A stretch of 64,000 nucleotides of DNA from Cytobacillus firmus. GTDB taxonomy: Bacteria > Bacillota > Bacilli > Bacillales > Cytobacillaceae. This document shows positions 1-64,000 of this stretch, piece by piece. A program made the translations under genes and the position numbers. The notes below the pieces were generated by a model. That model ran no database searches. It worked only from the letters and a program-made list of their open reading frames with translations, and had not been told where the DNA came from. Each line of letters starts with the position of its first letter. The stretch's first letter is position 1. The stretch is from NCBI RefSeq assembly GCF_023657595.1, contig NZ_CP098323.1:2814001-2878000 (forward strand). The letters are read 5' to 3'.

Positions 1-1061
1 GGAGTTCCATGCGGTACAATATCAGCAGGTCCTGAACTTCCTTCAGGGTCAGGTTCAACTATTTTTAGCTGCTGATGGAAACCTGCTTTGCCCGCACAGC
101 CTGGCTTTTTATCTAAATAGTTGCAAATGCTGAAAGTATATACCTCTGTACTGCCATAGTGATTTACGAAAACATCAGGCTTTAATTTCCTAAAGCAGTC
201 TTCTGTTAACTCCGTTGTCATGGATGCTCCAGCGTATCCTATTTTCCGAACATTCCGTAAATTATACCTATTAAAATCTTTATGATTTAACAGATCATGA
301 ATAATGGTAGGAACTAAATAAACGCAGCTAATCTTTTCATCTTCCATTACTTTTAACATTTTCATTGTATTATTATCAGGAATCATGACCATTTTCCCAT
401 TGATAAATGCCATGGATAATAGCGAGCGCATCCCCATCGTGTGATAGAGCGGCATGACACCCAGAGTGCTTTCATGGAGTACATATTGGTTTTGAATAAT
501 GTGTGCGATAGCCGCGCTATATTCATTCTTGTGGCTTCTGGGAACACCCTTTGGTTTCCCTGTAGTTCCTGAAGTGTATAACATTAAGCAAATATCATCC
601 AAATCAATATTGGGGCGATGGAATGCCTCTTGATCATGATTAATAAGCTCTTCATAGGTTATATCTGCACCTTCCGCACCTAAAACGCTTATAAAATGAG
701 GCTTACTTGCATATGTGCCATTTAATGCAGCATCCTGGCTGCTTGGCTCAAAAATGACCGCTTTAGCCTCAGCATTATTTACACAAAATGCCACTTCTTC
801 TGTTGAAAGACGAAAATTTATTGGTGTAAAAATGGCACCGATTTTTTGAACAGCCCAATAAATTGCGACCATCTCTAAGCGGTTCTTCAGTATGATGACA
901 ACACGATCTCCTTTTTCGATCCCCAGCTTCTGCAATGAATAAGCAAGTTTATTAATTTCTACTTGAAATTCCTTATAGGATAACCGTCTATCATCCTGAA
1001 CGATGGCTGTTTTATCAGGAAATCGATTCACTGCGAAATCAAACAGCGTTCCAAGATCCAC
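1..1061 (-). CDS. AMP-forming acyl-CoA synthetase, 3' end outside window
   Basis: N-terminal two-thirds of a class I adenylate-forming ligase that would activate a carboxylic acid to its acyl-CoA. The start is GTG at 1061, sharing one base with the TAG stop of the 2Fe-2S subunit gene, so the two are translationally coupled. The frame is open to the window edge (353 codons) and contains the P-loop YTSGTTGKPKG near 540-580 and NHYGSTEVYT near 150. It closely resembles the ligase at 8031-9551 over the whole visible length (shared LYHTMG, YAGA.MT and HYGSTE blocks), so the two are paralogues flanking the hydroxylase operon. The substrate cannot be read from sequence. It is the last visible gene of the operon and may supply or consume the hydroxylase substrate as a CoA ester. 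Confidence 0.87.
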   Translation of the reverse strand, partial: MDLGTLFDFAVNRFPDKTAIVQDDRRLSYKEFQVEINKLAYSLQKLGIEKGDRVVIILKNRLEMVAIYWAVQKIGAIFTPINFRLSTEEVAFCVNNAEAKAVIFEPSSQDAALNGTYASKPHFISVLGAEGADITYEELINHDQEAFHRPNIDLDDICLMLYTSGTTGKPKGVPRSHKNEYSAAIAHIIQNQYVLHESTLGVMPLYHTMGMRSLLSMAFINGKMVMIPDNNTMKMLKVMEDEKISCVYLVPTIIHDLLNHKDFNRYNLRNVRKIGYAGASMTTELTEDCFRKLKPDVFVNHYGSTEVYTFSICNYLDKKPGCAGKAGFHQQLKIVEPDPEGSSGPADIVPHGT

Positions 1062-1567
1062 TAATTGTCACCTTCTTTACATTTTTTTATCCCACATGCT
1101 CTTTCAATAGCTGCAATAATTCCTGTGTACCCAGTACAGCGGCAAAGATGGCCGGATAACATCTCTTTAATCTCTTGTTTTGTGGGTTCTTCACCACTAT
1201 TCAGCATTTCTAATGAGGACATTAAAATTCCCGGTGTACAAAAGCCGCATTGAAGTCCATGGCACTCTGTAAATGACTGCTGCAAAACATGCTGTTCTCC
1301 ATTCTTTGCTAAACCCTCGATTGTTTGAATGTCTGATCCATTTGCCTGAACTGCAAACATTAAACAGCTTCGTACGGCTGCACCATTATAAAGCACCGTG
1401 CAGGAACCGCAAACACCATGTTCACATCCAACATGTGTACCTGTAAGACCCAGATCTTCTCTTATAAAATCACTTAATAGTTTTCTAGGCTCAGCTTCTG
1501 CTTCCACCTCCCTTCCATTAATTGATAAAGAAACGTTCATTTTCTGTTCAATGGAGAGATTCGACAT
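1061..1567 (-). CDS. 2Fe-2S subunit of a molybdenum hydroxylase (CoxS/XdhC-small type)
   Basis: Small electron-transfer subunit of a xanthine-dehydrogenase/CO-dehydrogenase-family enzyme. The plant-ferredoxin cluster is visible as CEHGVCGSC plus a later Cys (about residues 48-68), and the C-terminal four-helix cluster as CGFCTPG and CRCTGY (about residues 107-146). Length (168 aa) is normal for the family. It lies directly downstream of the FAD subunit gene and ends in a one-base overlap with the acyl-CoA synthetase start. It should pass electrons from the molybdenum centre of the 2934-5351 product to the FAD of the 1569-2444 product. A second Met at residue 10 (MNVSLSINGR) is an alternative start; the first is kept because a GGAGG ribosome site precedes it. 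Confidence 0.93.
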   Translation of the reverse strand: MSNLSIEQKMNVSLSINGREVEAEAEPRKLLSDFIREDLGLTGTHVGCEHGVCGSCTVLYNGAAVRSCLMFAVQANGSDIQTIEGLAKNGEQHVLQQSFTECHGLQCGFCTPGILMSSLEMLNSGEEPTKQEIKEMLSGHLCRCTGYTGIIAAIERACGIKKCKEGDN

Positions 1568-1568
1568 G

Positions 1569-2444
1569 TTACACCTCCTTTCCTAATGCACGGTTATATG
1601 CTTTTATCAATGCTTTTCTTGTTAGAACTTTAGCCATATGGACTCTATATTCTTTTGAAGCATGTAAATCTTCATCCGGATCAGCATCCTTCACAGCCAG
1701 CTCCACAGCTCTTTCAATTGTTTCCTCTGTTATACTTTTTCCAGCCAAATATTCCATAGCTTCTTCTGCTAAAAGGGGAATTGCATCCACCCCTCCTAAG
1801 ACAAGTCTCACTTTATCTACTTTTCCAATTTCATCAACTGATAAAATGCAAGCAACAGCTGCTAAGGCAAAGTCACCATGTCTCCTGCTAAATTCCTCAA
1901 AGGCATACCCAGTATGTTCAGATAAGGGAACATGAATTTCAGTTAATATTTCCTCCGGCATCACCTCTGTTGTTAAATAGGTAATAAAAAAGTCATTTAT
2001 ACTTATTTTCCTGGTCCCATCTATACTTTGGATAACGATTTCAGCATCCAGTGCTAAAAAGCAAAGGGGCAGCTCTGCGCTTGGATCTGCATGGGCAACA
2101 CTTCCCCCAACAGTTCCTCTATTTCTCGTTTGGACATGACCAATATATGGAGTGGCTTCCGAGAGTATAGGAACATGGATTTTAATGGCATCTGACTGTT
2201 CAAGTTCCCTTTGCTTTGTAAGAGCACCAATTTTCAGAACCCCTTCTTCTACCCTGACTCCGTTTAACTCATTGATTTGGTTAATGTCAATGAGACACTC
2301 CGGTTCGGACATCCTCATATTTAAGATGGGAATAAAACTTTGCCCGCCAGCAATGATTTTCCCTGTATCTCCATATTCTTCTAATAGTTTCACTGCTTCC
2401 TCTATAGTTGAAGGGCTGCAGTAAGTAAATGTTGCTGGTTTCAT
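1569..2444 (-). CDS. FAD-binding subunit of a molybdenum hydroxylase (CoxM type)
   Basis: Medium subunit of the heterotrimeric molybdenum hydroxylase; it binds FAD and hands electrons to the final acceptor. The two FAD signatures are clear: AGGQSFIPILNMR near residue 35 and TRNRGTVGGSVAHADP near residue 100. The start was set at ATG 2444 (MKPATFTY), which has GGAAGGAGG eight bases upstream. The longer frame beginning at 2471 would overlap the coxG-like stop and lacks its own ribosome site. The CO_deh_flav_C-like tail is present and length is typical (291 aa). It sits between the coxG-like gene and the 2Fe-2S gene in a tight operon. Confidence 0.93.
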   Translation of the reverse strand: MKPATFTYCSPSTIEEAVKLLEEYGDTGKIIAGGQSFIPILNMRMSEPECLIDINQINELNGVRVEEGVLKIGALTKQRELEQSDAIKIHVPILSEATPYIGHVQTRNRGTVGGSVAHADPSAELPLCFLALDAEIVIQSIDGTRKISINDFFITYLTTEVMPEEILTEIHVPLSEHTGYAFEEFSRRHGDFALAAVACILSVDEIGKVDKVRLVLGGVDAIPLLAEEAMEYLAGKSITEETIERAVELAVKDADPDEDLHASKEYRVHMAKVLTRKALIKAYNRALGKEV

Positions 2445-2460
2445 ACAAGCGTCCTCCTTC

Positions 2461-2916
2461 CTAGTCAGCAATATTTACTTTATCCAGCTCTCTTTTTATC
2501 TTTTTAAAAAAGTCTTTAATAATCAGTTTAGCTACTCCACCTAACATACGCTGGCCAATTGAAGCGACTTTTCCACCTACAGCAGCCTCATAAGTGTACC
2601 TAAGCTCTGTATTTTCATCGTCCACCGAAACCAAATGAATGGCTGCTTCGGCATCTACAAACCCTGGTGCCCCTTCACCATGAACAATTAACTTATAGGA
2701 ATGAGGAGGCTCCAGGTCCGTAAGACGAATGGTTGCATCATATTTCCCTTTAACTGCAGCGACCCCAACAGATAAGTCCGCCACATACATATTGGTTTCT
2801 TGTTTATATAGTTCTTTGCATCCCATAATGCAGTTTTTTAATACTTCCGGATCTAATAAACTCGAGAATACTTTATCTAGATTTCCGTTAAGCTGAATAT
2901 TTCCTTCACCATTCAT
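2461..2916 (-). CDS. CoxG-like SRPBCC protein
   Basis: A 151-residue SRPBCC (START-like) fold protein of the CoxG family, recognised from GKYDATIRLTDLEPP, the GEGAPGFVDA stretch and the C-terminal amphipathic KLIIKDFFKKIKREL helix. In carboxydotrophs CoxG anchors the molybdenum hydroxylase to the membrane; in other clusters its role is less certain. Here it lies between the large and FAD subunit genes, 17 bases after the large subunit gene's neighbour boundary, so it is part of the same transcript. Start ATG 2916 has AAGGAGGAATTGTC just upstream. Membrane recruitment or assembly of the enzyme is inferred from the family, not shown by sequence. Confidence 0.88.
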   Translation of the reverse strand: MNGEGNIQLNGNLDKVFSSLLDPEVLKNCIMGCKELYKQETNMYVADLSVGVAAVKGKYDATIRLTDLEPPHSYKLIVHGEGAPGFVDAEAAIHLVSVDDENTELRYTYEAAVGGKVASIGQRMLGGVAKLIIKDFFKKIKRELDKVNIAD

Positions 2917-2933
2917 GACAATTCCTCCTTAAG

Positions 2934-5351
2934 TTAGATTTGTATCGTTTTCTTATTATGAATTTTTGACCAAATCCGATCTGGAGATAAAGGAAGTTGA
3001 TCAATTGATATATTAAATGGTTTTAACGCATCCGTAACCGCATTTGCGATGACAACCGGAGCACTCATTGTATTTCCTTCTCCTAACCCTTTAGCTCCAA
3101 GAGGGGTTAGGGGGGAAGGTGTTTCAATATGCTTTATGGTCACATTTGGGATTTCTGTAGCCGTAGGACATAAGTAGTCCATAAAACTTCCAGTCAGAAA
3201 CTGCCCCCTTTCGTCATAGGCAAGTTCTTCATAAAGTGCGGCTCCTAGTCCATGAGCTAACCCCCCCATTATTTGACCTTCCACAATATTTGGATTTAAT
3301 AGTCTCCCAGCGTCATGGATCGTGGTATAGTCAAGAATCTTCACTTCACCGGTATCAATGTCCACTTCCACTTGAACAGCGTCAAAAACAAATCCATAGG
3401 TGACGGATCCATTAACAAGATCCAATTCATTTGGGGACTCCGCTGCAGACAATGTATAAAATGCAGATTCATGGATACCTGGTTCAATACCAGCGGGAAG
3501 ACCTTGCGGATTCCAATGTGCCAAACCTACTAATCTCTTAATGGAGATACTCTTAGAAGGATTTTTTTCTGCAAATACCCTCCCTTCTGCCATGACCAAT
3601 TCGTCCACTGTTGTATCTAATTGGCTTTTGGCGATTTCTAACAGTTTCAATCTTACTTTTTGCGCTGCTTGATAAACGGCACTTGACCCTATAGGGGCAA
3701 ACCTGCTGGAGTAACTGCCTGATGCTACTGACCACGGGCTTGTTAACGTATCCAATTCAGCAATGACCCGGATAGAAGCAGGATCAACACCTAGAACGTC
3801 CGCAACGATTTGGGAAGTAACTGTTTCATGGCCTTGCCCAGATGGTACCGTACTGATCCGGACTGTGATTCCACCCATTGGATCTATCGATACCGTTGCA
3901 CCTTCAGAACAGCCTGATTTCGGCAATGATTTTGCTCTCTCTTCCGGCGTCAAAGCAATGGTCACATAACCCATATTCGAACCGGATGGCTCAACGATGC
4001 AAGCAAACCCTAACCCCAGATATTTCCCTTGTTTCCAGGCTGCTTTTTGTTTCTCTTTAAAGCTATCGTAATCAATCGATTCAAGCGCAAGGTGCAATGC
4101 TTTATGATAATCCCCGCTATCGTATATCCCGCCTGAAGCTGTATGATAGGGAAATTCTTCTCTCGTAATTAAATTTTTCTTTATGACTTCAATCACATCC
4201 AGATCCAATTCAGCTGAAATGATCTGCATCATTCTTTCCAGCGGAAAATAGTGCTGGGGACCGCCATAGCCTCTTATGAGCCCCGTGGGACTTTTATTCG
4301 TAACGACTGCAATCGCTTCCATTTTGACGTTTTGAATTCGATAGGCTCCAGTTGAATTTGAGTGTGTTCTATATAAACAAGCAGGCTCGGGTGCACGTAT
4401 ATATCCGCCAACACTATCCGCATATTTCATTTTCAAACCAAGAATGGTTCCATCTTTTTTTACCGCTGCATCAATCCACGTTACACGATCTGTACCACTG
4501 GAACTTGCCATGAGGTGTTCTTGTCTGTCTTCCGTCCATTTAACGGGTACACCCAAAATTCTTGACACTACTCCCATTAAGACCATGTATGGAAATACAC
4601 CTGATTTGATCCCGTAGCTTCCGCCAATATCCTTTGGCGTAATAATCCTCAGTCTGTTGCTCGGCACCTTTAGTGCAGCAGTCATGACGGAATGAAGTGT
4701 GAAAGGTCCATGAAAGTTTGACCAAATGGTATAAGCACCTTCACTTTTTGTATAATTCGCGATTACTCCATAATTTTCCACAGGAGTTGCGCTAACCTTT
4801 GGAAAAGTGAACTTTTTACTTATAATATAATCGGCACTTTTAAATGAATCCTCGACATTGCCGTATTGGAATACACGATGATTAACTATATTCGTACCTG
4901 CTTCTTCATGAAGAACGGCTGACTCAGACGAAAGAGCATCTTCAATTTGGACCACAGGATTCAGCGGTTCGTACTCGACTTTTATCTTTGCGAGAGCATC
5001 TTCTGCAATATAACGATCTTTAGCCACAACAACTGCAACAGCTTCTCCCACAAACCGGACCTTATCTACTGCAATGGGGTAGTATTTTATTGGTGCCTTT
5101 ACGCCGACTGGAAAAGGATTGGTTAAAGCTTTTACATGTTCTCCAACAACTACTCCAATTACACCTGGTGTTTTTGCCGCTTCTTCTGAAAAAATCGCTT
5201 TAATACGGGCATGTGCATGGGGGCTTCTAAGAATCGCAGCATTGTGGATATTTGGCAATGGCGAAAGATCATCAATGAATGTTCCTTCTCCGGACAATAA
5301 CCTGGCATCCTCTATTCGTTTCACAGGCTTACCTACATAGGTCAATTTCAT
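2934..5351 (-). CDS. Molybdopterin-binding large subunit of a CoxL/xanthine-dehydrogenase-type hydroxylase
   Basis: Catalytic subunit (805 aa) that would bind the molybdenum-pterin cofactor and hydroxylate a C-H bond. Visible elements: N-terminal GKPVKRIEDARLLSG and the a/b hammerhead (about 20-130), GGSYGIKSG near 243-251, RGYGGPQ at 360-366, and GAKGLGEG near the C-terminus carrying the expected catalytic Glu. The active-site loop is neither the AYXCSFR of true form I CO dehydrogenase nor the AYRGAGR of form II, so calling this a CO dehydrogenase would be wrong. An N-heteroaromatic or similar substrate is more plausible. The start overlaps the mobA-like gene by 23 bases, and the coxG-like gene follows within 20 bases. 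Confidence 0.93.
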   Translation of the reverse strand: MKLTYVGKPVKRIEDARLLSGEGTFIDDLSPLPNIHNAAILRSPHAHARIKAIFSEEAAKTPGVIGVVVGEHVKALTNPFPVGVKAPIKYYPIAVDKVRFVGEAVAVVVAKDRYIAEDALAKIKVEYEPLNPVVQIEDALSSESAVLHEEAGTNIVNHRVFQYGNVEDSFKSADYIISKKFTFPKVSATPVENYGVIANYTKSEGAYTIWSNFHGPFTLHSVMTAALKVPSNRLRIITPKDIGGSYGIKSGVFPYMVLMGVVSRILGVPVKWTEDRQEHLMASSSGTDRVTWIDAAVKKDGTILGLKMKYADSVGGYIRAPEPACLYRTHSNSTGAYRIQNVKMEAIAVVTNKSPTGLIRGYGGPQHYFPLERMMQIISAELDLDVIEVIKKNLITREEFPYHTASGGIYDSGDYHKALHLALESIDYDSFKEKQKAAWKQGKYLGLGFACIVEPSGSNMGYVTIALTPEERAKSLPKSGCSEGATVSIDPMGGITVRISTVPSGQGHETVTSQIVADVLGVDPASIRVIAELDTLTSPWSVASGSYSSRFAPIGSSAVYQAAQKVRLKLLEIAKSQLDTTVDELVMAEGRVFAEKNPSKSISIKRLVGLAHWNPQGLPAGIEPGIHESAFYTLSAAESPNELDLVNGSVTYGFVFDAVQVEVDIDTGEVKILDYTTIHDAGRLLNPNIVEGQIMGGLAHGLGAALYEELAYDERGQFLTGSFMDYLCPTATEIPNVTIKHIETPSPLTPLGAKGLGEGNTMSAPVVIANAVTDALKPFNISIDQLPLSPDRIWSKIHNKKTIQI

Positions 5352-5946
5352 TCCTCCTTTTTAATAGTCTCCTATAATCTTTAATAGTATCGATGTCCTC
5401 CGGAGCTTCTTCATCCTCATAATAAATGTGCGCCTTTTCTTTATTAGCACTAATAAGTAATTTTGCTCCCTGATCTCCCTTTAGGTTCAAGAGTTCCTTG
5501 AAATACATTTCGCCAAATAAAATGGGGTGCCTGATTTTCCCTCTATATGAAGTAATAATTAAGGGATTTTTTGATATGAGATACTTTTTAATTACTTCGT
5601 TCATTACTTCTACTTTTATCTCGGGCTGATCAGCTAATGTTATCAACAAAGCTTCACACGCAGGAGACAAGCTTTCAATTGCTGCAGCTAGGGAACTGCT
5701 AATTCCAAGTTTCGGACAAGGATTCCATACAATGGATACTGGCAAATCACGGATTTCATTTTCCAATTCAGGAAAATCCCTATTCAATACAACCAACGTT
5801 TTACTGGCCATGTTAGCCGAAATCTTTTTGACGGTATATCTAAGGATTGTTGTTTCTTCTTCAAGCTTTTTAAGTAACTTATGAGTTCCTTTCATCCTGG
5901 TAGAATGACCAGCCGCTAAGACAATGTTCCAGATTTCCATCTTCAT
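5329..5946 (-). CDS. MobA/MocA-like molybdenum cofactor nucleotidyltransferase
   Basis: NTP-transferase fold protein of 205 aa with the N-terminal signature LAAGHSTRMKGTHKLL and a metal-binding LADQPE motif near residue 100. Members of this family linked to xanthine-dehydrogenase operons attach CMP (MocA) or GMP to molybdopterin, producing the dinucleotide cofactor used by these hydroxylases. CTP specificity is inferred from context. The ATG follows immediately on the stop of the xdhC-like gene (TAGATG), and its own stop lies 23 bases inside the large subunit gene, indicating translational coupling. ATG two codons later (MEIWNI) is an alternative start. Confidence 0.85.
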   Translation of the reverse strand: MKMEIWNIVLAAGHSTRMKGTHKLLKKLEEETTILRYTVKKISANMASKTLVVLNRDFPELENEIRDLPVSIVWNPCPKLGISSSLAAAIESLSPACEALLITLADQPEIKVEVMNEVIKKYLISKNPLIITSYRGKIRHPILFGEMYFKELLNLKGDQGAKLLISANKEKAHIYYEDEEAPEDIDTIKDYRRLLKRRNEIDLCR

Positions 5947-7059
5947 CTATTGAACCAATTCTTTTAATCTTTCATTTGAAGCAGGATTTGAAGGATGAAT
6001 TGAATCCTTTTTCCATTTAAGCGATTGGCTGCTTGTTTTATTTTTGTGGCCCATAATTTCTGCTGCGATACTCAGTGCTATTTCCTCAGGTGTCTCAGAG
6101 CCTATATCAAGACCTATAGGTGAATATATCTTTTCAGCAGCTTTTGCAGGTATCATGAACCCTTGTGCTTGAAGATCCTTTTTAAGATTATTGAACCTTC
6201 TCTTCGGACCTAATAGGCCTATATAGCTAAGATTCAGCTGGAGCAATCCCTTCAAATAAACAAGGTCTTGTTCATAATGGTGAGTCATGATGATTGCATA
6301 AGAATTTTCACTCGCATTTAAATCTTCCGGAAACTCTCCCGGGGGCACTAAGTTCAATTCATCTGCGTAAGGAAAGTTGTCCTTATTTAAATATCCTGGA
6401 CGATGATCCACTAATGTTATTCTCCAATGTAAAAGCTTTAATTGATCTATTAACGATGATGCATCTGGTCCTGCTCCGAAAATGATGATATGAGGCGTAG
6501 GTGTAACCGTTTCCAAAAATAAAGTTACGGTTTCCTTTTTTCCATCCACCTCCATTGAATAATTTTCCAGAATCCCGCTTGACATAATCTTAAATAAGGG
6601 CAACTCAATATTTTCCAGAATAGTTCCTGGAAGAAGGGCATTCTGATTACTTGATTTAATGACTGTACAGACTGGATATGGCTCCTTACTTAGAGATTGC
6701 TGTTTTAACACTTTGAATTGCTTTACAGCTGATTCTCTATTATTTACAGGATCTATAAGCGAAAGCAAAACTGTTATGACGCCATTACACCCAACACCTA
6801 ACCCCCATGGCACATTATCATCATTCCTTAGGTCATAAATAATCTGTTTTGGTTCACCTGTCTCAAATACATCCCTTGCATGTTCAAGCAAGTCTTGCTC
6901 AATGCACCCACCGCTAAGTACACCATAGGCAGTTCCATCTGAGCAAATGAGGCTTTTTGCCCCAACTTGGCGATAGGAAGAACCCTTTTTATCAATGATA
7001 GTTGCTAGGATTGCTTTTTCATTATTTCGAATGCATCTCTTAAGTTCACTTATAATCAA
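5947..7059 (-). CDS. XdhC/CoxI-family molybdenum cofactor insertion protein
   Basis: A 370-residue maturation factor that in this family binds molybdenum cofactor, promotes its sulfuration and delivers it to the large subunit. The N-terminal XdhC/CoxI domain shows GSSYRQVGAK and GVLSGGCIE (about residues 26-55). The C-terminal Rossmann domain shows IIFGAGPDASS near residue 195 and GLLGPKRR near 285. It is the first gene of the operon. The start is TTG at 7059 with two overlapping Shine-Dalgarno stretches (AAAGGAG and GAAGGAG). A TATAAT-like box lies at 7092-7097 on this strand, without a convincing -35. Confidence 0.9.
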   Translation of the reverse strand: MIISELKRCIRNNEKAILATIIDKKGSSYRQVGAKSLICSDGTAYGVLSGGCIEQDLLEHARDVFETGEPKQIIYDLRNDDNVPWGLGVGCNGVITVLLSLIDPVNNRESAVKQFKVLKQQSLSKEPYPVCTVIKSSNQNALLPGTILENIELPLFKIMSSGILENYSMEVDGKKETVTLFLETVTPTPHIIIFGAGPDASSLIDQLKLLHWRITLVDHRPGYLNKDNFPYADELNLVPPGEFPEDLNASENSYAIIMTHHYEQDLVYLKGLLQLNLSYIGLLGPKRRFNNLKKDLQAQGFMIPAKAAEKIYSPIGLDIGSETPEEIALSIAAEIMGHKNKTSSQSLKWKKDSIHPSNPASNERLKELVQ

Positions 7060-7154
7060 AGCTCCTTCGCTCCTTTGAATGTGTTAATTGAATTATAAAA
7101 AGATTCATAATTTTAAGGTTTTAATATATTTGCAATTGAACTTTTAAAATATTA

Positions 7155-7191
7155 TTAAAAAAGGATAAATCCCGAAATGGGACTTATCCTT
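7155..7191 (-). terminator. Rho-independent terminator of the response regulator gene
   Basis: Inverted repeat AAGGATAA.TCCC with loop GAAAT, followed on the minus strand by TTTTTT. It lies just after the stop of the regulator at 7210 and separates that gene from the hydroxylase operon. Confidence 0.8.
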
Positions 7192-7209
7192 ATATTAATT
7201 ATCCATTAT

Positions 7210-7959
7210 TTAATTTATAAAAAGACTTCTATATTCAGATGGTGTACAGCGTTCGCTTTTTTTAAAGGTCGTTGCAAAATACCCAGAGCTAGTAAAGCCT
7301 ATTTGATGGGCGATTACCTCAATAGGTAAAGAGGTCATTTTGAGCAATGACTTCGATTGCTCAATTCTATATGCAGTTAAATACTCGATAAAGGTTACAC
7401 CCATTTCTTCCTTGAATAAACGGCTAAAATGGGAAGGGCTTAAATAGACTGAATCCGCAACCTGATTTAGTGTAATAGGGTTTTTAAAATGACTCTGAAT
7501 ATATTGAATAGATGATTCTATTGGATGGGCAAGATCGACATTTGCGGTATCTTCCCGCTTTCCAATAAAACGGTTTGTCTCCGTCGATAGACTATGGACA
7601 ATTATTCGCTCAAAAGCCTGTTTGATTTCACTTCTTGATACAGGTTTTAGCAAAAATGCTGAAAATCCTAGATTAATAGCACTTTGGACATATTCAAATA
7701 TTTTTAGCTGAGTATAGATTATTACAGAAATTTCCGGATCCCACCGCTTTGCTTCTTTTCCCAGTTCGAAACCATTGTTGCCCGGCAAGGAGATCTCAAC
7801 TATGAGGATGGAAGGCTTTAGCTGTTTAAGCAATAACAGTCCTTTTTCATACGTTTCTGCTTCATGTACAGAAAAATAATGATATTCACTGGAAGCGATA
7901 AACTCACGAAGGAAATAACGGCTTTCGTATTCATCATCTACAATTAGCATATTGGGCAT
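7210..7959 (-). CDS. AraC-type response regulator with a degenerate receiver domain
   Basis: A 249-residue two-domain regulator of the YesN type. The receiver (about 1-120) keeps the acidic pair VDDE at 7-10 and the conserved Lys in LLKPVSR, but the position normally occupied by the phosphorylated Asp is Glu (residue 55, ILIVEISLPG). The AraC DNA-binding half (about 150-249) has both helix-turn-helix units, including HFSRLFKEEMG and the IGFTSSGYFATTFKK signature. No sensor kinase is nearby. It follows the ligase gene at 8031 by 71 bases on the same strand, so the two may be cotranscribed. It is the obvious candidate regulator of the adjacent hydroxylase operon, which is inference from position. 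Confidence 0.88.
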   Translation of the reverse strand: MPNMLIVDDEYESRYFLREFIASSEYHYFSVHEAETYEKGLLLLKQLKPSILIVEISLPGNNGFELGKEAKRWDPEISVIIYTQLKIFEYVQSAINLGFSAFLLKPVSRSEIKQAFERIIVHSLSTETNRFIGKREDTANVDLAHPIESSIQYIQSHFKNPITLNQVADSVYLSPSHFSRLFKEEMGVTFIEYLTAYRIEQSKSLLKMTSLPIEVIAHQIGFTSSGYFATTFKKSERCTPSEYRSLFIN

Positions 7960-8030
7960 TTCAAGCCTCCTGCCTATTTCATGTTTAAAATATTGCTTTT
8001 ATGATAAAATTTTGAAAGTCCTCTCTATCT

Positions 8031-9551
8031 TTAATAATTCGACTTTATTTTTTTACGCATTATTTTTCCTACAGCCGTTTTTGGAAAGGATGCTTGAAAG
8101 ATATATTTTCTCGGCCGTTTATAGTTTGATAATTTAGGGTGTCTTTTGCAAAATAAATCCAATTCATCAACGGTCAAAGATGGATCACTTGGCACGATAA
8201 ATGCAACCACCACTTGTCCCCAGCGTTCATCATCTTCCCCAACCACAACAGCTTCCTGAACCTTCTCATGTTCTAAAAGTATAGATTCGACCTCTATAGG
8301 ATATATATTATCTCCAGCGTGAAGAATCATTTCATCCAGGCGTCCTACCACAAACATATCTCCATCTTCATCTTTGTATCCTAAATCCCCTGTGTAAAAC
8401 CAATTTTGAATCACACTTCTTTTCGTATGATCCGGTTTATTCCAATACCCTTTAAACGATTCAGGGGAGCCGATATGAACAATAATTTCACCTATTTCTC
8501 CATCCTTAACGGTGTCAGCAGGTGTCTTGGATCGGCTGATATCAGGTTCTATAATCCTTAAATTTTGATGGATGCCTGGCTTCCCAACACATCCAGGCTT
8601 TTCCGAGATATGATCACAATAGGAATAGGTGTAAATTTCTGTACTGCCATAGTGGTTAATAAAATACTTGGGACGGAAAACTTCCATACATAAGCCAATT
8701 AATTTGCTTGTCATAGGAGCTCCTGCATACACAATAGTACGCAATTCATTAAAATTCGATTTATTCGCTTCAGGCAATGTTGCCATATCATGATACATAT
8801 TAGGGAGCAGATATAGACTATTTATATTTTCTTGTTCTATTAATTGAATAGCCTCATAAGAGTCGAAATCCCGAAGAATGATGAAGGTACCATTTAACAG
8901 CACCATACTAAGCAGGGAGCGCAATCCCATTGTGTGATACAGGGGTACTACCCCTAATGTGGAATCATGCCACTCATAATGACATTGGAAGATATGGGCA
9001 AAAGCAGCTGCATATTCATTTTGATGTGAACGTGGAACACCCTTTGGATTACCTGTTGTACCAGAGGTATATAAGATGACGGCTAAATCATTTTCATTGA
9101 TTTGATTGGGATTAAAGTCGTAAGATTCTTGTTTTTTTAGTTCCTCATAATTAATATCCCCGCCATTTCCATCTATATTTATAAATACTGGCCGTTCCAT
9201 GAACCTTTTTTTGTTAATTAAATACTCAGTCGAAACATCGTAGATAACAAATTTCGACTCTAAATCACTTAAACAATAATGAACGATTTCTTGGGATTGT
9301 CTAACATTTATTCCTGCAAATATAGCACCAAGTTTTTGAATGGCCCAGAATATAACCACTGTTTCAAAACGGTTTTTCAAAAGCACAGCTATTCGGTCAT
9401 TTTTATTAACACCGAGTCTATGTAAGGAAGAGGCTACACTGTTAACCTCTAAACCCAGCTGCCGGTATGTATACCTTCTATCCCCGTCTATAATGGCAAC
9501 CTTTTGAGGATGTCTTTCAATAGAATATTCAAATACTGTTCGAAGATCCAA
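8031..9551 (-). CDS. AMP-forming acyl-CoA synthetase
   Basis: Full-length (506 aa) class I adenylate-forming ligase. Motifs in order: P-loop YTSGTTGNPKG near residue 165, LYHTMG near 200, NHYGSTEIYTY near 297, the hinge-region YTGDLGYKDEDG near 385, and the C-terminal catalytic Lys region PKTAVGKIMRK. The start is TTG 9551, with AAAGGAGG upstream. It is a close paralogue of the truncated ligase at 1-1061. Such enzymes convert fatty, aromatic or branched acids to CoA thioesters; the substrate is not predictable here. It is separated from the hydroxylase operon by the response regulator gene. Confidence 0.9.
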   Translation of the reverse strand: MDLRTVFEYSIERHPQKVAIIDGDRRYTYRQLGLEVNSVASSLHRLGVNKNDRIAVLLKNRFETVVIFWAIQKLGAIFAGINVRQSQEIVHYCLSDLESKFVIYDVSTEYLINKKRFMERPVFINIDGNGGDINYEELKKQESYDFNPNQINENDLAVILYTSGTTGNPKGVPRSHQNEYAAAFAHIFQCHYEWHDSTLGVVPLYHTMGLRSLLSMVLLNGTFIILRDFDSYEAIQLIEQENINSLYLLPNMYHDMATLPEANKSNFNELRTIVYAGAPMTSKLIGLCMEVFRPKYFINHYGSTEIYTYSYCDHISEKPGCVGKPGIHQNLRIIEPDISRSKTPADTVKDGEIGEIIVHIGSPESFKGYWNKPDHTKRSVIQNWFYTGDLGYKDEDGDMFVVGRLDEMILHAGDNIYPIEVESILLEHEKVQEAVVVGEDDERWGQVVVAFIVPSDPSLTVDELDLFCKRHPKLSNYKRPRKYIFQASFPKTAVGKIMRKKIKSNY

Positions 9552-9867
9552 AGAGATTCCTCCTTTAAAGTGCTTAACTACATAAAAATTCGCTAAAATG
9601 TGGGGAAACCCTTCTTACAAAGCAATATAGAAATATACACGAGTTATAAAGAAGCAAATATTATCTAAACAATACTTCCACAACTTATATCTATTAATAG
9701 ATTTAGTGACACTATTTGAAGATTGAATATTCTATAAGAAGAACTAATGAAGACAGAGATAAATATTTAAATCAATAGGTTAGTACGAATAGATGGATTA
9801 TCGAGGGTGTTCATAATCATCACTGGGCAGGCAAAAGTTATAAGAAATGCTAACTTAATTATATTTT
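9552..9867. other. Intergenic stretch without recognised gene
   Basis: AT-rich DNA upstream of the ligase start at 9551. No open frame with a ribosome site and no clear promoter pair were found. The right end may include the decayed 5' part of the IS110 remnant. Confidence 0.4.
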
Positions 9868-10471
9868 TTGATATACCGTATTCTATACGGATATTTCACG
9901 ATTATTAAAAGGTACGTGCGACAACTTTTAGGAGTAGAATCAGGTAATTATGAAAAAGCTATTCAACTCAAAGCTGCCGCAAACCGAAATCCGTTTGAAA
10001 AGACTTTGTATCAGCGTCATATTTTGAGTCTTGGTATGTATATAACCATCATTCTTCAATACAAAGAGCACCTATCCAAGTTAGAGTCAGAGATAGATGC
10101 CCTCGCAAAAGAAGTTGAAGAATATAATATTATCAAATCTATCTTAGATATCTGAGAAAAGATCTCTGCAACGATTATTTCAGAAATTGGGGAAATAGAG
10201 TAAGTTTACAGCCACCCAAAACCGAATCACGAAAAGAAGATCTAGCAGGCTTTGTCACGCCTAATATATTGCTGTTCGTTGTGCGATTCGTGACTGTCGT
10301 AAGAGCAAAACAAGCGATGAGATTATTCCTCGAAATAAGAAATTACGAGAGTTCTATGATAAAAAAAGTGAAGAAGGAAAACCTTTTAAAGTAGCTGTTA
10401 TTGCTTGTGTAAATAAGCTCTTACATTGGATATTTGCCATTTTAAAAACAAAACAACTTTCCAAGATATAG
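9868..10471 (+). pseudogene. Decayed IS110-family transposase
   Basis: Remnant of an IS110-type (DEDD) transposase. The first readable piece, 9868-10155, ends in YNIIKSILDI and continues past a TGA as EKISATIISEIGEIE, which matches the IPGIG..sA..iiaEIGd core of the family's Transposase_20 domain. After further stops and a frame change, 10324-10471 reads NKKLREFYDKKSEEGKP and VAVIACVNKLLHWIFAILK, the typical C-terminus. At least two stops and one frameshift separate the pieces, and the N-terminal DEDD domain is missing, so the element is dead. No ends could be defined because IS110 elements lack terminal inverted repeats. Confidence 0.78.
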
Positions 10472-10890
10472 CTTGGAACCAAAATAAAAGAAAATAGTAC
10501 AAAACCTAGCAAAAATATATAATTATCAATGCAGATGGCGTTTACTTCAGTTTTCGAGAAAAAGTATTTATATCCAGAGGACGCCTCATAAATAGAAACG
10601 ATGCCAAATCAAATCTGATCTTAGATAAATAGCGTGCTGCATTTCGCGCTAGTCTTTATCGTTTTCAACACCTAAAGGTTATAAAAAATAATTCTAAACA
10701 AGCCCTTGTCTTTAGTTTTCAAATAGATCATATATTGACTTCATCAAGACTCAATCTCGAATTGCCAATTGTTCCTCCCTCCTAAATAGTCAAGACGATT
10801 TTTTTACTCACCCTTTAGTGAATAAAAAAAATCCACATCAAAAGGGAACTTTGATTATCGGTTGCACCTACAAGCGTAATTCATAAATAA
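10472..10890. other. Intergenic stretch, probably transposon debris
   Basis: About 420 bases of AT-rich sequence after the IS110 remnant. Short frames are all interrupted, and nothing was recognised on either strand. Confidence 0.35.
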
Positions 10891-10927
10891 GCGTTAATCC
10901 TTCTAGGATCAACGCCATTTTTAATTT
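10891..10927 (+). terminator. Hairpin terminator downstream of the AHSA1-like gene
   Basis: Ten-base arms GCGTTAATCC and GGATCAACGC (one mismatch) around a five-base loop, with a T-rich tail on the plus strand and a TTATTTAT tail on the minus strand. It can end transcription from the minus-strand gene at 10969 and from any plus-strand transcript. Confidence 0.6.
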
Positions 10928-10968
10928 ATAAATTTGCAGCCACTCTTGCCTCTGTATGTTAAATTTGG

Positions 10969-11484
10969 TTATTTGATTTCGTTCAAATGTTCTTCCAGAC
11001 GATTCCAAGTATCTGTAATACCCTGCAGCATACCCATTTCCATTACGGACTGGAGCGCTTCTGCAGATACATATTCTCCACGGTTAATTAATTTGGTTTT
11101 TCCGTCCACATCCACAAATTCCAGAGTCACTTCAGTAGAGGGCATATCCTCATTAATAGTCCCTTCAGCATCGGAAAAATAGTCAGTATAGCTGATCCTC
11201 TCCGGCTCGCTAATCTCCTTGTATATCCCCTTGCCCCAGGATTCCATGCCATAGAATTGGCCCTGATTCCGATCGACACACTTCATGCAATAATGCCATA
11301 CTCCACCAGGTCTGAAGTCAACGCTGCAAACCGGGAGCTCCCAGCCTCTCGGGCCCCACCAGTGTTTCAGGTGTTCCGGCTCTTTAAACATTCTAAAGAC
11401 AAGCTCTCGCGGTGCATCGAATACGCGTTCCAATACCAGCACCCGTTCATCTTCAACTCTTGAAAGCATTGCATTATTTGACAT
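10969..11484 (-). CDS. AHSA1-type SRPBCC domain protein
   Basis: A 171-residue SRPBCC/AHSA1-like protein. The family signature is near the N-terminus: ERVFDAPRELVFRMF, then HLKHWWGPRGW. FVDVDGKTKL and the terminal helix TDTWNRLEEHL are also typical. Proteins of this kind are hydrophobic ligand binders, very often encoded next to an ArsR-type repressor, as here (11561-11887, 76 bases upstream on the same strand). The natural ligand is unknown. Start ATG 11484 has GGAGGAGTAAT just upstream. Confidence 0.88.
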   Translation of the reverse strand: MSNNAMLSRVEDERVLVLERVFDAPRELVFRMFKEPEHLKHWWGPRGWELPVCSVDFRPGGVWHYCMKCVDRNQGQFYGMESWGKGIYKEISEPERISYTDYFSDAEGTINEDMPSTEVTLEFVDVDGKTKLINRGEYVSAEALQSVMEMGMLQGITDTWNRLEEHLNEIK

Positions 11485-11560
11485 TATTACTCCTCCATTA
11501 GAAGCTGTATTTGAAAAACCGTCTGCAACTCTAGGGACAGACCTTGCCTGAGCTTATTTA

Positions 11561-11887
11561 TCAATTCAAAGGTTTTTTGCCCTGCAATACGTTAAGGTAA
11601 TCATCCAGCCTATCCATCCTGTCTTCCCATAATCGGCGATAGGAATCAAGCCACCTATCCAGTTCCTGAAACGGTTCAGGCCTGATTTTATAAATACGGC
11701 GGTTGGCGATCGGCTGAACTTCGACGAGGCCTGCGTCACAAAGAACGCGAAGATGCTTGGAAGTTTGAGGCTGGTTCAACTCAAGTTTTTTTGCGATATC
11801 CCCCACCGGAAGCGCTCCTTCCAGCAGCAGGTCAATGATATCCAGGCGGTTGGGCTCAGCCAGTGCACTGAAAATTTGCCCGTTCAT
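11561..11887 (-). CDS. ArsR-family repressor
   Basis: Winged-helix repressor of 108 aa: FSALAEPNRLDIIDLL, then the recognition helix QPQTSKHLRVL and the wing DAGLVEVQPIANRRIYKI. No metal-binding cysteine pair is present, placing it with the non-metal ArsR/SdpR-like group commonly paired with AHSA1 proteins. It is first in a two-gene operon with the 10969-11484 gene. A 14-bp palindrome at 11993-12006, close to a TATAAT box on this strand, is a plausible autoregulatory operator. Confidence 0.92.
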   Translation of the reverse strand: MNGQIFSALAEPNRLDIIDLLLEGALPVGDIAKKLELNQPQTSKHLRVLCDAGLVEVQPIANRRIYKIRPEPFQELDRWLDSYRRLWEDRMDRLDDYLNVLQGKKPLN

Positions 11888-11992
11888 GTTGTATCATCTC
11901 CCAGCGTGATTTTGTTGACTTTCTCCATTTCTATTGTATATCCCACCCCCGATTCCTTAATTTTAACTTTCCATGATTATAATATACACTGT

Positions 11993-12006
11993 CAGGAATA
12001 TTCCTG
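11993..12006. promoter_or_regulatory. Candidate ArsR operator
   Basis: Perfect palindrome CAGGAATATTCCTG, with a further half-site AGGAATATT at 12010-12018. It lies about 12 bases upstream of a minus-strand TATAAT (11976-11981) that would serve the ArsR gene. Assignment to ArsR is positional inference. Confidence 0.4.
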
Positions 12007-12171
12007 TAAAGGAATATTTTAAATATTTTAAAAAACGGACTTTATTAACCTATACAGTCCTTCATCTTCAGCAAAAGAAGGATTATAGTCTTGAATATTT
12101 TGTCCCGGAATAGAATTAAAAGATATACTTTTAAAATTATGCGTTACCTGGAAAATTAGGAGGGATTTTTT

Positions 12172-13149
12172 CTGAAAGCAATTGTGTATCAAAAATACGG
12201 ATCGCCAGATAATCTTAGATTGACAGATTTAGATAAACCAATGCCCAGGGATCAAGAGGTACTCGTCAAGGTTCACGCAGCATCTGTGAATTATGGGAAT
12301 CTTGTTCTTTTAAAAGGAAAACCATACCTGGCACGCTTTGCCTACGGGCTTCTCAAACCAAAACACACGGTACCAGGAGGTGACATCGCTGGTCAGGTGG
12401 AAGCAGTCGGCAGAGGCGTCACACAGTTCCAGCCAGGCGATAATGTGTACGGAGACCTTTCAGGCTGCGGCTGGGGCGGTTTTGCTGAATATGTATCTGT
12501 CCCTGAAAAGGCCCTGGCCATAAAACCAGCCAATCTTACCTTCAAGGAGGCAGCCGCAGTTCCTATGGCGGGAGTCACAGCACTTCAGGCATTAAGGAAC
12601 AAAGGAAACATTCAAGCAGGACAAAACGTCTTGATTTATGGGGCGTCAGGGGGTGTGGGTACTTTCGCCGTACAAATCGCCAAATCATTCGGTGCTGAGG
12701 TTACCGGTATATGCAGTACAAGAAACTTAGACATTTTGCGGACTCTTGGAGCAGATCATGCCATCGATTATAAAAAAGAGGATTTCGCCAAAAGGACAGA
12801 GAAGTATGATTTGATTCTGGCTGTTAACGGATATCAGCCCATTTCAGCTTATAAGCGGGCTTTAAAATCAAATGGAACTTATGTACTTTCCGGAGGTTCA
12901 GGAGCACAATTCACACAGGCGATGGTCATGGGGCCCTGGATTTCATTCACAGGGAATAAGAAAATGAGCAGCATGCTGCAGAGGCAAAATCAGGAAGACC
13001 TGATTTACATGAGCGAACTTATTGAAGCCGGAAAAGTAAAGCCGGTCATTGATCGATCATTTAAATTAAGTGAAGTGGACAAAGCTTTTAGATATTTTGA
13101 AGAAGGTCACGCTCAAGGAAAAGTAATTATTACGATTACAGAAGATTAA
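12172..13149 (+). CDS. Medium-chain dehydrogenase/quinone-oxidoreductase-like protein, probable CTG start
   Basis: NADPH-dependent medium-chain reductase without structural or catalytic zinc ligands. Shown are the N-terminal GroES-like domain with GGDIAGQVEAVG, the MDR signature AAAVPMAGVTALQAL, and the Rossmann motif GASGGVGTFAVQIAK near residue 150. Relatives usually begin MKAIVYxKYG. In this frame those residues are encoded from 12172, where the first codon is CTG, seven bases after AGGAGGG; starting at GTG 12184 would drop KAIV and leave the ribosome site too far away. The product is cytosolic and probably reduces quinones or enones; the substrate is unknown. Confidence 0.87.
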   Translation: MKAIVYQKYGSPDNLRLTDLDKPMPRDQEVLVKVHAASVNYGNLVLLKGKPYLARFAYGLLKPKHTVPGGDIAGQVEAVGRGVTQFQPGDNVYGDLSGCGWGGFAEYVSVPEKALAIKPANLTFKEAAAVPMAGVTALQALRNKGNIQAGQNVLIYGASGGVGTFAVQIAKSFGAEVTGICSTRNLDILRTLGADHAIDYKKEDFAKRTEKYDLILAVNGYQPISAYKRALKSNGTYVLSGGSGAQFTQAMVMGPWISFTGNKKMSSMLQRQNQEDLIYMSELIEAGKVKPVIDRSFKLSEVDKAFRYFEEGHAQGKVIITITED

Positions 13150-13181
13150 TAGCGGTTAAGATTCATTGTGTGTTCAGTGCA

Positions 13182-13216
13182 GGGGAGAAGAAGAATCCCT
13201 TTACCCTCTTCTCCCC
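13182..13216 (+). terminator. Hairpin downstream of the dehydrogenase gene
   Basis: Ten-base perfect arms GGGGAGAAGA and TCTTCTCCCC. The following sequence has few T residues, so it is a weak terminator candidate. The rest of the gap up to the LysE gene (to 13508) shows no gene. Confidence 0.45.
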
Positions 13217-13508
13217 CTTATAAAAAATTGTAAGGCTATGAACATTCTGAAAGCAGTATTATCAATAAAAATTAAACGGACATGTTTGTCATAAATCAGT
13301 GTCTTAACAATTATATTCTCTATTTCATGCTTCCTTCCTCTTTCTCACTGTTAAGAACACTATAAAACATTACGTTAGGTTCAAGTTTTTTCTGTCGGGA
13401 CCAGCCCTTTAATTTTTTAAATTTTTTGAACAAAATAGTTTTACCATGTGTTAAATTATATTTAAATATGTTCATCCTCTTTTATCACATGGGCAAGGAG
13501 TGAAAAAA

Positions 13509-14132
13509 ATGAATGATTTCTTTACGTTTTTAATTCTTTCTTTGTTTGTGGTCATGAGTCCAGGGATTGATACTGCCCTTATAACAAAGAGGACGATTTC
13601 AGACGGAAGGACAGATGGCTATAAAATGGGGCTGGGCATTACAGCAGGTTCTTTAGTGCATACCTTTTCGGCTGCTTTTGGCCTATCAGCCATTTTAATG
13701 CAGTCTGCTGCAGCATTTGAAGTCATTAAATATGCCGGGGCGGTTTATTTGATTTACCTTGGGTTATCTTCATTCATCTCTTTGAAAAAGAAGAAGAATT
13801 CTGATATAGAAACTGAAGTAAAAACCGATATAAAAAAGTCTGCCTTTAAACAGGGACTCCTTTCTAACGTGCTCAATCCAAAAGTTGCGATGTTTTTCTT
13901 AACCTTTCTGCCGCAATTTGTGAAGGCAGGCGAAAACGCACAGCAGCAGCTGATCATTATGGGAATTATATACACACTGCTAAGCATATCCTGGTTTTTC
14001 CTATACGTATTCTTCATCAATTACCTGCGGGATTGGCTCATGTCCCCAAAGGTTCAAAGAGTTATGGATAAAGCTACAGGTGTTGTGTTAATCGGTTTCG
14101 GATTAAAGCTGGCAATGGATAAACAGCATTAA
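13509..14132 (+). CDS. LysE/RhtB-family amino-acid exporter
   Basis: Integral membrane translocator of 207 aa. The family motif MSPGIDTALITKRTI follows the first hydrophobic segment, then GLGITAGSLVHTF, and LLSNVLNPKVAMFFLTFLPQF in mid-protein; about six transmembrane helices are evident. ATG 13509 is chosen because AAGGAG ends eight bases upstream; GTG 13500 would overlap that site. A terminator follows directly, so it is a single-gene unit. The exported substrate (amino acid, homoserine lactone or analogue) cannot be told from sequence. Confidence 0.9.
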   Translation: MNDFFTFLILSLFVVMSPGIDTALITKRTISDGRTDGYKMGLGITAGSLVHTFSAAFGLSAILMQSAAAFEVIKYAGAVYLIYLGLSSFISLKKKKNSDIETEVKTDIKKSAFKQGLLSNVLNPKVAMFFLTFLPQFVKAGENAQQQLIIMGIIYTLLSISWFFLYVFFINYLRDWLMSPKVQRVMDKATGVVLIGFGLKLAMDKQH

Positions 14133-14136
14133 ATTA

Positions 14137-14169
14137 CAAAAAAAACATTGGATAACCCAATGTTTTTTT
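14137..14169 (+). terminator. Rho-independent terminator after the LysE gene
   Basis: Arms ACATTGG and CCAATGT around ATAAC, flanked by an A-run and a T-run, so it can work in both directions. Confidence 0.85.
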
Positions 14170-14257
14170 ACTCTCATGCTGATGCACTCCAGCAAAAAAG
14201 AAAGCGGACCACATGCAGATTACAGGGTAACCTGATGATCACAATTTCCTCTTCAAT

Positions 14258-14578
14258 TTAGCAAGGAGTTGTCAATGGAGAAAGAGCAGCAATGCTTCGG
14301 CAATCAATGATAAATTCTCTTTCTGCTGGAACAGGTGCCACTGCCGGCTGCTGGGAGAAGGTAAAGATTGCGCAGCACGTCCCTTCTTTAAACCGGACAA
14401 AAGAAAAGGCAGTGGGCTGAAGGGTTTGACCAGGATCTAAAGCTAAAAATTCCGCAGTACCTTTCAGCAAAATCAAAAACTCCTGCCCTTCTCTCGCATT
14501 CCTTAAAATGCTGCAGGCACATCCCTCACAAGCTGAAGGAAGAAGTTCACACCACCAGCATTTTCCTAAAGTAAACAT
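14258..14578 (-). CDS. Cys-rich protein resembling spore coat CotY/CotZ
   Basis: A 106-residue protein with nine cysteines (CWWCELLPSACEGCAC at the N-terminus, EGTCCAIFTF in the middle, IDCRS near the end). The middle and C-terminal pattern FVRFKEGTCCAIF followed by CRSIAALSPL recalls the C-terminal part of CotY/CotZ crust proteins (FFRVE..TCCATL and CF.AIQCL). It is shorter than CotZ (about 150 aa) and lacks the usual N-terminal segment. The start is well supported by AAGGAGGTGATAGT before ATG. A spore-coat role is a motif-based guess. Confidence 0.5.
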   Translation of the reverse strand: MFTLGKCWWCELLPSACEGCACSILRNAREGQEFLILLKGTAEFLALDPGQTLQPTAFSFVRFKEGTCCAIFTFSQQPAVAPVPAEREFIIDCRSIAALSPLTTPC

Positions 14579-14773
14579 ACTATCACCTCCTTAATAACTA
14601 TCATATTTCTAAATATTCATTTGGACAGACCATTGTCCCGATGTTTAAAAAATGAAGACTTAGCCCACCTGGATTACAAAAGGAAGTGGCTGCACTGCAC
14701 ATCTGCTTATCAAAACAGTGCCAAAAAAAGTACAATAAGCAGTAGATTATTATCACATTCATACTGTATGATA

Positions 14774-14813
14774 CATAGTATAAACCATATAGTGTATGAC
14801 ATATAGTATATGG
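14774..14813. promoter_or_regulatory. Three tandem operator-like repeats before the PadR gene
   Basis: Three consecutive copies of a related 12-14 base unit: CATAGTATAAAC, CATATAGTGTATGA and CATATAGTATATGG, ending 14 bases before the PadR start. PadR proteins usually autoregulate by binding AT-rich repeats in their own promoters, so this is the likely operator. Confidence 0.5.
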
Positions 14814-14827
14814 AGCGAGGTGATTGA

Positions 14828-15175
14828 ATGAGCACGCTGCTGAATTCGTTAACAACTGAACTGCGCAGAGGGACATTGACGCTGGCTGTGCTGAGCCAGC
14901 TTCGGACACCGCAGTATGGGTATTCACTGGTTCAGCTATTGGAGGACTCCGGCATCAATATTGATCAGAGCACATTATATCCATTGCTGCGGCGTCTGGA
15001 AAAACAGGAGCTTGTCACGAGCAGCTGGGATCATACGGAAAGCCGGCCGCGCAAGTATTATGTTTTAAGCGAAATGGGTCTGGAAACATTTCTGCAGCTG
15101 AAACAAGAATGGATTAAGAATTCCAAACAGCTTTTCGGGCTGTTAAAGGGGGATGAGGAAGATGAATTTAATTGA
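14828..15175 (+). CDS. PadR-family transcriptional regulator
   Basis: Winged-helix repressor of 115 aa with the PadR signature: LRRGTLTLAVLSQL, YGYSLVQLLE, then DQSTLYPLLRRLEKQELV and SRPRKYYVLSEMG. It overlaps the membrane gene that follows, an arrangement typical of PadR plus HAAS-domain pairs. It probably represses its own operon through the tandem repeats just upstream; the inducing signal is unknown. Confidence 0.93.
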   Translation: MSTLLNSLTTELRRGTLTLAVLSQLRTPQYGYSLVQLLEDSGINIDQSTLYPLLRRLEKQELVTSSWDHTESRPRKYYVLSEMGLETFLQLKQEWIKNSKQLFGLLKGDEEDEFN

Positions 15176-16163
15176 AATATATATACAGGAAGTGACCCGG
15201 AGGCTGCCTGAAAAGAGCCGTGCGGATATCGCACTCGAGCTTCAGTCAACAATCGGGGATATGCTTCCGGATGATTACAATGAGGAAGATGTGAAGGATG
15301 TCCTCAGCAAATTGGGCAGTCCCGCAGCCCTGGCGGCCGGATACCGGGATCAGCCGATGCACCTGATAGGACCGCGCTATTTCGATGTATATGTATCACT
15401 GTTAAAAATGATCCTGCCGATTGCCGCAGCGATTTCATTGATTTCACTTGCTGCCGAGTTTATTTTTAATTTTAGCCGCGACGTTACCATCATCAATGCC
15501 ATACTCGATTTAATGGGCTACGGAATTTGGAGACTCATGGAAGTGGCCGTCCAGGTATTTTTCTGGCTGACGATTGTATTCGCCGTAATTGAAAGGATGG
15601 ATAAAGGAAAAGAGCAGCATCCTTTATCACCCAGCTTAAAACCGTGGACTCCGGAGGATTTGAAAAGCATTACGTATATTCCGAAGAAAAAAGCCATTTC
15701 CAAGTTCGAGGTGTTCGGAAGCTTAATGTGGACTGCCATTTGGGCAACCCTTTACTTTTATGCCGACCGGCTGATGGGTGTCTATAGAGGCGGAGGTGAA
15801 GGACTGGAATTTAAGATTCCCGCGGTTAACCAGGATGTGCTGCTCGGATATTGGCCTATTGTGGTAGTCATCATAGCGCTTGAAGCGGGACTCGCTCTCT
15901 ACAAACTCATCATTGGCCAATGGACGAAAAGAATGGCGATCTTCAACACCATCCTTGAACTGTTTGCCACCATCGTATTCATCTTCATTCTGCTGAACCC
16001 AAATTTGCTCCAGGCAGAATTTATTGCATACATGACCGATTTATTTGCAATATCAGCCGCCCAATTGAAGAGCTGGCTGCTCAGCAGCATCATCATTATT
16101 TTCATCATTTATGCAGGAATCAGTATTTATGATGGAATCCGCAAATCAAGAATCACCTCTTAA
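15162..16163 (+). CDS. HAAS-domain membrane protein paired with PadR
   Basis: N-terminal HAAS-type signalling domain (about 1-70: YIQEVTRRLPEKSRADIALEL, cut short here as a motif, then LSKLGSPAALAAGYR), followed by about five or six hydrophobic segments. ATG 15162 is preferred over ATG 15153 because AAAGGGGG lies nine bases before it. HAAS proteins are almost always encoded after a PadR regulator, as here, and are thought to take part in envelope or antibiotic stress responses; the function of this one is unknown. A strong terminator follows. Confidence 0.8.
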   Translation: MNLIEIYIQEVTRRLPEKSRADIALELQSTIGDMLPDDYNEEDVKDVLSKLGSPAALAAGYRDQPMHLIGPRYFDVYVSLLKMILPIAAAISLISLAAEFIFNFSRDVTIINAILDLMGYGIWRLMEVAVQVFFWLTIVFAVIERMDKGKEQHPLSPSLKPWTPEDLKSITYIPKKKAISKFEVFGSLMWTAIWATLYFYADRLMGVYRGGGEGLEFKIPAVNQDVLLGYWPIVVVIIALEAGLALYKLIIGQWTKRMAIFNTILELFATIVFIFILLNPNLLQAEFIAYMTDLFAISAAQLKSWLLSSIIIIFIIYAGISIYDGIRKSRITS

Positions 16164-16168
16164 ACAAG

Positions 16169-16206
16169 AACAGACACACTGATTGTCCAGTGTGTCTGTT
16201 TTTTAC
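16169..16206 (+). terminator. Strong bidirectional terminator between convergent genes
   Basis: Thirteen-base perfect stem AACAGACACACTG / CAGTGTGTCTGTT with a six-base loop and a T-run. It ends the PadR operon. The ctaB stop on the opposite strand lies at its edge. Confidence 0.9.
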
Positions 16207-17120
16207 AAATTAAAAATAATCCCCATAATCGAATAAATAATCACCGTCGAAAAAAGAACTGTCATATGGACAAGCGAGAAGATGAACAGTGATTTTGCCC
16301 ATTTTTCAGGATCCATCCGTTTATAGCCGTAGATACTGAGTGCCAGCCAGGCAATCCCGAGGAGTAAAGCTACGAGCATAAGGCCGGTGCTTAAGGAACC
16401 TAACAGAAAGCTGATCCCGATCAGAATAACTAAATAAACATTCGTCTGGATATATGTCCTTCTGACGCCTTTAACAACAGGCAGCATCGGCACATTCGCC
16501 GCTTTATATTCATCATGCTTCCTTATCGCAATCGCATAAAAGTGCGGCATTTGCCAGATGATGGTGATGATGAACAGCCCTAGGATGGCAGGGTGCGTGA
16601 TATCCGGATGGATGGCAGCCCAGCCGATAAGAGGCGGCATCGCACCTGAAATGCTTCCGACCTCCGTGTTATAAATGGTTCTTCGTTTGCTCCACATCGT
16701 GTAAGGGACCACATAAAAAAACAGCCCCAAAAATCCAAGCAGCCCCGCTAACGGAGTCGTGAAGGTAAGAGCGAGAATTCCAAACACAGACATGAGGCTT
16801 GCAAGCCACAATACCTGCTTTGGCTTGATTTCCCCTGTAACAGTTGGTCGGCTTTGAGTCCGCTTCATGATCGAATCGATATCACGGTCATATAAATTAT
16901 TAAAAGCCCCTGCTGCCCCCATTACAAGGCTCGAGCCTATAAAGGCCAGCAGAATTTCGGGCAGCTTCTCCAGAAGGCCGAAGTCATACGTATATAAGGC
17001 CAGTGTTAATCCTGCAAACATCGGGATTAGATTGGATTTAATAATCCCTGTTTTGACTGTCAGTGCGAGGATCTTTGATAAAGGCCGTCCCTGCGTCTTC
17101 AGGGTTTCTTCCTCTTTCAT
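16203..17120 (-). CDS. ctaB: Protoheme IX farnesyltransferase (heme O synthase)
   Basis: UbiA-family integral membrane prenyltransferase that converts heme B to heme O for cytochrome oxidase. The Asp-rich prenyl-diphosphate motif NNLYDRDIDSIMKR is near residue 77, with NTEVGSISGAMPPLIGW in mid-protein and HFYAIAIRKHDEY near 215, all characteristic of CtaB/CyoE; about nine transmembrane segments. ATG 17120 is chosen over the TTG two codons earlier because AAAAGGGGAAG is eight bases upstream. No ctaA or ctaCDEF genes lie nearby, so this is a stand-alone and perhaps second copy. Confidence 0.93.
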   Translation of the reverse strand: MKEEETLKTQGRPLSKILALTVKTGIIKSNLIPMFAGLTLALYTYDFGLLEKLPEILLAFIGSSLVMGAAGAFNNLYDRDIDSIMKRTQSRPTVTGEIKPKQVLWLASLMSVFGILALTFTTPLAGLLGFLGLFFYVVPYTMWSKRRTIYNTEVGSISGAMPPLIGWAAIHPDITHPAILGLFIITIIWQMPHFYAIAIRKHDEYKAANVPMLPVVKGVRRTYIQTNVYLVILIGISFLLGSLSTGLMLVALLLGIAWLALSIYGYKRMDPEKWAKSLFIFSLVHMTVLFSTVIIYSIMGIIFNL

Positions 17121-17350
17121 GATCAATTCTTCCCCTTTTAATTATTCTCTCTTTCTCTATACACCAATACTCATTATACACCTATTATAACAGGAGTTGA
17201 TGCTCAATGATTTCTGAAAAATCCCAATGCTGATAAACTCTCTGCAAAAAGAAAAGAGAACCTTGCCTGCCGCTTAGTCCTCCCTGTTGATTCTAACATT
17301 ATTTGCATGGTAATGGGGCTTATAATCGTGACATCTTTGTTTCATTTCAA

Positions 17351-18091
17351 TCAGAAAATAATTCCCCCTGGACCTGAGCCAATTTCTTCACGTTTTACCT
17401 TCTGGATATAGGATTCCTTTTCAAAGGTATGGATGTACCGGTTTAATTTGTAATAGCCGATATCATTAATCGTATAAAAAATGATTACCGGTTTTCCATT
17501 TTTATAGAAAAAATGAGGATTTAGGATATCCGGAATTTCCTTCAGGTCATCCCACGGGTGAATAAAATTTAAGTAGTCTTCTATTCGCGGATTCCGCTCG
17601 TCTATATCTGAACGCATCTCTTCTCTGTAATCATCCGTATAAGGCAATATCCGATCCTGTCCCCATGAACAGCCATGCCATATCGCCCCAAATTCATAAA
17701 GCTCATGCAAAGCAATCGCCGCCTGCAGATAGGATAAAGGTGACCTGTCCCCATCGATCGCCTCCATAAAGTCATCCAATGCGAACTGAGGTTTAGGCGG
17801 ACTGAGGAAAAAGTCATCCAACCGGCCGCAAAGATCAGGATCAGGAAGCTCCACTGCTGCTGGAATCGCCCACACCACCCCATTTCCGTTTCTGCCGCTG
17901 AAATATTGATAGCCTCTTAGCTTGTATTCTTTCATGATTTTTAATTGAGAGAATCCATGGATGATATCTTCAGGGTTCTCGGCTGAAATGCTCCAGCCTG
18001 CCGGAGGTTCATTTTGGTGTGCATCATCAGCAGAATTCACGATGATATTTGGCTTTGCAGCTGAGGCGGTAAATATAGTCAGGTTTTTCAT
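17351..18091 (-). CDS. Hypothetical protein
   Basis: A 246-residue soluble protein not recognised. It is acidic and rich in aromatic residues, with no signal peptide or membrane helix. It begins MKNLTIFTASAAKP and contains the blocks LRGYQYFSGRNGNG, LHELYEFGAIWHGCSWG and LNPHFFYKNGKPVIIF. The strong ribosome site (GAGGGAGAT before the ATG) and amino-acid composition support a real gene. It stands alone, with the coiled-coil gene's terminator upstream, so it likely has its own promoter. Confidence 0.62.
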   Translation of the reverse strand: MKNLTIFTASAAKPNIIVNSADDAHQNEPPAGWSISAENPEDIIHGFSQLKIMKEYKLRGYQYFSGRNGNGVVWAIPAAVELPDPDLCGRLDDFFLSPPKPQFALDDFMEAIDGDRSPLSYLQAAIALHELYEFGAIWHGCSWGQDRILPYTDDYREEMRSDIDERNPRIEDYLNFIHPWDDLKEIPDILNPHFFYKNGKPVIIFYTINDIGYYKLNRYIHTFEKESYIQKVKREEIGSGPGGIIF

Positions 18092-18190
18092 GTATGATAT
18101 CTCCCTCTGAGTTATGTCATCCTCTTCCTACATTAATTGTACGACGCTGCCCTGTTAAATTTTTAGTGGGGTGGGTTAGAAAAATGAAAA

Positions 18191-18226
18191 CACCTGTCCT
18201 CTTAGTCCAATGCATGAGGTCAGGTG
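18191..18226 (-). terminator. Terminator of the coiled-coil protein gene
   Basis: Arms CACCTGTCCTC and GAGGTCAGGTG (one internal mismatch), followed on the minus strand by TTTTCATTTTT. Confidence 0.65.
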
Positions 18227-18282
18227 CCTGATTTGGATCCAATAGTGAAGATGAAGATAATGCGAAGTGTTCTTCTGGAGGA

Positions 18283-18726
18283 TTACTGATTGTTCAGCTT
18301 ATAAATCTGCCGGGAGTGCTCTGAAATCTTCTGATCATAATAAGCAAGATCATGCTTAGATGCCGCTGATTCTTTAAGATCAGCAATCTGTTCAATAGCC
18401 TGATCTGCTTTAGCATCAATAGCAGACAATTTTTCATTCATTTCATTCATTTTAACATTTGAGCTAGCGACACTATGAATCAATTGCTGGATAAGATCCT
18501 CATGCCGTTTTAGGTCCGCTGTCAGCCTCTTATCCATAGAGTTGACTTTTTGGTCCAGTGTGTCCAGCCTTTTATCCATCGAGCTGACCTTTTGGTCCAG
18601 TGCGTCCAGCCTTTTATCCATCGAGCTGACCTTTTGGTCCAGTGTATCCAGCCTTTTGTCCATGGAACCCACTTTATGATCTAATGATTCAAGCTTGTTC
18701 AGGATTAAATTCAGTACTTTTTCCAC
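18283..18726 (-). CDS. Coiled-coil protein with heptad repeats
   Basis: A 147-residue, almost wholly helical protein with a continuous heptad pattern. The core is a 14-residue unit, LDQKVSSMDKRLDA/T, repeated three to four times between about residues 23 and 70. The remainder continues as a coiled coil (KLSAIDAKADQAIEQI). No membrane segment or enzyme motif is present. GTG 18726 is favoured because AAGGAGG lies eight bases upstream, whereas GTG 18735 overlaps that site. Similar tandem-heptad proteins occur in bacteriophages and bacilli without a known role. Confidence 0.7.
   Translation of the reverse strand: MEKVLNLILNKLESLDHKVGSMDKRLDTLDQKVSSMDKRLDALDQKVSSMDKRLDTLDQKVNSMDKRLTADLKRHEDLIQQLIHSVASSNVKMNEMNEKLSAIDAKADQAIEQIADLKESAASKHDLAYYDQKISEHSRQIYKLNNQ
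18538..18664. repeat. Three 42-bp tandem repeats inside the coiled-coil gene
   Basis: Three near-identical 42-base units (each containing TTTTGGTCCAGTG and CCAGCCTTTT) encode the repeated 14-residue heptad pair. Units 1 and 2 differ by only a few bases, suggesting recent expansion by slippage or recombination. Confidence 0.85.
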
Positions 18727-18902
18727 CTTTCTCACCTCCTTCTCTTATCATTATATCAGGAACTATGTCGAATTAGACAACATCAAAGAGATCTTAGCCT
18801 GGATAGTATCAGCTTATCAATCTACTGTATTAGAAAGTGCCTATCCCCATTACTGCTATGCTGGACAGGCACCCTTAAGCCTTCAAAAGACGCTGTCTGA
18901 TG

Positions 18903-19466
18903 CTACTCTTTCTTCCTTTCAATGATATAGTTACGCTTCCCTTTTTTAACCGAGTATGTATCGGTGGTTCTTTCCATAATAAAGCTGAAAGTGTTTTCCT
19001 TTCGTTTGGATATTCTTGATGCCAGTATCTCTGTCCGGTCATATTTCATAGAGACCTCTTTTTCAGCCGCATTCAGTTTAAAACAATGACCGCCACTCAC
19101 ATAAACGTTTGAGGTATTATAGCCCTCTGGCATGATGGCATCCACATGATGAAGCGCAAACCACACACACTCATCGTGGCCAGGCGATGTATGAGAAAAC
19201 CAATACATGTCCATCCCACCCGGAATTCTTACAGGGGCAGATCTGCAGGGTCCAAGTATGGTTTTCGAACCGCTCGATGCACCATTCAGATCAAAGCCAT
19301 AATAATTGATGCTTTCATCTATGATCTCAATCGGTTTCTTGTTTACCATAAACGTATAATTCCCTTCCAAAACCAAACTGCAGCATTCACCTACTTCGTT
19401 ATAATGGGCCCTGATTGATTTCGTTTCCGGTATGATGATATACTCCCGTATTAGTAATGCATTCAT
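18903..19466 (-). CDS. comK: ComK-family competence transcription factor
   Basis: A 187-residue protein recognised as ComK from the collinear core: LVLEGNYTFMVNKKPIEIID, then INYYGFDLNGASSGSKTILG, KAPVRI-like SAPVRIPG, and the CVWFALHHVD segment. Length is close to that of B. subtilis ComK (192 aa). ComK activates DNA-uptake genes by binding paired AT-boxes. The C-terminal tail here is basic (KKGKRNYIIERKKE). GGGAGG precedes the start. The intergenic region holds a hairpin and an A/T-rich AAAANNNNNAATT-like motif that could take part in autoregulation, which is inference. Functional competence cannot be concluded from this gene alone. Confidence 0.85.
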   Translation of the reverse strand: MNALLIREYIIIPETKSIRAHYNEVGECCSLVLEGNYTFMVNKKPIEIIDESINYYGFDLNGASSGSKTILGPCRSAPVRIPGGMDMYWFSHTSPGHDECVWFALHHVDAIMPEGYNTSNVYVSGGHCFKLNAAEKEVSMKYDRTEILASRISKRKENTFSFIMERTTDTYSVKKGKRNYIIERKKE

Positions 19467-19516
19467 TGTAATTAATATCCTCCCTTATACTTCACTATTT
19501 AAAAAATGTAAATTAA

Positions 19517-19548
19517 GGAGTATACTAACTTATGAGCTGGTATACTCC
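19517..19548. other. Hairpin in the comK leader region
   Basis: Perfect nine-base arms GGAGTATAC and GTATACTCC around a 14-base loop, about 50 bases upstream of the comK start. Read on the minus strand it is followed by TTAATTTACATTTTTT, so it may attenuate read-through from the DndB-like genes into comK. Confidence 0.45.
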
Positions 19549-19562
19549 ATCTCAACTAGACT

Positions 19563-19603
19563 CTCAGGCTATCGTCTTCCCGGACCCGCCTGAGGGTTTT
19601 TTT
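19563..19603 (+). terminator. Plus-strand terminator between comK and the DndB-like genes
   Basis: Arms CTCAGGC and GCCTGAG followed by GGTTTTTTT on the plus strand. No plus-strand gene precedes it, so it either ends an unannotated RNA or works as a bare hairpin for minus-strand transcripts. Confidence 0.6.
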
Positions 19604-19620
19604 ATGCTGTTACATCATGC

Positions 19621-20655
19621 TCACCTCCTTTTCGTCTCCAGCCAATAGGCAATCTTCTCTATATTTCTCTTGCTTTTATCAAGGTAAAAGAATTCTCCTC
19701 TTGCAACTCCGTCAAATCTTCTCCACTCCGGATTCGTGCTGCTCCAGTTCACTTCTTTTAAGCTATCCATTCGTTCAATCAGACTTTCTTTTTTGACTGA
19801 CAGTGATTGATATCCCCAGTCTTTCATAGCGTATAAGGATATGGCCTGAATAAGCGGAAAGCTCGCCAGCATGGTTTCGTGATAGTTTCCGATTCTTTTA
19901 GGAGATTTAAAGTTGAAGAGTTTATCAAACCAGGAATTTACGATATCCTTATAAGCTTCATCCTCTCCCCCGGCAATCTCCTTCCATTCATCCGATCTGT
20001 TTAACAGCTTGCCTGCCAGTAAAGTGGCCACAAGCAAGCGCAGCTGGGAAAGTGAAAGGAACTTTTTATTAGCCGGCCGAATAATAGCCCTTTTTTCAGT
20101 TTCCACACCTGCTTCTATCAGCTTGGCATTGGATTGAAGAATCCGGTTTGTCATCCCGTTTAAACGGTCTCTCGAATCATAGGCGATTCGCTTGGACAAT
20201 GCCACCTGTTTCCCTTTTGTGTTTAAATCAATAAAAAGCTGGTTTTCCTCATCCATGGAGAGTCCTTCAAGGACCTGAATAGAGATCTCTGTCTTCTCCA
20301 GCAGATATTGAAGATAATAAGCATTCCGGATTTCTTCGTCCTTCTCACTTTTCATACTCATGAAAATTTGATCCTCAAGCTGAAGCAGGGCTTTCATCCG
20401 GTGTGACCCATCTACAATTCTTAATCCGCCTGGCGTTTGCCCTCCTAACATCCCCTCTTCTGCTGCGGCAACCAGCGGCGGCATATATATTTCTCCTCCT
20501 GCAGCATTCGAGAAGATATACTTTTTAATCCGTCTGACCTGAAGCTGATTCGTGTCTCTCAGAATAAGCTTTTTTTCTTTATGCATTTTGACCAGTTCGG
20601 AAACAGGCAGCGCTATAAAAGCCTGCCGCTTAGTGAAAATATCATGAACAATCAC
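19621..20655 (-). CDS. DndB-like / DGQHR-family protein (second of pair)
   Basis: A 344-residue protein of the DndB/ParB-like superfamily. The core motif is VDGSHR (81-86), a variant of DGQHR, followed by the family block NQLFIDLNTKGK near residue 150 and a helical C-terminal half. DndB in phosphorothioation systems is a DNA-binding repressor of the dnd operon, with a ParB/sulfiredoxin-like fold. The GTG start overlaps the stop of the upstream paralogue (GTGA), so the pair is translationally coupled. No cysteine desulfurase, dndC, dndD or dndE lies nearby, so a regulator role in DNA sulfur modification is unlikely; the function is open. Confidence 0.72.
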   Translation of the reverse strand: MIVHDIFTKRQAFIALPVSELVKMHKEKKLILRDTNQLQVRRIKKYIFSNAAGGEIYMPPLVAAAEEGMLGGQTPGGLRIVDGSHRMKALLQLEDQIFMSMKSEKDEEIRNAYYLQYLLEKTEISIQVLEGLSMDEENQLFIDLNTKGKQVALSKRIAYDSRDRLNGMTNRILQSNAKLIEAGVETEKRAIIRPANKKFLSLSQLRLLVATLLAGKLLNRSDEWKEIAGGEDEAYKDIVNSWFDKLFNFKSPKRIGNYHETMLASFPLIQAISLYAMKDWGYQSLSVKKESLIERMDSLKEVNWSSTNPEWRRFDGVARGEFFYLDKSKRNIEKIAYWLETKRR

Positions 20656-21746
20656 GGCTTCAGCCCTCCCTGTACGATTTTCTTTTTGAATTCCAATGAG
20701 GTCTGCTGGATTTTTCTCGTGGCTGAATGGCCTTTAATTTTCGAAGCCGCCGGGTCAAACAGGTGACGGAACAACGGATCATCGTGCTTCCAGCTGCACT
20801 CGAATTTTAAGTGTTTGAGTTCGTGTATAGATTCTTTGTAGGATAAGTTATGAGTCCTGGTCAGCTGATTGGCACAATAGGCAAGAGCAATTTGCACCCC
20901 TGAGTAACCGCTTACAAATTTAAGTCTATTGGCGCTTTTCTTCGGGAAAATCTGCTGCCATATCTGAAAAAATTCGATTGCGATCTCTTCTGCTTCCTTC
21001 GGGTTGCATCTATAATACGGGGTACCTTTTTTTACTGTTAAAATACCTTCAAATAAGGCAATGATACATCTCCTCATGGTGGCTAACGATGTAAGTGCGG
21101 AGTTGTGAACGGAAATTCTGGAAAGGTTTTGTTCTATTTCAAAGATAGGCTGAAGCTTTGCTGCTACGGTTCTTGTCATCTCCGTATATTGGTCACGCTG
21201 ATCATAGAGCATAACCTGCCCGATATGAGCATCTCTTCTTTCCGTATTTATATCAGTAAAAAGCTGCCTCTCCTGTGTTGTTGTCAAATTCAGGAATACC
21301 TGCATGGCAACGGGATATTCTTTCACTCTCTCAATATAGGTCTGCAGGATAATGGCTTCATCCAGCCTGCCTGTTTCCTCCGCTGATTCTTTTCTGGATT
21401 TAAGATGGCTTATGGCAGATGAGAAACTCGCGCTGCGATGCTGTCCATCAATGATGTAAAGCTTGCTTCCGGGAGTCAGTTCCCATCCATCCTCCGTTTG
21501 GCGAATCGCGCCTCTGGCCGAAAACACAAATGGGGAAAAGTAAAAATCTTTGCCTTCTTCAAGCGATTGGATGATAAACTCTCTGATCTCCACCCGCCTT
21601 TTTGGATCCAGCTTTCTCTGAACTTCCTCATCCACTTCAAATATCGCTTCCAAAGTCGCATATCGCAGCTGAGTGACTAGTACTTTTTTACCAAATTGAT
21701 TGTATGCCGAGCCCATAATTCTGGTTAATACGCCAATATCTGTCAT
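20652..21746 (-). CDS. DndB-family DGQHR protein (first of pair)
   Basis: A 364-residue DndB-like protein with the canonical IIDGQHRS at about 99-105 and RQLFTDINTERRDAH near 170, the two blocks that define the DGQHR group. ATG 21746 (MTDIGVLTRIMG) is chosen because GGGGTGAG lies just upstream; the ATG at 21776 has no ribosome site. It shares fold and motif order with its downstream neighbour but is clearly diverged, so the pair is an old duplication, perhaps forming a heteromer. An Fnr-like palindrome lies about 190 bases upstream. There are no other dnd or pgl-type genes in the neighbourhood. Confidence 0.8.
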   Translation of the reverse strand: MTDIGVLTRIMGSAYNQFGKKVLVTQLRYATLEAIFEVDEEVQRKLDPKRRVEIREFIIQSLEEGKDFYFSPFVFSARGAIRQTEDGWELTPGSKLYIIDGQHRSASFSSAISHLKSRKESAEETGRLDEAIILQTYIERVKEYPVAMQVFLNLTTTQERQLFTDINTERRDAHIGQVMLYDQRDQYTEMTRTVAAKLQPIFEIEQNLSRISVHNSALTSLATMRRCIIALFEGILTVKKGTPYYRCNPKEAEEIAIEFFQIWQQIFPKKSANRLKFVSGYSGVQIALAYCANQLTRTHNLSYKESIHELKHLKFECSWKHDDPLFRHLFDPAASKIKGHSATRKIQQTSLEFKKKIVQGGLKP

Positions 21747-21869
21747 ATTTCTCACCCCGAGATTCATTATAGGCATGTTGTCTGATTATTGTAAAATCAT
21801 TTTTCACCATCACACTCGCTCCGTTCTTTCAAAGGCCTGATTTTGATAAGTCAGCCTGCTTTCATACCA

Positions 21870-21898
21870 TTGACAGTAGCGGGAAGACAAGATAAAAT
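21870..21898 (+). promoter_or_regulatory. Consensus-like sigma-A promoter on the plus strand
   Basis: TTGACA, 17-base spacer, TAAAAT. It fires into the gap between the DndB-like genes and the fasciclin gene, where no convincing plus-strand gene exists. Confidence 0.5.
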
Positions 21899-21935
21899 AT
21901 GCTGCTCAATTTTCGAACCTGGCGTAAGACTTTTG

Positions 21936-21955
21936 TTTGTGATTTATGTCACAAA
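21936..21955. promoter_or_regulatory. Fnr/CRP-type binding site
   Basis: Perfect 20-base palindrome TTTGTGA-N6-TCACAAA, containing the TGTGA-N6-TCACA consensus of Bacillus Fnr. It lies about 30-50 bases downstream of the predicted start from the 21870 promoter and about 190 bases upstream of the DndB-like start on the other strand. The regulated gene is uncertain. Confidence 0.6.
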
Positions 21956-22091
21956 TACCTTCTTAAAACACTCTTTTCAACCTTCCTAAAAAAAAACAGA
22001 TATAAAAAAAACAAATTTTCCTCTAATTTCGAACATTTTGTGACAGGCTGTTCTCAGCTGGATCATCTTGAAACTACGTGAAAAGAAGGCA

Positions 22092-22126
22092 TAAAAAAGA
22101 CTGAAACCCCGAGGGGATTTCAGTCT
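22092..22126 (-). terminator. Terminator of the fasciclin gene
   Basis: Arms GACTGAAA(T)CCCC / GGGG.TTTCAGTC with a short loop, then TTTTTTA on the minus strand. It lies directly after the stop at 22137. Confidence 0.85.
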
Positions 22127-22136
22127 CTTCTCAGAT

Positions 22137-22628
22137 CTATTTCGGCAATAATACACGATCAATGACATGGATTACACCATTGGAAGCAGCAATGTCAGGT
22201 GTTACCACAGTGGCATCATTGACTTTAACAGGGTTAAGTGAAATTGTCACATCTTTTTCTGCGAGTGTTTTTGCCTTCATTCCATCCTTCAAATCTGAAG
22301 ACATGACTTTACCCTGAACAACGTGATAAAGCAAAATATCCTTCAGATCCTTTCTTGCCAATAACTGTTCTGCCGTAATGTTCAATTCCGTCAGAAGCTT
22401 GTTGAAAGCCGCATCTGTTGGAGCAAAAACTGTGAATGGTCCTTCACCTTTAAGCGTATCAACCAGTCCCGCTTTCTCCAAAGCAGCTGCCAGGATCTTA
22501 AAATCCCCAGCTTGTACAGCAGTATCAACGATGTCTTTCTTAGTACCAGTGTTTTCTGCAGCTGATGCCAGTCCAGAGAAGGAAAGCAGCATCATAAAAA
22601 CCAGTGAAAATGCAATTATCTTCTTCAA
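22137..22628 (-). CDS. Secreted fasciclin (FAS1) domain protein, TTG start
   Basis: A 163-residue exported protein with a single FAS1 domain. After a signal peptide ([18 protein letters not shown], cleavage after ASA), FAS1 blocks follow: [43 protein letters not shown], and the terminal [16 protein letters not shown]1 domains mediate adhesion at the cell surface. TTG 22628 is the start because AAAAAGGAGG ends eight bases upstream; the ATG at 22649 overlaps that ribosome site and would add residues before the signal peptide. Single-gene unit with its own terminator. Confidence 0.88.
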
Positions 22629-22772
22629 TTGAAATGCCTCCTTTTTCATTTAATGGTGCACACTATGTAAACACCAGGAATTATTGTTTACTTTTCTGTA
22701 AATTTTATCCTGATTATACTCAAGTGCCTAATAAGCAGCATGAATGCTCAGAAATACTATATTTTTTATAAC

Positions 22773-22809
22773 TAAAAAAGCATAATCTCCTCATACGGAA
22801 ATTATGCTT
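22773..22809 (-). terminator. Terminator of the sucrose operon
   Basis: Arms AAGCATAAT and ATTATGCTT followed by TTTTTTAG on the minus strand, about 35 bases after the scrK stop. Confidence 0.8.
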
Positions 22810-22844
22810 CATTGCATCTTCTTTGAATATCAAAACATGGCGTG

Positions 22845-23822
22845 TCATCTTTCCTGTTCCTTTATAAGGGCCAGCACTTTTTCCTTAACAGGCAGTGCCG
22901 ATATAGCCCCCTTGCCTGCAGCTGTTAACGCCCCGCTTGCATTAGCAAACTGCAAAATGTCTTCATGCTTTTCTCTTAATATACTTAACACATTTTCAGG
23001 GTTTGCTTTAGCTTCCAGAAGCTTAAATAAAAATCCGCCAATAAATGCATCTCCTGCACCAGTGGTATCCTGGACATCTACTGTGAATCCCGAAGATTCC
23101 CATTTATCAGCTTGTGTATATAATTCGGCTCCATCAGCTCCCTTTGTATAGACCACAGCCTGAACATCTCCCTTGAAGAGCGAAGCAATCGCTTCAGCCT
23201 CATCACTGATTCCGGTGATGAATTCCAGTTCTTCATCCGAAACCTTCAAAATATGAGCATGGGGCAAAAATTCAAGAATTGTAGCCCGGCAATCCTCCGC
23301 ACTCTCCCATAACGGCAGTCTGACATTCGGATCAAAGCTGACAAGGCCGCCCTTTTTCTTCATTACTTCCACAGCTCTCTTATGGGCTATTTTCATTGGG
23401 CTATCGACCAGGTCAACCGAGCAGAAGTGCAGGATATCTCCTTCACCAAACCACTCTTCCTGCAGCTCCGATTTTTCAAACAGCAAATCTGCAGACGGTT
23501 TCCGGTAAAAAGAAAAATCCCGCTCACCGTTTTCTTTCAGAGAAACAAACGCAAGCCCTGTGTTCGCTTCGCTGGTGCGGAGAATCTTGTCTGTCTCCAC
23601 TCCGGCGCTTTGAAGCTGCTCAATCAGGAAGTCGCCAAATGCATCATTTCCAAGCTTGGTAATCATGGAAGCTTCGCGACCCAACTTTGCCACGGCCGCG
23701 GCAACATTAGCCGGTGCACCGCCCGGGGCCCGCTCAAAAGCGGTGACATCCTTCAAGGCTGCCCCCTTCTCAAGCGGGATAAAATCTATTAACACTTCAC
23801 CAATCGAGTATAGTTTCGTCAT
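22845..23822 (-). CDS. scrK: Fructokinase, PfkB family
   Basis: Ribokinase-family sugar kinase of 325 aa, third gene of the sucrose operon. GGAPANVAAAVAKLG (about 34-48) and the catalytic DTTGAGDAFIGGF block (GAGD 255-258) are the two PfkB signatures, and the substrate-side NTGLAFVSL is typical of fructokinases. It phosphorylates the fructose released by the scrB hydrolase to fructose 6-phosphate. It follows scrB by only ten bases. A degenerate copy of the same 3' end is found at 34793-34870. Confidence 0.9.
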   Translation of the reverse strand: MTKLYSIGEVLIDFIPLEKGAALKDVTAFERAPGGAPANVAAAVAKLGREASMITKLGNDAFGDFLIEQLQSAGVETDKILRTSEANTGLAFVSLKENGERDFSFYRKPSADLLFEKSELQEEWFGEGDILHFCSVDLVDSPMKIAHKRAVEVMKKKGGLVSFDPNVRLPLWESAEDCRATILEFLPHAHILKVSDEELEFITGISDEAEAIASLFKGDVQAVVYTKGADGAELYTQADKWESSGFTVDVQDTTGAGDAFIGGFLFKLLEAKANPENVLSILREKHEDILQFANASGALTAAGKGAISALPVKEKVLALIKEQER

Positions 23823-23832
23823 GTTCTCACCC

Positions 23833-25323
23833 TTACCGTGTAATCCCTTGCTTTAACTCATGCTTCGTATAAGTGCATGTCATTTTTTGATCACTGAACA
23901 GTTTGATTCCATTTGATTCTTTTTCAGGAAATACTCTTGCCGTGAACACAGCTTCCCCATCATTGATAAAAATCTCAGCAATACTGTGGTCAACAAACAC
24001 TTGAACACTTACAGAAGAATCGATTTTCAGTTCAGAGCTCCTTACAAAACCGTATTCCCCGCCAAATGAGGATGCAAATTTTTCCCGGTTCAGACTCACA
24101 GTTTGTGAGCTGCGGTCAAACTCAAGCACTAAACCCTCCTTTTCAGAAGCAAACAGCTCAATCCCAAATACATCAGCATCTACTGTATCAAAATTAAATT
24201 CGAGCTCGTGCTGCCCGATTCCTTCATCAATCATCAGGCTTCCCGACTCAGTGGTCACGCTGCTCGTTACCGACTTTACGCGAAGCTGCTTCAGCATATC
24301 TGCTGGTCTTTGAGAAAGCTTCCCATCGACAAGACACAGCTCACGCGGAATTGACAGGCAATGCGCCCAATCCTCTTTATCACTCGGATAATCGATTTCA
24401 CCCATTCCCGCCCATGAAAATAACAGGCGCTCATTATATTTGCCGGCAAACGTTTGCGGAGCGTAAAAATCAAACCCTTTTTCAAGCTCCTGGAAATGCT
24501 CCGGCTCAAATGAAAGAGCTTCTACATCCAAATGGCCCACTGCATACATGACATTATATAGATTATGGTAATCATGCCCTTCAGGCTTTAACCCTTGCGG
24601 AGAGAAAATCAGCACATCTTTGCCGTCGAGCTCGAAATAATCCGGACACTCCAGCATATACACCGAACCAGGAAAATCAATCTGCAGATTCAGCTCCCCT
24701 TTAAATGACCAGTCAATGGCATTTTCAGATTCATAGACAATAATTGCACCGGTCAGGTTTTCACGCTGTGCACCAAGCAGCATATAGTAGCGGCCGTTCT
24801 TTTCAAACACCTTTGGATCGCGGACATGCCCGGTATAGCCCTGCGGAACCCCTTTAATAATCGGGTTGTTTTCATATTTTTGAATCTTCCCTTCCTGGTC
24901 CATGATCGCCAGGCACTGATTCGCCGATCTTTCCTCTGCACTGTATTTGATATTGCCTGTGTAATACAAATAGAGCATTCCGTCCACCTCAAGAGAAGCT
25001 CCGGAATAGGCACCATGGGACTCATAATCCTCCACCGGAACCAGTGCAGCCGGGAGACGCTCCCAGTTCACAAGGTCCGCTGATTTCACATGGGCCCAAT
25101 GCTTCATGCCGTGTATCGCACCGAACGGGTACCACTGATAAAAAACGTGGAACTCACCGTTGTAATAGGCAAGCCCATTAGGGTCATTAATTAAACCGTA
25201 CTGAGGGTGGATATGGCAGGCCGGCTTCCATGGGGATTCTGCGGATTTTTCCATGAGTCTCTCCAGTTCATTCTCTTTTGCTTCATATAACGTTCGATAC
25301 TTTGGTTCTGTATATCTCTTCAT
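23833..25323 (-). CDS. scrB: Sucrose-6-phosphate hydrolase, GH32
   Basis: GH32 invertase-type hydrolase of 496 aa, cytosolic, that splits sucrose 6-phosphate into glucose 6-phosphate and fructose. The catalytic blocks are visible: nucleophile NDPNG (Asp47), the transition-state RDPKVF, and the acid/base ECPDYF; a C-terminal beta-sandwich follows. ATG 25323 (MKRYTEPKYR) is preferred over the longer frame from 25374 because AGGAGAGG precedes it and relatives start there. It sits between scrA and scrK. Confidence 0.93.
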   Translation of the reverse strand: MKRYTEPKYRTLYEAKENELERLMEKSAESPWKPACHIHPQYGLINDPNGLAYYNGEFHVFYQWYPFGAIHGMKHWAHVKSADLVNWERLPAALVPVEDYESHGAYSGASLEVDGMLYLYYTGNIKYSAEERSANQCLAIMDQEGKIQKYENNPIIKGVPQGYTGHVRDPKVFEKNGRYYMLLGAQRENLTGAIIVYESENAIDWSFKGELNLQIDFPGSVYMLECPDYFELDGKDVLIFSPQGLKPEGHDYHNLYNVMYAVGHLDVEALSFEPEHFQELEKGFDFYAPQTFAGKYNERLLFSWAGMGEIDYPSDKEDWAHCLSIPRELCLVDGKLSQRPADMLKQLRVKSVTSSVTTESGSLMIDEGIGQHELEFNFDTVDADVFGIELFASEKEGLVLEFDRSSQTVSLNREKFASSFGGEYGFVRSSELKIDSSVSVQVFVDHSIAEIFINDGEAVFTARVFPEKESNGIKLFSDQKMTCTYTKHELKQGITR

Positions 25324-25378
25324 ACTAAGTCCTCTCCTGTAAAAATAGAGAAGAGAGGAATTTCTCCCTCCCATTCTA

Positions 25379-26809
25379 TTAATCTAAGTTTGGTTTTTTT
25401 ACTTTAAAGTACACAACCGTCAGAACCGCACCTACTGCTAAGGCCAGCACATTGGCGATAATGTAATTGATATGTCCGTTGCCTTGTGCCGCCACAATCG
25501 CAAAACCAGGCAGCGCAGTCGCACCAAAGCCTAATGCCTTGATTCCTGTCATATATACATACGCTCCGCCGATGGCACCGCCAATACAGCCCATTACGAG
25601 CGGAAATCTATATTTCACGTTAACCCCAAACAGTGCAGGTTCAGAGATTCCGAACAATGTCGAACCAAACGATGAAATACCAATCTGTTTGGCTTTATCA
25701 TTTTTCCATAGAACCAAAGTGTAGCCAAGCACTGCTCCACCCTGTCCCATTAAAGCAACCGACATCAGAGGCATAATAAAGTTTGATCCTGTGTCAGCAA
25801 TCAGCTGTGCTTCAACCGCCCCAATAACGTGATGCAGGCCGGTAATAACGATCACTTGCTGGATCCCGGCAAACAACATGAATCCGACAATGCCTAAATT
25901 ATCAACACTCCACATCAGGCCCGCCGTAATTCCATCTGATAACAGACGGCCAAATGGGCCAATAGCCGAGAATAATAGGAAACCAGAAACGACAATCGTT
26001 AGAAAAGGCGCAAGGAAAAGCTTGATAATATCCGGAACTTTTCTGCTGAAAAATTGGTCAAGCTTAGCCACAACAAGTCCCATTAACAATGCAATGATAA
26101 TCCCGCCCTGGAAGGCAACGAGTGAAACCTTTAAGCCGAATAAACTGATGACTTCCGGCTCGACCGTTCCGTTTCCAACTAAATAAGCGTTTGCAAGATC
26201 GGGGTGAAGCATAATTGCACCGAGCACTAATCCGAGAACCGGGTTGCCGCCAAACCGCTTGGTTGCCGAATACACAACGAGCAATGGAAGAATCGTAAAG
26301 ATCCCGGTTGACATGATGCTAATGAAACGATTAAATCCAGCAATGGCCGGATACAGCTCAACCACCGACTGTTCACCGAAAATCCCTTCCTGGCTGAGAA
26401 GTCCTGTAACCCCCATCAAAAGTGCAGCAGCCAATAATCCTGGAATGATTTCAACAAACACATCGGATAAAGCCTTGATCCCTTTTTGGAACGCATTCTG
26501 TTTCTGGGCAGATTGCTCTTTTACGTCGCCAAGTGACATTCCTGAAATGCCTGCCTCTTCTGTAAAGACAGCATACACATCATTAACTGTACCTGCCCCA
26601 AAAATAACCTGCAGCTGATCTCCGGCTACGAACGATCCTTTCACAAAATCAAGCTCTCCAATGGCCTTCGTGTCTGCCAGTGAATTATCTTTCAGAACCA
26701 GCCGCAGCCTTGTGGCACAGTGGGCTGCACCCTGAAGGTTTTCCTTCCCTCCAATTAACTTTAGTAATTCTTGGACTGTAGGCAGGTATTTGGATTTTAT
26801 GTTTGCCAT
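25379..26809 (-). CDS. scrA: Sucrose-specific PTS transporter, EIIBC
   Basis: Phosphotransferase permease of 476 aa. The N-terminal EIIB domain has the phosphorylated Cys31 in AAHCATRLRLVLKD, and the rest is the EIIC domain with about ten membrane segments and the GISEPALFGVN motif of the glucose/sucrose superfamily. No EIIA domain is fused, so it depends on another EIIA, usually the glucose one. It imports sucrose as sucrose 6-phosphate. First gene of the scr operon, with three identical operator palindromes in its leader and promoter region. Confidence 0.93.
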   Translation of the reverse strand: MANIKSKYLPTVQELLKLIGGKENLQGAAHCATRLRLVLKDNSLADTKAIGELDFVKGSFVAGDQLQVIFGAGTVNDVYAVFTEEAGISGMSLGDVKEQSAQKQNAFQKGIKALSDVFVEIIPGLLAAALLMGVTGLLSQEGIFGEQSVVELYPAIAGFNRFISIMSTGIFTILPLLVVYSATKRFGGNPVLGLVLGAIMLHPDLANAYLVGNGTVEPEVISLFGLKVSLVAFQGGIIIALLMGLVVAKLDQFFSRKVPDIIKLFLAPFLTIVVSGFLLFSAIGPFGRLLSDGITAGLMWSVDNLGIVGFMLFAGIQQVIVITGLHHVIGAVEAQLIADTGSNFIMPLMSVALMGQGGAVLGYTLVLWKNDKAKQIGISSFGSTLFGISEPALFGVNVKYRFPLVMGCIGGAIGGAYVYMTGIKALGFGATALPGFAIVAAQGNGHINYIIANVLALAVGAVLTVVYFKVKKPNLD

Positions 26810-26839
26810 TTGTCTATTTCCTCCCCTTCATCCAGAAAC

Positions 26840-26851
26840 GGAACCGGTTCC
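26840..26851. promoter_or_regulatory. ScrR operator O1 inside an extended palindrome
   Basis: GGAACCGGTTCC, centred in a longer inverted repeat (26831-26860) with outer arms TCCAGAAA / TTTCTGGA. It lies in the scrA leader, about 30 bases before the start codon, where it could also form an RNA hairpin. Confidence 0.65.
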
Positions 26852-26894
26852 ATTTCTGGATAAAAAAATAGTCATGTTTGTTTATCATCTCTTT

Positions 26895-26906
26895 GGAACC
26901 GGTTCC
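26895..26906. promoter_or_regulatory. ScrR operator O2
   Basis: Second copy of GGAACCGGTTCC, 55 bases from O1 centre to centre (close to five helical turns). Confidence 0.65.
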
Positions 26907-26960
26907 TTTTCAGTTCAAAAAACAACCCGCTTTTCACCCGATATAAGGGTTCGTTGCGCG

Positions 26961-26972
26961 GGAACCGGTTCC
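26961..26972. promoter_or_regulatory. ScrR operator O3 at the scrA transcription start
   Basis: Third copy of GGAACCGGTTCC, just downstream of the predicted -10 box, placing it at the start site where a LacI-family repressor would block initiation. It is 66 bases from O2, so looping is possible. Confidence 0.7.
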
Positions 26973-26981
26973 ATTAATTTG

Positions 26982-27010
26982 ATTATAGTACAGTTTTCAG
27001 TTTTCAACAA
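26982..27010 (-). promoter_or_regulatory. Predicted sigma-A promoter of scrA
   Basis: On the minus strand TTGTTG, 17-base spacer, TATAAT. The -10 is perfect and the -35 weak. Confidence 0.55.
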
Positions 27011-27018
27011 CCCATTTT

Positions 27019-27032
27019 TGAAAACGTTATCA
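27019..27032. promoter_or_regulatory. cre site for CcpA catabolite repression
   Basis: TGAAAACGTTATCA fits the Bacillus cre consensus TGWAANCGNTNWCA at every position. It overlaps the scrR stop codon and lies just upstream of the scrA -35 box, as expected for carbon-source control of the sucrose operon. Confidence 0.65.
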
Positions 27033-28019
27033 GCTATTTACACTTTTCACGCTCTCGCCTTCAATAAAATCAAATCCGGAGACCTGTAATGGCGTGACTT
27101 CTTCCCCGTTGGTCAATTTAATAATTGTCTCGGCAGCCATTACACCTGTCTCTTCATTTTTAAAGCGAATAGTCGTAAGGGAAGGATGAATGACTTCTGA
27201 AATATTGTATCCCCCAAAACCTGTGATTGAAAAATCCTCCGGCACTTTTTTGCCGAGTTTTGAAATGGTCTTCAGAGCCCCAAACGCGATTGTGTCAGTC
27301 GCACAAATGATGGCTGTCGGTGAGATGTCCTTAAGCATTTCCTGTGTGATTCTGGCTGCATCCTGCAAATCAAACTGGGATACAAAGGTTTTAACATCAG
27401 AAACTCCAGCTGTTTTTAACCCCTCCAAAATTCCCTGCTTCCGGCGCTGCCCTACGGCAATATCGCTTTCCGTTACTCCGATATATGCGACAGCACGATG
27501 CCCTTTTTGTGCAACAAACTGGCCCATTTTAAATCCTGCCTGATAATCATCATTAATAATGCAGGTGCAATGATCGACTTCCTGTGCGACGATCAGAACC
27601 GGAATTTGTATGGAGTTAATCGTCTCGATATGTTTTTCCGTTACGCCTGTCGCAATCAGAATAATGCCGTCGACTTTTTGGCGGGACAAGCTGATTAGGC
27701 TTTCGATTTCCCGGTCAACATGCTTGCTTGTACTAATGATCAAGGTGGTATAATCCCTCTTTCTCAGTTCTTCATCAATGGCCATCAGCACCGTCGATGT
27801 AACATACGAATCAAGCGTAGGTGCAATGACCCCAATAAAGTTCGTTTTCTTAGCCTTCAGGCTTTGCGCAAACGAATTAGGTTCATACTTCGTTTCCTCG
27901 ATCACCTTTCTGATCTTGGCTTTCGTCTGTTCGCTTACATGGCCGCCATTCAAATACCTCGAAACGGTACTCTTGGCAACTCCGGCAAGCTTTGCTATAT
28001 CTTTGATCGTTGTATTCAT
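27030..28019 (-). CDS. scrR: LacI-family sucrose operon repressor
   Basis: LacI-type regulator of 329 aa. The DNA-binding head TIKDIAKLAGVAKSTVSRYL (residues 3-22) and hinge helix are complete; the remainder is a periplasmic-binding-protein-like sugar-sensing domain. ATG 28019 is chosen: it begins the canonical helix-turn-helix and has AGGTGA upstream, while the longer frame to 28106 has an unrelated hydrophobic lead. It is encoded directly upstream of scrA on the same strand, and the three GGAACCGGTTCC palindromes in the gap are its expected operators. Confidence 0.9.
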   Translation of the reverse strand: MNTTIKDIAKLAGVAKSTVSRYLNGGHVSEQTKAKIRKVIEETKYEPNSFAQSLKAKKTNFIGVIAPTLDSYVTSTVLMAIDEELRKRDYTTLIISTSKHVDREIESLISLSRQKVDGIILIATGVTEKHIETINSIQIPVLIVAQEVDHCTCIINDDYQAGFKMGQFVAQKGHRAVAYIGVTESDIAVGQRRKQGILEGLKTAGVSDVKTFVSQFDLQDAARITQEMLKDISPTAIICATDTIAFGALKTISKLGKKVPEDFSITGFGGYNISEVIHPSLTTIRFKNEETGVMAAETIIKLTNGEEVTPLQVSGFDFIEGESVKSVNS

Positions 28020-28290
28020 GATTTGTTCACCTATTTGTAATAGAATTGCTTTTATTATATATGAATAGAGGAAGTAATTATAGGCAGTTGTGTGTTGGTT
28101 ACACAAGAAGACTCCAAACTTTTCAAAAACAAGCTTGATTTTTTCTGCACCTTCCCCATGACGAATGAAATGCTGATGTAGAACATATCATCGTGAAAGA
28201 AGTGCTTTTATCATCACCCATATAATTCCAATACTCCCGTATTATTGATATACGGGCAATATCTTATTTTTTTGGAAAGAAGGGATAAGA

Positions 28291-28842
28291 TTGAGTTCAA
28301 AAAAAGGAAATGGCGTTCAAGGCCGGTTTATTCAGGCAGTAGACATTCCACAGGAACTTTATCAGTCTTTAAAAGGAAAATATTTTATCGGTTATGCGGA
28401 TGAATTAAGCTTTGGCAGGGGGACGAGTGCATGGGCGAGATTGTATAATCCTCCTAACTCAGGAGTGAATTTGCATGTGAATGTATGGACCGTAACGGAT
28501 GTATCGGATTCCACCTTCCGGGCACAATTTTGGTTCAATGCTGATCCTCCCGGGACACCAATTGAATCAGAATTAGTGACACCAGCAAATACTGCCATCA
28601 CTCCCCTTCCCATGCCCAAAATAAAACTTCAATATGCAACAAATGTCGTTGGGGAGCCAACCGGGGGGATAAAAGCCTTTGTCCGCAGAGGGCAGCCGGA
28701 AACGACCCTCGTTGATACAGAAAATGGGAAATTCATTTTTCCGCCAGGCGGCTCCTTTCTTGTATTTTTATCGAATCCGGAGACACCGAGAACTGCTACA
28801 TCAGGAAGAATCGCGTTTGGCTGGTGGGAAGCTAAAATATAA
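28291..28842 (+). CDS. Hypothetical beta-rich protein, TTG start
   Basis: A 183-residue protein not confidently assigned. It has no signal peptide and many alternating hydrophobic strands (NLHVNVWTVTDVSDSTFRA region, FIFPPGGSFLVFLSNPE, SGRIAFGWWEAKI), suggesting an all-beta jelly-roll-like fold. The TTG start is preceded by GAAAGAAGGG. Upstream, 28236-28256 holds a perfect seven-base hairpin (CCCGTAT / ATACGGG). It stands alone between scrR and the nucleotidyltransferase gene. A spore-related role is possible in this organism but not shown. Confidence 0.62.
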   Translation: MSSKKGNGVQGRFIQAVDIPQELYQSLKGKYFIGYADELSFGRGTSAWARLYNPPNSGVNLHVNVWTVTDVSDSTFRAQFWFNADPPGTPIESELVTPANTAITPLPMPKIKLQYATNVVGEPTGGIKAFVRRGQPETTLVDTENGKFIFPPGGSFLVFLSNPETPRTATSGRIAFGWWEAKI

Positions 28843-29125
28843 GTTATTTTAGAAAAAGCCGCCGATACCGGCAGCAGAATAGCAGAGCTGATTTTCAAGG
28901 TAATTGCCCTGGATGTTTTTACGAGGAATAATATGCATTTACTTTAACAAACTCTTATATGCCAATAGTACTTTTTGATAAAGTAAGATTATCGACATTA
29001 TAGTTTTAGTAAATTTTCACTTCTTCAACTGGGCAGGATAGTTAAGCAAGGCATGGAATTTAAAGGTATTTTTCTCTTTAATATAGAACAAGTATATGAA
29101 ATTTGATTAATCGGATGTGAAACCA

Positions 29126-29845
29126 ATGACAAATTTAAATAGATTAGCCCCTATCGAAGCAGCACACCAGTTTGTTAATGAACATTTTCCGAATTGTAAG
29201 GGAGCCTTATTAGCAGGAAGTGTTGTACGGGGTGAAGCAACAGAAAAGTCTGACCTTGATATTGTTATTTTTGATAAAAACCTTAGAACATCTTACAGAG
29301 AGTCATTAATAGAATATGGTTGGCATATTGAAGTGTTTGTACATAATTTAACCTCATATAAACAATTTTTTAAAATGGATTATGAAAGAGCGAGACCGTC
29401 GATGCCAAAGATGGTTTCAGAAGGGATCGTCCTAAAAGATGATGGGATAATTGAGTCTATAAAAAAAGAGGCAAATGATTTATTACATAACGGTCCACAA
29501 GAATGGTCCGAAGAAACGATAACTACAAAGCGATACTTTCTTTCGGATGCACTCGATGATTTTATAGGTTCTTCTAATAGATCAGAAGAATTATTTATAG
29601 CCACTACACTTGCTGAGTTATTAAGTGAATTCGTTTTGAGAACAAACCGTCAATGGATTGGTACATCTAAATGGGTATATCGTTCATTAAAAGATTATGA
29701 TGAGGAGTTCGCAAATCAATTTGTAAAGGCTTTTGATATATTTTATAAGACAGGTAACAAAGGCCAAGTTATAGAATTAGCTGATAATGTCCTGCAGCCA
29801 TTTGGGGGAAAGTTGTTTGATGGTTTTTCTTTAGGAAAAAGATAG
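29126..29845 (+). CDS. Nucleotidyltransferase-domain protein
   Basis: A 239-residue protein with the polymerase-beta-type nucleotidyltransferase signature: GSVVRGEATEKSDLDIVIFD near residue 30 contains GS and DxD. The helical C-terminal half (residues 130-230) is unassigned. Relatives include aminoglycoside nucleotidyltransferases and other small-molecule modifiers, but no resistance phenotype can be inferred. ATG 29126 was preferred over GTG 29117; both have weak ribosome sites. A strong terminator follows. Confidence 0.75.
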   Translation: MTNLNRLAPIEAAHQFVNEHFPNCKGALLAGSVVRGEATEKSDLDIVIFDKNLRTSYRESLIEYGWHIEVFVHNLTSYKQFFKMDYERARPSMPKMVSEGIVLKDDGIIESIKKEANDLLHNGPQEWSEETITTKRYFLSDALDDFIGSSNRSEELFIATTLAELLSEFVLRTNRQWIGTSKWVYRSLKDYDEEFANQFVKAFDIFYKTGNKGQVIELADNVLQPFGGKLFDGFSLGKR

Positions 29846-29886
29846 ATGTGATCTTCAATTGCGGGGAGCGTTAGTTGAAGATGAAA

Positions 29887-29918
29887 AAATTAAGGGCCTA
29901 TTATAAGGCCCTTAATTT
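29887..29918 (+). terminator. Terminator after the nucleotidyltransferase gene
   Basis: Twelve-base arms AAATTAAGGGCC and GGCCCTTAATTT with an eight-base loop. The A/T flanks make it usable in both directions. Confidence 0.85.
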
Positions 29919-29961
29919 ACATTTGATTAACAGAGACAAAATAAAAATAGGAGTTCGTTTT

Positions 29962-30252
29962 CTACTTATTCATAAATCCAGGGGGAAAATAATAAGGCGG
30001 AACCTTTATCCACCCTCGTTTTCGCATAATTGTTTTTAGAGTTCCACCAAACATAGCCCATTCAAGAAAGAATTCAATCCACATTTTGCCTGCATCATTA
30101 CGTACTGCATCTGCTTTTCCCTTTGCACAAAGCTGAGAGGATGTAACGAGCTTGAATGCTAGTCCGTTTGTAATTTCATTATCTGTTAACTTAACCCCTA
30201 AAGGAACAGTGTTAGGCTCTGATATCGATTTTGAAGAAGTTACATCTCGCAT
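29962..30252 (-). CDS. Small protein resembling half of a DUF3231/CotF-like domain
   Basis: A 96-residue helical protein. The end RKRGWIKVPPYYFPPG after a helix (FFLEWAMFGGTLKTIM) recalls the end of one DUF3231 repeat, where a helix is followed by GW...PP; DUF3231 proteins are spore or stress proteins of bacilli, normally with two such repeats, so this would be a single half. GGAGAGAATTCC precedes the ATG. A small hairpin (CCCACT / AGTGGG, 30276-30296) lies just upstream. The family link is tentative. Confidence 0.5.
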   Translation of the reverse strand: MRDVTSSKSISEPNTVPLGVKLTDNEITNGLAFKLVTSSQLCAKGKADAVRNDAGKMWIEFFLEWAMFGGTLKTIMRKRGWIKVPPYYFPPGFMNK

Positions 30253-30747
30253 GGAATTCTCTCCTCTTTCATGAACCCACTGATTCTTTTAGTGGGACTC
30301 AAATATTTTAACTACATCGACTAGTAACCTTTTACTTCCTCATCCGAAGTTGTATTGTGTCCGATTTCCTCATATCGAATAAATTCTTCAACGACCGTTA
30401 GATACTGTCAACAACCGCCTATTTTTATGACATGCAATGGAGATTTAGGCTCATTTGTCGCATCAATTGAGATTTTTAGCATGTTAAATACGGCTTCAAA
30501 TCGGATTAGGCATTTTTTTCTCCCTTTTTTATTTTTTAATTTTCCTTATTATCGATAGAAAAATGTATCATATTTTATTTCCGGCTGGATTTGATTGATC
30601 TGTGAGAAACGATTAATGGATTTAATGTTCATACTCCAATGGCAATGATTTTTTATGAACTTAACCTTTAAGGGCATAAAAGTGTATAAAACACATTGAA
30701 AAAGCACACCTTATGTTTGCTCTTATTCAATCGTGGGGTGGAAAATC
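30253..30747. other. Intergenic stretch without recognised gene
   Basis: About 490 bases of AT-rich DNA between divergent genes. Short frames lack ribosome sites. Only the hairpin at 30276-30296 stands out; no clear promoter pair was identified for the membrane gene that follows. Confidence 0.4.
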
Positions 30748-31500
30748 ATGGAGTGGTTTAGCCGAAGTAATCATTCTTTCCAATTTAGCTTGTTTTCTGT
30801 AAATCACATAGCTGCCTTAAGCATTTTTGTGCTTGTTGCAGCTGCTATATTTCTAAACCGAAAGAAATTAAATGATCAGAAATGGAGAAAGATTGAAATA
30901 GGGACAGCTTTTTCATTGATCTTGATTGAAGGTATGAATCACGTTTGGATGTACATCAATGGAGTATGGAGTTTCGGTCGCTCCCTGCCTTTGGAATTGT
31001 GTAACATTGCTCTTATTTTATGTATTTTCTTACTAATGACGCGAAGAAAAATATTCTTTGAATTGATGTTCTTTATAGCTGTTTTAGGTGCTACACAAGC
31101 GATCATCACCCCTGCCCTTACATATGACTTCCCGCATTTTCGTTACTTCCGCTTTTTTTATGAGCATATAATGGTAGTATGGGCAGCCTTATATTTTACT
31201 TGGGTAAAAGGCTATTATCCGTCCTTCCGGTCATTAAGGAAGCTATTGATCTTTATCAATCTCCTTTTGCCAATCATTTTTTTCGTAAATAACCAGGCAG
31301 GTGGAAATTATTGGTTCTTGCGGCACAAACCTGAAAGCCCGAGTTTATTTGATTTACTGGGTCCTTATCCATGGTATATCTTTACATTGGAAAGTCTGTT
31401 AATTGCTCTAAGCTCTATTACCTGGTTCATCTTGCGAAAGTTGGTGAAAAACGAGGAACGTTTTCAGCTGAATATTGATCTTTCTAAACAGGAAGAATAG
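30748..31500 (+). CDS. TIGR02206/YwaF-family membrane protein
   Basis: Integral membrane protein of 250 aa with about six or seven helices. Recognised as the YwaF/TIGR02206 family from HSFQFSLFSVNHIAAL at the start, LPLELCNIALILCIFLL in the middle, ITPALTYDFPHFRYFRFFYEH (shortened as motifs PALTYDFPHF and FFYEHIMV) and LLGPYPWYIFTLE near the end. The function of the family is unknown. ATG 30748 is chosen because GGGGTGGA precedes it. Confidence 0.88.
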   Translation: MEWFSRSNHSFQFSLFSVNHIAALSIFVLVAAAIFLNRKKLNDQKWRKIEIGTAFSLILIEGMNHVWMYINGVWSFGRSLPLELCNIALILCIFLLMTRRKIFFELMFFIAVLGATQAIITPALTYDFPHFRYFRFFYEHIMVVWAALYFTWVKGYYPSFRSLRKLLIFINLLLPIIFFVNNQAGGNYWFLRHKPESPSLFDLLGPYPWYIFTLESLLIALSSITWFILRKLVKNEERFQLNIDLSKQEE

Positions 31501-31568
31501 AGTAAGTTTTGCTTGGAGTTTAGAGAAAAAAGATATAAATTCCTGAATTAAAATTTAAAAAGAAATGA

Positions 31569-31784
31569 GTGTCAAAGATGAAAACTTTTCTCCCTGTATT
31601 GGCTCACGTCCTAGCAGCTTTTCTTACTGCATTTGCAGGAAGAAAATCAGAAAATAAACAAGATAGGAAACTCTACTTCGCCTTAATGGTCGGCGGCTTT
31701 GTATGGTCCCAGTTACAGACAGAATATCTTATATGGAGAATAAATAAGAATACCGATCGTACTTTAAATAAATCGCAGGATTAA
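31569..31784 (+). CDS. Small putative membrane protein
   Basis: A 71-residue protein with two short hydrophobic stretches (FLPVLAHVLAAFLTAFAG and FALMVGGFVWSQL) and charged ends. The start is either GTG 31569 or ATG 31578; neither has a strong ribosome site. It follows the TIGR02206 gene by about 70 bases on the same strand and may share its transcript. Not recognised. Confidence 0.5.
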   Translation: MSKMKTFLPVLAHVLAAFLTAFAGRKSENKQDRKLYFALMVGGFVWSQLQTEYLIWRINKNTDRTLNKSQD

Positions 31785-31886
31785 CTACATTAGCACCCAA
31801 GATAAAAGAAAATTACTAGTTATTTAGAACATTACATTTACATTAAAAAGCCGCCAGTACTTTTACAGACGGATGTATTATGAGCT

Positions 31887-32195
31887 TCATTCCCCATGCA
31901 GCTGCATAAAAATGGGTGGCACCTTACAAGGATGAACCTCAATTTTCTCCCATACCTTTCCGGTTACATAAGGTTCTTCTTTAAGCCATAGGTCCAGTTC
32001 CTCTCTTGATGGATACTCCACCACCATCAAGCTGCCAATCATTTTTTCTTCATCATCAAGGATCGCTGCAGCATATAAATGCTCTCCTTCTTTACATCTC
32101 TTCTCTACACCTCTTAAATGTTCTTCCCTTGCCTGTAATCTTCTTTCCAATGCCTTCTCATCAGTGCCGTCATAAGCCGTAATAATAAATAGCAT
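31887..32195 (-). CDS. YciI-like protein
   Basis: Ferredoxin-like-fold protein of 102 aa. YciI-family features are FIITAYDGTDEKALERRL at the start, the central GSLMVVEYPSREELDLWLKEEPY and the final VWEKIEVHPCKVPP. The family is thought to bind small molecules or have enzymatic activity through a His-Asp pair; here His occurs at EHLRG and HPCK. The precise role is unknown. The downstream GCCGCC-containing hairpin near 31850 may be its terminator. Confidence 0.86.
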   Translation of the reverse strand: MLFIITAYDGTDEKALERRLQAREEHLRGVEKRCKEGEHLYAAAILDDEEKMIGSLMVVEYPSREELDLWLKEEPYVTGKVWEKIEVHPCKVPPIFMQLHGE

Positions 32196-32646
32196 AAATT
32201 TATCCCCCTCTGCCTTTTTTTTGATAGTGCAGCGACTGCTTCTGTTTCAACCAATTGATTTTCATAACCAAAAGGTACTGTGAACATTATGTAGACCAAA
32301 CGCTTCTCTAGCTGTGTTCCATACAATCACTAAACCAGACTGATCAGCAAATGCTGCCAGCACTTTTGTATAAACTGCATCCTTTAACCAAATAATAACA
32401 CAATAAATTGTTTTCTTACTCTTCAACTCTAAACAGAGAAAACTCGTCATTACCCTGGCGAGTTTTTGATATTTTATGCCAGCTAACAGTCAATTCTTTT
32501 CTTTTGAATTTGTGTTGGATGGGTCGGCGCATACATTCATCAATTCAGCTAAGATTAAAAATATATGTCTTGTTAAGCACACATCGGGATATTTCTATTA
32601 GGAACGGTAAATCTAAGCAGATTTTTTCTAAAAAGGAGTGTAAATT
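32196..32646. other. Intergenic stretch without recognised gene
   Basis: A 62-codon minus-strand frame (32262-32450) and other short frames exist here but lack ribosome sites and recognisable sequence. Nothing supportable was seen apart from the ribosome site at the right edge. Confidence 0.4.
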
Positions 32647-32868
32647 TTGAAAAATGTTGCTAACAATGTCCATATAGGTGAATTAATAGCTGTCTCCAGC
32701 GTTTTTAATTTAAATACTTTTCGAATGACCACATTACTGGAAAATGGCTTAATGGAAGTATTCGATAACAAGGAAGCTTTTTTTAATAAGTATGGAAATA
32801 AGGAAACATATGAGGGCATAGATTGGTGCGAATTAAATAATGGAAGAATCTTTACTATGACGAAATAG
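32647..32868 (+). CDS. Small hypothetical protein, TTG start
   Basis: A 73-residue protein beginning at TTG, preceded by a good ribosome site (AAAAGGAGTG, five bases upstream). Composition is normal for a soluble protein, with FNLNTFRMTTLLENGLMEVF and KETYEGIDWCELNNGRIF; no known motif. It stands alone. The strong ribosome site is the main evidence that it is translated. Confidence 0.5.
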   Translation: MKNVANNVHIGELIAVSSVFNLNTFRMTTLLENGLMEVFDNKEAFFNKYGNKETYEGIDWCELNNGRIFTMTK

Positions 32869-32917
32869 GACTGGAATAAATCCCTGTAGCAGAAGTTAAG
32901 GAACGCAATCATCTCCT

Positions 32918-33022
32918 GGAACATATACGTATTCTCTTGCTATAGATGGTAATTTTGTAAATGCAGCTGATAGCAGCTCTTTAAATGATCGTGCCCTTAT
33001 CTCAACAGTCATTAATACATGA
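32918..33022 (+). pseudogene. Possible 3' fragment of a spore-surface-type protein
   Basis: After an in-frame stop, 35 codons read GTYTYSLAIDGNFVNAAD and then SSSLNDRALISTVINT. The GTYTYSL...NRALIA-like pattern recalls C-terminal beta domains of Bacillus spore-surface and collagen-like proteins. There is no start or ribosome site, so at most it is a remnant. Weak evidence. Confidence 0.25.
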
Positions 33023-33153
33023 TTTTCATGCATAAAGCAGAAAGTGTTCTTCTTAGCTTTAATACTCTCCTCTCTTTTTTCTCAAATCCTCTGATAAATG
33101 AGTGTTTTATTGTAAATTATAAGGTTGTGTTAAAAAATGGAGGAGGGATCTGT

Positions 33154-33297
33154 ATGCAACAGGAGCAACAAGCGAAGAACAATATGATGAAACCGGCCGG
33201 AACTGATCCACAAAAAGTAAAACAAGAAATTCAAAAAGATGTAAGCCGGGGACAAGGTGCAATGACTGCCAGAGAAGCAGGAGCAATGAGAGATTAA
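33154..33297 (+). CDS. Small acid-soluble-spore-protein-like peptide
   Basis: A 47-residue, hydrophilic, Gln/Lys/Ala-rich peptide starting MQQEQQAKNNMMKPAG, then DPQKVKQEIQKDVSRGQ and ending AMTAREAGAMRD. Composition and the QQVKKQNQ-like stretch resemble gamma-type small acid-soluble spore proteins, but it is shorter and lacks their duplicated unit. The ribosome site GGAGGAGGG six bases upstream is excellent and a terminator follows directly, so it is a single-gene unit. Sporulation-specific expression is inferred only from composition. Confidence 0.55.
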   Translation: MQQEQQAKNNMMKPAGTDPQKVKQEIQKDVSRGQGAMTAREAGAMRD

Positions 33298-33324
33298 AAG
33301 ACCACTTCGAGTGGTTTTTCTTTA
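33298..33324 (+). terminator. Terminator after the SASP-like gene
   Basis: Arms ACCACT and AGTGGT with loop TCG, then TTTTCTTT. Confidence 0.75.
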
Positions 33325-33535
33325 TTTCTATCGTATCGAGTTGAAAATTTAGGCTGCCAAACAAAATTTGCGAATGAATGTTTTTCAAGGAAAGAACAGC
33401 CTGCTAAATAGTGTCTATACTATAGGTTTTTGCGTTATTCTAATAACTGACTGTTAAGCTATAAATCGTCAATCCAGGACCAGTACTATTATGTATACCT
33501 GAGCGCAAAACACGCTCATGGTCAAAATAAGCTGG

Positions 33536-33709
33536 TTATTCTCCATAGCAGACCTTAACACAAACATAGCCGATACAATAATACTCGCAGTTGTCGTCTG
33601 GAGTGTCTCCCAAATTACTTCTAGGCACAATTTCTATTTGTGGAAATAATGATTTAACCTTTCTTCCGGAAGAACAGCTTAACTGATTCTCTTTCGAATC
33701 CCCTAACAT
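33536..33709 (-). CDS. Cys-rich 57-residue peptide
   Basis: A small gene reading MLGDSKENQLSCSSGRK at the start and DNCEYYCIGYVCVKVCYGE at the end, with one Cys in the N-terminal half and four in the last 16 residues (C-x3-C-x4-C-x3-C). The ribosome site is near-perfect (AAGGAGGTGA before the ATG), which is strong evidence that it is translated. There is no classical signal peptide. The layout (polar leader, then short Cys/aromatic core) could suit a ribosomally made peptide or a spore-coat component, but no maturation or export gene is adjacent. Not recognised. Confidence 0.62.
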   Translation of the reverse strand: MLGDSKENQLSCSSGRKVKSLFPQIEIVPRSNLGDTPDDNCEYYCIGYVCVKVCYGE

Positions 33710-33827
33710 TACAGCTCACCTCCTTCATAATAGATTATTCAAAAGCAGGGACAGGTGAATAGTTGTTAATCATGTGTTAAGAGATAGATACTATTTTCCT
33801 GATTTTTAAGCTGTTTTAAGTTCATAA

Positions 33828-33859
33828 AAAATGCCTGCCTTTATTAATAGGCGGGCATT
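33828..33859 (-). terminator. Terminator of the methyltransferase gene
   Basis: Arms AAATGCCTGCCT and AGGCGGGCATTT with an eight-base loop. T residues flank both sides, about 65 bases beyond the stop at 33926. Confidence 0.75.
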
Positions 33860-33925
33860 TAGGTTTAAAGGGAAATCCTTAAGCGTTTTACAAGACTTAG
33901 TGAAAAGTAAGTGCAATCCTCTTCA

Positions 33926-34552
33926 TCATTTTTTCTGACATTTTACCATTGTAAATTTAAATGGAGGTTTCGTTTCATTATCCTTATGCGGCTCCACAAT
34001 TTCCGAGATTTCGATCAGTCCATATTGTCCAAATTCCTGTTTAATGGAGTCGGAATCATAGAAAAACATTTTTACTCCGTCCATGATCTCAAAATAGTCT
34101 TTACCCAATTGTTTACCCTTTCCATACATCGGAGCTTCTTTTGAAATCGAAGTAAAAATCATATATCCCTCTGGCTTTAACTGATTATAGCAAGATTTAA
34201 TGAACTTCTCTCGTTCACTCTCATTCAATAAGTGTATAAGCGCATAACTAAATATCCCATCATAAAGCTTGTCATCAAAAGGCATATCGGTTACGGAACC
34301 ATGAAAAATAGGCAATGTAAGCCCATTGTCTCTTGCCAATTCAATCGCTGTTTTTGAAATCTCAATTCCTGTTACATCTATTCCATTGTCAATAAACACC
34401 TTCGCATTTCTGCCATATCCAAACCCAGGAATTAAAATATCCTTCACTTTCTTTTCGAGAAAAAAATCCTTAGTCTGGATTGCTGAGTCTGAAGGTTCAA
34501 ATCCCCACATCGTCTGCTTCTCTATAAAACTTGATTCCCAGAATTCTGTCAT
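33926..34552 (-). CDS. Class I SAM-dependent methyltransferase
   Basis: A 208-residue methyltransferase with a seven-strand Rossmann core: motif I DILIPGFGYGRNAKVF near residue 40, VTGIEISKTAIELA (acidic motif II), DMPFDDKLYDGIFS (motif III region) and LKPEGYMIFTSISK (post-core). This pattern is typical of the Methyltransf_11/TehB-like group acting on small molecules. The substrate is unknown. Single gene on the minus strand with its own terminator. Confidence 0.9.
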   Translation of the reverse strand: MTEFWESSFIEKQTMWGFEPSDSAIQTKDFFLEKKVKDILIPGFGYGRNAKVFIDNGIDVTGIEISKTAIELARDNGLTLPIFHGSVTDMPFDDKLYDGIFSYALIHLLNESEREKFIKSCYNQLKPEGYMIFTSISKEAPMYGKGKQLGKDYFEIMDGVKMFFYDSDSIKQEFGQYGLIEISEIVEPHKDNETKPPFKFTMVKCQKK

Positions 34553-34710
34553 CCTTCAATCTCCTTCTGTTTGGCTTCTTTCTTAAGATAAGGCTGTTTT
34601 CTATTAGCCTTAGCTATATTTTGAAATTTACCTTATTCACGCAAAAATCGTAATTGTTACGATTTATAAAATCATTAAATCACATATTTATCATTCATGC
34701 AACAACTATG

Positions 34711-34769
34711 AAAACACAGGGACGGTTCAAGCGTATCAGAATGAATCGCCAGAACCGCCCCTAAGTTTT
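34711..34769. repeat. Hairpin repeat, copy 1
   Basis: About 59 bases carrying CACAGGGACGGTTC ... GCGTATCAGA ... GAATCGCCAGAACCG, able to fold on itself. It is nearly identical to copy 2 at 35585-35644 and resembles the dispersed GGGACGGTTC-type repeats found in intergenic regions of bacilli. Confidence 0.75.
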
Positions 34770-34792
34770 GTGATCGCGCTCTTATATCATTT

Positions 34793-34870
34793 TTAGAAAT
34801 GATCCAGCACTTTTCCCTTCTCAGGCAGAGAGAATATAGCCCCTTCTCCACTTAAATGCACCACATTTGT
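34793..34870 (-). pseudogene. 3' remnant of a PfkB-family kinase gene
   Basis: On the minus strand the sequence reads SGEGAIFSLPEKGKVLDHF followed by a stop. This parallels the C-terminus of the ScrK kinase in this window (GKGAISALPVKEKVLALI). Only about 25 codons are recognisable and there is no upstream frame, so it is the tail of a lost kinase gene. It lies next to repeat copy 1. Confidence 0.5.
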
Positions 34871-34940
34871 CCAAGGAGACCAGCTAACCACCCCCATTAT
34901 ATATAACAATAATAAAGTAACTAAAAACAATATTATTTTA

Positions 34941-34969
34941 TTGAAAAACAATAAATACCGTGTTATAGT
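34941..34969 (+). promoter_or_regulatory. Predicted sigma-A promoter of the DUF2975 gene
   Basis: TTGAAA, 17-base spacer, TATAGT, about 33 bases before the start codon at 35002. Confidence 0.6.
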
Positions 34970-35001
34970 CATTTTATCATTAAATCAATGAGGTGCTTTA
35001 A

Positions 35002-35475
35002 ATGAGTGCTAAACAAGGTTCAACCACTTTCTTAAAAATAATTACTTTTCTAATTGGAATTGCGGTGTTTGCTTTGTGTATCTTCTGGTTACCTGAAATA
35101 GCCATACAAGATGCAAAGGTACATCCAGATACAGCTTATTTCCTAATCCCCTTTTTAGTATGTGCATATGGATTCTGTATCACGTTTTCCGTTGCGTTGT
35201 ACCAAGCATTTAAACTATTAACCTATATCGAAAGGAACAATGCTTTCTCCGAGTTATCACTTAAATCTTTAAATGTTATAAAAAAATGTTCTTTTACGGT
35301 CATTTTCCTCATTCTGTTAGGAATAGTAAGCTTAAAAGTGCTTGCAAAAGTTACAGGTGACGATGCAGCAGGTCCCATTTCACTAAGTCTAATGGGCATT
35401 TTGGCAACAAGTATCATCGCAGGCATTATGGATGTACTTCAAAAGCCATTAAAAAAATTGCTGGATAAAAAATAA
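35002..35475 (+). CDS. DUF2975-family membrane protein
   Basis: A 157-residue membrane protein with four hydrophobic segments (for example FLIGIAVFALCIFWLP and FLIPFLVCAYGFCITFSVAL) and the family's YIERNNAFSELSLKSLNVIKK loop between helices 2 and 3. DUF2975 genes in bacilli are usually followed by a small XRE-type regulator of the YozG type. None is present here: the sequence after the stop contains no such frame, so this copy is missing its usual partner. The ribosome site is GAGGTGC. Confidence 0.8.
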   Translation: MSAKQGSTTFLKIITFLIGIAVFALCIFWLPEIAIQDAKVHPDTAYFLIPFLVCAYGFCITFSVALYQAFKLLTYIERNNAFSELSLKSLNVIKKCSFTVIFLILLGIVSLKVLAKVTGDDAAGPISLSLMGILATSIIAGIMDVLQKPLKKLLDKK

Positions 35476-35584
35476 ATGAAAAATGGATGCACTTATATGA
35501 ATTGCAATTCCTGCATTGTACATATTTTTAGTGTCTAATTTCGGTAATTTTGCTGGAGAATTGTATCCAGACATATCTTATATA

Positions 35585-35644
35585 AAAAACACAGGGACGG
35601 TTCCGGCGTATCAGATTGAATCGCCAGAACCGTTCCTATGTTTA
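35585..35644. repeat. Hairpin repeat, copy 2
   Basis: Second copy of the repeat at 34711-34769: ACACAGGGACGGTTCCGGCG ... CGCCAGAACCGTTCCTATG. The inverted arms AGGGACGGTTC and GAACCGTTCCT pair almost completely. It could also end transcription of the DUF2975 gene. Confidence 0.75.
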
Positions 35645-35661
35645 AGGCAAGCCATTTCCTA

Positions 35662-36279
35662 TTAGGATTCGTCCCCTGCTTCTTCCATCGCATCCGGATA
35701 AATGACCTCATTAAATACCTCGCCTGTCGCAGTATCCTTCACCAATATCTTTACTTCATAATCCTCAGGATCAACACCATTGAATAGCTGATAAAACATT
35801 CCGGAAAGCCCCAGTCCAAACACCGCAAATCCATCAAAGCTATTTTCATAAGCTTCTCTGTCGACTTCCAATGTAAACTCTGAAAAGTCCTTGTTATTCG
35901 TAACTTCTTTCACAGAAGGGTAATCTTCACCATTCTTCGTATCGGCAATGGTTTTCTCCAGTTCGGTCTGCATCTCTTTCATCATTTCTTTATGCTTAGC
36001 TTTAGACATTTTATACGTGACTGAGCCATCATCATTCTTGGTGACTTTAATGCCCTCTTTTTCGGCTTCTGCAATGGAGCTATCTGCATCTTCTCCTTCG
36101 AACATGGAAGCCGGCAAGGTTACCTCAACGTTTAATAGGCCTTTATCAACTTCAACGGCTTCACTTTCCTCAGTCTTTTTTTCAGTACCAGCCTCTTTTT
36201 TACCTGCCATCTTTTCACCATTAGAGCATGCACTCAACATAACAATCATAACTGACATAAATACAATAAGCTTTTTCAT
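35662..36279 (-). CDS. Predicted lipoprotein
   Basis: Exported lipoprotein of 205 aa: signal MKKLIVFMSVMIVMLSACS with lipobox LSAC (Cys18), then an acidic, Lys/Glu-rich linker and a folded domain with DDGSVTYKMSKAKHKEMM and SDGFAVFGLGLSGMFYQLF-like segments (FAVFGLGLSGMFYQLF). No enzyme motif. It lies 29 bases after the larger lipoprotein gene, so the two form an operon. Anchored to the outer face of the membrane; function unknown. Confidence 0.78.
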   Translation of the reverse strand: MKKLIVFMSVMIVMLSACSNGEKMAGKKEAGTEKKTEESEAVEVDKGLLNVEVTLPASMFEGEDADSSIAEAEKEGIKVTKNDDGSVTYKMSKAKHKEMMKEMQTELEKTIADTKNGEDYPSVKEVTNNKDFSEFTLEVDREAYENSFDGFAVFGLGLSGMFYQLFNGVDPEDYEVKILVKDTATGEVFNEVIYPDAMEEAGDES

Positions 36280-36308
36280 CGTTTATAATCCCCTTCAAGA
36301 TAAATTAA

Positions 36309-37274
36309 TTAATACCCTGTTCCAATTCTGATATCAAGGCCCTTTGCCAATTCCCCTTGCCCATCTTCATATAAGGATGAGGGAATCATTCCCGTAATAG
36401 TTACGTACTCTTCGGTTTGCTTCAGTGTTTCAAATAGTTCAGCAAATTCTTTCCTGTCAAAGTACACAGTCCATTTCCCTCCTGTTGACTCATCCCATAC
36501 CCCTACGGCAAAGTGAGTTTTTTCAAGGGAGATAAAACCATAGTTATAATACGTATCCAGACTGGCGGTACCGGAGATTAAAAACTCTTTATCCAAATGA
36601 TTTTCCATATCATACAAAACATCCTGTGCCACCAGATCCAAACCATTTTGGCTTTTATATTCTTCAGCTGCCTGAACAACTGAACCTGCTTCGTTTGAAA
36701 CAGCCTGTTCTCCACCCAAGATCACAAATTCAACACCAAGTGCCAATGAATCCTGGCCATCTTCATATTGTGCTTTTGGGATTACAGCCGCTGCTGCTAT
36801 ATAGGTGTCGCCTTTTTTCAGTGTTTCATACAAATTAGAAAACTTGGATCGGTCAAAATACAAAACCCAGCGGTCAGCATACCCTGCACCTTCGTCCTCT
36901 ACACTGACAGCAAAATGGGATTGTTCAAGATTGCTAAATCCATAGTTGTAATACGTATCAAGACTCGCATTTCCCATTATGGCAAACTTTTGATCTGAGT
37001 TATTTTGCATATCAAACTGTACATCCCTTGCTTTCAACTGAATATTTTTTTCTTCCATAAAACGAGTGAACAATTCATCAGGGTCCACTGCTTCTTCAAC
37101 CTCTTCTTGTATCTCCATCTCTTCAGCAGCTTCTTCTTTCTCTTCAACAGCTTCCACATCAGCAGCCTCTTCTGATTTCACTGATGTTTCATGATTCTCC
37201 TCACTTCCGCATCCGGTCATGGCAATTAAAATTGATGGAACAAGCATTAAACCCATTAACACTTTTATTCTCAT
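36309..37274 (-). CDS. Lipoprotein with two tandem domains
   Basis: A 321-residue lipoprotein: signal ending AMTGCGS (Cys22 lipidated), a Glu-rich linker to about residue 75, then two homologous domains of about 115 residues. The repeat is plain from ASLDTYYNYGFSNLEQSHF in the first and ASLDTYYNYGFISLEKTHF in the second, each followed by a WxLYFDR / WTVYFDR strand and a YEDGQ element. First gene of a two-lipoprotein operon. The internal duplication suggests a binding module acting in pairs; the ligand is unknown. Confidence 0.8.
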   Translation of the reverse strand: MRIKVLMGLMLVPSILIAMTGCGSEENHETSVKSEEAADVEAVEEKEEAAEEMEIQEEVEEAVDPDELFTRFMEEKNIQLKARDVQFDMQNNSDQKFAIMGNASLDTYYNYGFSNLEQSHFAVSVEDEGAGYADRWVLYFDRSKFSNLYETLKKGDTYIAAAAVIPKAQYEDGQDSLALGVEFVILGGEQAVSNEAGSVVQAAEEYKSQNGLDLVAQDVLYDMENHLDKEFLISGTASLDTYYNYGFISLEKTHFAVGVWDESTGGKWTVYFDRKEFAELFETLKQTEEYVTITGMIPSSLYEDGQGELAKGLDIRIGTGY

Positions 37275-37579
37275 TAATATAACTCCCCTTCCATTTCCTT
37301 ACCAATTATCTGGTACATATCAATCATAACAAGAAGGGTGCACAAAAAATCGGCAGGGTAGGAAAAGAAACACAGCATACTTTTTTGCATGCTGCATAAA
37401 GGCTAAATTATTTTTCTTAAGGCGGTACTCCAAGGGATTGGGATCTTAACAGACCAGTTCTCAACAAAAAGAGGGTTCGTGAGCAATAGCTATCATAAAG
37501 AATCGATGGAGACATAGCAGATATTTTTTCTTCCTCGAGCATAAACATCAGTATCGAGCAGCAGGAAAGAGGGATAGCC

Positions 37580-38044
37580 ATGTCCTTGATCGGATTTGAA
37601 CTGATAGCCAAAAGAGCATGGACGATTTTGCCTGGCCACACTTTTTCGATGTCCATTTTTTGGAACAAAAAAAAGATCCCTTCCTCCATCGGAAGAGATA
37701 TCTATCATGAATCTGGACTGATCCTCCCTGATAAAAGAATTGCAGCTACCGGAAGGATCCACCATCTGTCTGATCATACAATAAATCACTATGAACCCTT
37801 ACAAACAGCACCTTGTAAACTTATTTGCCGTCCTGATTTTTCCCTGGATGATCTTAAGATTGAACTTCTTGCGCCGATGAAAGGGATTATGGAACCTTTT
37901 CATCAAACGGCCGTTCTTTTCTTATGGAGCGAGGAAAACAATCTTTTAAGAAAAACAGAGCTCCACCTGGACCCCCAATCATTTGAGAAGAAGCGTCCGG
38001 ATCAATATTTTATTGATCTCTCTTTTTTGTTGGGTAAAATTTAA
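37580..38044 (+). CDS. Hypothetical protein
   Basis: A 154-residue protein not recognised. It is soluble with no signal peptide, containing FSMSIFWNKKKIPSSIGRD and HQTAVLFLWSEENNLL. GAAAGAGGG precedes the ATG at a reasonable distance. The competing minus-strand frames here are shorter and poorer. It is convergent with the gate-domain gene, whose stop is only 10 bases away. Confidence 0.48.
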   Translation: MSLIGFELIAKRAWTILPGHTFSMSIFWNKKKIPSSIGRDIYHESGLILPDKRIAATGRIHHLSDHTINHYEPLQTAPCKLICRPDFSLDDLKIELLAPMKGIMEPFHQTAVLFLWSEENNLLRKTELHLDPQSFEKKRPDQYFIDLSFLLGKI

Positions 38045-38054
38045 TCTTCGAGCA

Positions 38055-39176
38055 TTAAACCAATATCGGCGTTAAGAAATAAACAATTAAAAAGGCTGTC
38101 AATATACGCATGACGATTCCTAGTACAGCCGCTCCCATTGCCTCCTTTTCACTAAGGTCAGAATTAGCTGCCCATATAACCGGAATTTGACCAAAGATTG
38201 TAGACAAAGGTAAGCCGGATGAAGCTAATACGAATGATCCGATGACCAAACGCGGATCCAATGAACCCGCAACTTCTGATAACTGGGCCATGGCCAGCGC
38301 AGGGCTTGCCAAAATGGAGAGAATTCCGGTCTCTGGATGAATATTAAGAGCTAACAAAACGGCTGATAAGCCGGATTCAAATTTTGACCAAATCCCGATG
38401 TAGTCCAAAACACCAATAGCAGCAAACACGACAGCGGCAGCCGGTATAATGAGAAGGAATAAAAGCTCTGCTCCCTCCCTGGCTCCATTAAATAAAGTGG
38501 GTAAAAAGCCAGTCTTCGGTGTAAATTGAGGCAGCTTTGCAATTTGGACAGCTTTCGTATCCCGGTAAATGGTTTTAGAAAGCAGGAACGGGACAACAAT
38601 GACAGGCATGAAGACAGCCAGCACAACCACGACAAAGGCATTGGCCCCTACTGCCGTTAAAGCAACCATGCCTAACATAAATGTAGCAAAAGACTGCTGC
38701 GATTGAACCATAGTGGCTACCGCTATTTTCTGCTCTGCTTTTGTTGCTCCCGAACGGATTAAGATCGGTCCGGCAATTTTCCCGGCAGCATTAATATCAC
38801 CAAGAATATTATATATACTTGGAATGATAACAGCCGAATTCACTTTCATCAGCTTTGTAACAGGAATGAATATCCGAATTAGCGCATCCGTAAATCCCAG
38901 CCTTTCCAGGACCCGGCCTATAATGACACTGACAATAATGGACACTCCTACCGTGCCGGTTAAGAATATCTCTACGATGACCGGGAAAACCTGGTCGACA
39001 ATGGAAGTAAATAACCCGGCTAATGTGCCTGGCGTGATTAACAATACCAGCAGTGAGATAATGACCAAACCCAGACCGACTGCTTCAATTCGTGTCCATT
39101 TTCTCGTTAAAGGAATCGGAACACTATTCTCTTCTATTTCTAAATTTTCTTGTACTAACGATTTAACCTCGCTCAT
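38055..39176 (-). CDS. Nucleoside-recognition (Gate) domain membrane protein
   Basis: Membrane protein of 373 aa with about ten helices and two Gate-domain-like halves. The SAVIIPSIYNILGDINAAGK block, MVQSQQSFATFMLG and SLDPRLVIGSFVLASSGLPLS are typical of YjiH/Gate transport-related proteins. Substrate unknown. It overlaps in orientation and spacing with the Nif3-like gene 17 bases upstream, so both are likely cotranscribed with the peptidase cluster or as a separate two-gene unit. Confidence 0.85.
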   Translation of the reverse strand: MSEVKSLVQENLEIEENSVPIPLTRKWTRIEAVGLGLVIISLLVLLITPGTLAGLFTSIVDQVFPVIVEIFLTGTVGVSIIVSVIIGRVLERLGFTDALIRIFIPVTKLMKVNSAVIIPSIYNILGDINAAGKIAGPILIRSGATKAEQKIAVATMVQSQQSFATFMLGMVALTAVGANAFVVVVLAVFMPVIVVPFLLSKTIYRDTKAVQIAKLPQFTPKTGFLPTLFNGAREGAELLFLLIIPAAAVVFAAIGVLDYIGIWSKFESGLSAVLLALNIHPETGILSILASPALAMAQLSEVAGSLDPRLVIGSFVLASSGLPLSTIFGQIPVIWAANSDLSEKEAMGAAVLGIVMRILTAFLIVYFLTPILV

Positions 39177-39193
39177 CTACCTGCACCCCTTTT

Positions 39194-40216
39194 TTATACT
39201 GTTTGGACAGCCGTTTTTTTCAATAGATAGCCTTCAGCCATTTCTTCTGCATATTTCTTTAACTGAGGAGATCCCATTTCATTTAAGGATATGCTTGTCA
39301 CACGTTCCCGGAAAACAACAACTTCAACATCAGGCAGCAGTCTGTCCAAGGCATAAGCTAAAGGTAAACCATTTTCAAGTATTTCTAACACATGGCAATT
39401 TCCGATAATAAAATTAAGTCCTAACTCCTTAGCTGTTTCAATAAGGGGATGTCCGTCATAAACCCGGCTAATGCTAGCGAGAACTGTGTCAGCTTCCGGG
39501 TGTTCCTGGATGGCTTGACGCAAATGTTCCGGGGAAAATCCTGTATGCGGGAAAATGTGCACAATATTGTTCACGGGGCTTGTCTCTTCTCCATGAACAA
39601 TTCTCCCGCGTGTCACTATACTAGTTTCAGACAGAGATGAACTATGGCGTATTTCCTTTTCCGTATGTAACAATTCCTCTTCATCTCTCAGACCCATAAA
39701 ATGGTCCAGCCGTGTTAAAATATCCCCCAGCGTTTTCACATCAGGGAGCACTTTCCCTGCATATAAAATATTTCCGTGTACGCCTCCATAAGAAACCTCT
39801 GTCCGGTATACCTGATGGCCGTGCAAAAAAGGAATGCCAGGATGTAATCCATGGAAAGCTTCATGCAGTTCAAATGCAGCGACATTATACAAATCCAGAT
39901 AGTTTTTCAAGATAACTCCACCTGAATTAGCCGCTTCAGCTATCGGATGATGAGCAACAATGGCATCGACACCAGTGGCGCCGGCAAGTTCGATAGATCC
40001 TTCTGTCATTGTCATAGCAACTGCTACTTTTTTTACCTCCTTCTTCATTTCACCATAAACAAGACCAGGCGTTTCAATGATTTCTTTCCCGGGAATGTTG
40101 GAAGATTTCATGATGACAAAGGGATGCTCCCCTCTCGTAATGTCATTCAGAGATTTAATCACTCTTCCTCCTGTCAGCTCATCCAGCGCAATCAATACAT
40201 CTTCTACTGTTTTCAT
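39194..40216 (-). CDS. Probable Nif3-like (DUF34) metal-binding protein
   Basis: A 340-residue protein. The block GVDAIVAHHPIAEAA matches the HHP metal-binding motif of Nif3/YqfO-type proteins, and a later ELHEAFHGLH adds more His ligands. Length fits the shorter members of the family. The biochemical role of Nif3-like proteins is not settled. The ribosome site GAGGAGG is strong. It precedes the Gate-domain gene, and its leader contains the long hairpin at 40242-40303. Confidence 0.6.
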   Translation of the reverse strand: MKTVEDVLIALDELTGGRVIKSLNDITRGEHPFVIMKSSNIPGKEIIETPGLVYGEMKKEVKKVAVAMTMTEGSIELAGATGVDAIVAHHPIAEAANSGGVILKNYLDLYNVAAFELHEAFHGLHPGIPFLHGHQVYRTEVSYGGVHGNILYAGKVLPDVKTLGDILTRLDHFMGLRDEEELLHTEKEIRHSSSLSETSIVTRGRIVHGEETSPVNNIVHIFPHTGFSPEHLRQAIQEHPEADTVLASISRVYDGHPLIETAKELGLNFIIGNCHVLEILENGLPLAYALDRLLPDVEVVVFRERVTSISLNEMGSPQLKKYAEEMAEGYLLKKTAVQTV

Positions 40217-40241
40217 AATGTTGCCTCCTCTATTTTTTTAT

Positions 40242-40303
40242 AAAAAAAACCGTCAGCACAATACAAACAGACGCTAGTCTGAAAGCTTGTACTGACGGTT
40301 TTT
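40242..40303. terminator. Long bidirectional stem-loop
   Basis: Outer arms AAAAACCGTCAG and CTGACGGTTTTT extend by an ACAA/TTGT step, with an inner CAGAC-GCTA-GTCTG hairpin. It lies between the DUF2294 gene and the Nif3-like gene and can end transcription in both directions. Confidence 0.7.
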
Positions 40304-40345
40304 ATGCACTCTTAAGAGTTCATTTGACCAGTCACCATTATTTAA

Positions 40346-40708
40346 TTACCTTGAAATATAGGCACTTGTATCCTGATCAAGGGTAATGATCGTTCCTGAG
40401 AGTTCAGTAACGGGATCATAGTCCTTTAAAATAGAAAGTACCTTCATCCCATATTTTTCTTCCAGGACATTCCTTAAATGTTCCTTATAGCTATCTATGA
40501 TGGCAATGTCAGTCATTCGGGTTACAAAGCGATTAATCTCGTCCAAATGTTTAAGAGATGGAATTCTCTTATGATTGGCGAAAATTAATATCTTATCCCC
40601 CAAAAACTCGACTCTTTGACTTTTGACGCCAATGTTAAACAAAAGAAGATTGATATTGTTATAGTCCTTGATCAGTTCCTGTTTAAATGGGCCAGCAGTC
40701 CAACTCAT
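40346..40708 (-). CDS. DUF2294-family protein
   Basis: A 120-residue protein of the DUF2294 group (B. subtilis YbcI type), recognised from GVKSQRVEFLGDKILIFAN, the helical middle and the terminal EEKYGMKVLSILKDYDP. The role of this family is unknown. It is bounded by the stem-loop at 40242-40303 downstream and a 170-base gap upstream, so it is probably a single-gene unit. Confidence 0.75.
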   Translation of the reverse strand: MSWTAGPFKQELIKDYNNINLLLFNIGVKSQRVEFLGDKILIFANHKRIPSLKHLDEINRFVTRMTDIAIIDSYKEHLRNVLEEKYGMKVLSILKDYDPVTELSGTIITLDQDTSAYISR

Positions 40709-40881
40709 TCACTCACACCATCTTTTTGAAATTTCAGAATCCTTCGATAAATAGAATTTATCATAGTTAATTCTATCTGTAAAGTGTTTATATTAAAAAT
40801 ATATTTTACTAGATAAATCACCCTTCAGAGGCTAGTCACCTGGACACTGCTTATTTCTCCTGCTTTTCAAGGTTCTTATTG

Positions 40882-42057
40882 TTATGCTTCATAAGCAGCT
40901 TCTCCCCTGCATACAACCATCTTTATACTTTCTAAATTACTCAGGCACTCAAGCGGATTTCCTTTAAGCAAAATCAAATTTGCCCTGTATCCCTCTTTAA
41001 TTTGCCCAACGTTACGTCCTAAGATTTTCCCGGCATTTACTGTAGCTGTTTTTAGCACCTTTTTCGCATCAGGAACAATCTCATTCATGGTATACAATTC
41101 ATCCAGCAGCGCCCGGTGAGAGGTGCATGGTGAACCCGCATCTGAACCTGCCCCAATTAAAATATTCCGGTTAAAATAGGTTTCAAATGCATTTCGGTGA
41201 ATGCTGACAATTTCCTCAGCTTTGTCTCTTGCATAAGAAGGAATCCCATCCTGCGTTGCAATTTGCTTGTAGACGAACAATGTCGGAATCCAGGCGGTTT
41301 TCCGTTCTTCCATTAAGGCAGCCAATTCATCATCCAGAAAATGACCATGCTCAATTGTATCCACACCAGCAAGAACCGAATTAAGTATTCCCTCACGGCC
41401 AATCGCATGGGACGCCACTTTAAGTCCAAAACGGTGTGCCTCTTTACAGATGACTTCCTGCTCTTCCAAGCTAAGCTCTGCATGGCCGACCTGTTCCCCT
41501 TCTATTCTTCCATAGACCCCGCCGCTTGCACTTACTTTAATTACTTCAGCACCCTTAAAAATTTGTTCGCGTACTCCTTTTAATGCCTCATCCTTCCCAT
41601 CGACAAATCTTGCCCAGAACGGATCATGCCCGCCTGTCATGGTTATTGTTTTTCCGCTGGCAATGACATCAGGTCCTGGAATAAGCCCCCTTTTGATCCC
41701 TTTTGCCACATGCAGCGCAATGTCATCAATGGAGCCAATGTCCCTGACAGTTGTTATACCGTGCTTGAGATAGGTTTGACAATTAGCAACGGCCCTTATC
41801 AGCATCTGTTCATAGCCTTCTGTTTCAGAGGTTTGAACTGGATTTAATGAACCGTCCCACATCATATGAATATGTAAATCTATTAATCCTGGAGCGAGAA
41901 ATCCTCCATTTCCATCGATGACCTTTACGCCGGCTGGCAGTTTGGATTCAGGGATCATTTCCTTGATCAAACCATCTTTTATCCAAAGTGCTAACCCCTT
42001 TTTACAATCCAATTCTTCCCCATACAACAGCTGCACATTCGAAATCACAAACTCCAT
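40882..42057 (-). CDS. Amidohydrolase, Xaa-Pro-dipeptidase-like (second copy)
   Basis: Metal-dependent hydrolase of 391 aa with complete amidohydrolase ligands: HxH in PGLIDLHIHMMWDG, the carboxylated-Lys region EVIKVSASGGV, His in VASHAIGREG, His in TIEHGHFLD, and the catalytic Asp in GAGSDAGSP. This pattern matches the imidazolonepropionase/prolidase-like group that hydrolyses dipeptides with C-terminal or N-terminal Pro. GGAGGAACATGCG precedes the ATG. Last gene of the peptide-hydrolysis cluster and a paralogue of 44873-46057. Confidence 0.88.
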   Translation of the reverse strand: MEFVISNVQLLYGEELDCKKGLALWIKDGLIKEMIPESKLPAGVKVIDGNGGFLAPGLIDLHIHMMWDGSLNPVQTSETEGYEQMLIRAVANCQTYLKHGITTVRDIGSIDDIALHVAKGIKRGLIPGPDVIASGKTITMTGGHDPFWARFVDGKDEALKGVREQIFKGAEVIKVSASGGVYGRIEGEQVGHAELSLEEQEVICKEAHRFGLKVASHAIGREGILNSVLAGVDTIEHGHFLDDELAALMEERKTAWIPTLFVYKQIATQDGIPSYARDKAEEIVSIHRNAFETYFNRNILIGAGSDAGSPCTSHRALLDELYTMNEIVPDAKKVLKTATVNAGKILGRNVGQIKEGYRANLILLKGNPLECLSNLESIKMVVCRGEAAYEA

Positions 42058-42126
42058 CGCATGTTCCTCCTATCATTTCAAAAGGAAGAAGTGTGATACT
42101 TCTCCCTTTCAAGTTTGATATTTAAG

Positions 42127-43257
42127 TTAATAAAGCAGGGACTCCATATCACGCGGGTATTCTGTGATTAATCGGCATCCATCAGATGTAATCAGAACAG
42201 TATCAGAGTGTCTAAAACCGCCAACCTCCGGTATATAAATCCCAGGTTCGATTGAGAAAGCCATTCCTTCCTCTACCACATCATGATGGTCATAACGCAA
42301 AAATGGCTGCTCATGTGCCGATACACCTATTCCATGTCCAGTGCGGTGAATCGCATATTTCTCAAGTCCCGCCCTTTCAAACACTTCACGGGCAACACCA
42401 TCTACCTCTGAAAATTTCACACCCGGCTTAATAAAATCAATCGCACGCTGCTGTGCTTCTATAGCAGATTGAAACGCCTTTTCCTGCTCAATTGTTGGCT
42501 TCCCGACAATGACGGTTCTCTCTAATTCAGCACGATACCCATTTAGCCCGACCTGCCTGCTGTGAATAATGACATCTCCCGCTTCGATTTTTCTAGTGTT
42601 GGAGAATACGTGCGGCATAATGCTTCGTTTTAATCCGGAAGGCGACATAACCACAATATCAATAACCGAATCCGGATATTTAGCGGCAGTTGCTTCAAAC
42701 AGTGCTGCATTTCCTGCTGCATCTATTTCCATTTCTGTAATTCCCGCTTGAATTTGCGCTAATGACTTGCTTACTGCCAGGTTCACTAATTGTCCGGCCT
42801 CCTCCAGCATGTGAATTTCTTCTTCATCTTTGATAAATCGCATGTGATAAATGAATTGCCCGATGTCAACCACCTGATAGCCTGATTGCTGAAGATAAAG
42901 AAGAACCTCACCCGGAATAAAGGCTAAATCAACACCAATTTTTGTAGAGTCAGGACTTTGTTTTACCAACTCACGTATATGCTCCATATGCGAAGTCTCA
43001 TCCCTGCCGGCCCGAGGATGTTCATAATAGACGAGTACATCATCTGCGTGTGAATGTTCCAAGGCATGGGTTTCTTCAAGGCCAGGAACAATCATGGCTG
43101 TCTTTTCCTGTAAATGAAAGATGATGGGCCGTGAATAAATTAAAGCCTTAAAATTCGTTAAATAAAATTGATGGTCAGGATTAAAGACAAATACGGCAGA
43201 AATGGCTTGTTCTTTCATATACTCTTTCAATCGATTGATTCGTTTCGTTGAATTCAC
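42127..43257 (-). CDS. M24-family Xaa-Pro peptidase
   Basis: Creatinase/prolidase-fold metallopeptidase of 376 aa. The N-terminal creatinase domain (about 1-130) is followed by the M24 catalytic domain with HRTGHGIGVSAHEQPF and the FSIEPGIYIPEVGGFRHSD stretch, supplying metal-binding His and Glu. It cleaves dipeptides or peptides with Pro at the second position. GTG 43257 is chosen because AAAAGGAG lies nine bases upstream; TTG 43266 would overlap it. It is 27 bases after the symporter gene. Confidence 0.92.
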   Translation of the reverse strand: MNSTKRINRLKEYMKEQAISAVFVFNPDHQFYLTNFKALIYSRPIIFHLQEKTAMIVPGLEETHALEHSHADDVLVYYEHPRAGRDETSHMEHIRELVKQSPDSTKIGVDLAFIPGEVLLYLQQSGYQVVDIGQFIYHMRFIKDEEEIHMLEEAGQLVNLAVSKSLAQIQAGITEMEIDAAGNAALFEATAAKYPDSVIDIVVMSPSGLKRSIMPHVFSNTRKIEAGDVIIHSRQVGLNGYRAELERTVIVGKPTIEQEKAFQSAIEAQQRAIDFIKPGVKFSEVDGVAREVFERAGLEKYAIHRTGHGIGVSAHEQPFLRYDHHDVVEEGMAFSIEPGIYIPEVGGFRHSDTVLITSDGCRLITEYPRDMESLLY

Positions 43258-43283
43258 GCTTTCCAACTCCTTTTAAAGTCATA

Positions 43284-44690
43284 TTAGCTTGTATGATCAG
43301 TAGTGAGATCTGTTGTGACGTTTTTATTTCTCGTTGCCAAACTGACAATGATGAGTGTTAAAACGGACAATGGCAAGGCAAACAGGACACTATTCCAATC
43401 TAAAGGACGGTCAAGACCGATTTCCCAAATCATCGTTGCAGAACCACCCACAAGCATGGAGCTGATCACGCCTGCTTTTGTTGCATTCTTCCATAATACG
43501 GTTGCAAGAATGGCTGGAGTTAAGGATGCGCCATACATCGTATACGAATACATTTGGATGGCCAGAACACTTGGGAAGAATTGCCCTAATACATACGCAA
43601 GGACCCCTAAAACCACGACAATCATACGGTTGTACCATAGAAGTTTGCTTTCTGATAGCTTGCTTTTACTTGAGCGCTGGATTAAGTCACTGACAATATT
43701 TCCTGAAGCTGATAACAGATAAGAAGTGGCTGTTGTGATTATAAAGGCAACGGCTGAACAAAGAATAAGCAATCCGATTACAAGGGGCACACCATCAATC
43801 GCAAGCGATAGTATAGCTGTATCAGGCTTGATTTCTGGAAAAAGTACAATGGAGGTAGTTGCTAAGATGATGGTTAAACTAATGACAAAAACACTGCCAA
43901 CAAAAAAGCCGATAGTGGATTTTCGGGCTACGTCCGGATCTTTCGCAGCGGAAAATCGCTGATACATGTTTTGATCACCCAGAACGAGCAGAAACAATGG
44001 CAGGAAGAAGCCGAGAAGCTGAGGAAATGATAAGCCGCCATTCCAGGATTTATTCATTTCAGGCAAAGATAGAGATAATCCTTCAAATCCCCCAACAGCA
44101 TTCAGTGCAAAGGGAACCCCGAAAAGAAAGCCAATAATAATTAAAATGGCACTAAGTGCATCCGTATACGCAACTGAAAATAGCCCGCCGCTTACCGTTA
44201 AGAAGATAACCAGTGCACACATAATGATGGCTCCTATTTCCAGTGGAATGCCTGTGGTTAATTGCAGCACATAAGCTCCGCCTGTAAACTGGTAGGCTGT
44301 GATTCCGACAAAGGCAAAGATGATAATAACGGATGATATATAAAGAGCTGCTTTTCCAAAGCGCCGTTCCAAAAGATCTGGTACTGTATAGATTTCAATC
44401 TGGCGGATTTTAGAAGCGATAAAATATAAAATAATAGCTCCAACAATTCCGCCTGACAGATTGAAAATAGCGGCAAACGGTCCGTATTGGTAAATAAAGC
44501 TTGCTCCGCCGACTACAGTTCCAGATCCAACAAACGTTGCAAGAAGAGTACCCATGACGACGAACAGAGGCAGGCTTCGTCCTGCAACCATGAAATCATC
44601 ACTGTTTTTCACCGATTTTTTTGCGAAATACACACCAATTAACGCCATGAAAACCAGATAAATCACAACTGCAACTAAATAAATGTTCAA
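43284..44690 (-). CDS. Sodium:solute symporter (SSS family)
   Basis: Integral membrane transporter of 468 aa with about 13 helices. SSS-family motifs are FAKKSVKNSDDFMVAGRSLP near the N-terminus, then the GSGTVVGGASF stretch of helix 2, and DALSAIL in mid-protein. It couples sodium entry to solute uptake; in this cluster the solute is plausibly proline or a proline-containing dipeptide. TTG 44690 (MNIYLVAVV) is favoured since AAAGGAG lies eight bases upstream, while GTG 44699 overlaps it. Confidence 0.92.
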   Translation of the reverse strand: MNIYLVAVVIYLVFMALIGVYFAKKSVKNSDDFMVAGRSLPLFVVMGTLLATFVGSGTVVGGASFIYQYGPFAAIFNLSGGIVGAIILYFIASKIRQIEIYTVPDLLERRFGKAALYISSVIIIFAFVGITAYQFTGGAYVLQLTTGIPLEIGAIIMCALVIFLTVSGGLFSVAYTDALSAILIIIGFLFGVPFALNAVGGFEGLSLSLPEMNKSWNGGLSFPQLLGFFLPLFLLVLGDQNMYQRFSAAKDPDVARKSTIGFFVGSVFVISLTIILATTSIVLFPEIKPDTAILSLAIDGVPLVIGLLILCSAVAFIITTATSYLLSASGNIVSDLIQRSSKSKLSESKLLWYNRMIVVVLGVLAYVLGQFFPSVLAIQMYSYTMYGASLTPAILATVLWKNATKAGVISSMLVGGSATMIWEIGLDRPLDWNSVLFALPLSVLTLIIVSLATRNKNVTTDLTTDHTS

Positions 44691-44872
44691 TAAGCTCACT
44701 CCTTTTACTATTTTTATATAAGGCTGTGTGGAAGCTTAATGCAGATTTAATCTTGAAACAGTGATCCATGTTTCCTAATGAATATTCTTTTAGGAGGCAT
44801 GTATCCAAGGGAGACTCCACAATCGCAGAGCCCCGTTACAGCTTACAGGATCCATGACACTATAGTTGTACG

Positions 44873-46057
44873 TTAGTTGACCAAAACACCATTTTTCATC
44901 ACAAGCTTGTCTCCCCGCAAACTATTTAAATCATTCAGCGGATTGCTGTCTGCAATCAGCAAATCTGCGTACTTTCCAGGAGAAATACTGCCGCGCTGAT
45001 CTTCAATCCCGAGACATTCAGCGGCAACACTCGTTGATGCTTTAATGACTTCCATTTCTGACATTCCCGCTTCATGCATAATCGTTAATTCATCAAAATA
45101 ATAGCGGGGCGGGGTTAATGGAGAGCCACAATCAGTTCCTGTTGCAATCTTCACTCCGATTTGAACAGCTTCCTGCAGCATGCAGAAATGCGGTCCCACT
45201 ACTTGCTTCGCTTTTTCTAGAGCATATGCCGGAATGTCCGGGCTGCTTATAAGCTGTCTCATGACGGCCATTGTCGGAACCAAAAAGGTTCCCTGATTTT
45301 TCATGATTTCAAGAGCCTGACGATCTGCGTAAATTCCATGCTCGATTGTGTCAATCCCCACCTCTAAACAATTCATGATCCCTTCAATTCCATCTGCATG
45401 TGCAGAGACCTTCTTATTTTTCTTTAGTGCCTCTTCTTTTGCTGCACTCAGTTCCTCTATTGTTAATTGAACGGAACCGGGCTCTTCCCCTTTGGTATAA
45501 ATACCGCCAGTTGCCATCACTTTCACCAGGTCTGCCCCTTCCTTGAGCACCCTTCTTGTATTCTTGCGGACTTCATCCGGCCCGTCAGATTCATAGCCTA
45601 AATAATAGACATGTCCGCCTGTCATACAAATAGGTGCACCAGCAGCAATAATGGTAGGGCCTGAAAGCAAGCCGGAATCAATGACATTTCTTACATGTAA
45701 TACGGTTCGATCCGGTGCACCCAAATCCCTGACCGTAGTGACGCCTAATTTCAGTGTATCCAATGCATGCTTGTAGGCTTCCAAAGCGATTCTGTCATTC
45801 TCTTCATTCTTTATGAGGGATTGCGGGTCTGCACTGCCATTCCAAACGAGATGCACATGACAGTCAATCAGACCGGGAAGTATATATTTTCCGGTGCAAT
45901 CAATGACTTCAAACCCTTCTGTATCACCTGGCTCCCCTTCTTTAACCTCAGTAATTCTTCCGTTCTCAACCTTGATGTACGAATTCTCCACCACTTCATC
46001 ATTAAGTCCGTCAATAATGCTGCCACCTTTTAAGATCCAATTCGTGTCTGTTGGCAT
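44873..46057 (-). CDS. Amidohydrolase, Xaa-Pro-dipeptidase-like (first copy)
   Basis: Metal-dependent hydrolase of 394 aa with PGLIDCHVHLVWNGS, LVKVMATGGIY, KVSAHADGIEG, TIEHGIYADR and IATGTDCGSP supplying the two-metal centre and catalytic Asp. It is the paralogue of 40882-42057. First gene of the cluster and directly downstream of the PucR regulator. AGGAGGGCTTCAAA precedes the ATG. The likely substrate is an imino-peptide such as Xaa-Pro, inferred from the M24 peptidase two genes later. Confidence 0.88.
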   Translation of the reverse strand: MPTDTNWILKGGSIIDGLNDEVVENSYIKVENGRITEVKEGEPGDTEGFEVIDCTGKYILPGLIDCHVHLVWNGSADPQSLIKNEENDRIALEAYKHALDTLKLGVTTVRDLGAPDRTVLHVRNVIDSGLLSGPTIIAAGAPICMTGGHVYYLGYESDGPDEVRKNTRRVLKEGADLVKVMATGGIYTKGEEPGSVQLTIEELSAAKEEALKKNKKVSAHADGIEGIMNCLEVGIDTIEHGIYADRQALEIMKNQGTFLVPTMAVMRQLISSPDIPAYALEKAKQVVGPHFCMLQEAVQIGVKIATGTDCGSPLTPPRYYFDELTIMHEAGMSEMEVIKASTSVAAECLGIEDQRGSISPGKYADLLIADSNPLNDLNSLRGDKLVMKNGVLVN

Positions 46058-46133
46058 TTTGAAGCCCTCCTATTGTGTGATTATTCAAAATCATAACAAT
46101 AGAAAGATTATTTATCATTGTATACTACAAACA

Positions 46134-46160
46134 AAAAAGAGACAGTAATTTGTCCCTTTT
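46134..46160 (-). terminator. Weak terminator after the PucR gene
   Basis: Arms AAGAGACA and TGTCCCTT (with G-U pairs), then TTTTTTG on the minus strand. Confidence 0.45.
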
Positions 46161-46168
46161 AAACAATT

Positions 46169-47743
46169 CTATTGAAATCGATCTGCTTTTTGTTTAAATC
46201 TGTATATGGAAAAGGCCATTATGAGCATTGAATAATGGGATGGGTTTTGAATATCCACATGCATCAATTCGGTTATTTTTTGCAATCGGTACTTTACTGT
46301 ATTAGGATGCACAAATAATTCGCCGCTCGATTTTTGCAGATTGAAAAAGTGTTTTAAGTATGTATATAGTGTCTCGGTTAAGGAAGCATTCTTTTCCAAA
46401 TCATAGGCAATCAATGGACCCAGTAATTCTTCATCAAAGTTTTGAAACAAATGATGGGATTGTAAATTGTAGGCAATTTTTTCAATCCCCATCTCATCCC
46501 AGAACACCAATTGTACATCATGAAGGTGACCATGCAGCAGCCCCATAGATGATTGGTCATACATAGCTTTGATTTTGCTGCAATGGTTCACCTTGTCTAT
46601 CGCACTTACACCTATACGGATTCCAGGGTAGTCTGTCAGAATAGTCGCTACCCTCTCTCTTTCTAATATCGAATCGATCACCCCGACGATTTTTCTGTTA
46701 TAAATCCATAATCGGGAATTTGTTTCATTTTCTATTAAACTCTCTGAAAGCATTTGAAGTTTTGATTGAAGTGTTTCCGGAGTGGAGGACTGCACCTGGA
46801 AAATGCATCTTACTTTCTTAAGGTCCATATAAAAGTCAGATAGATTTTTATCATCGGCCTCACCTTGGAAAATACTTTCGAGCATTTCGGTATCTTTGCT
46901 CTTTTGATAGTGAAGCAAAGTATTTTTATTATAGGCAGCTAAGCTTAAAGCACGTATACCATTCTTAATAACTTCTTCTGAAAACTTATTCGCAGTTCCA
47001 TTTTGACAAATGATCAGATAGCCAAGAAAGTTCATCTTAGAAAACAGCGGCGCTACCTTGAAATTCTGATCAGAAGGAGAATCCCTTTTCACCGTAATAT
47101 TCGTTTCACGATTGGTGAAGCGCACTTTTAACACGTTCTCTTTATGCTGGTTTATGATTAAATTAATCAGGTGCTTAATCTCATCTCTGGTTTGCTCTTT
47201 CGTTTTCCAATACGCAATCAAATCAAAATACGGATCTAACACGCACACAACATTGTTTATATATTCTCCTATTACTTTTACAATTGAATTCAAATCCTTT
47301 TCCAGGAGAACAATTTCCATTAGCTTTTCATTTAATCTATGTATTTTCGAAGCCTGCTCATTTTCCTTCTTATTTACCAGCTGATTATATTTCTCGTGGA
47401 TGCTATAGTATGGGACCTCTTGGGGGATTTCAAAAAGCGGGAAAGAATGGGTATTGGAGTAGTCGATAACTTCCCTCGGAATTGTCTTCAATGCTGCTGT
47501 ATGAAAACCAATTGCACTAATTCCGATCTCCTGCATCCATTCTAAATGGCTAATGATTTGATCCACATCCTTAAAAGCGTGAAATGTGGTCATAACAAAC
47601 CCTTTTTCTTTCATGCGGGATGTTTTTTCGGTAAGCTCCATGCTTGTTAGGTAGGCGATTTCTTTATTTATACTTTGTTTGCCGCCTACCAGCAAAATAT
47701 TATCCCCTTCTAACACATCTGCAAACTCGTTGACTGTAATCAT
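46169..47743 (-). CDS. PucR-family transcriptional regulator
   Basis: A 524-residue regulator: N-terminal PucR signal domain (about 1-125, MITVNEFADVLEGDNILLVGG), a GAF/GGDEF-like middle, and the C-terminal HTH_30 domain with LFVHPNTVKYRLQKITEL. PucR-type regulators activate catabolic operons for nitrogen compounds. Placed directly upstream of the amidohydrolase-symporter-peptidase cluster, it is its likely activator. ATG 47743 has AAAGGGGGGAG upstream; the frame to 47797 has no ribosome site. Confidence 0.9.
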   Translation of the reverse strand: MITVNEFADVLEGDNILLVGGKQSINKEIAYLTSMELTEKTSRMKEKGFVMTTFHAFKDVDQIISHLEWMQEIGISAIGFHTAALKTIPREVIDYSNTHSFPLFEIPQEVPYYSIHEKYNQLVNKKENEQASKIHRLNEKLMEIVLLEKDLNSIVKVIGEYINNVVCVLDPYFDLIAYWKTKEQTRDEIKHLINLIINQHKENVLKVRFTNRETNITVKRDSPSDQNFKVAPLFSKMNFLGYLIICQNGTANKFSEEVIKNGIRALSLAAYNKNTLLHYQKSKDTEMLESIFQGEADDKNLSDFYMDLKKVRCIFQVQSSTPETLQSKLQMLSESLIENETNSRLWIYNRKIVGVIDSILERERVATILTDYPGIRIGVSAIDKVNHCSKIKAMYDQSSMGLLHGHLHDVQLVFWDEMGIEKIAYNLQSHHLFQNFDEELLGPLIAYDLEKNASLTETLYTYLKHFFNLQKSSGELFVHPNTVKYRLQKITELMHVDIQNPSHYSMLIMAFSIYRFKQKADRFQ

Positions 47744-47905
47744 TAGACTCCCCCCTTTGGAAAAATACTTATCTATGAATTTCTTATATGTATCCAATAG
47801 TTTGTTTATATTATAAAGGCAACATCTGTTAAATAAAATGAATAAAACTCATGATTTAAACAAGTATGGGGTACAGCTATTGGCTGTACCCCATTAATAA
47901 GACAT

Positions 47906-48502
47906 TTACCGAATAAAATACCCCACAAGAACCGACCCGGCACTATACACCAGCAACAAAGCCATTATGACATTAAACTGATTTCGATACTTTGCCAGAA
48001 AGGATTGAAAAATAGATCCAAAAGCACTCCAGCAAAAGGTACTCAGAAAACCAACAAAAGCAAGGAGGATAGAAAAGAAAATCAGGCTCGCATGGGATGT
48101 GTGGTATGGGAGGATGAAGGTTGATATAACGGTAACCCCATATAAAATCCCCTTTGGATTAATAAATTGCAAAAGCATCCCAATTAAAAAGCCGTTATGC
48201 TTCCCATCCTTATGGTTTGGATCATCCGATTTACTGGTCATAATCTTAAATGCCAAAAACAGCATATAAATAACTCCAATGATGGTCATAATCAATTCAA
48301 CTCTCGGAATGTATTGATGAAGCAATAGATTAAAATAGCTGCAAAGTATCATAATGACAAAGAAACCGGCGCTTACCCCTAAACAAAATCGAATCGTATT
48401 TCTTAACCCAAACCGATTGGCAAATACCATGGCCATAATATTGTTTGGACCTGGAGTAAAGCTGGTAACAAAAACATATAAGAAAAAAGATAATAAAGAC
48501 AT
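47906..48502 (-). CDS. LysE-family amino-acid exporter
   Basis: A 198-residue translocator with FTPGPNNIMAMVFANRFG after the first helix (the family's PGPN motif) and LQFINPKGILYGVTVIS in the middle; six helices. ATG 48502 has AAAGGAGC upstream. Divergently transcribed from the XRE-cupin regulator at 48616, with shared operator-like repeats in between, a common arrangement in which the regulator controls the exporter in response to an amino acid. Confidence 0.9.
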   Translation of the reverse strand: MSLLSFFLYVFVTSFTPGPNNIMAMVFANRFGLRNTIRFCLGVSAGFFVIMILCSYFNLLLHQYIPRVELIMTIIGVIYMLFLAFKIMTSKSDDPNHKDGKHNGFLIGMLLQFINPKGILYGVTVISTFILPYHTSHASLIFFSILLAFVGFLSTFCWSAFGSIFQSFLAKYRNQFNVIMALLLVYSAGSVLVGYFIR

Positions 48503-48527
48503 AGCTCCTTTCCCCCTCCGCATGTAT

Positions 48528-48597
48528 GTTATAATGTACAAAAACGACAGTATAACGATTTACTACATATTGTATATCACGGACGTTATATTGTACA
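48528..48597. promoter_or_regulatory. Operator-like repeats in the divergent promoter region
   Basis: GTTATAATGTACA (48528-48540) and GTTATATTGTACA (48585-48597) are direct repeats with one mismatch, 57 bases apart. A third degenerate inverted copy (rc GTTATACTGTC) lies around 48547-48557. The spacing and position suit a regulator acting on both the LysE and XRE-cupin genes. Confidence 0.5.
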
Positions 48598-48615
48598 CAC
48601 GAAAGGAATGCAGCT

Positions 48616-49173
48616 ATGGAGGAAATTCATTTAATTCTTGCTAAAAATTTAAAAGCATATCGAGAAAATAGAAAATTAAGTTTAGAGAAGGTGGCCGAAT
48701 TAACGGGAGTTAGCAAAACGATGATCGGCCAAATTGAACGGGGCGAATCAAGCCCAACGATTACAACGATCTGGAAGATTGCGAACGGTCTTAAGATTTC
48801 ATTTACCTCACTGATTAATCATCCCCAGCCGGATACGCAGCTTGTTTTAAAAAAGGAAATTCAGACATTATCAGAAGATCATGGCAGGTATCGGGTATAC
48901 CCTTACTTTCCTTTCGAAAATGATAAGCGCTTCGAAGTGTATACCGTTGAAATTGACAAAGGAGGATACCTTAGCGCTGAACCGCATATCGAGGGAACCG
49001 AAGAGCTGATCGTGGTCTTTGACGGGGAAATAACCATACGGGTTAATAACGATGAATATACGTTAGAAAGCGGTGACTCCATCAGATTCAAAGCGGATAG
49101 ACCGCATACCTATCATAATTCAGGGAAATCATTGGCACGTGTCAGTATGATCTTATTTTATCCGGCAGAATAA
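48616..49173 (+). CDS. XRE-family regulator with cupin domain
   Basis: A 185-residue regulator. The N-terminal helix-turn-helix shows LSLEKVAELTGVSKTMIGQIE and RGESSPTITTIWKIANGLKIS; the C-terminal cupin domain shows EGTEELIVVFDGEITIRV and LESGDSIRFKADRPHTYHN, the latter with metal-binding His. Such proteins sense a small molecule through the cupin. Divergent to the LysE exporter and likely its regulator. GAAAGGAATGCAGCT precedes the ATG. Confidence 0.92.
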   Translation: MEEIHLILAKNLKAYRENRKLSLEKVAELTGVSKTMIGQIERGESSPTITTIWKIANGLKISFTSLINHPQPDTQLVLKKEIQTLSEDHGRYRVYPYFPFENDKRFEVYTVEIDKGGYLSAEPHIEGTEELIVVFDGEITIRVNNDEYTLESGDSIRFKADRPHTYHNSGKSLARVSMILFYPAE

Positions 49174-49236
49174 AAGAATTCCTATGATTGGCGAAAATTT
49201 AACTGAAAGCTTAAATTGACAAACCCTTCCGCACAA

Positions 49237-49260
49237 AAAGCAGCCTCCCGGGGCTGCTTT
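49237..49260 (+). terminator. Terminator after the XRE-cupin gene
   Basis: Arms AAAGCAGCC and GGCTGCTTT around a six-base loop, with T residues following. Confidence 0.7.
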
Positions 49261-49497
49261 CCTCGGTTAATATTCCCCACAGCATATCATCAACCTGTTT
49301 GATAAAGAAAAGCTTAATGGTTTGCGTAACGTTGTGTAAGTGACATTATAATTGGTTGGATGTAAGGTCCTGCATTTTCTAAACCTTCGCCGTATATAAA
49401 AGATAACAATAATCAATTTTTCAGTCCATTGACACTCCTAATCTTCCCGGATTTTTGGTATATTGACAGATGAGAATATTTGGAAGGGGAGAAAAGA

Positions 49498-49968
49498 ATG
49501 AATGAACTAGTGTTTAAACAGTTTGAGAAGACAAGAGGTTATTTTATTAAAAAGATCGAGTCAGTATCAAAGGATGTAGCAGGTATACAGCCAGACGGTT
49601 TTAACAACACGATCCATTGGCATATTGGCCATGTATTAACGGTCTGTGAACAGTTTATGTTTGGCTTTCCCCACAAAACGACCCATATCCCTGCAAACTA
49701 TATTGAATTATTTGGGAACGGTACAAAGCCGGCTGATTGGAAAGGTGATATACCTGAAACAGATGAGCTCATTATACAGCTGAAGGATCAATTGGTCCGA
49801 ATCCAGCAAATTCCAGCTGAACGGTTAAATGAAAAGCTGGCTAAACCATTTTTGGGACTTGAAACCTTTGGTGAATTAGCCGAATTTGCGTTGTTTCATG
49901 AAGCAAACCATTTGGGGCATATTCAAGCAATGGAACGGGTTATTAATCATACAGGTGTAAAGAACTAA
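49498..49968 (+). CDS. DinB-family protein
   Basis: Four-helix-bundle protein of 156 aa. DinB/YfiT-type His ligands are at NTIHWHIGHVLTVCEQ (about residue 37) and FHEANHLGHI (about residue 133). The family includes metal-dependent thiol transferases (bacillithiol or mycothiol S-transferases). Exact role unknown. ATG 49498 follows GGAAGGGGAG; TTG 49480 would lie upstream of the ribosome site. Confidence 0.82.
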   Translation: MNELVFKQFEKTRGYFIKKIESVSKDVAGIQPDGFNNTIHWHIGHVLTVCEQFMFGFPHKTTHIPANYIELFGNGTKPADWKGDIPETDELIIQLKDQLVRIQQIPAERLNEKLAKPFLGLETFGELAEFALFHEANHLGHIQAMERVINHTGVKN

Positions 49969-50006
49969 AAAAGGAAAGATCATTTAATTTTAGTCTTAAA
50001 AGTTAC

Positions 50007-50052
50007 AAAGGGTGCCCATTGATATTACGAACAGCACCATTGGGCATCCTTT
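50007..50052. terminator. Bidirectional terminator between convergent DinB genes
   Basis: Arms AAAGGGTGCCCA and TGGGCATCCTTT with a 22-base loop, serving the plus-strand gene ending at 49968 and the minus-strand gene ending at 50064. Confidence 0.7.
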
Positions 50053-50063
50053 CTTATCTAAAT

Positions 50064-50552
50064 CTAGTCTCTCGTCCCCAGAACATCTGTATTTGGCGGT
50101 TCATACCCCAACTGGCGGGCCATCGCCATAATCTGTCCTTTGTGATGGTATTCGTGAGTGACAGTATGCATGAACAGTTTTCGAGGAGTCATTGAAATCT
50201 CCTCAGTTGATTCTCTCCAAGGAATAGGCCGCACGATTGACTCATCCATTTTTTGAGAAAATGACTCAAGAACTTCATACACATAAGCATCTGCTTGTTC
50301 AAAAAGTGTCCTGATTTCCTCGATACCGATTGTCGGATAGTTTTCTCTAGGTGTGATAGGCTTCTTCGTTTTTAATAAAACAAATGATCCTAGCCAGCCA
50401 TGATAACAATTCGCTACATGAACAAGTGTGTCACGCACACTCTGCCAGCCGAATCCCATTTCACACGTAAAATCTTTTGGATCCATTTTACTGCAAAAGT
50501 CCAAAAGCACTTCTCGATTCTCTTTGACCCACTCGTATTCCTTCCGCTCCAT
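50064..50552 (-). CDS. DinB-family protein
   Basis: A 162-residue protein of the DinB superfamily, clearly different from its neighbour. The helix SVRDTLVHVANCYHGWLGS (about residues 40-58) and the C-terminal HTVTHEYHHKGQIMAMARQLG (cut as HTVTHEYHHKG) carry the three expected metal-binding His residues. Convergent with the DinB gene at 49498, with a shared terminator. The role may be metal-dependent thiol transfer; not shown. Confidence 0.82.
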   Translation of the reverse strand: MERKEYEWVKENREVLLDFCSKMDPKDFTCEMGFGWQSVRDTLVHVANCYHGWLGSFVLLKTKKPITPRENYPTIGIEEIRTLFEQADAYVYEVLESFSQKMDESIVRPIPWRESTEEISMTPRKLFMHTVTHEYHHKGQIMAMARQLGYEPPNTDVLGTRD

Positions 50553-50705
50553 TGTATCCGTCCTCTTTTCTTTCTACTCTTTACTTTGCATGGGACCCTG
50601 GACTTTTCGAATATAGATGATCTGTCCAATATGATAAGTGTTATGTCTGCACAAATTTGATAACGCCCCCCCTGAGGGACAGGCACTCATTACTGCTCCT
50701 TTTCC

Positions 50706-51605
50706 TTAAAAAACAATTGTTTTGTTTTCGTTAACAATAATCCGGTCTTCTAAATGCCATTTAACCGCTCTGGCAAGAACACTTCGTTCAATAGAACGTC
50801 CGCTCTTTTTCAGATCATCTATATGATCCCGGTGGTCAACACGCTTGATATCTTGTTCAATAATTGGTCCTTCGTCAAGATCGTTTGTAACATAATGAGA
50901 CGTTGCCCCAATTATTTTTACTCCGCGCTGATGGGCTCGATCATATGGCCTCGCACCAACAAATGCAGGAAGGAAAGAGTGATGAATATTAATGATCTTG
51001 AATGGATGAGCCTCTACAAAAGCCGGCGTCAAAATCTGCATATATCTGGCTAAGATGATTAAGTCAATATCAAATTCTTTTAAAAGCTGCAGCTGTCTTT
51101 CTTCCACTTCCTTTCTATTTTCTTTACTTGCTGGTATGTAAAAGAATGGAATATGCAAGGATTCTGCAATTTGTCTTGCTTCCTCGTGATTGCTCACAAT
51201 AAGAGCGATGTCGGTAAGTAAATCACCACTTTGCCATTCCCATAACAGCTCACGTAAACAATGAAGTTCTTTTGATACGAAAATAGCTGTCTTCTTCAAT
51301 TCATAAACAAATGCTAATTTCCATTCCATTGAAAATGTTTCTGCGATTTCCTTAAATTGACTCTTCAACTCTTCTTCCTTCGACTGTAAACCAGGACATT
51401 CAAACTCAATTCGTATAAAAAAGGTTCCACCCTCTGGATTTGTCGAATATTGACTCGATTCAATAATATTAGCATCATGCTGGAACAGAAACTTGGATAC
51501 AGCAGCAACAATTCCCGGTTGATCGGGACAATTGATAAGCAGCCGCCCCCTGTTTTTTTGACTTTCTCTAAATACTTGAAGTTGATCTTGAATAGATGAA
51601 TTCAT
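50706..51605 (-). CDS. purU: Formyltetrahydrofolate deformylase
   Basis: A 299-residue PurU enzyme that hydrolyses 10-formyltetrahydrofolate to formate and tetrahydrofolate, balancing one-carbon pools. The N-terminal ACT domain (about 18-95: LLINCPDQPGIVAAVSKFL) is followed by the formyltransferase-fold catalytic domain with NIHHSFLPAFVGARPYD and GATSHYVTNDLDEGPI, containing the catalytic Asn/His/Asp set. Single gene on the minus strand. Confidence 0.93.
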   Translation of the reverse strand: MNSSIQDQLQVFRESQKNRGRLLINCPDQPGIVAAVSKFLFQHDANIIESSQYSTNPEGGTFFIRIEFECPGLQSKEEELKSQFKEIAETFSMEWKLAFVYELKKTAIFVSKELHCLRELLWEWQSGDLLTDIALIVSNHEEARQIAESLHIPFFYIPASKENRKEVEERQLQLLKEFDIDLIILARYMQILTPAFVEAHPFKIINIHHSFLPAFVGARPYDRAHQRGVKIIGATSHYVTNDLDEGPIIEQDIKRVDHRDHIDDLKKSGRSIERSVLARAVKWHLEDRIIVNENKTIVF

Positions 51606-51899
51606 ATGAATCTCCTTTTTTAATTTTAATAACTATAATAGACTTATTGTTCTGGATTTAAAAGCATATTTTCTTATAAAGTTATTTATTTGGATTTATG
51701 GGATAGTTAAACATGGAGTAATGCTGAATTCCTGGTGCCAGCCCTTTCAATGGAATGGCCAGACAGGCACTTCTTCGAGTGGAATGTATACGAGAAAGAG
51801 CTACTCGAATTAGCGGCAGCTCTTTTTTAAAGTTGGCTCTTTGCTATAAGATTGTTGGTTTTTTATGACTTTGTGATTAAAAAACAAAGAGTGAGGAGA
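51606..51899. other. Intergenic stretch with a hairpin
   Basis: No gene seen. A hairpin at 51795-51828 (AAAGAGCT / AGCTCTTT, then TTTT on the plus strand) and a GTGCCAG ... GGCAC inverted pair around 51738-51770 resemble intergenic repeat material of bacilli. Confidence 0.45.
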
Positions 51900-51900
51900 G

Positions 51901-51990
51901 GTTGATTTCCGCTGCAGGATGCTCAGCGAACCGCGGGGCGGGAGGTGAGCATCCTCGGCGCACAGCGCCTGTGGGGTCTCATGTGCAGCC
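51901..51990. repeat. GC-rich dispersed repeat at the acoR break
   Basis: About 90 bases of sharply higher GC than the surroundings, with perfect inverted arms GGATGCTC and GAGCATCC around CGCGGGGCGGG and a TGTGGGGTCTCA segment. This resembles the GC-rich dispersed repeats often seen in Bacillus intergenic DNA. It abuts the point where acoR homology stops, suggesting it took part in the rearrangement. Confidence 0.55.
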
Positions 51991-51991
51991 T

Positions 51992-52300
51992 CTCTAGCAG
52001 GTTGGTCAGTTCTCTTATGTTTCCCGGCCAGTCATAGTCTCTTAAACTAGTCATCAGATCTTGAATGTTCATGCGATTTAAGCTCCAGTTGTTTCTTCGG
52101 CAAATATACTTAATAAGATACGGGATATCTTCTTTTCTATTTCTTAAAGGCGGAACATCAATCGGATATACATTTAACCGGTAATAAAGGTCCTCGCGGA
52201 ATTCTCTCCATTTTACAAAATCTGTAATGTCACGATGTGTGGCCGTTATAATCCGGATATCCAAAGGTACTTCTTTAGTGCCGCCAATCGGAGTAACTGG
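51992..52300 (-). pseudogene. acoR: Internal fragment of the sigma-54 activator gene acoR
   Basis: About 100 codons of a bacterial enhancer-binding protein AAA+ domain: PIGGTKEVPLDIRIITATHRD, then FREDLYYRLNVYPIDVPPLR, RKEDIPYLI, and YDWPGNIRELTNLLER, the canonical sigma-54-activator blocks (sensor I, R-finger, sensor II). The GAF/ATPase 5' part, the GAFTGA region and the C-terminal DNA-binding helix are missing. On its 5' side it is fused to acoA; on its 3' side it runs into a GC-rich repeat. In B. subtilis acoR follows acoABCL, so this is the distal relic of the locus. Confidence 0.87.
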
Positions 52301-52895
52301 ACTTACAGCTCGATGCGTACGAAAATGGAGTCGCTTCTGCATATCCATTATTTTCAGCAACAAAGACAACCGGAAGCTTCCAGATCGTAGCCAAATTAAT
52401 TCCTTCATGGAAAGTTCCATGATTCTGAGCACTGTCACCAAAAAAGAAAACGCTTACATTATCGGTCTTTTTATACTTGGCTGTTAGTGCTGAACCACAT
52501 GCAAGCGGATATCCTCCACCTACAATGCCATTGGCTCCAAGCATGCCTTTATCAAAATCGGCAATATGCATGGATCCGCCCTTTCCTTTACATAGCCCTG
52601 TAACTTTTCCATAAATTTCAGCCATCATTCCATCCAAATCACAGCCTTTAGCAATGCAGTGCCCATGTCCCCGGTGGGTGCTTGTTATACTGTCTTTGTC
52701 ATTTAAATGAGCACAAACCCCAACAGTGACCGCTTCCTCCCCAGCATATAAATGAACAAATCCCGGCAGGATTCCTTTTGCAAACAACTCATGAACTCTG
52801 TCCTCGAAATTTCGGATTTCAACCATTTTTTGATAAATCCACTGGGCTTTTTCCTTCGTTAAAGCTACATCTTTACTGCTTTCCAATGCTTTCAT
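52300..52895 (-). pseudogene. acoA: Truncated acetoin dehydrogenase E1 alpha gene
   Basis: About 195 codons of the thiamine-diphosphate-dependent E1 alpha subunit: FVHLYAGEEAVTVGVCAHL, RGHGHCIAKG, the GGSMHIAD stretch, GIVGGGYPLACG, the TPP-binding GDSAQNHGTFHEGIN and VFVAENNGYAEATPFSYASSC. Homology ends abruptly there and the frame passes into acoR sequence, stopping at 52275. The intact protein would be about 330 aa. GGAGGCTGAAAAA precedes the start, so the fragment could still be made from its sigma-54 promoter if a functional activator existed elsewhere, but it cannot be active. Confidence 0.9.
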
Positions 52896-52936
52896 TTTTT
52901 CAGCCTCCTTGGAAAAATAGATTTCATCTACCTTAA

Positions 52937-52954
52937 TTGCAAGAACCGTGCCAA
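52937..52954 (-). promoter_or_regulatory. Sigma-54 (-24/-12) promoter of the aco locus
   Basis: On the minus strand TTGGCAC-N5-TTGCAA, a perfect GG/GC arrangement of the sigma-L (RpoN) consensus, about 45 bases before the acoA start. It is preserved although the operon has been deleted. Confidence 0.87.
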
Positions 52955-53006
52955 GAAGCTAAGGCACAAATTTCAGCATTTCAGGGTAATTTTTGCTCAA
53001 AAAAAT

Positions 53007-53037
53007 AGACAAATTGAGACAGTGTCTCGTTTTGTCT
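53007..53037. promoter_or_regulatory. Upstream activator palindrome, probable AcoR site
   Basis: Thirty-one-base near-palindrome with inner arms GAGACA-G-TGTCTC and outer arms AGACAAA / TTTGTCT. It is centred about 68 bases upstream of the -24 element, the usual place for an enhancer bound by a sigma-54 activator. Confidence 0.6.
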
Positions 53038-53309
53038 ACTTTTGTTTCTATTAAAAAGGGTTTCTATTTTGCAAACGGAAGAAGCCTGCCAGCTTACCTC
53101 CTGCCCCGTTCCCCTAAATTAATCCCAATCCCCATTTATATAACTGCAATCAATTAAATTATGAATATTTTAATTTGTTAATATTATAAAGATAACTTCC
53201 TCTAATTAAAATCGGAAAAGTCTGATTATTAAAATGAAACTGAGTTCCGCTTTTAAAGTTGAACTGAGCATCCACAATAAAACATGAATAAATGTGCAAA
53301 ATAACAAAA

Positions 53310-53348
53310 CGGCTCTCTTGCTTTCTAAGTGAAAGCAAAAGAACCGTA
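53310..53348 (-). terminator. Terminator of the helicase operon
   Basis: Seventeen-base arms around TAAGT (core TTGCTTTC / GAAAGCAA, extended by ACGG / CCGT), then TTTTGTTATT on the minus strand. Confidence 0.75.
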
Positions 53349-53430
53349 CCTATTACACCGTTCATAGTCTGGAATACAGAAGGATAAAACATATTAAACT
53401 TTTCTGTTTTGATTAGCTTTCTTTTTATGC

Positions 53431-56097
53431 TTAAAACCTCTTTGTTAATGCAATTGAAGACAATACATTCTCCAACAACTGAACCCCGCCCACTTTATCA
53501 AGATTTTCATTGCCCCGTTCACAAATTGATAAGTGGGTACAGTTAGGACAACCATCTTCACATTCACAAGCTTTTAAGATTGCTAATGCTTTTTTTAAGA
53601 TATGAGATAATCTTGATTCTATTGCTTCCATAATCCCTGCGCCTCCACCATCTGCTTCATAACAAACAATAGTTGGAAGATATTCAAATTCCTTTAAATT
53701 ACTCGAAGATATTAAAGAAAAGTCACTATGGGAGCACTTGACGATTGTAGGTATTGCTGAAGCAATAGCATGCTCCAGTACATGCAACGCTGACTCATTT
53801 ATTTTTTCTGATGGGAATTGAATCCACAACCCATCTGTTGAGTATTTTACCGGATACATATTACTGTCTTCGATAAGATCTGATGTGCCTCCACCAAATA
53901 GGTTTACTTTCTTATATCCCCATAATCTCATTGTAATCACGAGTTTTCCTTTTCCTAATTCCATTAAATCATTAACTGGCTGAGTGGAGACTTCTCCTGA
54001 GACGTTTATTGAATCATTAACTTGTCCTCTTGTTGTATAATCAGCCTTAAAAGGGACAGTCCATACTTCATTTTTATTGGATAAGATTCGCGTTACCTTA
54101 TAGGTTTTTTGGTTATAAAGAAACACCGAACCGTAATGATAATCCCTTAGTAATGACCTATCATCCACTCCCTCAAACAGAGCTTCTTTTGTGGATTGAT
54201 TTATGACAGTGTAGACTCTACCACCTTTTAATAGGTTATTATATATCACATTTTTATCTATTAGCTCCCACAAACCTCTATTTATTTCTTTCATCTTTTC
54301 AACAAAGCCATCAGCTTTCTTAGCAGCAGAAACTTTAAAGTAATTATGTGGGGAAGTCAATTTTCCATTAACTTCAAATGCAGCATATTGCATATGTTCA
54401 GAAACAATAAGAGGATTTGAAACATCAATCGTCACATGTTCAGATTTCCGTTCCATAAATTCCACAGGGTTGGCTGCATAATATTGCTCCAAAGGGTCCT
54501 CTTGAAAAATTTGTATTATTAATCCAGGACCTTTCCTTCCTACTCGACCAGCTTGCTGCAAAAAGCTAGCTTTGCTCCCGGCGTACCCGATCATTATACA
54601 TAAACTTAAATCTCCAATATCTATGCCCATTTCTAAGGCTGAAGTTGACACCAGACCCACCAATTCTCCTTTCTTAAGTTTGTCCATAACTTCTTGCTTT
54701 TTGAAACCGTTTAATTGAGCATGGAATGGTGAAAAAAGTTCCAAAGGTATTTCTTTATTCTGCATTACCTCCGCAAGTCTAGATCTTACTGCACTATTTA
54801 ATTCAAAGCTAGCATTCGTTGCCGCTTTTCTATTTCCATAAAAGAGAATAGACTTGGGAAGCATACGGTATGATGCTGCGATTGACTTTAAGATTTCTAT
54901 AGCCTCTGAGATAGGCGCTCTTCTAGTCCTTTGCTCTGATTTTTGGCCAAGAAATCCCGGATTCCATAATAATATTTCCTTTTCATAAGCAGGGCTCCCA
55001 TCATCGTCAATTAAGGAAAAGCCATTTCTACCCTTTAATCCTGTAATTTCCTCTGCATGCTCCTTGGGATTCCCTATAGAAGCAGAACATGCGATAAATT
55101 GAAGGTCAATATTTCCAAGAGCTTTGCATAAGTTCCTGAGGCGCCTCAAGAGCATTGCCACCTTTGAACCAAGAATGCCGTTATAAGCATGCAATTCATC
55201 TATTACAACATATTTAAGGTTTTTAAAAAAACGAATATACCTGCTTTTGTGTTTAAAATGTACTGCACCTTGAAGAATAAAGTGCAGGAAGTGTGCATTA
55301 GTCAACCAATATCTTGCATAATCATAAGTTAATTCCTTTACAGAATCAGACTTTCCTCCTTCGAGTACCCCAGCACTTACTTTTTTCCCTCCCAATGAAA
55401 TAGTTCTGTATCCAAAAGAATCTTGACTTTCAGTTTCATTATCATTAAATCTATCTAATGTCAGAAGCTGATCGCGAGTAAGCGCTTTAAGCGGTGACAA
55501 ATAAAGAACAGTTGCATTCTCATCATTTAGAAATGTTTCTAGTGCTGGTATTGTGTACACCATAGACTTTCCGGAAGCAGTACCTGTTGTAATGACTACA
55601 TTTTCACCATTTCGTATACGATTAATTGCTTCAGCCTGATGAGAGTATAGTTTTTCAATACCTATTTTTTTTAATTTGTTTGCTAAGGAAGAAGGCAAGT
55701 CTTTCTCAAGTTCCCCATACCTAGCTGACTTCGAATTAATATGGTATCTCTCAACAGAAGAACCTATCTTATTACTTAGGGAGGTTAGAGTTCCTACTAC
55801 CTCGTCTAGTGATTGATCTTTAAATGACCAGGTCTCCATTCTGTTATCTGCGAGTAAAGCTAATTCATCAAATGTTAAAAATTCTTCATTTAAACTCTTA
55901 TGGCAGTTTTCACAGTATATCCCGTCTGGAGTATTATCCATATTATCATTATCTTTAATCCACGATTCAACATGAAGACCATTAGAAGGCTGCTTAATCA
56001 GCCTTCTATAAGGGATACCTTTGAACTTTCTACTAATCTGATAAAAATATAACTGCTTTTGTTTTGCTGTATGGCAATTTATACATACTAAAGGCAA
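53431..56097 (-). CDS. DEAD/DEAH-box helicase with DUF1998 domain (second of pair)
   Basis: An 888-residue superfamily 2 helicase of the YprA/MrfA type. N-terminal Cys pairs (CINC and CENC, residues 5-8 and 62-65) suggest a small zinc motif. Helicase motifs: TGTASGKS (about 171-178), VVIDELHAY (DELH), CSASIGNP and QAGRVGRKG. The C-terminal DUF1998 region ends with a four-Cys cluster, ACECEDGCPNCTHLSICERG, likely an iron-sulfur or zinc site. It would move on or unwind nucleic acid using ATP. Its start overlaps the preceding helicase gene by 10 bases, so the pair is coupled. The substrate and role are unknown; MrfA in B. subtilis is a DNA repair helicase. Confidence 0.9.
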   Translation of the reverse strand: MPLVCINCHTAKQKQLYFYQISRKFKGIPYRRLIKQPSNGLHVESWIKDNDNMDNTPDGIYCENCHKSLNEEFLTFDELALLADNRMETWSFKDQSLDEVVGTLTSLSNKIGSSVERYHINSKSARYGELEKDLPSSLANKLKKIGIEKLYSHQAEAINRIRNGENVVITTGTASGKSMVYTIPALETFLNDENATVLYLSPLKALTRDQLLTLDRFNDNETESQDSFGYRTISLGGKKVSAGVLEGGKSDSVKELTYDYARYWLTNAHFLHFILQGAVHFKHKSRYIRFFKNLKYVVIDELHAYNGILGSKVAMLLRRLRNLCKALGNIDLQFIACSASIGNPKEHAEEITGLKGRNGFSLIDDDGSPAYEKEILLWNPGFLGQKSEQRTRRAPISEAIEILKSIAASYRMLPKSILFYGNRKAATNASFELNSAVRSRLAEVMQNKEIPLELFSPFHAQLNGFKKQEVMDKLKKGELVGLVSTSALEMGIDIGDLSLCIMIGYAGSKASFLQQAGRVGRKGPGLIIQIFQEDPLEQYYAANPVEFMERKSEHVTIDVSNPLIVSEHMQYAAFEVNGKLTSPHNYFKVSAAKKADGFVEKMKEINRGLWELIDKNVIYNNLLKGGRVYTVINQSTKEALFEGVDDRSLLRDYHYGSVFLYNQKTYKVTRILSNKNEVWTVPFKADYTTRGQVNDSINVSGEVSTQPVNDLMELGKGKLVITMRLWGYKKVNLFGGGTSDLIEDSNMYPVKYSTDGLWIQFPSEKINESALHVLEHAIASAIPTIVKCSHSDFSLISSSNLKEFEYLPTIVCYEADGGGAGIMEAIESRLSHILKKALAILKACECEDGCPNCTHLSICERGNENLDKVGGVQLLENVLSSIALTKRF

Positions 56098-58784
56098 TTA
56101 AGTTCAGCCCCCTTTATACTATTCTTGATAGAATGGCTAAGCAACAGAAGGATAGCCTTTGCACCTATCTTTGAAAGATGGTCATTGTCCTTACCCGGGT
56201 ATTGAATGCATGAAGGGCATCCGCCAGAGCATGAGCAATTGTTCAAGAGGTGAATTGCACTTTTCGATATCCTTTCTATATGTTCACCTATCGCTTTGGT
56301 TGTACCCATTCCTCCTGATTGATTACCATAAAAACCAATAACAGGCTTATTAGCAAACCCAGAAACAGATAGCCCTGAAAAACCGGAGATATCATTTGCA
56401 TCACAAATGATGGTATCCGGTATAACTGACAGTAAAACATGCTCAGCAGCGCGTATAGACCCATCCAGTTTTTCCTCAGTGTAATCCAATCCTAAAGCGT
56501 ATTTTACTTCTTGTATTAACTCATCAGATAACACTACCCACATGCCTTCTGCATCAAAATCAGCTACCAATGGAGGATTGAGATTCTCGACATCAGGAAC
56601 ACGGGAACCAAAATATGATTTATTGAATCCAAATATTGACCTTTTTATATTTAAAATGCCAGTAGATTTTATAACCTTTTGGCTTTCCTGAACAGATATT
56701 TCCTCTGAAACATTTATAAAGTCTTTAAAAATAGATTGAGTATAGTATTCTATCTCTCCCCGTATCGGTGTCACAAGAATTTCTAATTTCTTGCGATTAA
56801 TACTATCAACCCGATAACCCTTTTCATTAGCATTCCAGTAGATGGCACCCTCATGAAAATCCCTGAATGCAGTCCACTCATCAATACTTTCTAGTAATAC
56901 ATCCCGCGATTTTGTGACCACGACCTTGTAGCTTTGCAAAGATCCTGATCTTAAACTACACCTTGGCAATTCTTCCTCATTAGGTGGTTCTATATTTTCA
57001 AGTAATTGTTTAGAAACTTCATCATTTACCAAGAAAATTTTCAAATCCTCTATTGACAGCGGTCTACCAAGTTCTTCCTGCAGATAAGCAAGATGCAGTT
57101 TTAATAGTTCTGCGTTTTTTGGATCAATTCTTACAACTTCTGGCGGCTTTTCCAAGAAGGTATTTGGATTTTGCATGTAATACTGCTGAAGCGGCTCATC
57201 TTCAAAAATCATGACTGCCACCCCTTCACCTTTTCTCCCAACTCGGCCTATTTGTTGCGAAAACGCAGCCTTACTCCCAGGATAACCGCTTAAAATCGCA
57301 AAACTTAAGTCTCCGATATCAATTCCAACTTCTAGAGCATTAGTGGCTATTACTAAATGGACATCACTTTTCTTAATTGCATTAATTACCTGCTTTCTCT
57401 CATCAACACCTAGCATGCCATTATAAAAAGCAGACAACTGGACCCCTGCTACATTTTCCTTTTTTAGTTTTAGCTTTTTTCTTAATACATCTTTCATAGA
57501 ACGAGCTGTTACTTTCCCTTGCAATCTGGACCCCTGGAACATAATTGTCCGAATGATTTTTTCTTCATGCACAAGAACATTTTCAGCAATGGAAATAGCA
57601 TCCGATACAGGTGCTTTACGCACTCCTGTATCCAGGGTTACTCCTGGATTCCAAAATACGACATGACGTTTCCTCTTTGATGATCCATCGTTGTCCACTA
57701 AGGTAAATTCACTTTTCCCAGTCAATTCCTCAGCTAATAGTTTCGGATTCTCAATCGTGGCTGAACATAAGATAAATTGGATATCGTGATTACCCAGTTC
57801 CTCACAAATCTTCCTTAACCTGCGGATGACCAATGAAACATGACTACCAAAAGCCCCTCTGTACAGATGCATTTCATCTATGACAATATACTTCAAATTT
57901 TTTAGAAGGTTACAGACGTGTTTGGAAGTTTGATGGTTTCCTTGAACCTGCCTCAAAATAGAATGATGAATCATATCTGGGTTTGTAAACAGAATTCTGC
58001 CATCCTTCAACAACCTTTTTCTTGATCCTGGCTGTGTATCTCCATCAAGACGCCCATAAGGAAGGTTTGTAGAACCTAATCGGATAGTTCTTTCGAACCA
58101 CTCATCCTGCTCGAAAAAATCTTCTTCAACCTTTTCCCCTGTCCAACGATATAGCTGTTCAACTTGATCATCAGCTAAAGCTTTTGTTGGGAAAATATAT
58201 AATGCTCTTGCATTTTCATTCTCTAATAGCCCATGTAAAATAGGTAAATTAAATGACAGTGTTTTTCCTGAAGCAGTCTGTGTAACAAGCACAACATCCT
58301 TGTTTTTTCTAACTGCATTATATGTATCAGCCTGATGGGTAAAAAGGGATTCTATATTCATCTGTTTGAGGGCATGGCATAAACTTTCTGGCAATTCATC
58401 GTAAATCTCCCCAAAAACAGGATCACTCTCCGGAATGCTATGGACGAATATTTCAGCACGCTCCTTTTGGCTCACCTGCTTCAATTTTTCGATAACTTCA
58501 ATGGAATCAAACTCACTTGAGCTTAGCCCTGGAATTCTTTTATCCAATAAAACTTCAACTTCTGCGGGATCGATTGATATCTCATTATGACATTTAGGAC
58601 AATAGACGGCATCGTCTTTATTCTTCATCCATTCGTTTGCTTCATCAATACCCCTCCATGAACCCGCTTCCAAAGCAGCTCCCACTTTATACTCACAAAG
58701 CCTATATTCACCTGCAGATAATACCTTTCGACTCAACTGATAACCTTTTAGCAATGAACCGCAAGTACACTGTAGATATGGCAT
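56088..58784 (-). CDS. DEAD/DEAH-box helicase with DUF1998 domain (first of pair)
   Basis: An 898-residue helicase with the same plan: N-terminal Cys motifs (CTCG and CPKCHNE, residues 6-9 and 62-68), Walker A TQTASGKT (168-175), VIDEMHLYRG (DEMH 303-306), FILCSATIENP (SAT 341-343), QQIGRVGRKGEG, and a C-terminal Cys cluster NNCSCSGGCPSCIQYPG. It is a diverged paralogue of the 53431-56097 protein, and the two may act as a complex. The ribosome site GGAGGAAG is strong. A complete IS21 element now lies in its promoter region, between -35 and -10. Reported relatives include repair helicases and subunits of phage-defence systems. Confidence 0.9.
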   Translation of the reverse strand: MPYLQCTCGSLLKGYQLSRKVLSAGEYRLCEYKVGAALEAGSWRGIDEANEWMKNKDDAVYCPKCHNEISIDPAEVEVLLDKRIPGLSSSEFDSIEVIEKLKQVSQKERAEIFVHSIPESDPVFGEIYDELPESLCHALKQMNIESLFTHQADTYNAVRKNKDVVLVTQTASGKTLSFNLPILHGLLENENARALYIFPTKALADDQVEQLYRWTGEKVEEDFFEQDEWFERTIRLGSTNLPYGRLDGDTQPGSRKRLLKDGRILFTNPDMIHHSILRQVQGNHQTSKHVCNLLKNLKYIVIDEMHLYRGAFGSHVSLVIRRLRKICEELGNHDIQFILCSATIENPKLLAEELTGKSEFTLVDNDGSSKRKRHVVFWNPGVTLDTGVRKAPVSDAISIAENVLVHEEKIIRTIMFQGSRLQGKVTARSMKDVLRKKLKLKKENVAGVQLSAFYNGMLGVDERKQVINAIKKSDVHLVIATNALEVGIDIGDLSFAILSGYPGSKAAFSQQIGRVGRKGEGVAVMIFEDEPLQQYYMQNPNTFLEKPPEVVRIDPKNAELLKLHLAYLQEELGRPLSIEDLKIFLVNDEVSKQLLENIEPPNEEELPRCSLRSGSLQSYKVVVTKSRDVLLESIDEWTAFRDFHEGAIYWNANEKGYRVDSINRKKLEILVTPIRGEIEYYTQSIFKDFINVSEEISVQESQKVIKSTGILNIKRSIFGFNKSYFGSRVPDVENLNPPLVADFDAEGMWVVLSDELIQEVKYALGLDYTEEKLDGSIRAAEHVLLSVIPDTIICDANDISGFSGLSVSGFANKPVIGFYGNQSGGMGTTKAIGEHIERISKSAIHLLNNCSCSGGCPSCIQYPGKDNDHLSKIGAKAILLLLSHSIKNSIKGAELNCL

Positions 58785-58839
58785 ATATCTTCCTCCAAAT
58801 TTATAAATTGATATTCCAATAAAATTCTAAAATATTGTA

Positions 58840-58870
58840 TTTATAGTATACCAGAAATAGGCAGTGTTAA
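58840..58870 (-). promoter_or_regulatory. Helicase operon promoter, interrupted by IS21
   Basis: The -10 TATAAA is at 58840-58845. Removing the IS and one target copy restores TTGACT exactly 17 bases upstream (its TTGA now lies at 60966-60969 on the far side of the IS). At the present junction the hexamer reads AACACT. The IS end offers TTAACA at a 19-base spacing as a possible substitute. Confidence 0.5.
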
Positions 58871-58954
58871 AGCCGATGTTAAAATCCCCATAATAGCCGG
58901 AATAAAATTCCCCATCTAAAATAGAACCATAGTGATTGAGAGGAGCTATGGTTT

Positions 58955-60157
58955 GTGAAGACTAGAGGGGAATTTTTTATGATTAAGGAAATGTATAAGA
59001 GAGGTATGAGCATTTCAGACATAGCAAGAGAGCTGAAAATGGACTGGAAGACAGTAAAAAAATACATCAGTTCAGCTACGGTACCCACTGGAAAGAAAAG
59101 AAAAAGAAGCAGTAAACTTGATGCCTTTAAAGATTACATTGATAGGAGAATGATGGAAGACCAGGTATTTAACTCGGAAAAGATTCTTTCAGAAATTAAA
59201 GCACTAGGTTATCAGGGGGGCAAAACCATATTAAAAGACTACATGCAGCCTTTTAGGAAACAGGCCAAAAAGAAATATACGGTCCGTTATGAAACCCTTC
59301 CGGGTCAACAGATGCAGGTAGACTGGAAAGAAGTCGGAGAAGTCATCCTTGATGGGAGAAAGGTAAAGCTATCAATGTTTGTAGGCATTCTCGGATATTC
59401 CAGGATGAAATACGCAGCGTTCACCTTATCTCAAGATCAAGAACATGTAATGCAATGTTTGATTAACAGCTTCAAATATCTTGGAGGAGTCCCCTCCTCT
59501 GTATTGTTTGATAATATGAGGACGGTCACGGATGGCAGGGATCAAGGAATAGTTAAGTGGAATAAACGATTCTCGGAATTCGCAGCCTACTATGGTTTTA
59601 TTCCAAAGGCCTGTAGACCTTACCGTGCTCAGACAAAAGGCAAGGTCGAAAGAGCAATCCAGTATATCATGAATAACTTTTACAATGGAACGAAGTTTGA
59701 GAGCCTGGAGGAATTAAATCAACTTCTTTTTAGGTGGCTGGATGCAGTAGGAAATCGAAAAAGAAACGAAACAACCGGTTATTCTCCACAAGAAAGGTGG
59801 ACAGAGGAAAAGCTTCAGCCCATTCATGATAAGAAAGAATATGATACTAGTTATATTTCTTTTAGAAAGGTCCATTGGGATTCGAGTTTCTCTTATAAAG
59901 GCGAACACTGGATATTGTCCTCTAAATATGCAGGAAAAGAGATTTTAGTTAAGGAATCCTTGGCTGGTTCCATCAAGATATTCTACCAGGGAGAGGAAAT
60001 TGGAATTCAGCAACGACGTAAAAAGATAATTCCATTCTCCGAGAAAATAAAAAAGAAACAGACTGTCGTGGTTGGCGCCCCTCAGCCTGTTTCTGTGGAA
60101 GTGGATACACGTTCCCTTTCAATCTACGACGAATTCACCAAAGGTGAATCCTCATGA
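58955..60157 (+). CDS. istA: IS21-family transposase IstA
   Basis: A 400-residue DDE transposase. The N-terminal helix-turn-helix is RGMSISDIARELKMDWKTVKKY (shortened as ISDIARELKMDWKTVKKY). The integrase core has D123 in MQVDWKEVG, D186 in LFDNMRT and E232 in KGKVERAI, so the catalytic triad is complete. GTG 58955 has GAGGAGC eight bases upstream; ATG 58979 with GAGGGG is an alternative. Its stop overlaps the istB start (ATGA). Confidence 0.92.
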   Translation: MKTRGEFFMIKEMYKRGMSISDIARELKMDWKTVKKYISSATVPTGKKRKRSSKLDAFKDYIDRRMMEDQVFNSEKILSEIKALGYQGGKTILKDYMQPFRKQAKKKYTVRYETLPGQQMQVDWKEVGEVILDGRKVKLSMFVGILGYSRMKYAAFTLSQDQEHVMQCLINSFKYLGGVPSSVLFDNMRTVTDGRDQGIVKWNKRFSEFAAYYGFIPKACRPYRAQTKGKVERAIQYIMNNFYNGTKFESLEELNQLLFRWLDAVGNRKRNETTGYSPQERWTEEKLQPIHDKKEYDTSYISFRKVHWDSSFSYKGEHWILSSKYAGKEILVKESLAGSIKIFYQGEEIGIQQRRKKIIPFSEKIKKKQTVVVGAPQPVSVEVDTRSLSIYDEFTKGESS

Positions 60158-60900
60158 GAAAGAAAATAAGGGAATATAGCCACAAGTTGAACTTGCCCGT
60201 AATAGCGGACCGATGGTCCATATTGGCCGAGCAAGCATCTAAAGATAATGTACCATATTCGCAGTTTTTATTCAGCCTTCTTGAATTAGAAATCATAGAA
60301 AAGCAGGAAAGAACGATGAAGACACTGCTAAAGTTTGCGAAATTTCCTTACAGGAAAACGATGGACGATTTTGATTTTACAGTACAGCCAAACATTGATG
60401 AGAGAAGGATTAAAGAGTTAATGAATCTGTCCTTTTTAGAGGAAAATGAAAACCTTATTTTCCTCGGGCCACCTGGCATAGGAAAAACTCACCTAGCAGT
60501 GGCGATTGGACTTGAAGCAGTTTCGAAGGGGCTAAAAACCTATTTCATTACATTGAGTGATATGGTTTCGCAATTAAGAAAAGCAGAACAGAACGAGAAA
60601 CTTGAAAGAAAGATACGATCGTTTGTTAAACCTTCAGTTTTGATAATTGATGAAATAGGATACCTTAACCTAGATCCTCAAAGTGCTCATTACCTGTTTC
60701 AAGTAATTTCAAGAAGATACGAACGTGGCTCGATTATACTTACCTCCAATAAAGGGTTTGGTGAGTGGGGAGAAATGGTGGGAGATCCCATTATTGCGAC
60801 AGCTATGCTAGACCGTCTTTTACACCATTCAAGGATTTTCAATCTAAAAGGTAATAGTTATAGGCTTAAGGAAAAGCAAATGAAGACACAGAAGGACTGA
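60154..60900 (+). CDS. istB: IS21-family AAA+ ATPase IstB
   Basis: A 248-residue AAA+ helper protein that selects target DNA for IstA. Walker A is FLGPPGIGKTHLAVAIG (about residues 106-122), Walker B VLIIDEIGYL, and the sensor region shows IILTSNKGFGEWGE with GDPIIATAMLDRLLHHS, the classical IstB tail. It starts inside the istA stop codon, giving coupled translation. Confidence 0.94.
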   Translation: MRKKIREYSHKLNLPVIADRWSILAEQASKDNVPYSQFLFSLLELEIIEKQERTMKTLLKFAKFPYRKTMDDFDFTVQPNIDERRIKELMNLSFLEENENLIFLGPPGIGKTHLAVAIGLEAVSKGLKTYFITLSDMVSQLRKAEQNEKLERKIRSFVKPSVLIIDEIGYLNLDPQSAHYLFQVISRRYERGSIILTSNKGFGEWGEMVGDPIIATAMLDRLLHHSRIFNLKGNSYRLKEKQMKTQKD

Positions 60901-61217
60901 AAAGTCCTTCTGGGGAATTTTAAACCGGCGATTTTGAGGAAGATACAACCGGCCTTGACAGGCAGTCAAAAATTTAGTAAGGTTATTTGATAAACTGAGC
61001 AAATAACACGGGTATATGGTTGTGTTTCTTTGCTTCCTCATGGTTCCTTACTGTTCTAACCTGTAAATATGAACTGAAATAATCAACGAGCACTATTTTT
61101 CAGTATAAAATTAATTTCTTTCAAAAAAATTGCACCTAAATTTTTTATAATGCTTGCCTTTAAAAATATAGTAGAAAAAAAGGGAAAGTCCTCTATATAC
61201 CTAAGTGGAAACAAAAT

Positions 61218-61253
61218 AAAAACAGCATGCCTAAATTGTCATGCTGTTTTTTT
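61218..61253. terminator. Bidirectional terminator between the 61.3-kb remnant and IS21
   Basis: Arms AAAAACAGCATG and CATGCTGTTTTT with a ten-base loop. It separates the two helicase genes from the upstream genes, so each has its own transcription unit. Nothing else was seen between the IS end and 61260. Confidence 0.75.
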
Positions 61254-61260
61254 ATAATTA

Positions 61261-61670
61261 TTAATGAACCATCAATAAAGCATCTTCAAACGGAGCAAAA
61301 AACTTCCCCTTAGGTGCGATACAATCGCTATCCTGAAATCTTGATTCTCCATTCACTTCATAACTGCCTTTTGAAAAAAAATCAAACAAGCCACATTCTT
61401 TATACATGCTGATAAACTCGGCCTGCAATTCTCTTAATAACTGGTAATATCCCTTTTCATCCATAAATGTCGTTATCTTCATCAAGAATAAAGTTGCATT
61501 TTATTGCTTCTTGAAATTCTTCATAATGCTCAGTTGCAACCATTATGTTTAACTGGTTTTTGTCAATAACATTGAATCATTCTTATTTGGTCATAGGCTC
61601 CTTTTACAATATTTAAAAGGATGTCTTCAATCTCTTTTTCTTTAGTGAGGTTCATTGTTGTATTTAACAT
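61261..61670 (-). pseudogene. Frameshifted remnant, possibly a GAF-domain protein
   Basis: Three consecutive minus-strand segments in different frames form one plausible protein: MNLTKEKEIEDILLNIVKGA, then VIDKNQLNIMVATEHYEEF, then the 74-codon frame 61261-61485. The first two recall a GAF domain (..EVLE.IL..VVKGAY...Y.iD). Each junction requires a frame change, so the gene is broken. The last segment has no recognisable relative. The family link is weak. Confidence 0.35.
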
Positions 61671-61685
61671 TCTGGTAATCCCATT

Positions 61686-63281
61686 TTATGTAGTAGGCCA
61701 GTTAAAATCTTTTTTGTAATAAAGCTTTTTAAGTTTCGCTAAATCGTGTTCCCATTCTGTTATGGCATGATGAAATTTATTTAAGCCATTCTTTTGGCCT
61801 TTCCTCAATTTAACATTATATGCGATGGTATAGGCAATTTTCTTCAGTCCTAGCTTTGGTACTGCCTTGTCAAGGATTTCCCATCTTCTAGCTCTCGTTA
61901 ATCCGCTAATTTGGTATCCCATCATTTTTAAATCACTTTCTTCATTTAGTACTTTCTCATCAGATTCTACTACTGTTGATTTATTGTCTTTAACTTCTGT
62001 ACTTGGCCAGACAAATGAACTTGTGCTTATGGAGGTAACAGCACCTGGCACTATTTCTTGGTAAGACTTGCACTTCATTTTATCTTTTTCGATAAATGCC
62101 TTTCTCCTGTTAGAACTTACATATAAATCTGACTCCACATAACGCTCAATCATCTGGTCACTTCGATATTTAAAGAGAGGCAAAGAACAATATCTTTTCT
62201 TCAGTTTGTACTTTTCAGTCAAATAAGTAATTAGTGTTGAATCTACACTGTATAAATCATTTAGAAACTTCAGAGGTTCGGGCTGGTTCTTTATAGCTTT
62301 CACTTTATTGATAATGGATTCCTTCTCAAAGTCTAATAGTGTGACGGCTTGTGTGAATTGTAAAATCTCGTCTTGTAAACCAGCTTGGCCATCCTGTCCT
62401 TCATCCGAAATATAATAATACAGTGAAATACCTTTTGATTGTTCATCAAACCACCTTAAACTATCACCACCAACATCGATAAGATCTCCGTCCAAATTAA
62501 ACAAGAAACAATACCAAAGAAAAAAAGTGAAATCATCACGAGTTAAAGAACTATCAAGAAAGCCCCATTCAACATCCAAAATATGATTTAACGCTGATTT
62601 AACCTCATCTTCCAATCTATATGAAAATAGTAAACGCAAATATTTCGTTATGATAACAGGCTCATTTAAAAGAAGTACGAAATCGAACATTTTTTCGTGA
62701 TTTTCTTTTAAGAAATTATAAATGGCATCATGAAGATTAGATGACCTAAGTCCAACTAATATATCATAGATACTCTTTATCATATTGTCATATTTCTCAT
62801 CAGTGGCTGCTTCTTCTTCTCCAAGAACAATCATCTTTATTAGAGCAAGTAATCTCTTAAATATTTCTCCATTTTGATTAATGATTAGGTGCTGGTTATG
62901 ACAAAGCAGATCTAGTATGTAATTTAACATCTCAAAGTTTTTGTCTCTATATAATTTTTCACAGACTGTTAACAATAAAATTGCATCATGGGAGGAACTA
63001 GATAGGAACCATTCATCGATTGCATCATATGTAATTCCACCGCTTAATCGCTCAATAAAATGTGGTAACAAATCATTAAAATTACTCTGAAGCTGAACAC
63101 TAGATTCTGCTTTGGCAATAAGAGTCCTTAAGTTACTGTTCTCCTTCTCAAGTGACTGAATTTTATCTGCTAGTTGTGTTTTTTCTTTCTCTAATGTATT
63201 AATTTGTTGTTCATATGGATGAAGCAACTTACTTATTTCACCCTCCAGTAGTCTCAATATTCTCTCTTTAGCCGCAATCAA
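61686..63281 (-). CDS. Unrecognised protein with coiled-coil N-terminus and conserved-looking C-terminal domain
   Basis: A 531-residue protein, TTG start with GGGGGGAG just upstream. Residues about 15-60 form a coiled coil (QQINTLEKEKTQLADKIQ). The middle (70-400) is helical with many Leu/Ile pairs and no enzyme motif seen. After a flexible, Ser/Glu-rich linker (about 415-455), a compact basic C-terminal domain begins at LTRARRWEILDKAVPKLG and continues with KFHHAITEWEHDLAKLKKLYY, a pattern suggesting a protein- or DNA-binding module. It lies between the PAPS-reductase-like gene and the helicase genes on the same strand. Function unknown; a structural or adaptor role in the same system is only inference. 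Confidence 0.62.
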   Translation of the reverse strand: MIAAKERILRLLEGEISKLLHPYEQQINTLEKEKTQLADKIQSLEKENSNLRTLIAKAESSVQLQSNFNDLLPHFIERLSGGITYDAIDEWFLSSSSHDAILLLTVCEKLYRDKNFEMLNYILDLLCHNQHLIINQNGEIFKRLLALIKMIVLGEEEAATDEKYDNMIKSIYDILVGLRSSNLHDAIYNFLKENHEKMFDFVLLLNEPVIITKYLRLLFSYRLEDEVKSALNHILDVEWGFLDSSLTRDDFTFFLWYCFLFNLDGDLIDVGGDSLRWFDEQSKGISLYYYISDEGQDGQAGLQDEILQFTQAVTLLDFEKESIINKVKAIKNQPEPLKFLNDLYSVDSTLITYLTEKYKLKKRYCSLPLFKYRSDQMIERYVESDLYVSSNRRKAFIEKDKMKCKSYQEIVPGAVTSISTSSFVWPSTEVKDNKSTVVESDEKVLNEESDLKMMGYQISGLTRARRWEILDKAVPKLGLKKIAYTIAYNVKLRKGQKNGLNKFHHAITEWEHDLAKLKKLYYKKDFNWPTT

Positions 63282-63416
63282 AATACTCCCCCCAAAAATA
63301 CTTTAAATAATTTATGGTAAATAAAAAAAGAAAATCAATCAAACGAAGAAAAATTAGTACTTCTCTTTTAAAAAAATACCTAATATGCTTAGCTTAAAAA
63401 ATTATCTTATACAGAA

Positions 63417-63443
63417 AAGGGAAGAACCAGTGGTCCTTCCCTT
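63417..63443 (-). terminator. Terminator of the PAPS-reductase-like gene
   Basis: Thirteen-base arms (AAGGGAAG.ACCA, one mismatch), followed on the minus strand by TTTTCTG. Confidence 0.7.
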
Positions 63444-63453
63444 CATTCACATT

Positions 63454-64000
63454 TTAAGAATACGAACAAACACAAGGTACAGCATCGTCCTTAATATTAA
63501 GGTACTTCTCCACACCATCTTGTTCCAATTGTTCTCTATATTGTTTTAAAGTGAAAGGACCGCCGTCTTTTTTCAAAATAGATACATCCTTTTCAAAATG
63601 CTCTCTAAAACGTTCTTCCATTTCTTCTTGTTCCTTATATCTATCTGGCCAAATCGCATAAAGTAATGCGTAGTGTTGATATCCGCCTCGAACACATCTT
63701 CCTCCGCAATTAGCATGAGAAAAACCTTTGATCCCTTTAGCAGCAAGATCTGGTCGAACTTCACTTGTAATGTTATACATCCTAGGCAGCTGGATGCCCC
63801 ATTCATTCTCAATAATCCCCTTTATATCAATATCTTCAGTAAAGGTATCAATCATTGGAAATCTTGTTTCAATTGGTTCTAGCGGGTGGTGTTTATAAAA
63901 CTCCGTTAAGTTGTCTGCACGGTGTTTTTCGTGTGGTCCAATTCCAAAATACAAAATTGGCTCAAGGTTTTGTTCATCTCTAAGTTCTTCTAAAAAAGTA
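63454..64000 (-). CDS. PAPS-reductase-family (PP-loop) protein, 5' end outside window
   Basis: C-terminal 181 codons of a phosphoadenosine-phosphosulfate-reductase-like protein. The frame is open to the window edge and reads LRDEQNLEPILYFGIGPHEKHRA, matching the ILYFGI..xEKHRA segment of this group, then WGIQLPRMY, GFSHANCGGRCVRGGYQHY (a Cys-containing block usually HNNCGGFCVKAG) and PDRYKEQEEMEERF. The protein ends CVCSYS. The nucleotide-binding PP-loop lies outside the window, so activity cannot be judged. Relatives include assimilatory reductases and the DndC protein of DNA phosphorothioation; the C-terminal layout here is not that of DndC as far as can be seen. Confidence 0.75.
   Translation of the reverse strand, partial: TFLEELRDEQNLEPILYFGIGPHEKHRADNLTEFYKHHPLEPIETRFPMIDTFTEDIDIKGIIENEWGIQLPRMYNITSEVRPDLAAKGIKGFSHANCGGRCVRGGYQHYALLYAIWPDRYKEQEEMEERFREHFEKDVSILKKDGGPFTLKQYREQLEQDGVEKYLNIKDDAVPCVCSYS

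What the first reader, a model, noticed from the sequence alone, without database searches (positions are those of the whole stretch)
53431..64000. Candidate new defence or DNA-processing island: twin DUF1998 helicases, a coiled-coil protein and a PAPS-reductase-like enzyme
Four large minus-strand genes with DNA-related flavour sit together: two tandem YprA/MrfA-like helicases, an unrecognised 531-residue protein with a coiled coil and a compact basic C-terminal domain, and a PP-loop PAPS-reductase-family protein. They are mixed with an IS element and a broken gene, next to a deleted metabolic locus, which is the usual look of an accessory island. DUF1998 helicases and PAPS-reductase-like proteins both occur in known anti-phage systems (DISARM, Druantia; Dnd), but I know of no described system with this combination. 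Co-function is inference: internal terminators show at least three transcription units.
Basis: partly seen in the sequence, partly recalled or inferred. Interest (0 to 1): 0.75.

Follow-up and report, generated by a model that had tools for sequence, protein, structure and literature searches.

The report
Composite defence island with twin helicases
These genes are the tail of a bacterial anti-virus island: the sulphur enzyme belongs to a known DNA-sulphur-marking defence system, while the paired helicases and the coiled-coil protein are separate, apparently undescribed modules found beside various other defence genes.

Summary
The four genes are real but are not one system. The PAPS-reductase-like gene is sspD, the last gene of an sspFGH-sspBCD phosphorothioation defence operon that continues past 64000; all six proteins match Ssp models. 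The twin helicases (HelA, HelB) are a separate two-gene cassette: paired in 8 of 8 loci found, overlapping by 10 bp in 6, in two sister clades outside the housekeeping MrfA, each with its own N-terminal Cys pairs. Their neighbours differ: Ssp, type II RM, PglZ/DrmD, McrBC, a UvrD-like gene, or (L159) nothing recognised. HelAB has its own leader and terminator; an IS21 element sits in its upstream region. The 531-aa protein belongs to an unnamed family (17 of 193 family genomes, partial matches counted) with a conserved ~90-aa C-terminal module; 18 of 25 scanned loci have a defence-model hit nearby (three doubtful), and a matched comparison gave 7/10 near versus 1/10 far. Of 14 other SspC-bearing family genomes, none matched the 531-aa protein or HelA (E<=1e-118). 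'Defence island' is right; 'new four-gene system' is not. HelAB and the 531-aa family are the new parts; their functions are inferred.

The parts
53431..56097 (-). HelB: YprA/MrfA-family SF2 helicase with MZB domain and an N-terminal CxxC...CxxC motif (888 aa)
   Evidence: Pfam DEAD, Helicase_C and MZB over cut-off; motifs and Cys pairs conserved in orthologues
56088..58784 (-). HelA: YprA/MrfA-family SF2 helicase with MZB domain and an N-terminal CxC...CxxC motif (898 aa); overlaps HelB by 10 bp
   Evidence: best solved relative MrfA/YprA 6znp, E 2e-102
53309..53347 (-). terminator-like hairpin (17-bp stem, T run) after HelB
   Evidence: L004 3310-3348; the block 53159-53354 is 82% identical in L157
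58785..58864 (-). HelA leader and -10-like region, shared with L157 up to the IS edge
   Evidence: own DNA 97% identical to L157 over 53437-58863
58865..60960 (+). IS21-type insertion sequence (istA 58955-60157, istB 60154-60900) with 50-nt inverted ends and a GGCAG target repeat
   Evidence: family named by eye (IstB-like AAA protein)
61230..61690 (-). degenerate small-ORF remnant between the IS and the 531-aa gene
   Evidence: read by eye from the sequence; no ORF of 80 aa or more listed there
61686..63281 (-).
   Evidence: no known family
63454..64000 (-). sspD (PAPS-reductase-type; 283 aa, start at window position 64305), last gene of sspF-G-H-B-C-D
   Evidence: PADLOC SspD E 2e-10; L005:454-1305

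Best explanation
The stretch is the downstream end of a composite anti-phage island. (1) The PAPS-reductase-like gene is sspD. With sspB and sspC it should put single-strand phosphorothioate marks on host DNA, using sulphur from a cysteine desulfurase encoded elsewhere, while SspFGH damages unmarked DNA. This is the published SspBCD-SspFGH mechanism, assigned here by homology. (2) HelA and HelB are a separate two-gene cassette, probably co-transcribed. My best mechanism is a two-subunit, MrfA-like 3'-to-5' DNA translocase whose extra N-terminal Cys-pair (Zn-ribbon-like) domains recognise the target. Having no nuclease domain found by Pfam, it would unwind or strip invading DNA, or the ends made by whatever restriction system lies next to it. 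Shown: pairing, order, ORF overlap, intact motifs, and siting next to defence genes. Inferred: a heteromeric complex, Zn binding, DNA polarity (from MrfA) and anti-phage function. (3) CC531 is a third, independent module that lies beside many unrelated defence systems. I take its N-terminal part as an adaptor and its conserved C-terminal module as the working part; this step is inference.
For: Ssp: F 1e-234, G 1e-113, H 7e-117, B 2e-57, C 1e-119, D 2e-10 by PADLOC, all intact ORFs in one direction; PF00266 genes, the fold family of cysteine desulfurases, elsewhere in the genome. HelAB: among the 80 relatives kept from genome contigs, the 7 of at least 61% identity all have HelB next to HelA, making 8 of 8 with the window; 10-bp ORF overlap in 6 of 8; sister clades, SH-aLRT 99, apart from 11 housekeeping MrfA and 63 other YprA rows; conserved DNA ends at the IS edge and a terminator follows HelB. 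Neighbours: type II RM (L157), PglZ+DrmD (L158), McrBC+HNH (L160), GajB-like UvrD (L161, L162). CC531: 18 of 25 loci with a PADLOC hit at E<=1e-8 among the neighbours scanned; 7/10 near vs 1/10 far, one-sided p 0.0099; 4 of 4 further loci vs 6 of 30 and 1 of 7 control loci.
Against: HelAB is rare (3 of 193 family genomes; 2 of 397 order genomes; 1 of 398 phylum genomes; the own genome counted each time), so the pairing rests on 8 loci, several of them close relatives. L159 has no recognised defence neighbour (chloride channel, COX1), and the UvrD-like neighbours of L161/L162 are generic helicase matches. Repair of self DNA is not excluded: MrfA, the nearest solved relative, is a repair helicase. 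HelA and CC531 do share two family genomes, own and G101 (0.26 expected, p 0.02), though in G101 on different contigs. Seven of 25 CC531 loci gave no defence hit, and three of the 18 hits are weak or doubtful (G419, G253, G083). The controls come from many phyla, which makes hits to a Bacillota-derived set harder to find there. No function was measured.
Confidence: 0.8

Rival explanations
1. One new four-gene (or larger) system in which CC531 and HelAB are dedicated extra effectors of the Ssp operon, for instance processing DNA that SspFGH has damaged.
For: Same strand and close together in this genome; helicases are plausible partners of a DNA-damaging system.
Against: Of the 14 other SspC-bearing genomes in 193, none matches HelA at E<=1e-118 or CC531 at E<=0.001. 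The nearest relative of the cassette (L157, 97% DNA) lies beside a type II RM system, in a genome (G052) with no SspC match. HelAB has its own leader and terminator.
Confidence: 0.07
2. HelAB is a DNA-repair pair (a second MrfA-like system, for example for crosslinks or for damage caused by the host's own restriction systems) and lies in defence islands only because accessory genes gather there.
For: Best solved relative is MrfA/YprA; PMC12458937 (section 5 read) places 'YprA only' and MrfAB helicases on a DNA-repair branch, and HelAB was not placed on that paper's tree; no nuclease domain in either protein by Pfam.
Against: The genome keeps a separate MrfA-type gene; HelA/HelB are outside its clade and patchy; 6 of 7 other loci adjoin recognisable defence-type genes (L163 by layout only).
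Confidence: 0.3
3. CC531 is a hallmark gene of a mobile element that carries defence genes as cargo, not a functional partner of them.
For: Patchy distribution; neighbours of many different kinds.
Against: Clustering 408 neighbour proteins of 29 fetched loci plus the own island gave no family shared by more than 4 loci, so no common integrase or element gene at that sensitivity. No CC531 in viral contigs (six exact peptide patterns only) or phage records, one weak plasmid-record hit.
Confidence: 0.2

Closest known systems
SspABCD-SspFGH phosphorothioate defence (PMC8092258)
   Same: All six genes sspB, C, D, F, G, H present in one direction and full length; no sspA seen beside them, as described for systems that use IscS.
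   Different: Gene order here is F-G-H-B-C-D; flanked by CC531, HelAB and a PLD-helicase; modification not measured.
MrfA/YprA repair helicase (6znp)
   Same: Helicase core plus C-terminal MZB with Cys set; HelA residues 129-861 match MrfA 39-731 at E 2e-102.
   Different: About 90 extra N-terminal residues with Cys pairs; two different copies in one cassette; no mrfB named among the neighbours scanned; separate clade.
BRIGADE (two YprA helicases, PMC12458937)
   Same: Two YprA-like helicases in one locus.
   Different: Per section 5 of the paper, BRIGADE is found only in halophilic archaea, with a 7-deazaguanine cluster and typically PLD nucleases. HelAB is in Bacillota, and no Dpd-type biosynthetic gene shows among the hits of the ten own-locus proteins scanned.
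DISARM DrmA-DrmB
   Same: A two-gene YprA-type helicase unit in defence islands.
   Different: DrmA is the helicase and DrmB carries the DUF1998 part; in HelAB each protein has both. Among the ten own-locus proteins no DISARM methylase hit shows, and the only DrmC-type match is weak, in the PLD-helicase (6e-5).
PDC-S37 (PADLOC candidate, large helicase-like protein)
   Same: CC531-family genes lie next to PDC-S37-like genes in G148, G330, L250 and L251 (8-bp overlap in L251).
   Different: Most scanned CC531-family loci have other neighbours; in the own locus no PDC-S37 hit shows (lists for the two helicases were cut at 25).

Membership tests
SspBCD-SspFGH | sspB (DUF4007), sspC, sspD modification genes together | tested here: met
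   SspB 2e-57, SspC 1e-119, SspD 2e-10; DUF4007 3e-69
SspBCD-SspFGH | sspF, sspG, sspH restriction genes adjacent | tested here: met
   SspF 1e-234, SspG 1e-113, SspH 7e-117 with FtsK C-terminus
SspBCD-SspFGH | cysteine desulfurase available (SspA or IscS) | tested here: inconclusive
   26 matches to PF00266 in the genome, several strong; the family is wider than cysteine desulfurases and no ortholog was assigned
SspBCD-SspFGH | single-strand phosphorothioate at CCA and SspFGH toxicity to unmarked DNA | not testable with these tools
   needs mass spectrometry and genetics
YprA/MrfA helicase family | SF2 motifs plus C-terminal MZB/DUF1998 with Cys set | tested here: met
MrfAB repair pair | adjacent MrfB exonuclease | tested here: not met
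   HelB, not an exonuclease, follows HelA in 8 of 8; none named MrfB among scanned neighbours, but not every neighbour was scanned
DISARM | split helicase (DrmA) and DUF1998 protein (DrmB) with methyltransferase | tested here: not met
   each HelA/HelB protein has both parts; no DISARM methylase among the hits of the ten own-locus proteins scanned
Druantia (DruE) | DruE architecture (PADLOC DruE models 1460-2055 positions) | tested here: not met
   HelA/HelB are 898/888 aa and match DruE models only in pieces
BRIGADE | two YprA helicases with 7-deazaguanine genes, haloarchaea | tested here: not met
   no such genes among the hits of ten own-locus proteins scanned; definition read in PMC12458937 section 5

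The most novel reading that the evidence does not exclude
The conserved C-terminal module of CC531 is a shared defence-island cofactor: a small plug-in domain, joined to different N-terminal parts (coiled-coil/helical, ankyrin-like) or nearly alone, that connects unrelated systems (Ssp, BREX, DISARM, Zorya, type I and III RM, Leo, PDC-S37) to one common host factor, DNA structure or alarm signal. HelAB would be a second such modular unit, a two-helicase engine that serves whichever nuclease system lies next to it.
Probability: 0.2. Interest if true: 0.8.

Novelty: new variant of a known kind. Interest (0 to 1): 0.5.

Why it matters
The PAPS-reductase gene is ordinary: it adds one more genome to a known phosphorothioation system. 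The two other parts are worth following. HelAB is a two-gene helicase cassette, with N-terminal Cys-pair domains, that I did not find described in PMC12458937 (abstract, section 5 and passages seen, supplements not seen) or in the listings of the searches. CC531 is an unnamed family whose C-terminal module recurs beside many different defence systems in Bacillota; without a name it could not be searched for in the literature. If it is a common cofactor, it would give a handle on how separate systems in one island are sensed or coordinated, which can be tested directly by deletion in strains with a working neighbour system.

Tried and rejected
Rejected: one four-gene system (see rivals). Rejected: the helicase pair as a fixed housekeeping locus. 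HelA-type matches (E<=1e-118) occur in 3 of 193 family genomes; 188 of 193 have some match at E<=1e-60, and for the other 185 it is only MrfA-level, about 35% where listed. Rejected: HelAB as a BRIGADE, DISARM, Druantia or MrfAB member (membership table).

Led nowhere: structure prediction of the CC531 C-terminal module from one sequence (mean pLDDT 50.8) and of HelA from 7 sequences (46.6); neither was used and no fold search was run. PDB sequence search with CC531 (none at E<=1) and with the C-module profile (only E 0.85 and 0.91). Viral contigs for CC531 and HelA: none. The one named plasmid record with a C-module match carries no annotation there. Far side of the island: the EcsC-like gene (named by eye) beyond the NUDIX gene matches strongly only in G048, with broken or partial copies in G033 and G063, and lies elsewhere in G048, so the right boundary was not fixed. 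SspE: the only PF03235 match in the genome is below cut-off (24.7 vs 33.2 bits); that SspE holds this domain is recalled.

Limits of counts: PADLOC scans of CC531 neighbours covered 25 of 33 other CC531 genomes, one to three chosen large proteins each, most within 5 kb and some to about 10 kb. Eight weak or partial loci (G506, G422, G230, G249, G371, G340, G019, G043) were not scanned. The far control was designed after most near scans. In the matched comparison G026 used its second-largest near gene, because the largest spans two fetched stretches. The one far hit was a DrmA match in G025. L163's McrBC-like genes are inferred from L160 by size and position. The labelled set used came from CC531, HelAB and own-island loci, but not from the four loci tested there; it was applied to whole fetched stretches (hits up to about 12 kb away). 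HelA distribution used E<=1e-118; more distant HelA relatives would be missed, and the genome-contig scan needed exact 8-residue patterns.
Full report
WHAT IS THERE. The window is bases 2814001-2878000 of a single 4.98-Mb contig. The four reported genes are intact minus-strand ORFs. Reading past 64000 shows the PAPS-reductase-like gene to be complete (283 aa). It is the last of six same-strand genes whose proteins match, in order, PADLOC models SspF (1e-234), SspG (1e-113), SspH (7e-117), SspB (2e-57), SspC (1e-119) and SspD (2e-10); SspB also matches DUF4007 (3e-69) and SspH ends in an FtsK/SpoIIIE domain. Upstream of sspF lie a 965-aa PLD-helicase that matches a PADLOC Type IV restriction model over its full length (E 0), and a NUDIX-type gene named by eye. 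PMC8092258 (first part, passages and section 9 seen) describes SspBCD-SspFGH as a phosphorothioate-based anti-phage system in which SspFGH damages unmarked DNA; there, too, the sulphur donor can be encoded elsewhere. In this genome PF00266 has 26 matches, several strong.

DO THE FOUR TRAVEL TOGETHER? No. In 193 genomes of the same family the 531-aa protein matches in 17 (E<=0.001, partial matches counted), SspC in 15 (E<=1e-20) and HelA at E<=1e-118 in 3 (the other hits are MrfA-level, about 35% identity where listed). SspC and CC531 share one genome, the window's own (1.3 expected); SspC and HelA share one, again the own genome; CC531 and HelA share two (0.26 expected, p 0.02): own, and G101, where the CC531 piece is on another contig. 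The two nearest Ssp loci (G122, G081) carry other genes after sspD.

THE HELICASE PAIR. A scan of 84,980 species genomes found 99 relatives of HelA and kept 80; 7 have 61-98% identity and the rest 40% or less. The seven are filed as Paenibacillus sp. FSL R5-0490 (L157, the same record as G052 by length and coordinates), Neobacillus citreus (L158), Rossellomorea aquimaris (L159), R. vietnamensis (L160, L163), Fictibacillus nanhaiensis (L161) and F. aquaticus (L162). HelB follows HelA in all seven, so in 8 of 8 with the window; the N. citreus copy is broken by frame shifts. The ORFs overlap by 10 bp in 6 of 8. Walker A, DEMH/DELH and motif VI patterns are present in all 16 rows; the MZB Cys pattern in all but the broken HelB; the N-terminal Cys pairs (CxC...CxxC in HelA, CxxC...CxxC in HelB) in every row with a full N-terminus. 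In a quick maximum-likelihood tree of 88 proteins HelA (7 rows) and HelB (7) are sister clades (SH-aLRT 99), apart from 11 housekeeping MrfA and 63 other YprA; several long branches and uneven letter make-up were flagged in that tree, so the sister grouping is good but not final.

ITS SURROUNDINGS DIFFER. PADLOC scans of 20 chosen neighbours, 10 of them also by Pfam, gave: type II endonuclease and methylase (L157); PglZ, DrmD, an AbiO-like and a Mokosh-like gene (L158); an AAA_5 protein with McrC and an HNH protein (L160; same layout in L163, where the 471-aa gene after HelB is a DUF4062-integrase fusion); a UvrD/GajB-like gene (L161, L162). L159 gave no defence gene (chloride channel, COX1, two unnamed), and L161 also has FeoB nearby. 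The own DNA is 97% identical to L157 from 53437 to 58863, to the IS edge, with GGCAG on both sides of the IS. A terminator follows HelB (14 terminator-like sites found against 7.3 in shuffles). HelAB thus looks like a transcription unit of its own. The IS end supplies a TTAACA sequence 16 bases before the native TACTAT; that this makes a hybrid promoter is a guess (32 promoter-like matches against 43.7 in shuffles).

THE 531-AA PROTEIN. Relatives occur in 17 of 193 family, 20 of 397 order and, with a profile of the C-module, 4 of 149 phylum genomes, own genome counted each time. Conservation is concentrated in the last ~90 residues; in an alignment of 29 rows, positions such as G455, Y456, R466, L470, I507 and D513 are the same in all, and W467, K494, G499, W510 and E511 in 28. 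N-terminal parts vary: coiled-coil/helical in most, ankyrin-like in G506 and G451, short in G101 (109 aa) and G080 (189 aa); in G249 only the N-terminal part occurs, inside a 1201-aa protein with what read like ankyrin and UvrD-type helicase parts (coiled-coil, ankyrin and UvrD labels are by eye). No relative in PADLOC, PHROGs or PDB sequences was found.

IT LIVES WITH DEFENCE GENES. Among 25 loci with scanned neighbours, 18 have a PADLOC hit at E<=1e-8: Leo, PDC-M26A, ZorA/ZorD, type I RM (two), DrmA/DrmB, type III RM, PDC-S37 (two), PglZ/PglX, HEC-05, PDC-S26, DrmC-like, a type II methylase, PDC-S02/REase_II, and three doubtful ones (subtilase G419, weak ZorA-like G253, RtcR G083). Some of these cover only part of the protein. 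Seven loci had none (G118, G132, G025, G421, G002, G298, G451). In ten loci, one large gene within 5 kb gave 7 hits and one large gene at least 12 kb away gave 1 (p 0.0099 one-sided, 0.020 two-sided). Four further loci found later (L249-L252) all have homologues of labelled defence proteins in the fetched stretch (E<=1e-8), against 6 of 30 YprA-locus controls (p 0.0045) and 1 of 7 stretches from relatives and the own genome; the 30 controls come from many phyla, which lowers their chance of a hit. CC531-family genes are sometimes behind the system on the same strand (type I RM, BREX-type, Ssp) and sometimes divergent from it (Zorya, HEC-05). No family recurs in more than 4 of the 30 loci clustered.

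THE SITE. In relatives G047 and G048 the purU-like gene is followed by an aco-type operon (both named by eye); here one of its genes survives as a fragment beside a second, activator-like fragment. In G062, about 2-13 kb beyond the same purU-like gene, lie other large genes, one with a PDC-M26A match, and in G052 HelAB with a type II RM lies beside the same metabolic genes as in the window. The place therefore looks like an insertion hotspot.

VERDICT. Defence island: yes. New four-gene system: no. The Ssp part is known. HelAB is a candidate two-gene defence or DNA-processing module that I did not find described. CC531 is a family without a model in the libraries searched here, associated with defence islands. 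Its function, and any anti-phage effect of HelAB, are inference.

Noticed in passing
window 51923-52895: Two overlapping gene fragments; the 206-aa one matches (95-96%) a 331-359-aa gene of an aco-type operon (named by eye) that relatives G047 and G048 have beside the purU-like gene.
   Followed up: partly
L237 (G062:C1:1354001-1374000) 787-12667: Near the same chromosomal spot a relative carries other large genes, one matching PDC-M26A (6e-51); four others scanned gave no hit: a possible insertion hotspot.
   Followed up: partly
L250, L251, L144, L040: CC531-family genes lie next to PDC-S37-like genes, overlapping by 8 bp in L251; perhaps a true operon partner in this subset.
   Followed up: partly
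L151, L150, L153: The CC531 C-terminal module follows ankyrin-like repeats (by eye) in L150 and L151, and a related short ORF in L153.
   Followed up: no
L104-L108 (G014, G090, G087): Ssp loci with an extra ~1420-aa SspC-like gene and a ~275-aa gene between sspH and sspB; a possible Ssp variant.
   Followed up: no
L101, L102-L103, L104: A second SspD-like gene (33-35% identity) directly after sspD in G178, G023 and G014.
   Followed up: no
window 58843-58870: The IS end puts a TTAACA 16 bases before the native TACTAT of HelA: a possible hybrid promoter, guess only.
   Followed up: partly
window 20652-21776: The only PF03235 match of the genome, below cut-off (24.7 vs 33.2 bits), falls at about window 21240-21587.
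   Followed up: no
L031 and L032 joined, 10487-20358: Two CC531-family genes in one locus (G126), one of them divergent from a PDC-M26A cassette.
   Followed up: no
L163 11883-13298: DUF4062 fused to a phage-integrase domain in the gene after HelB.
   Followed up: no
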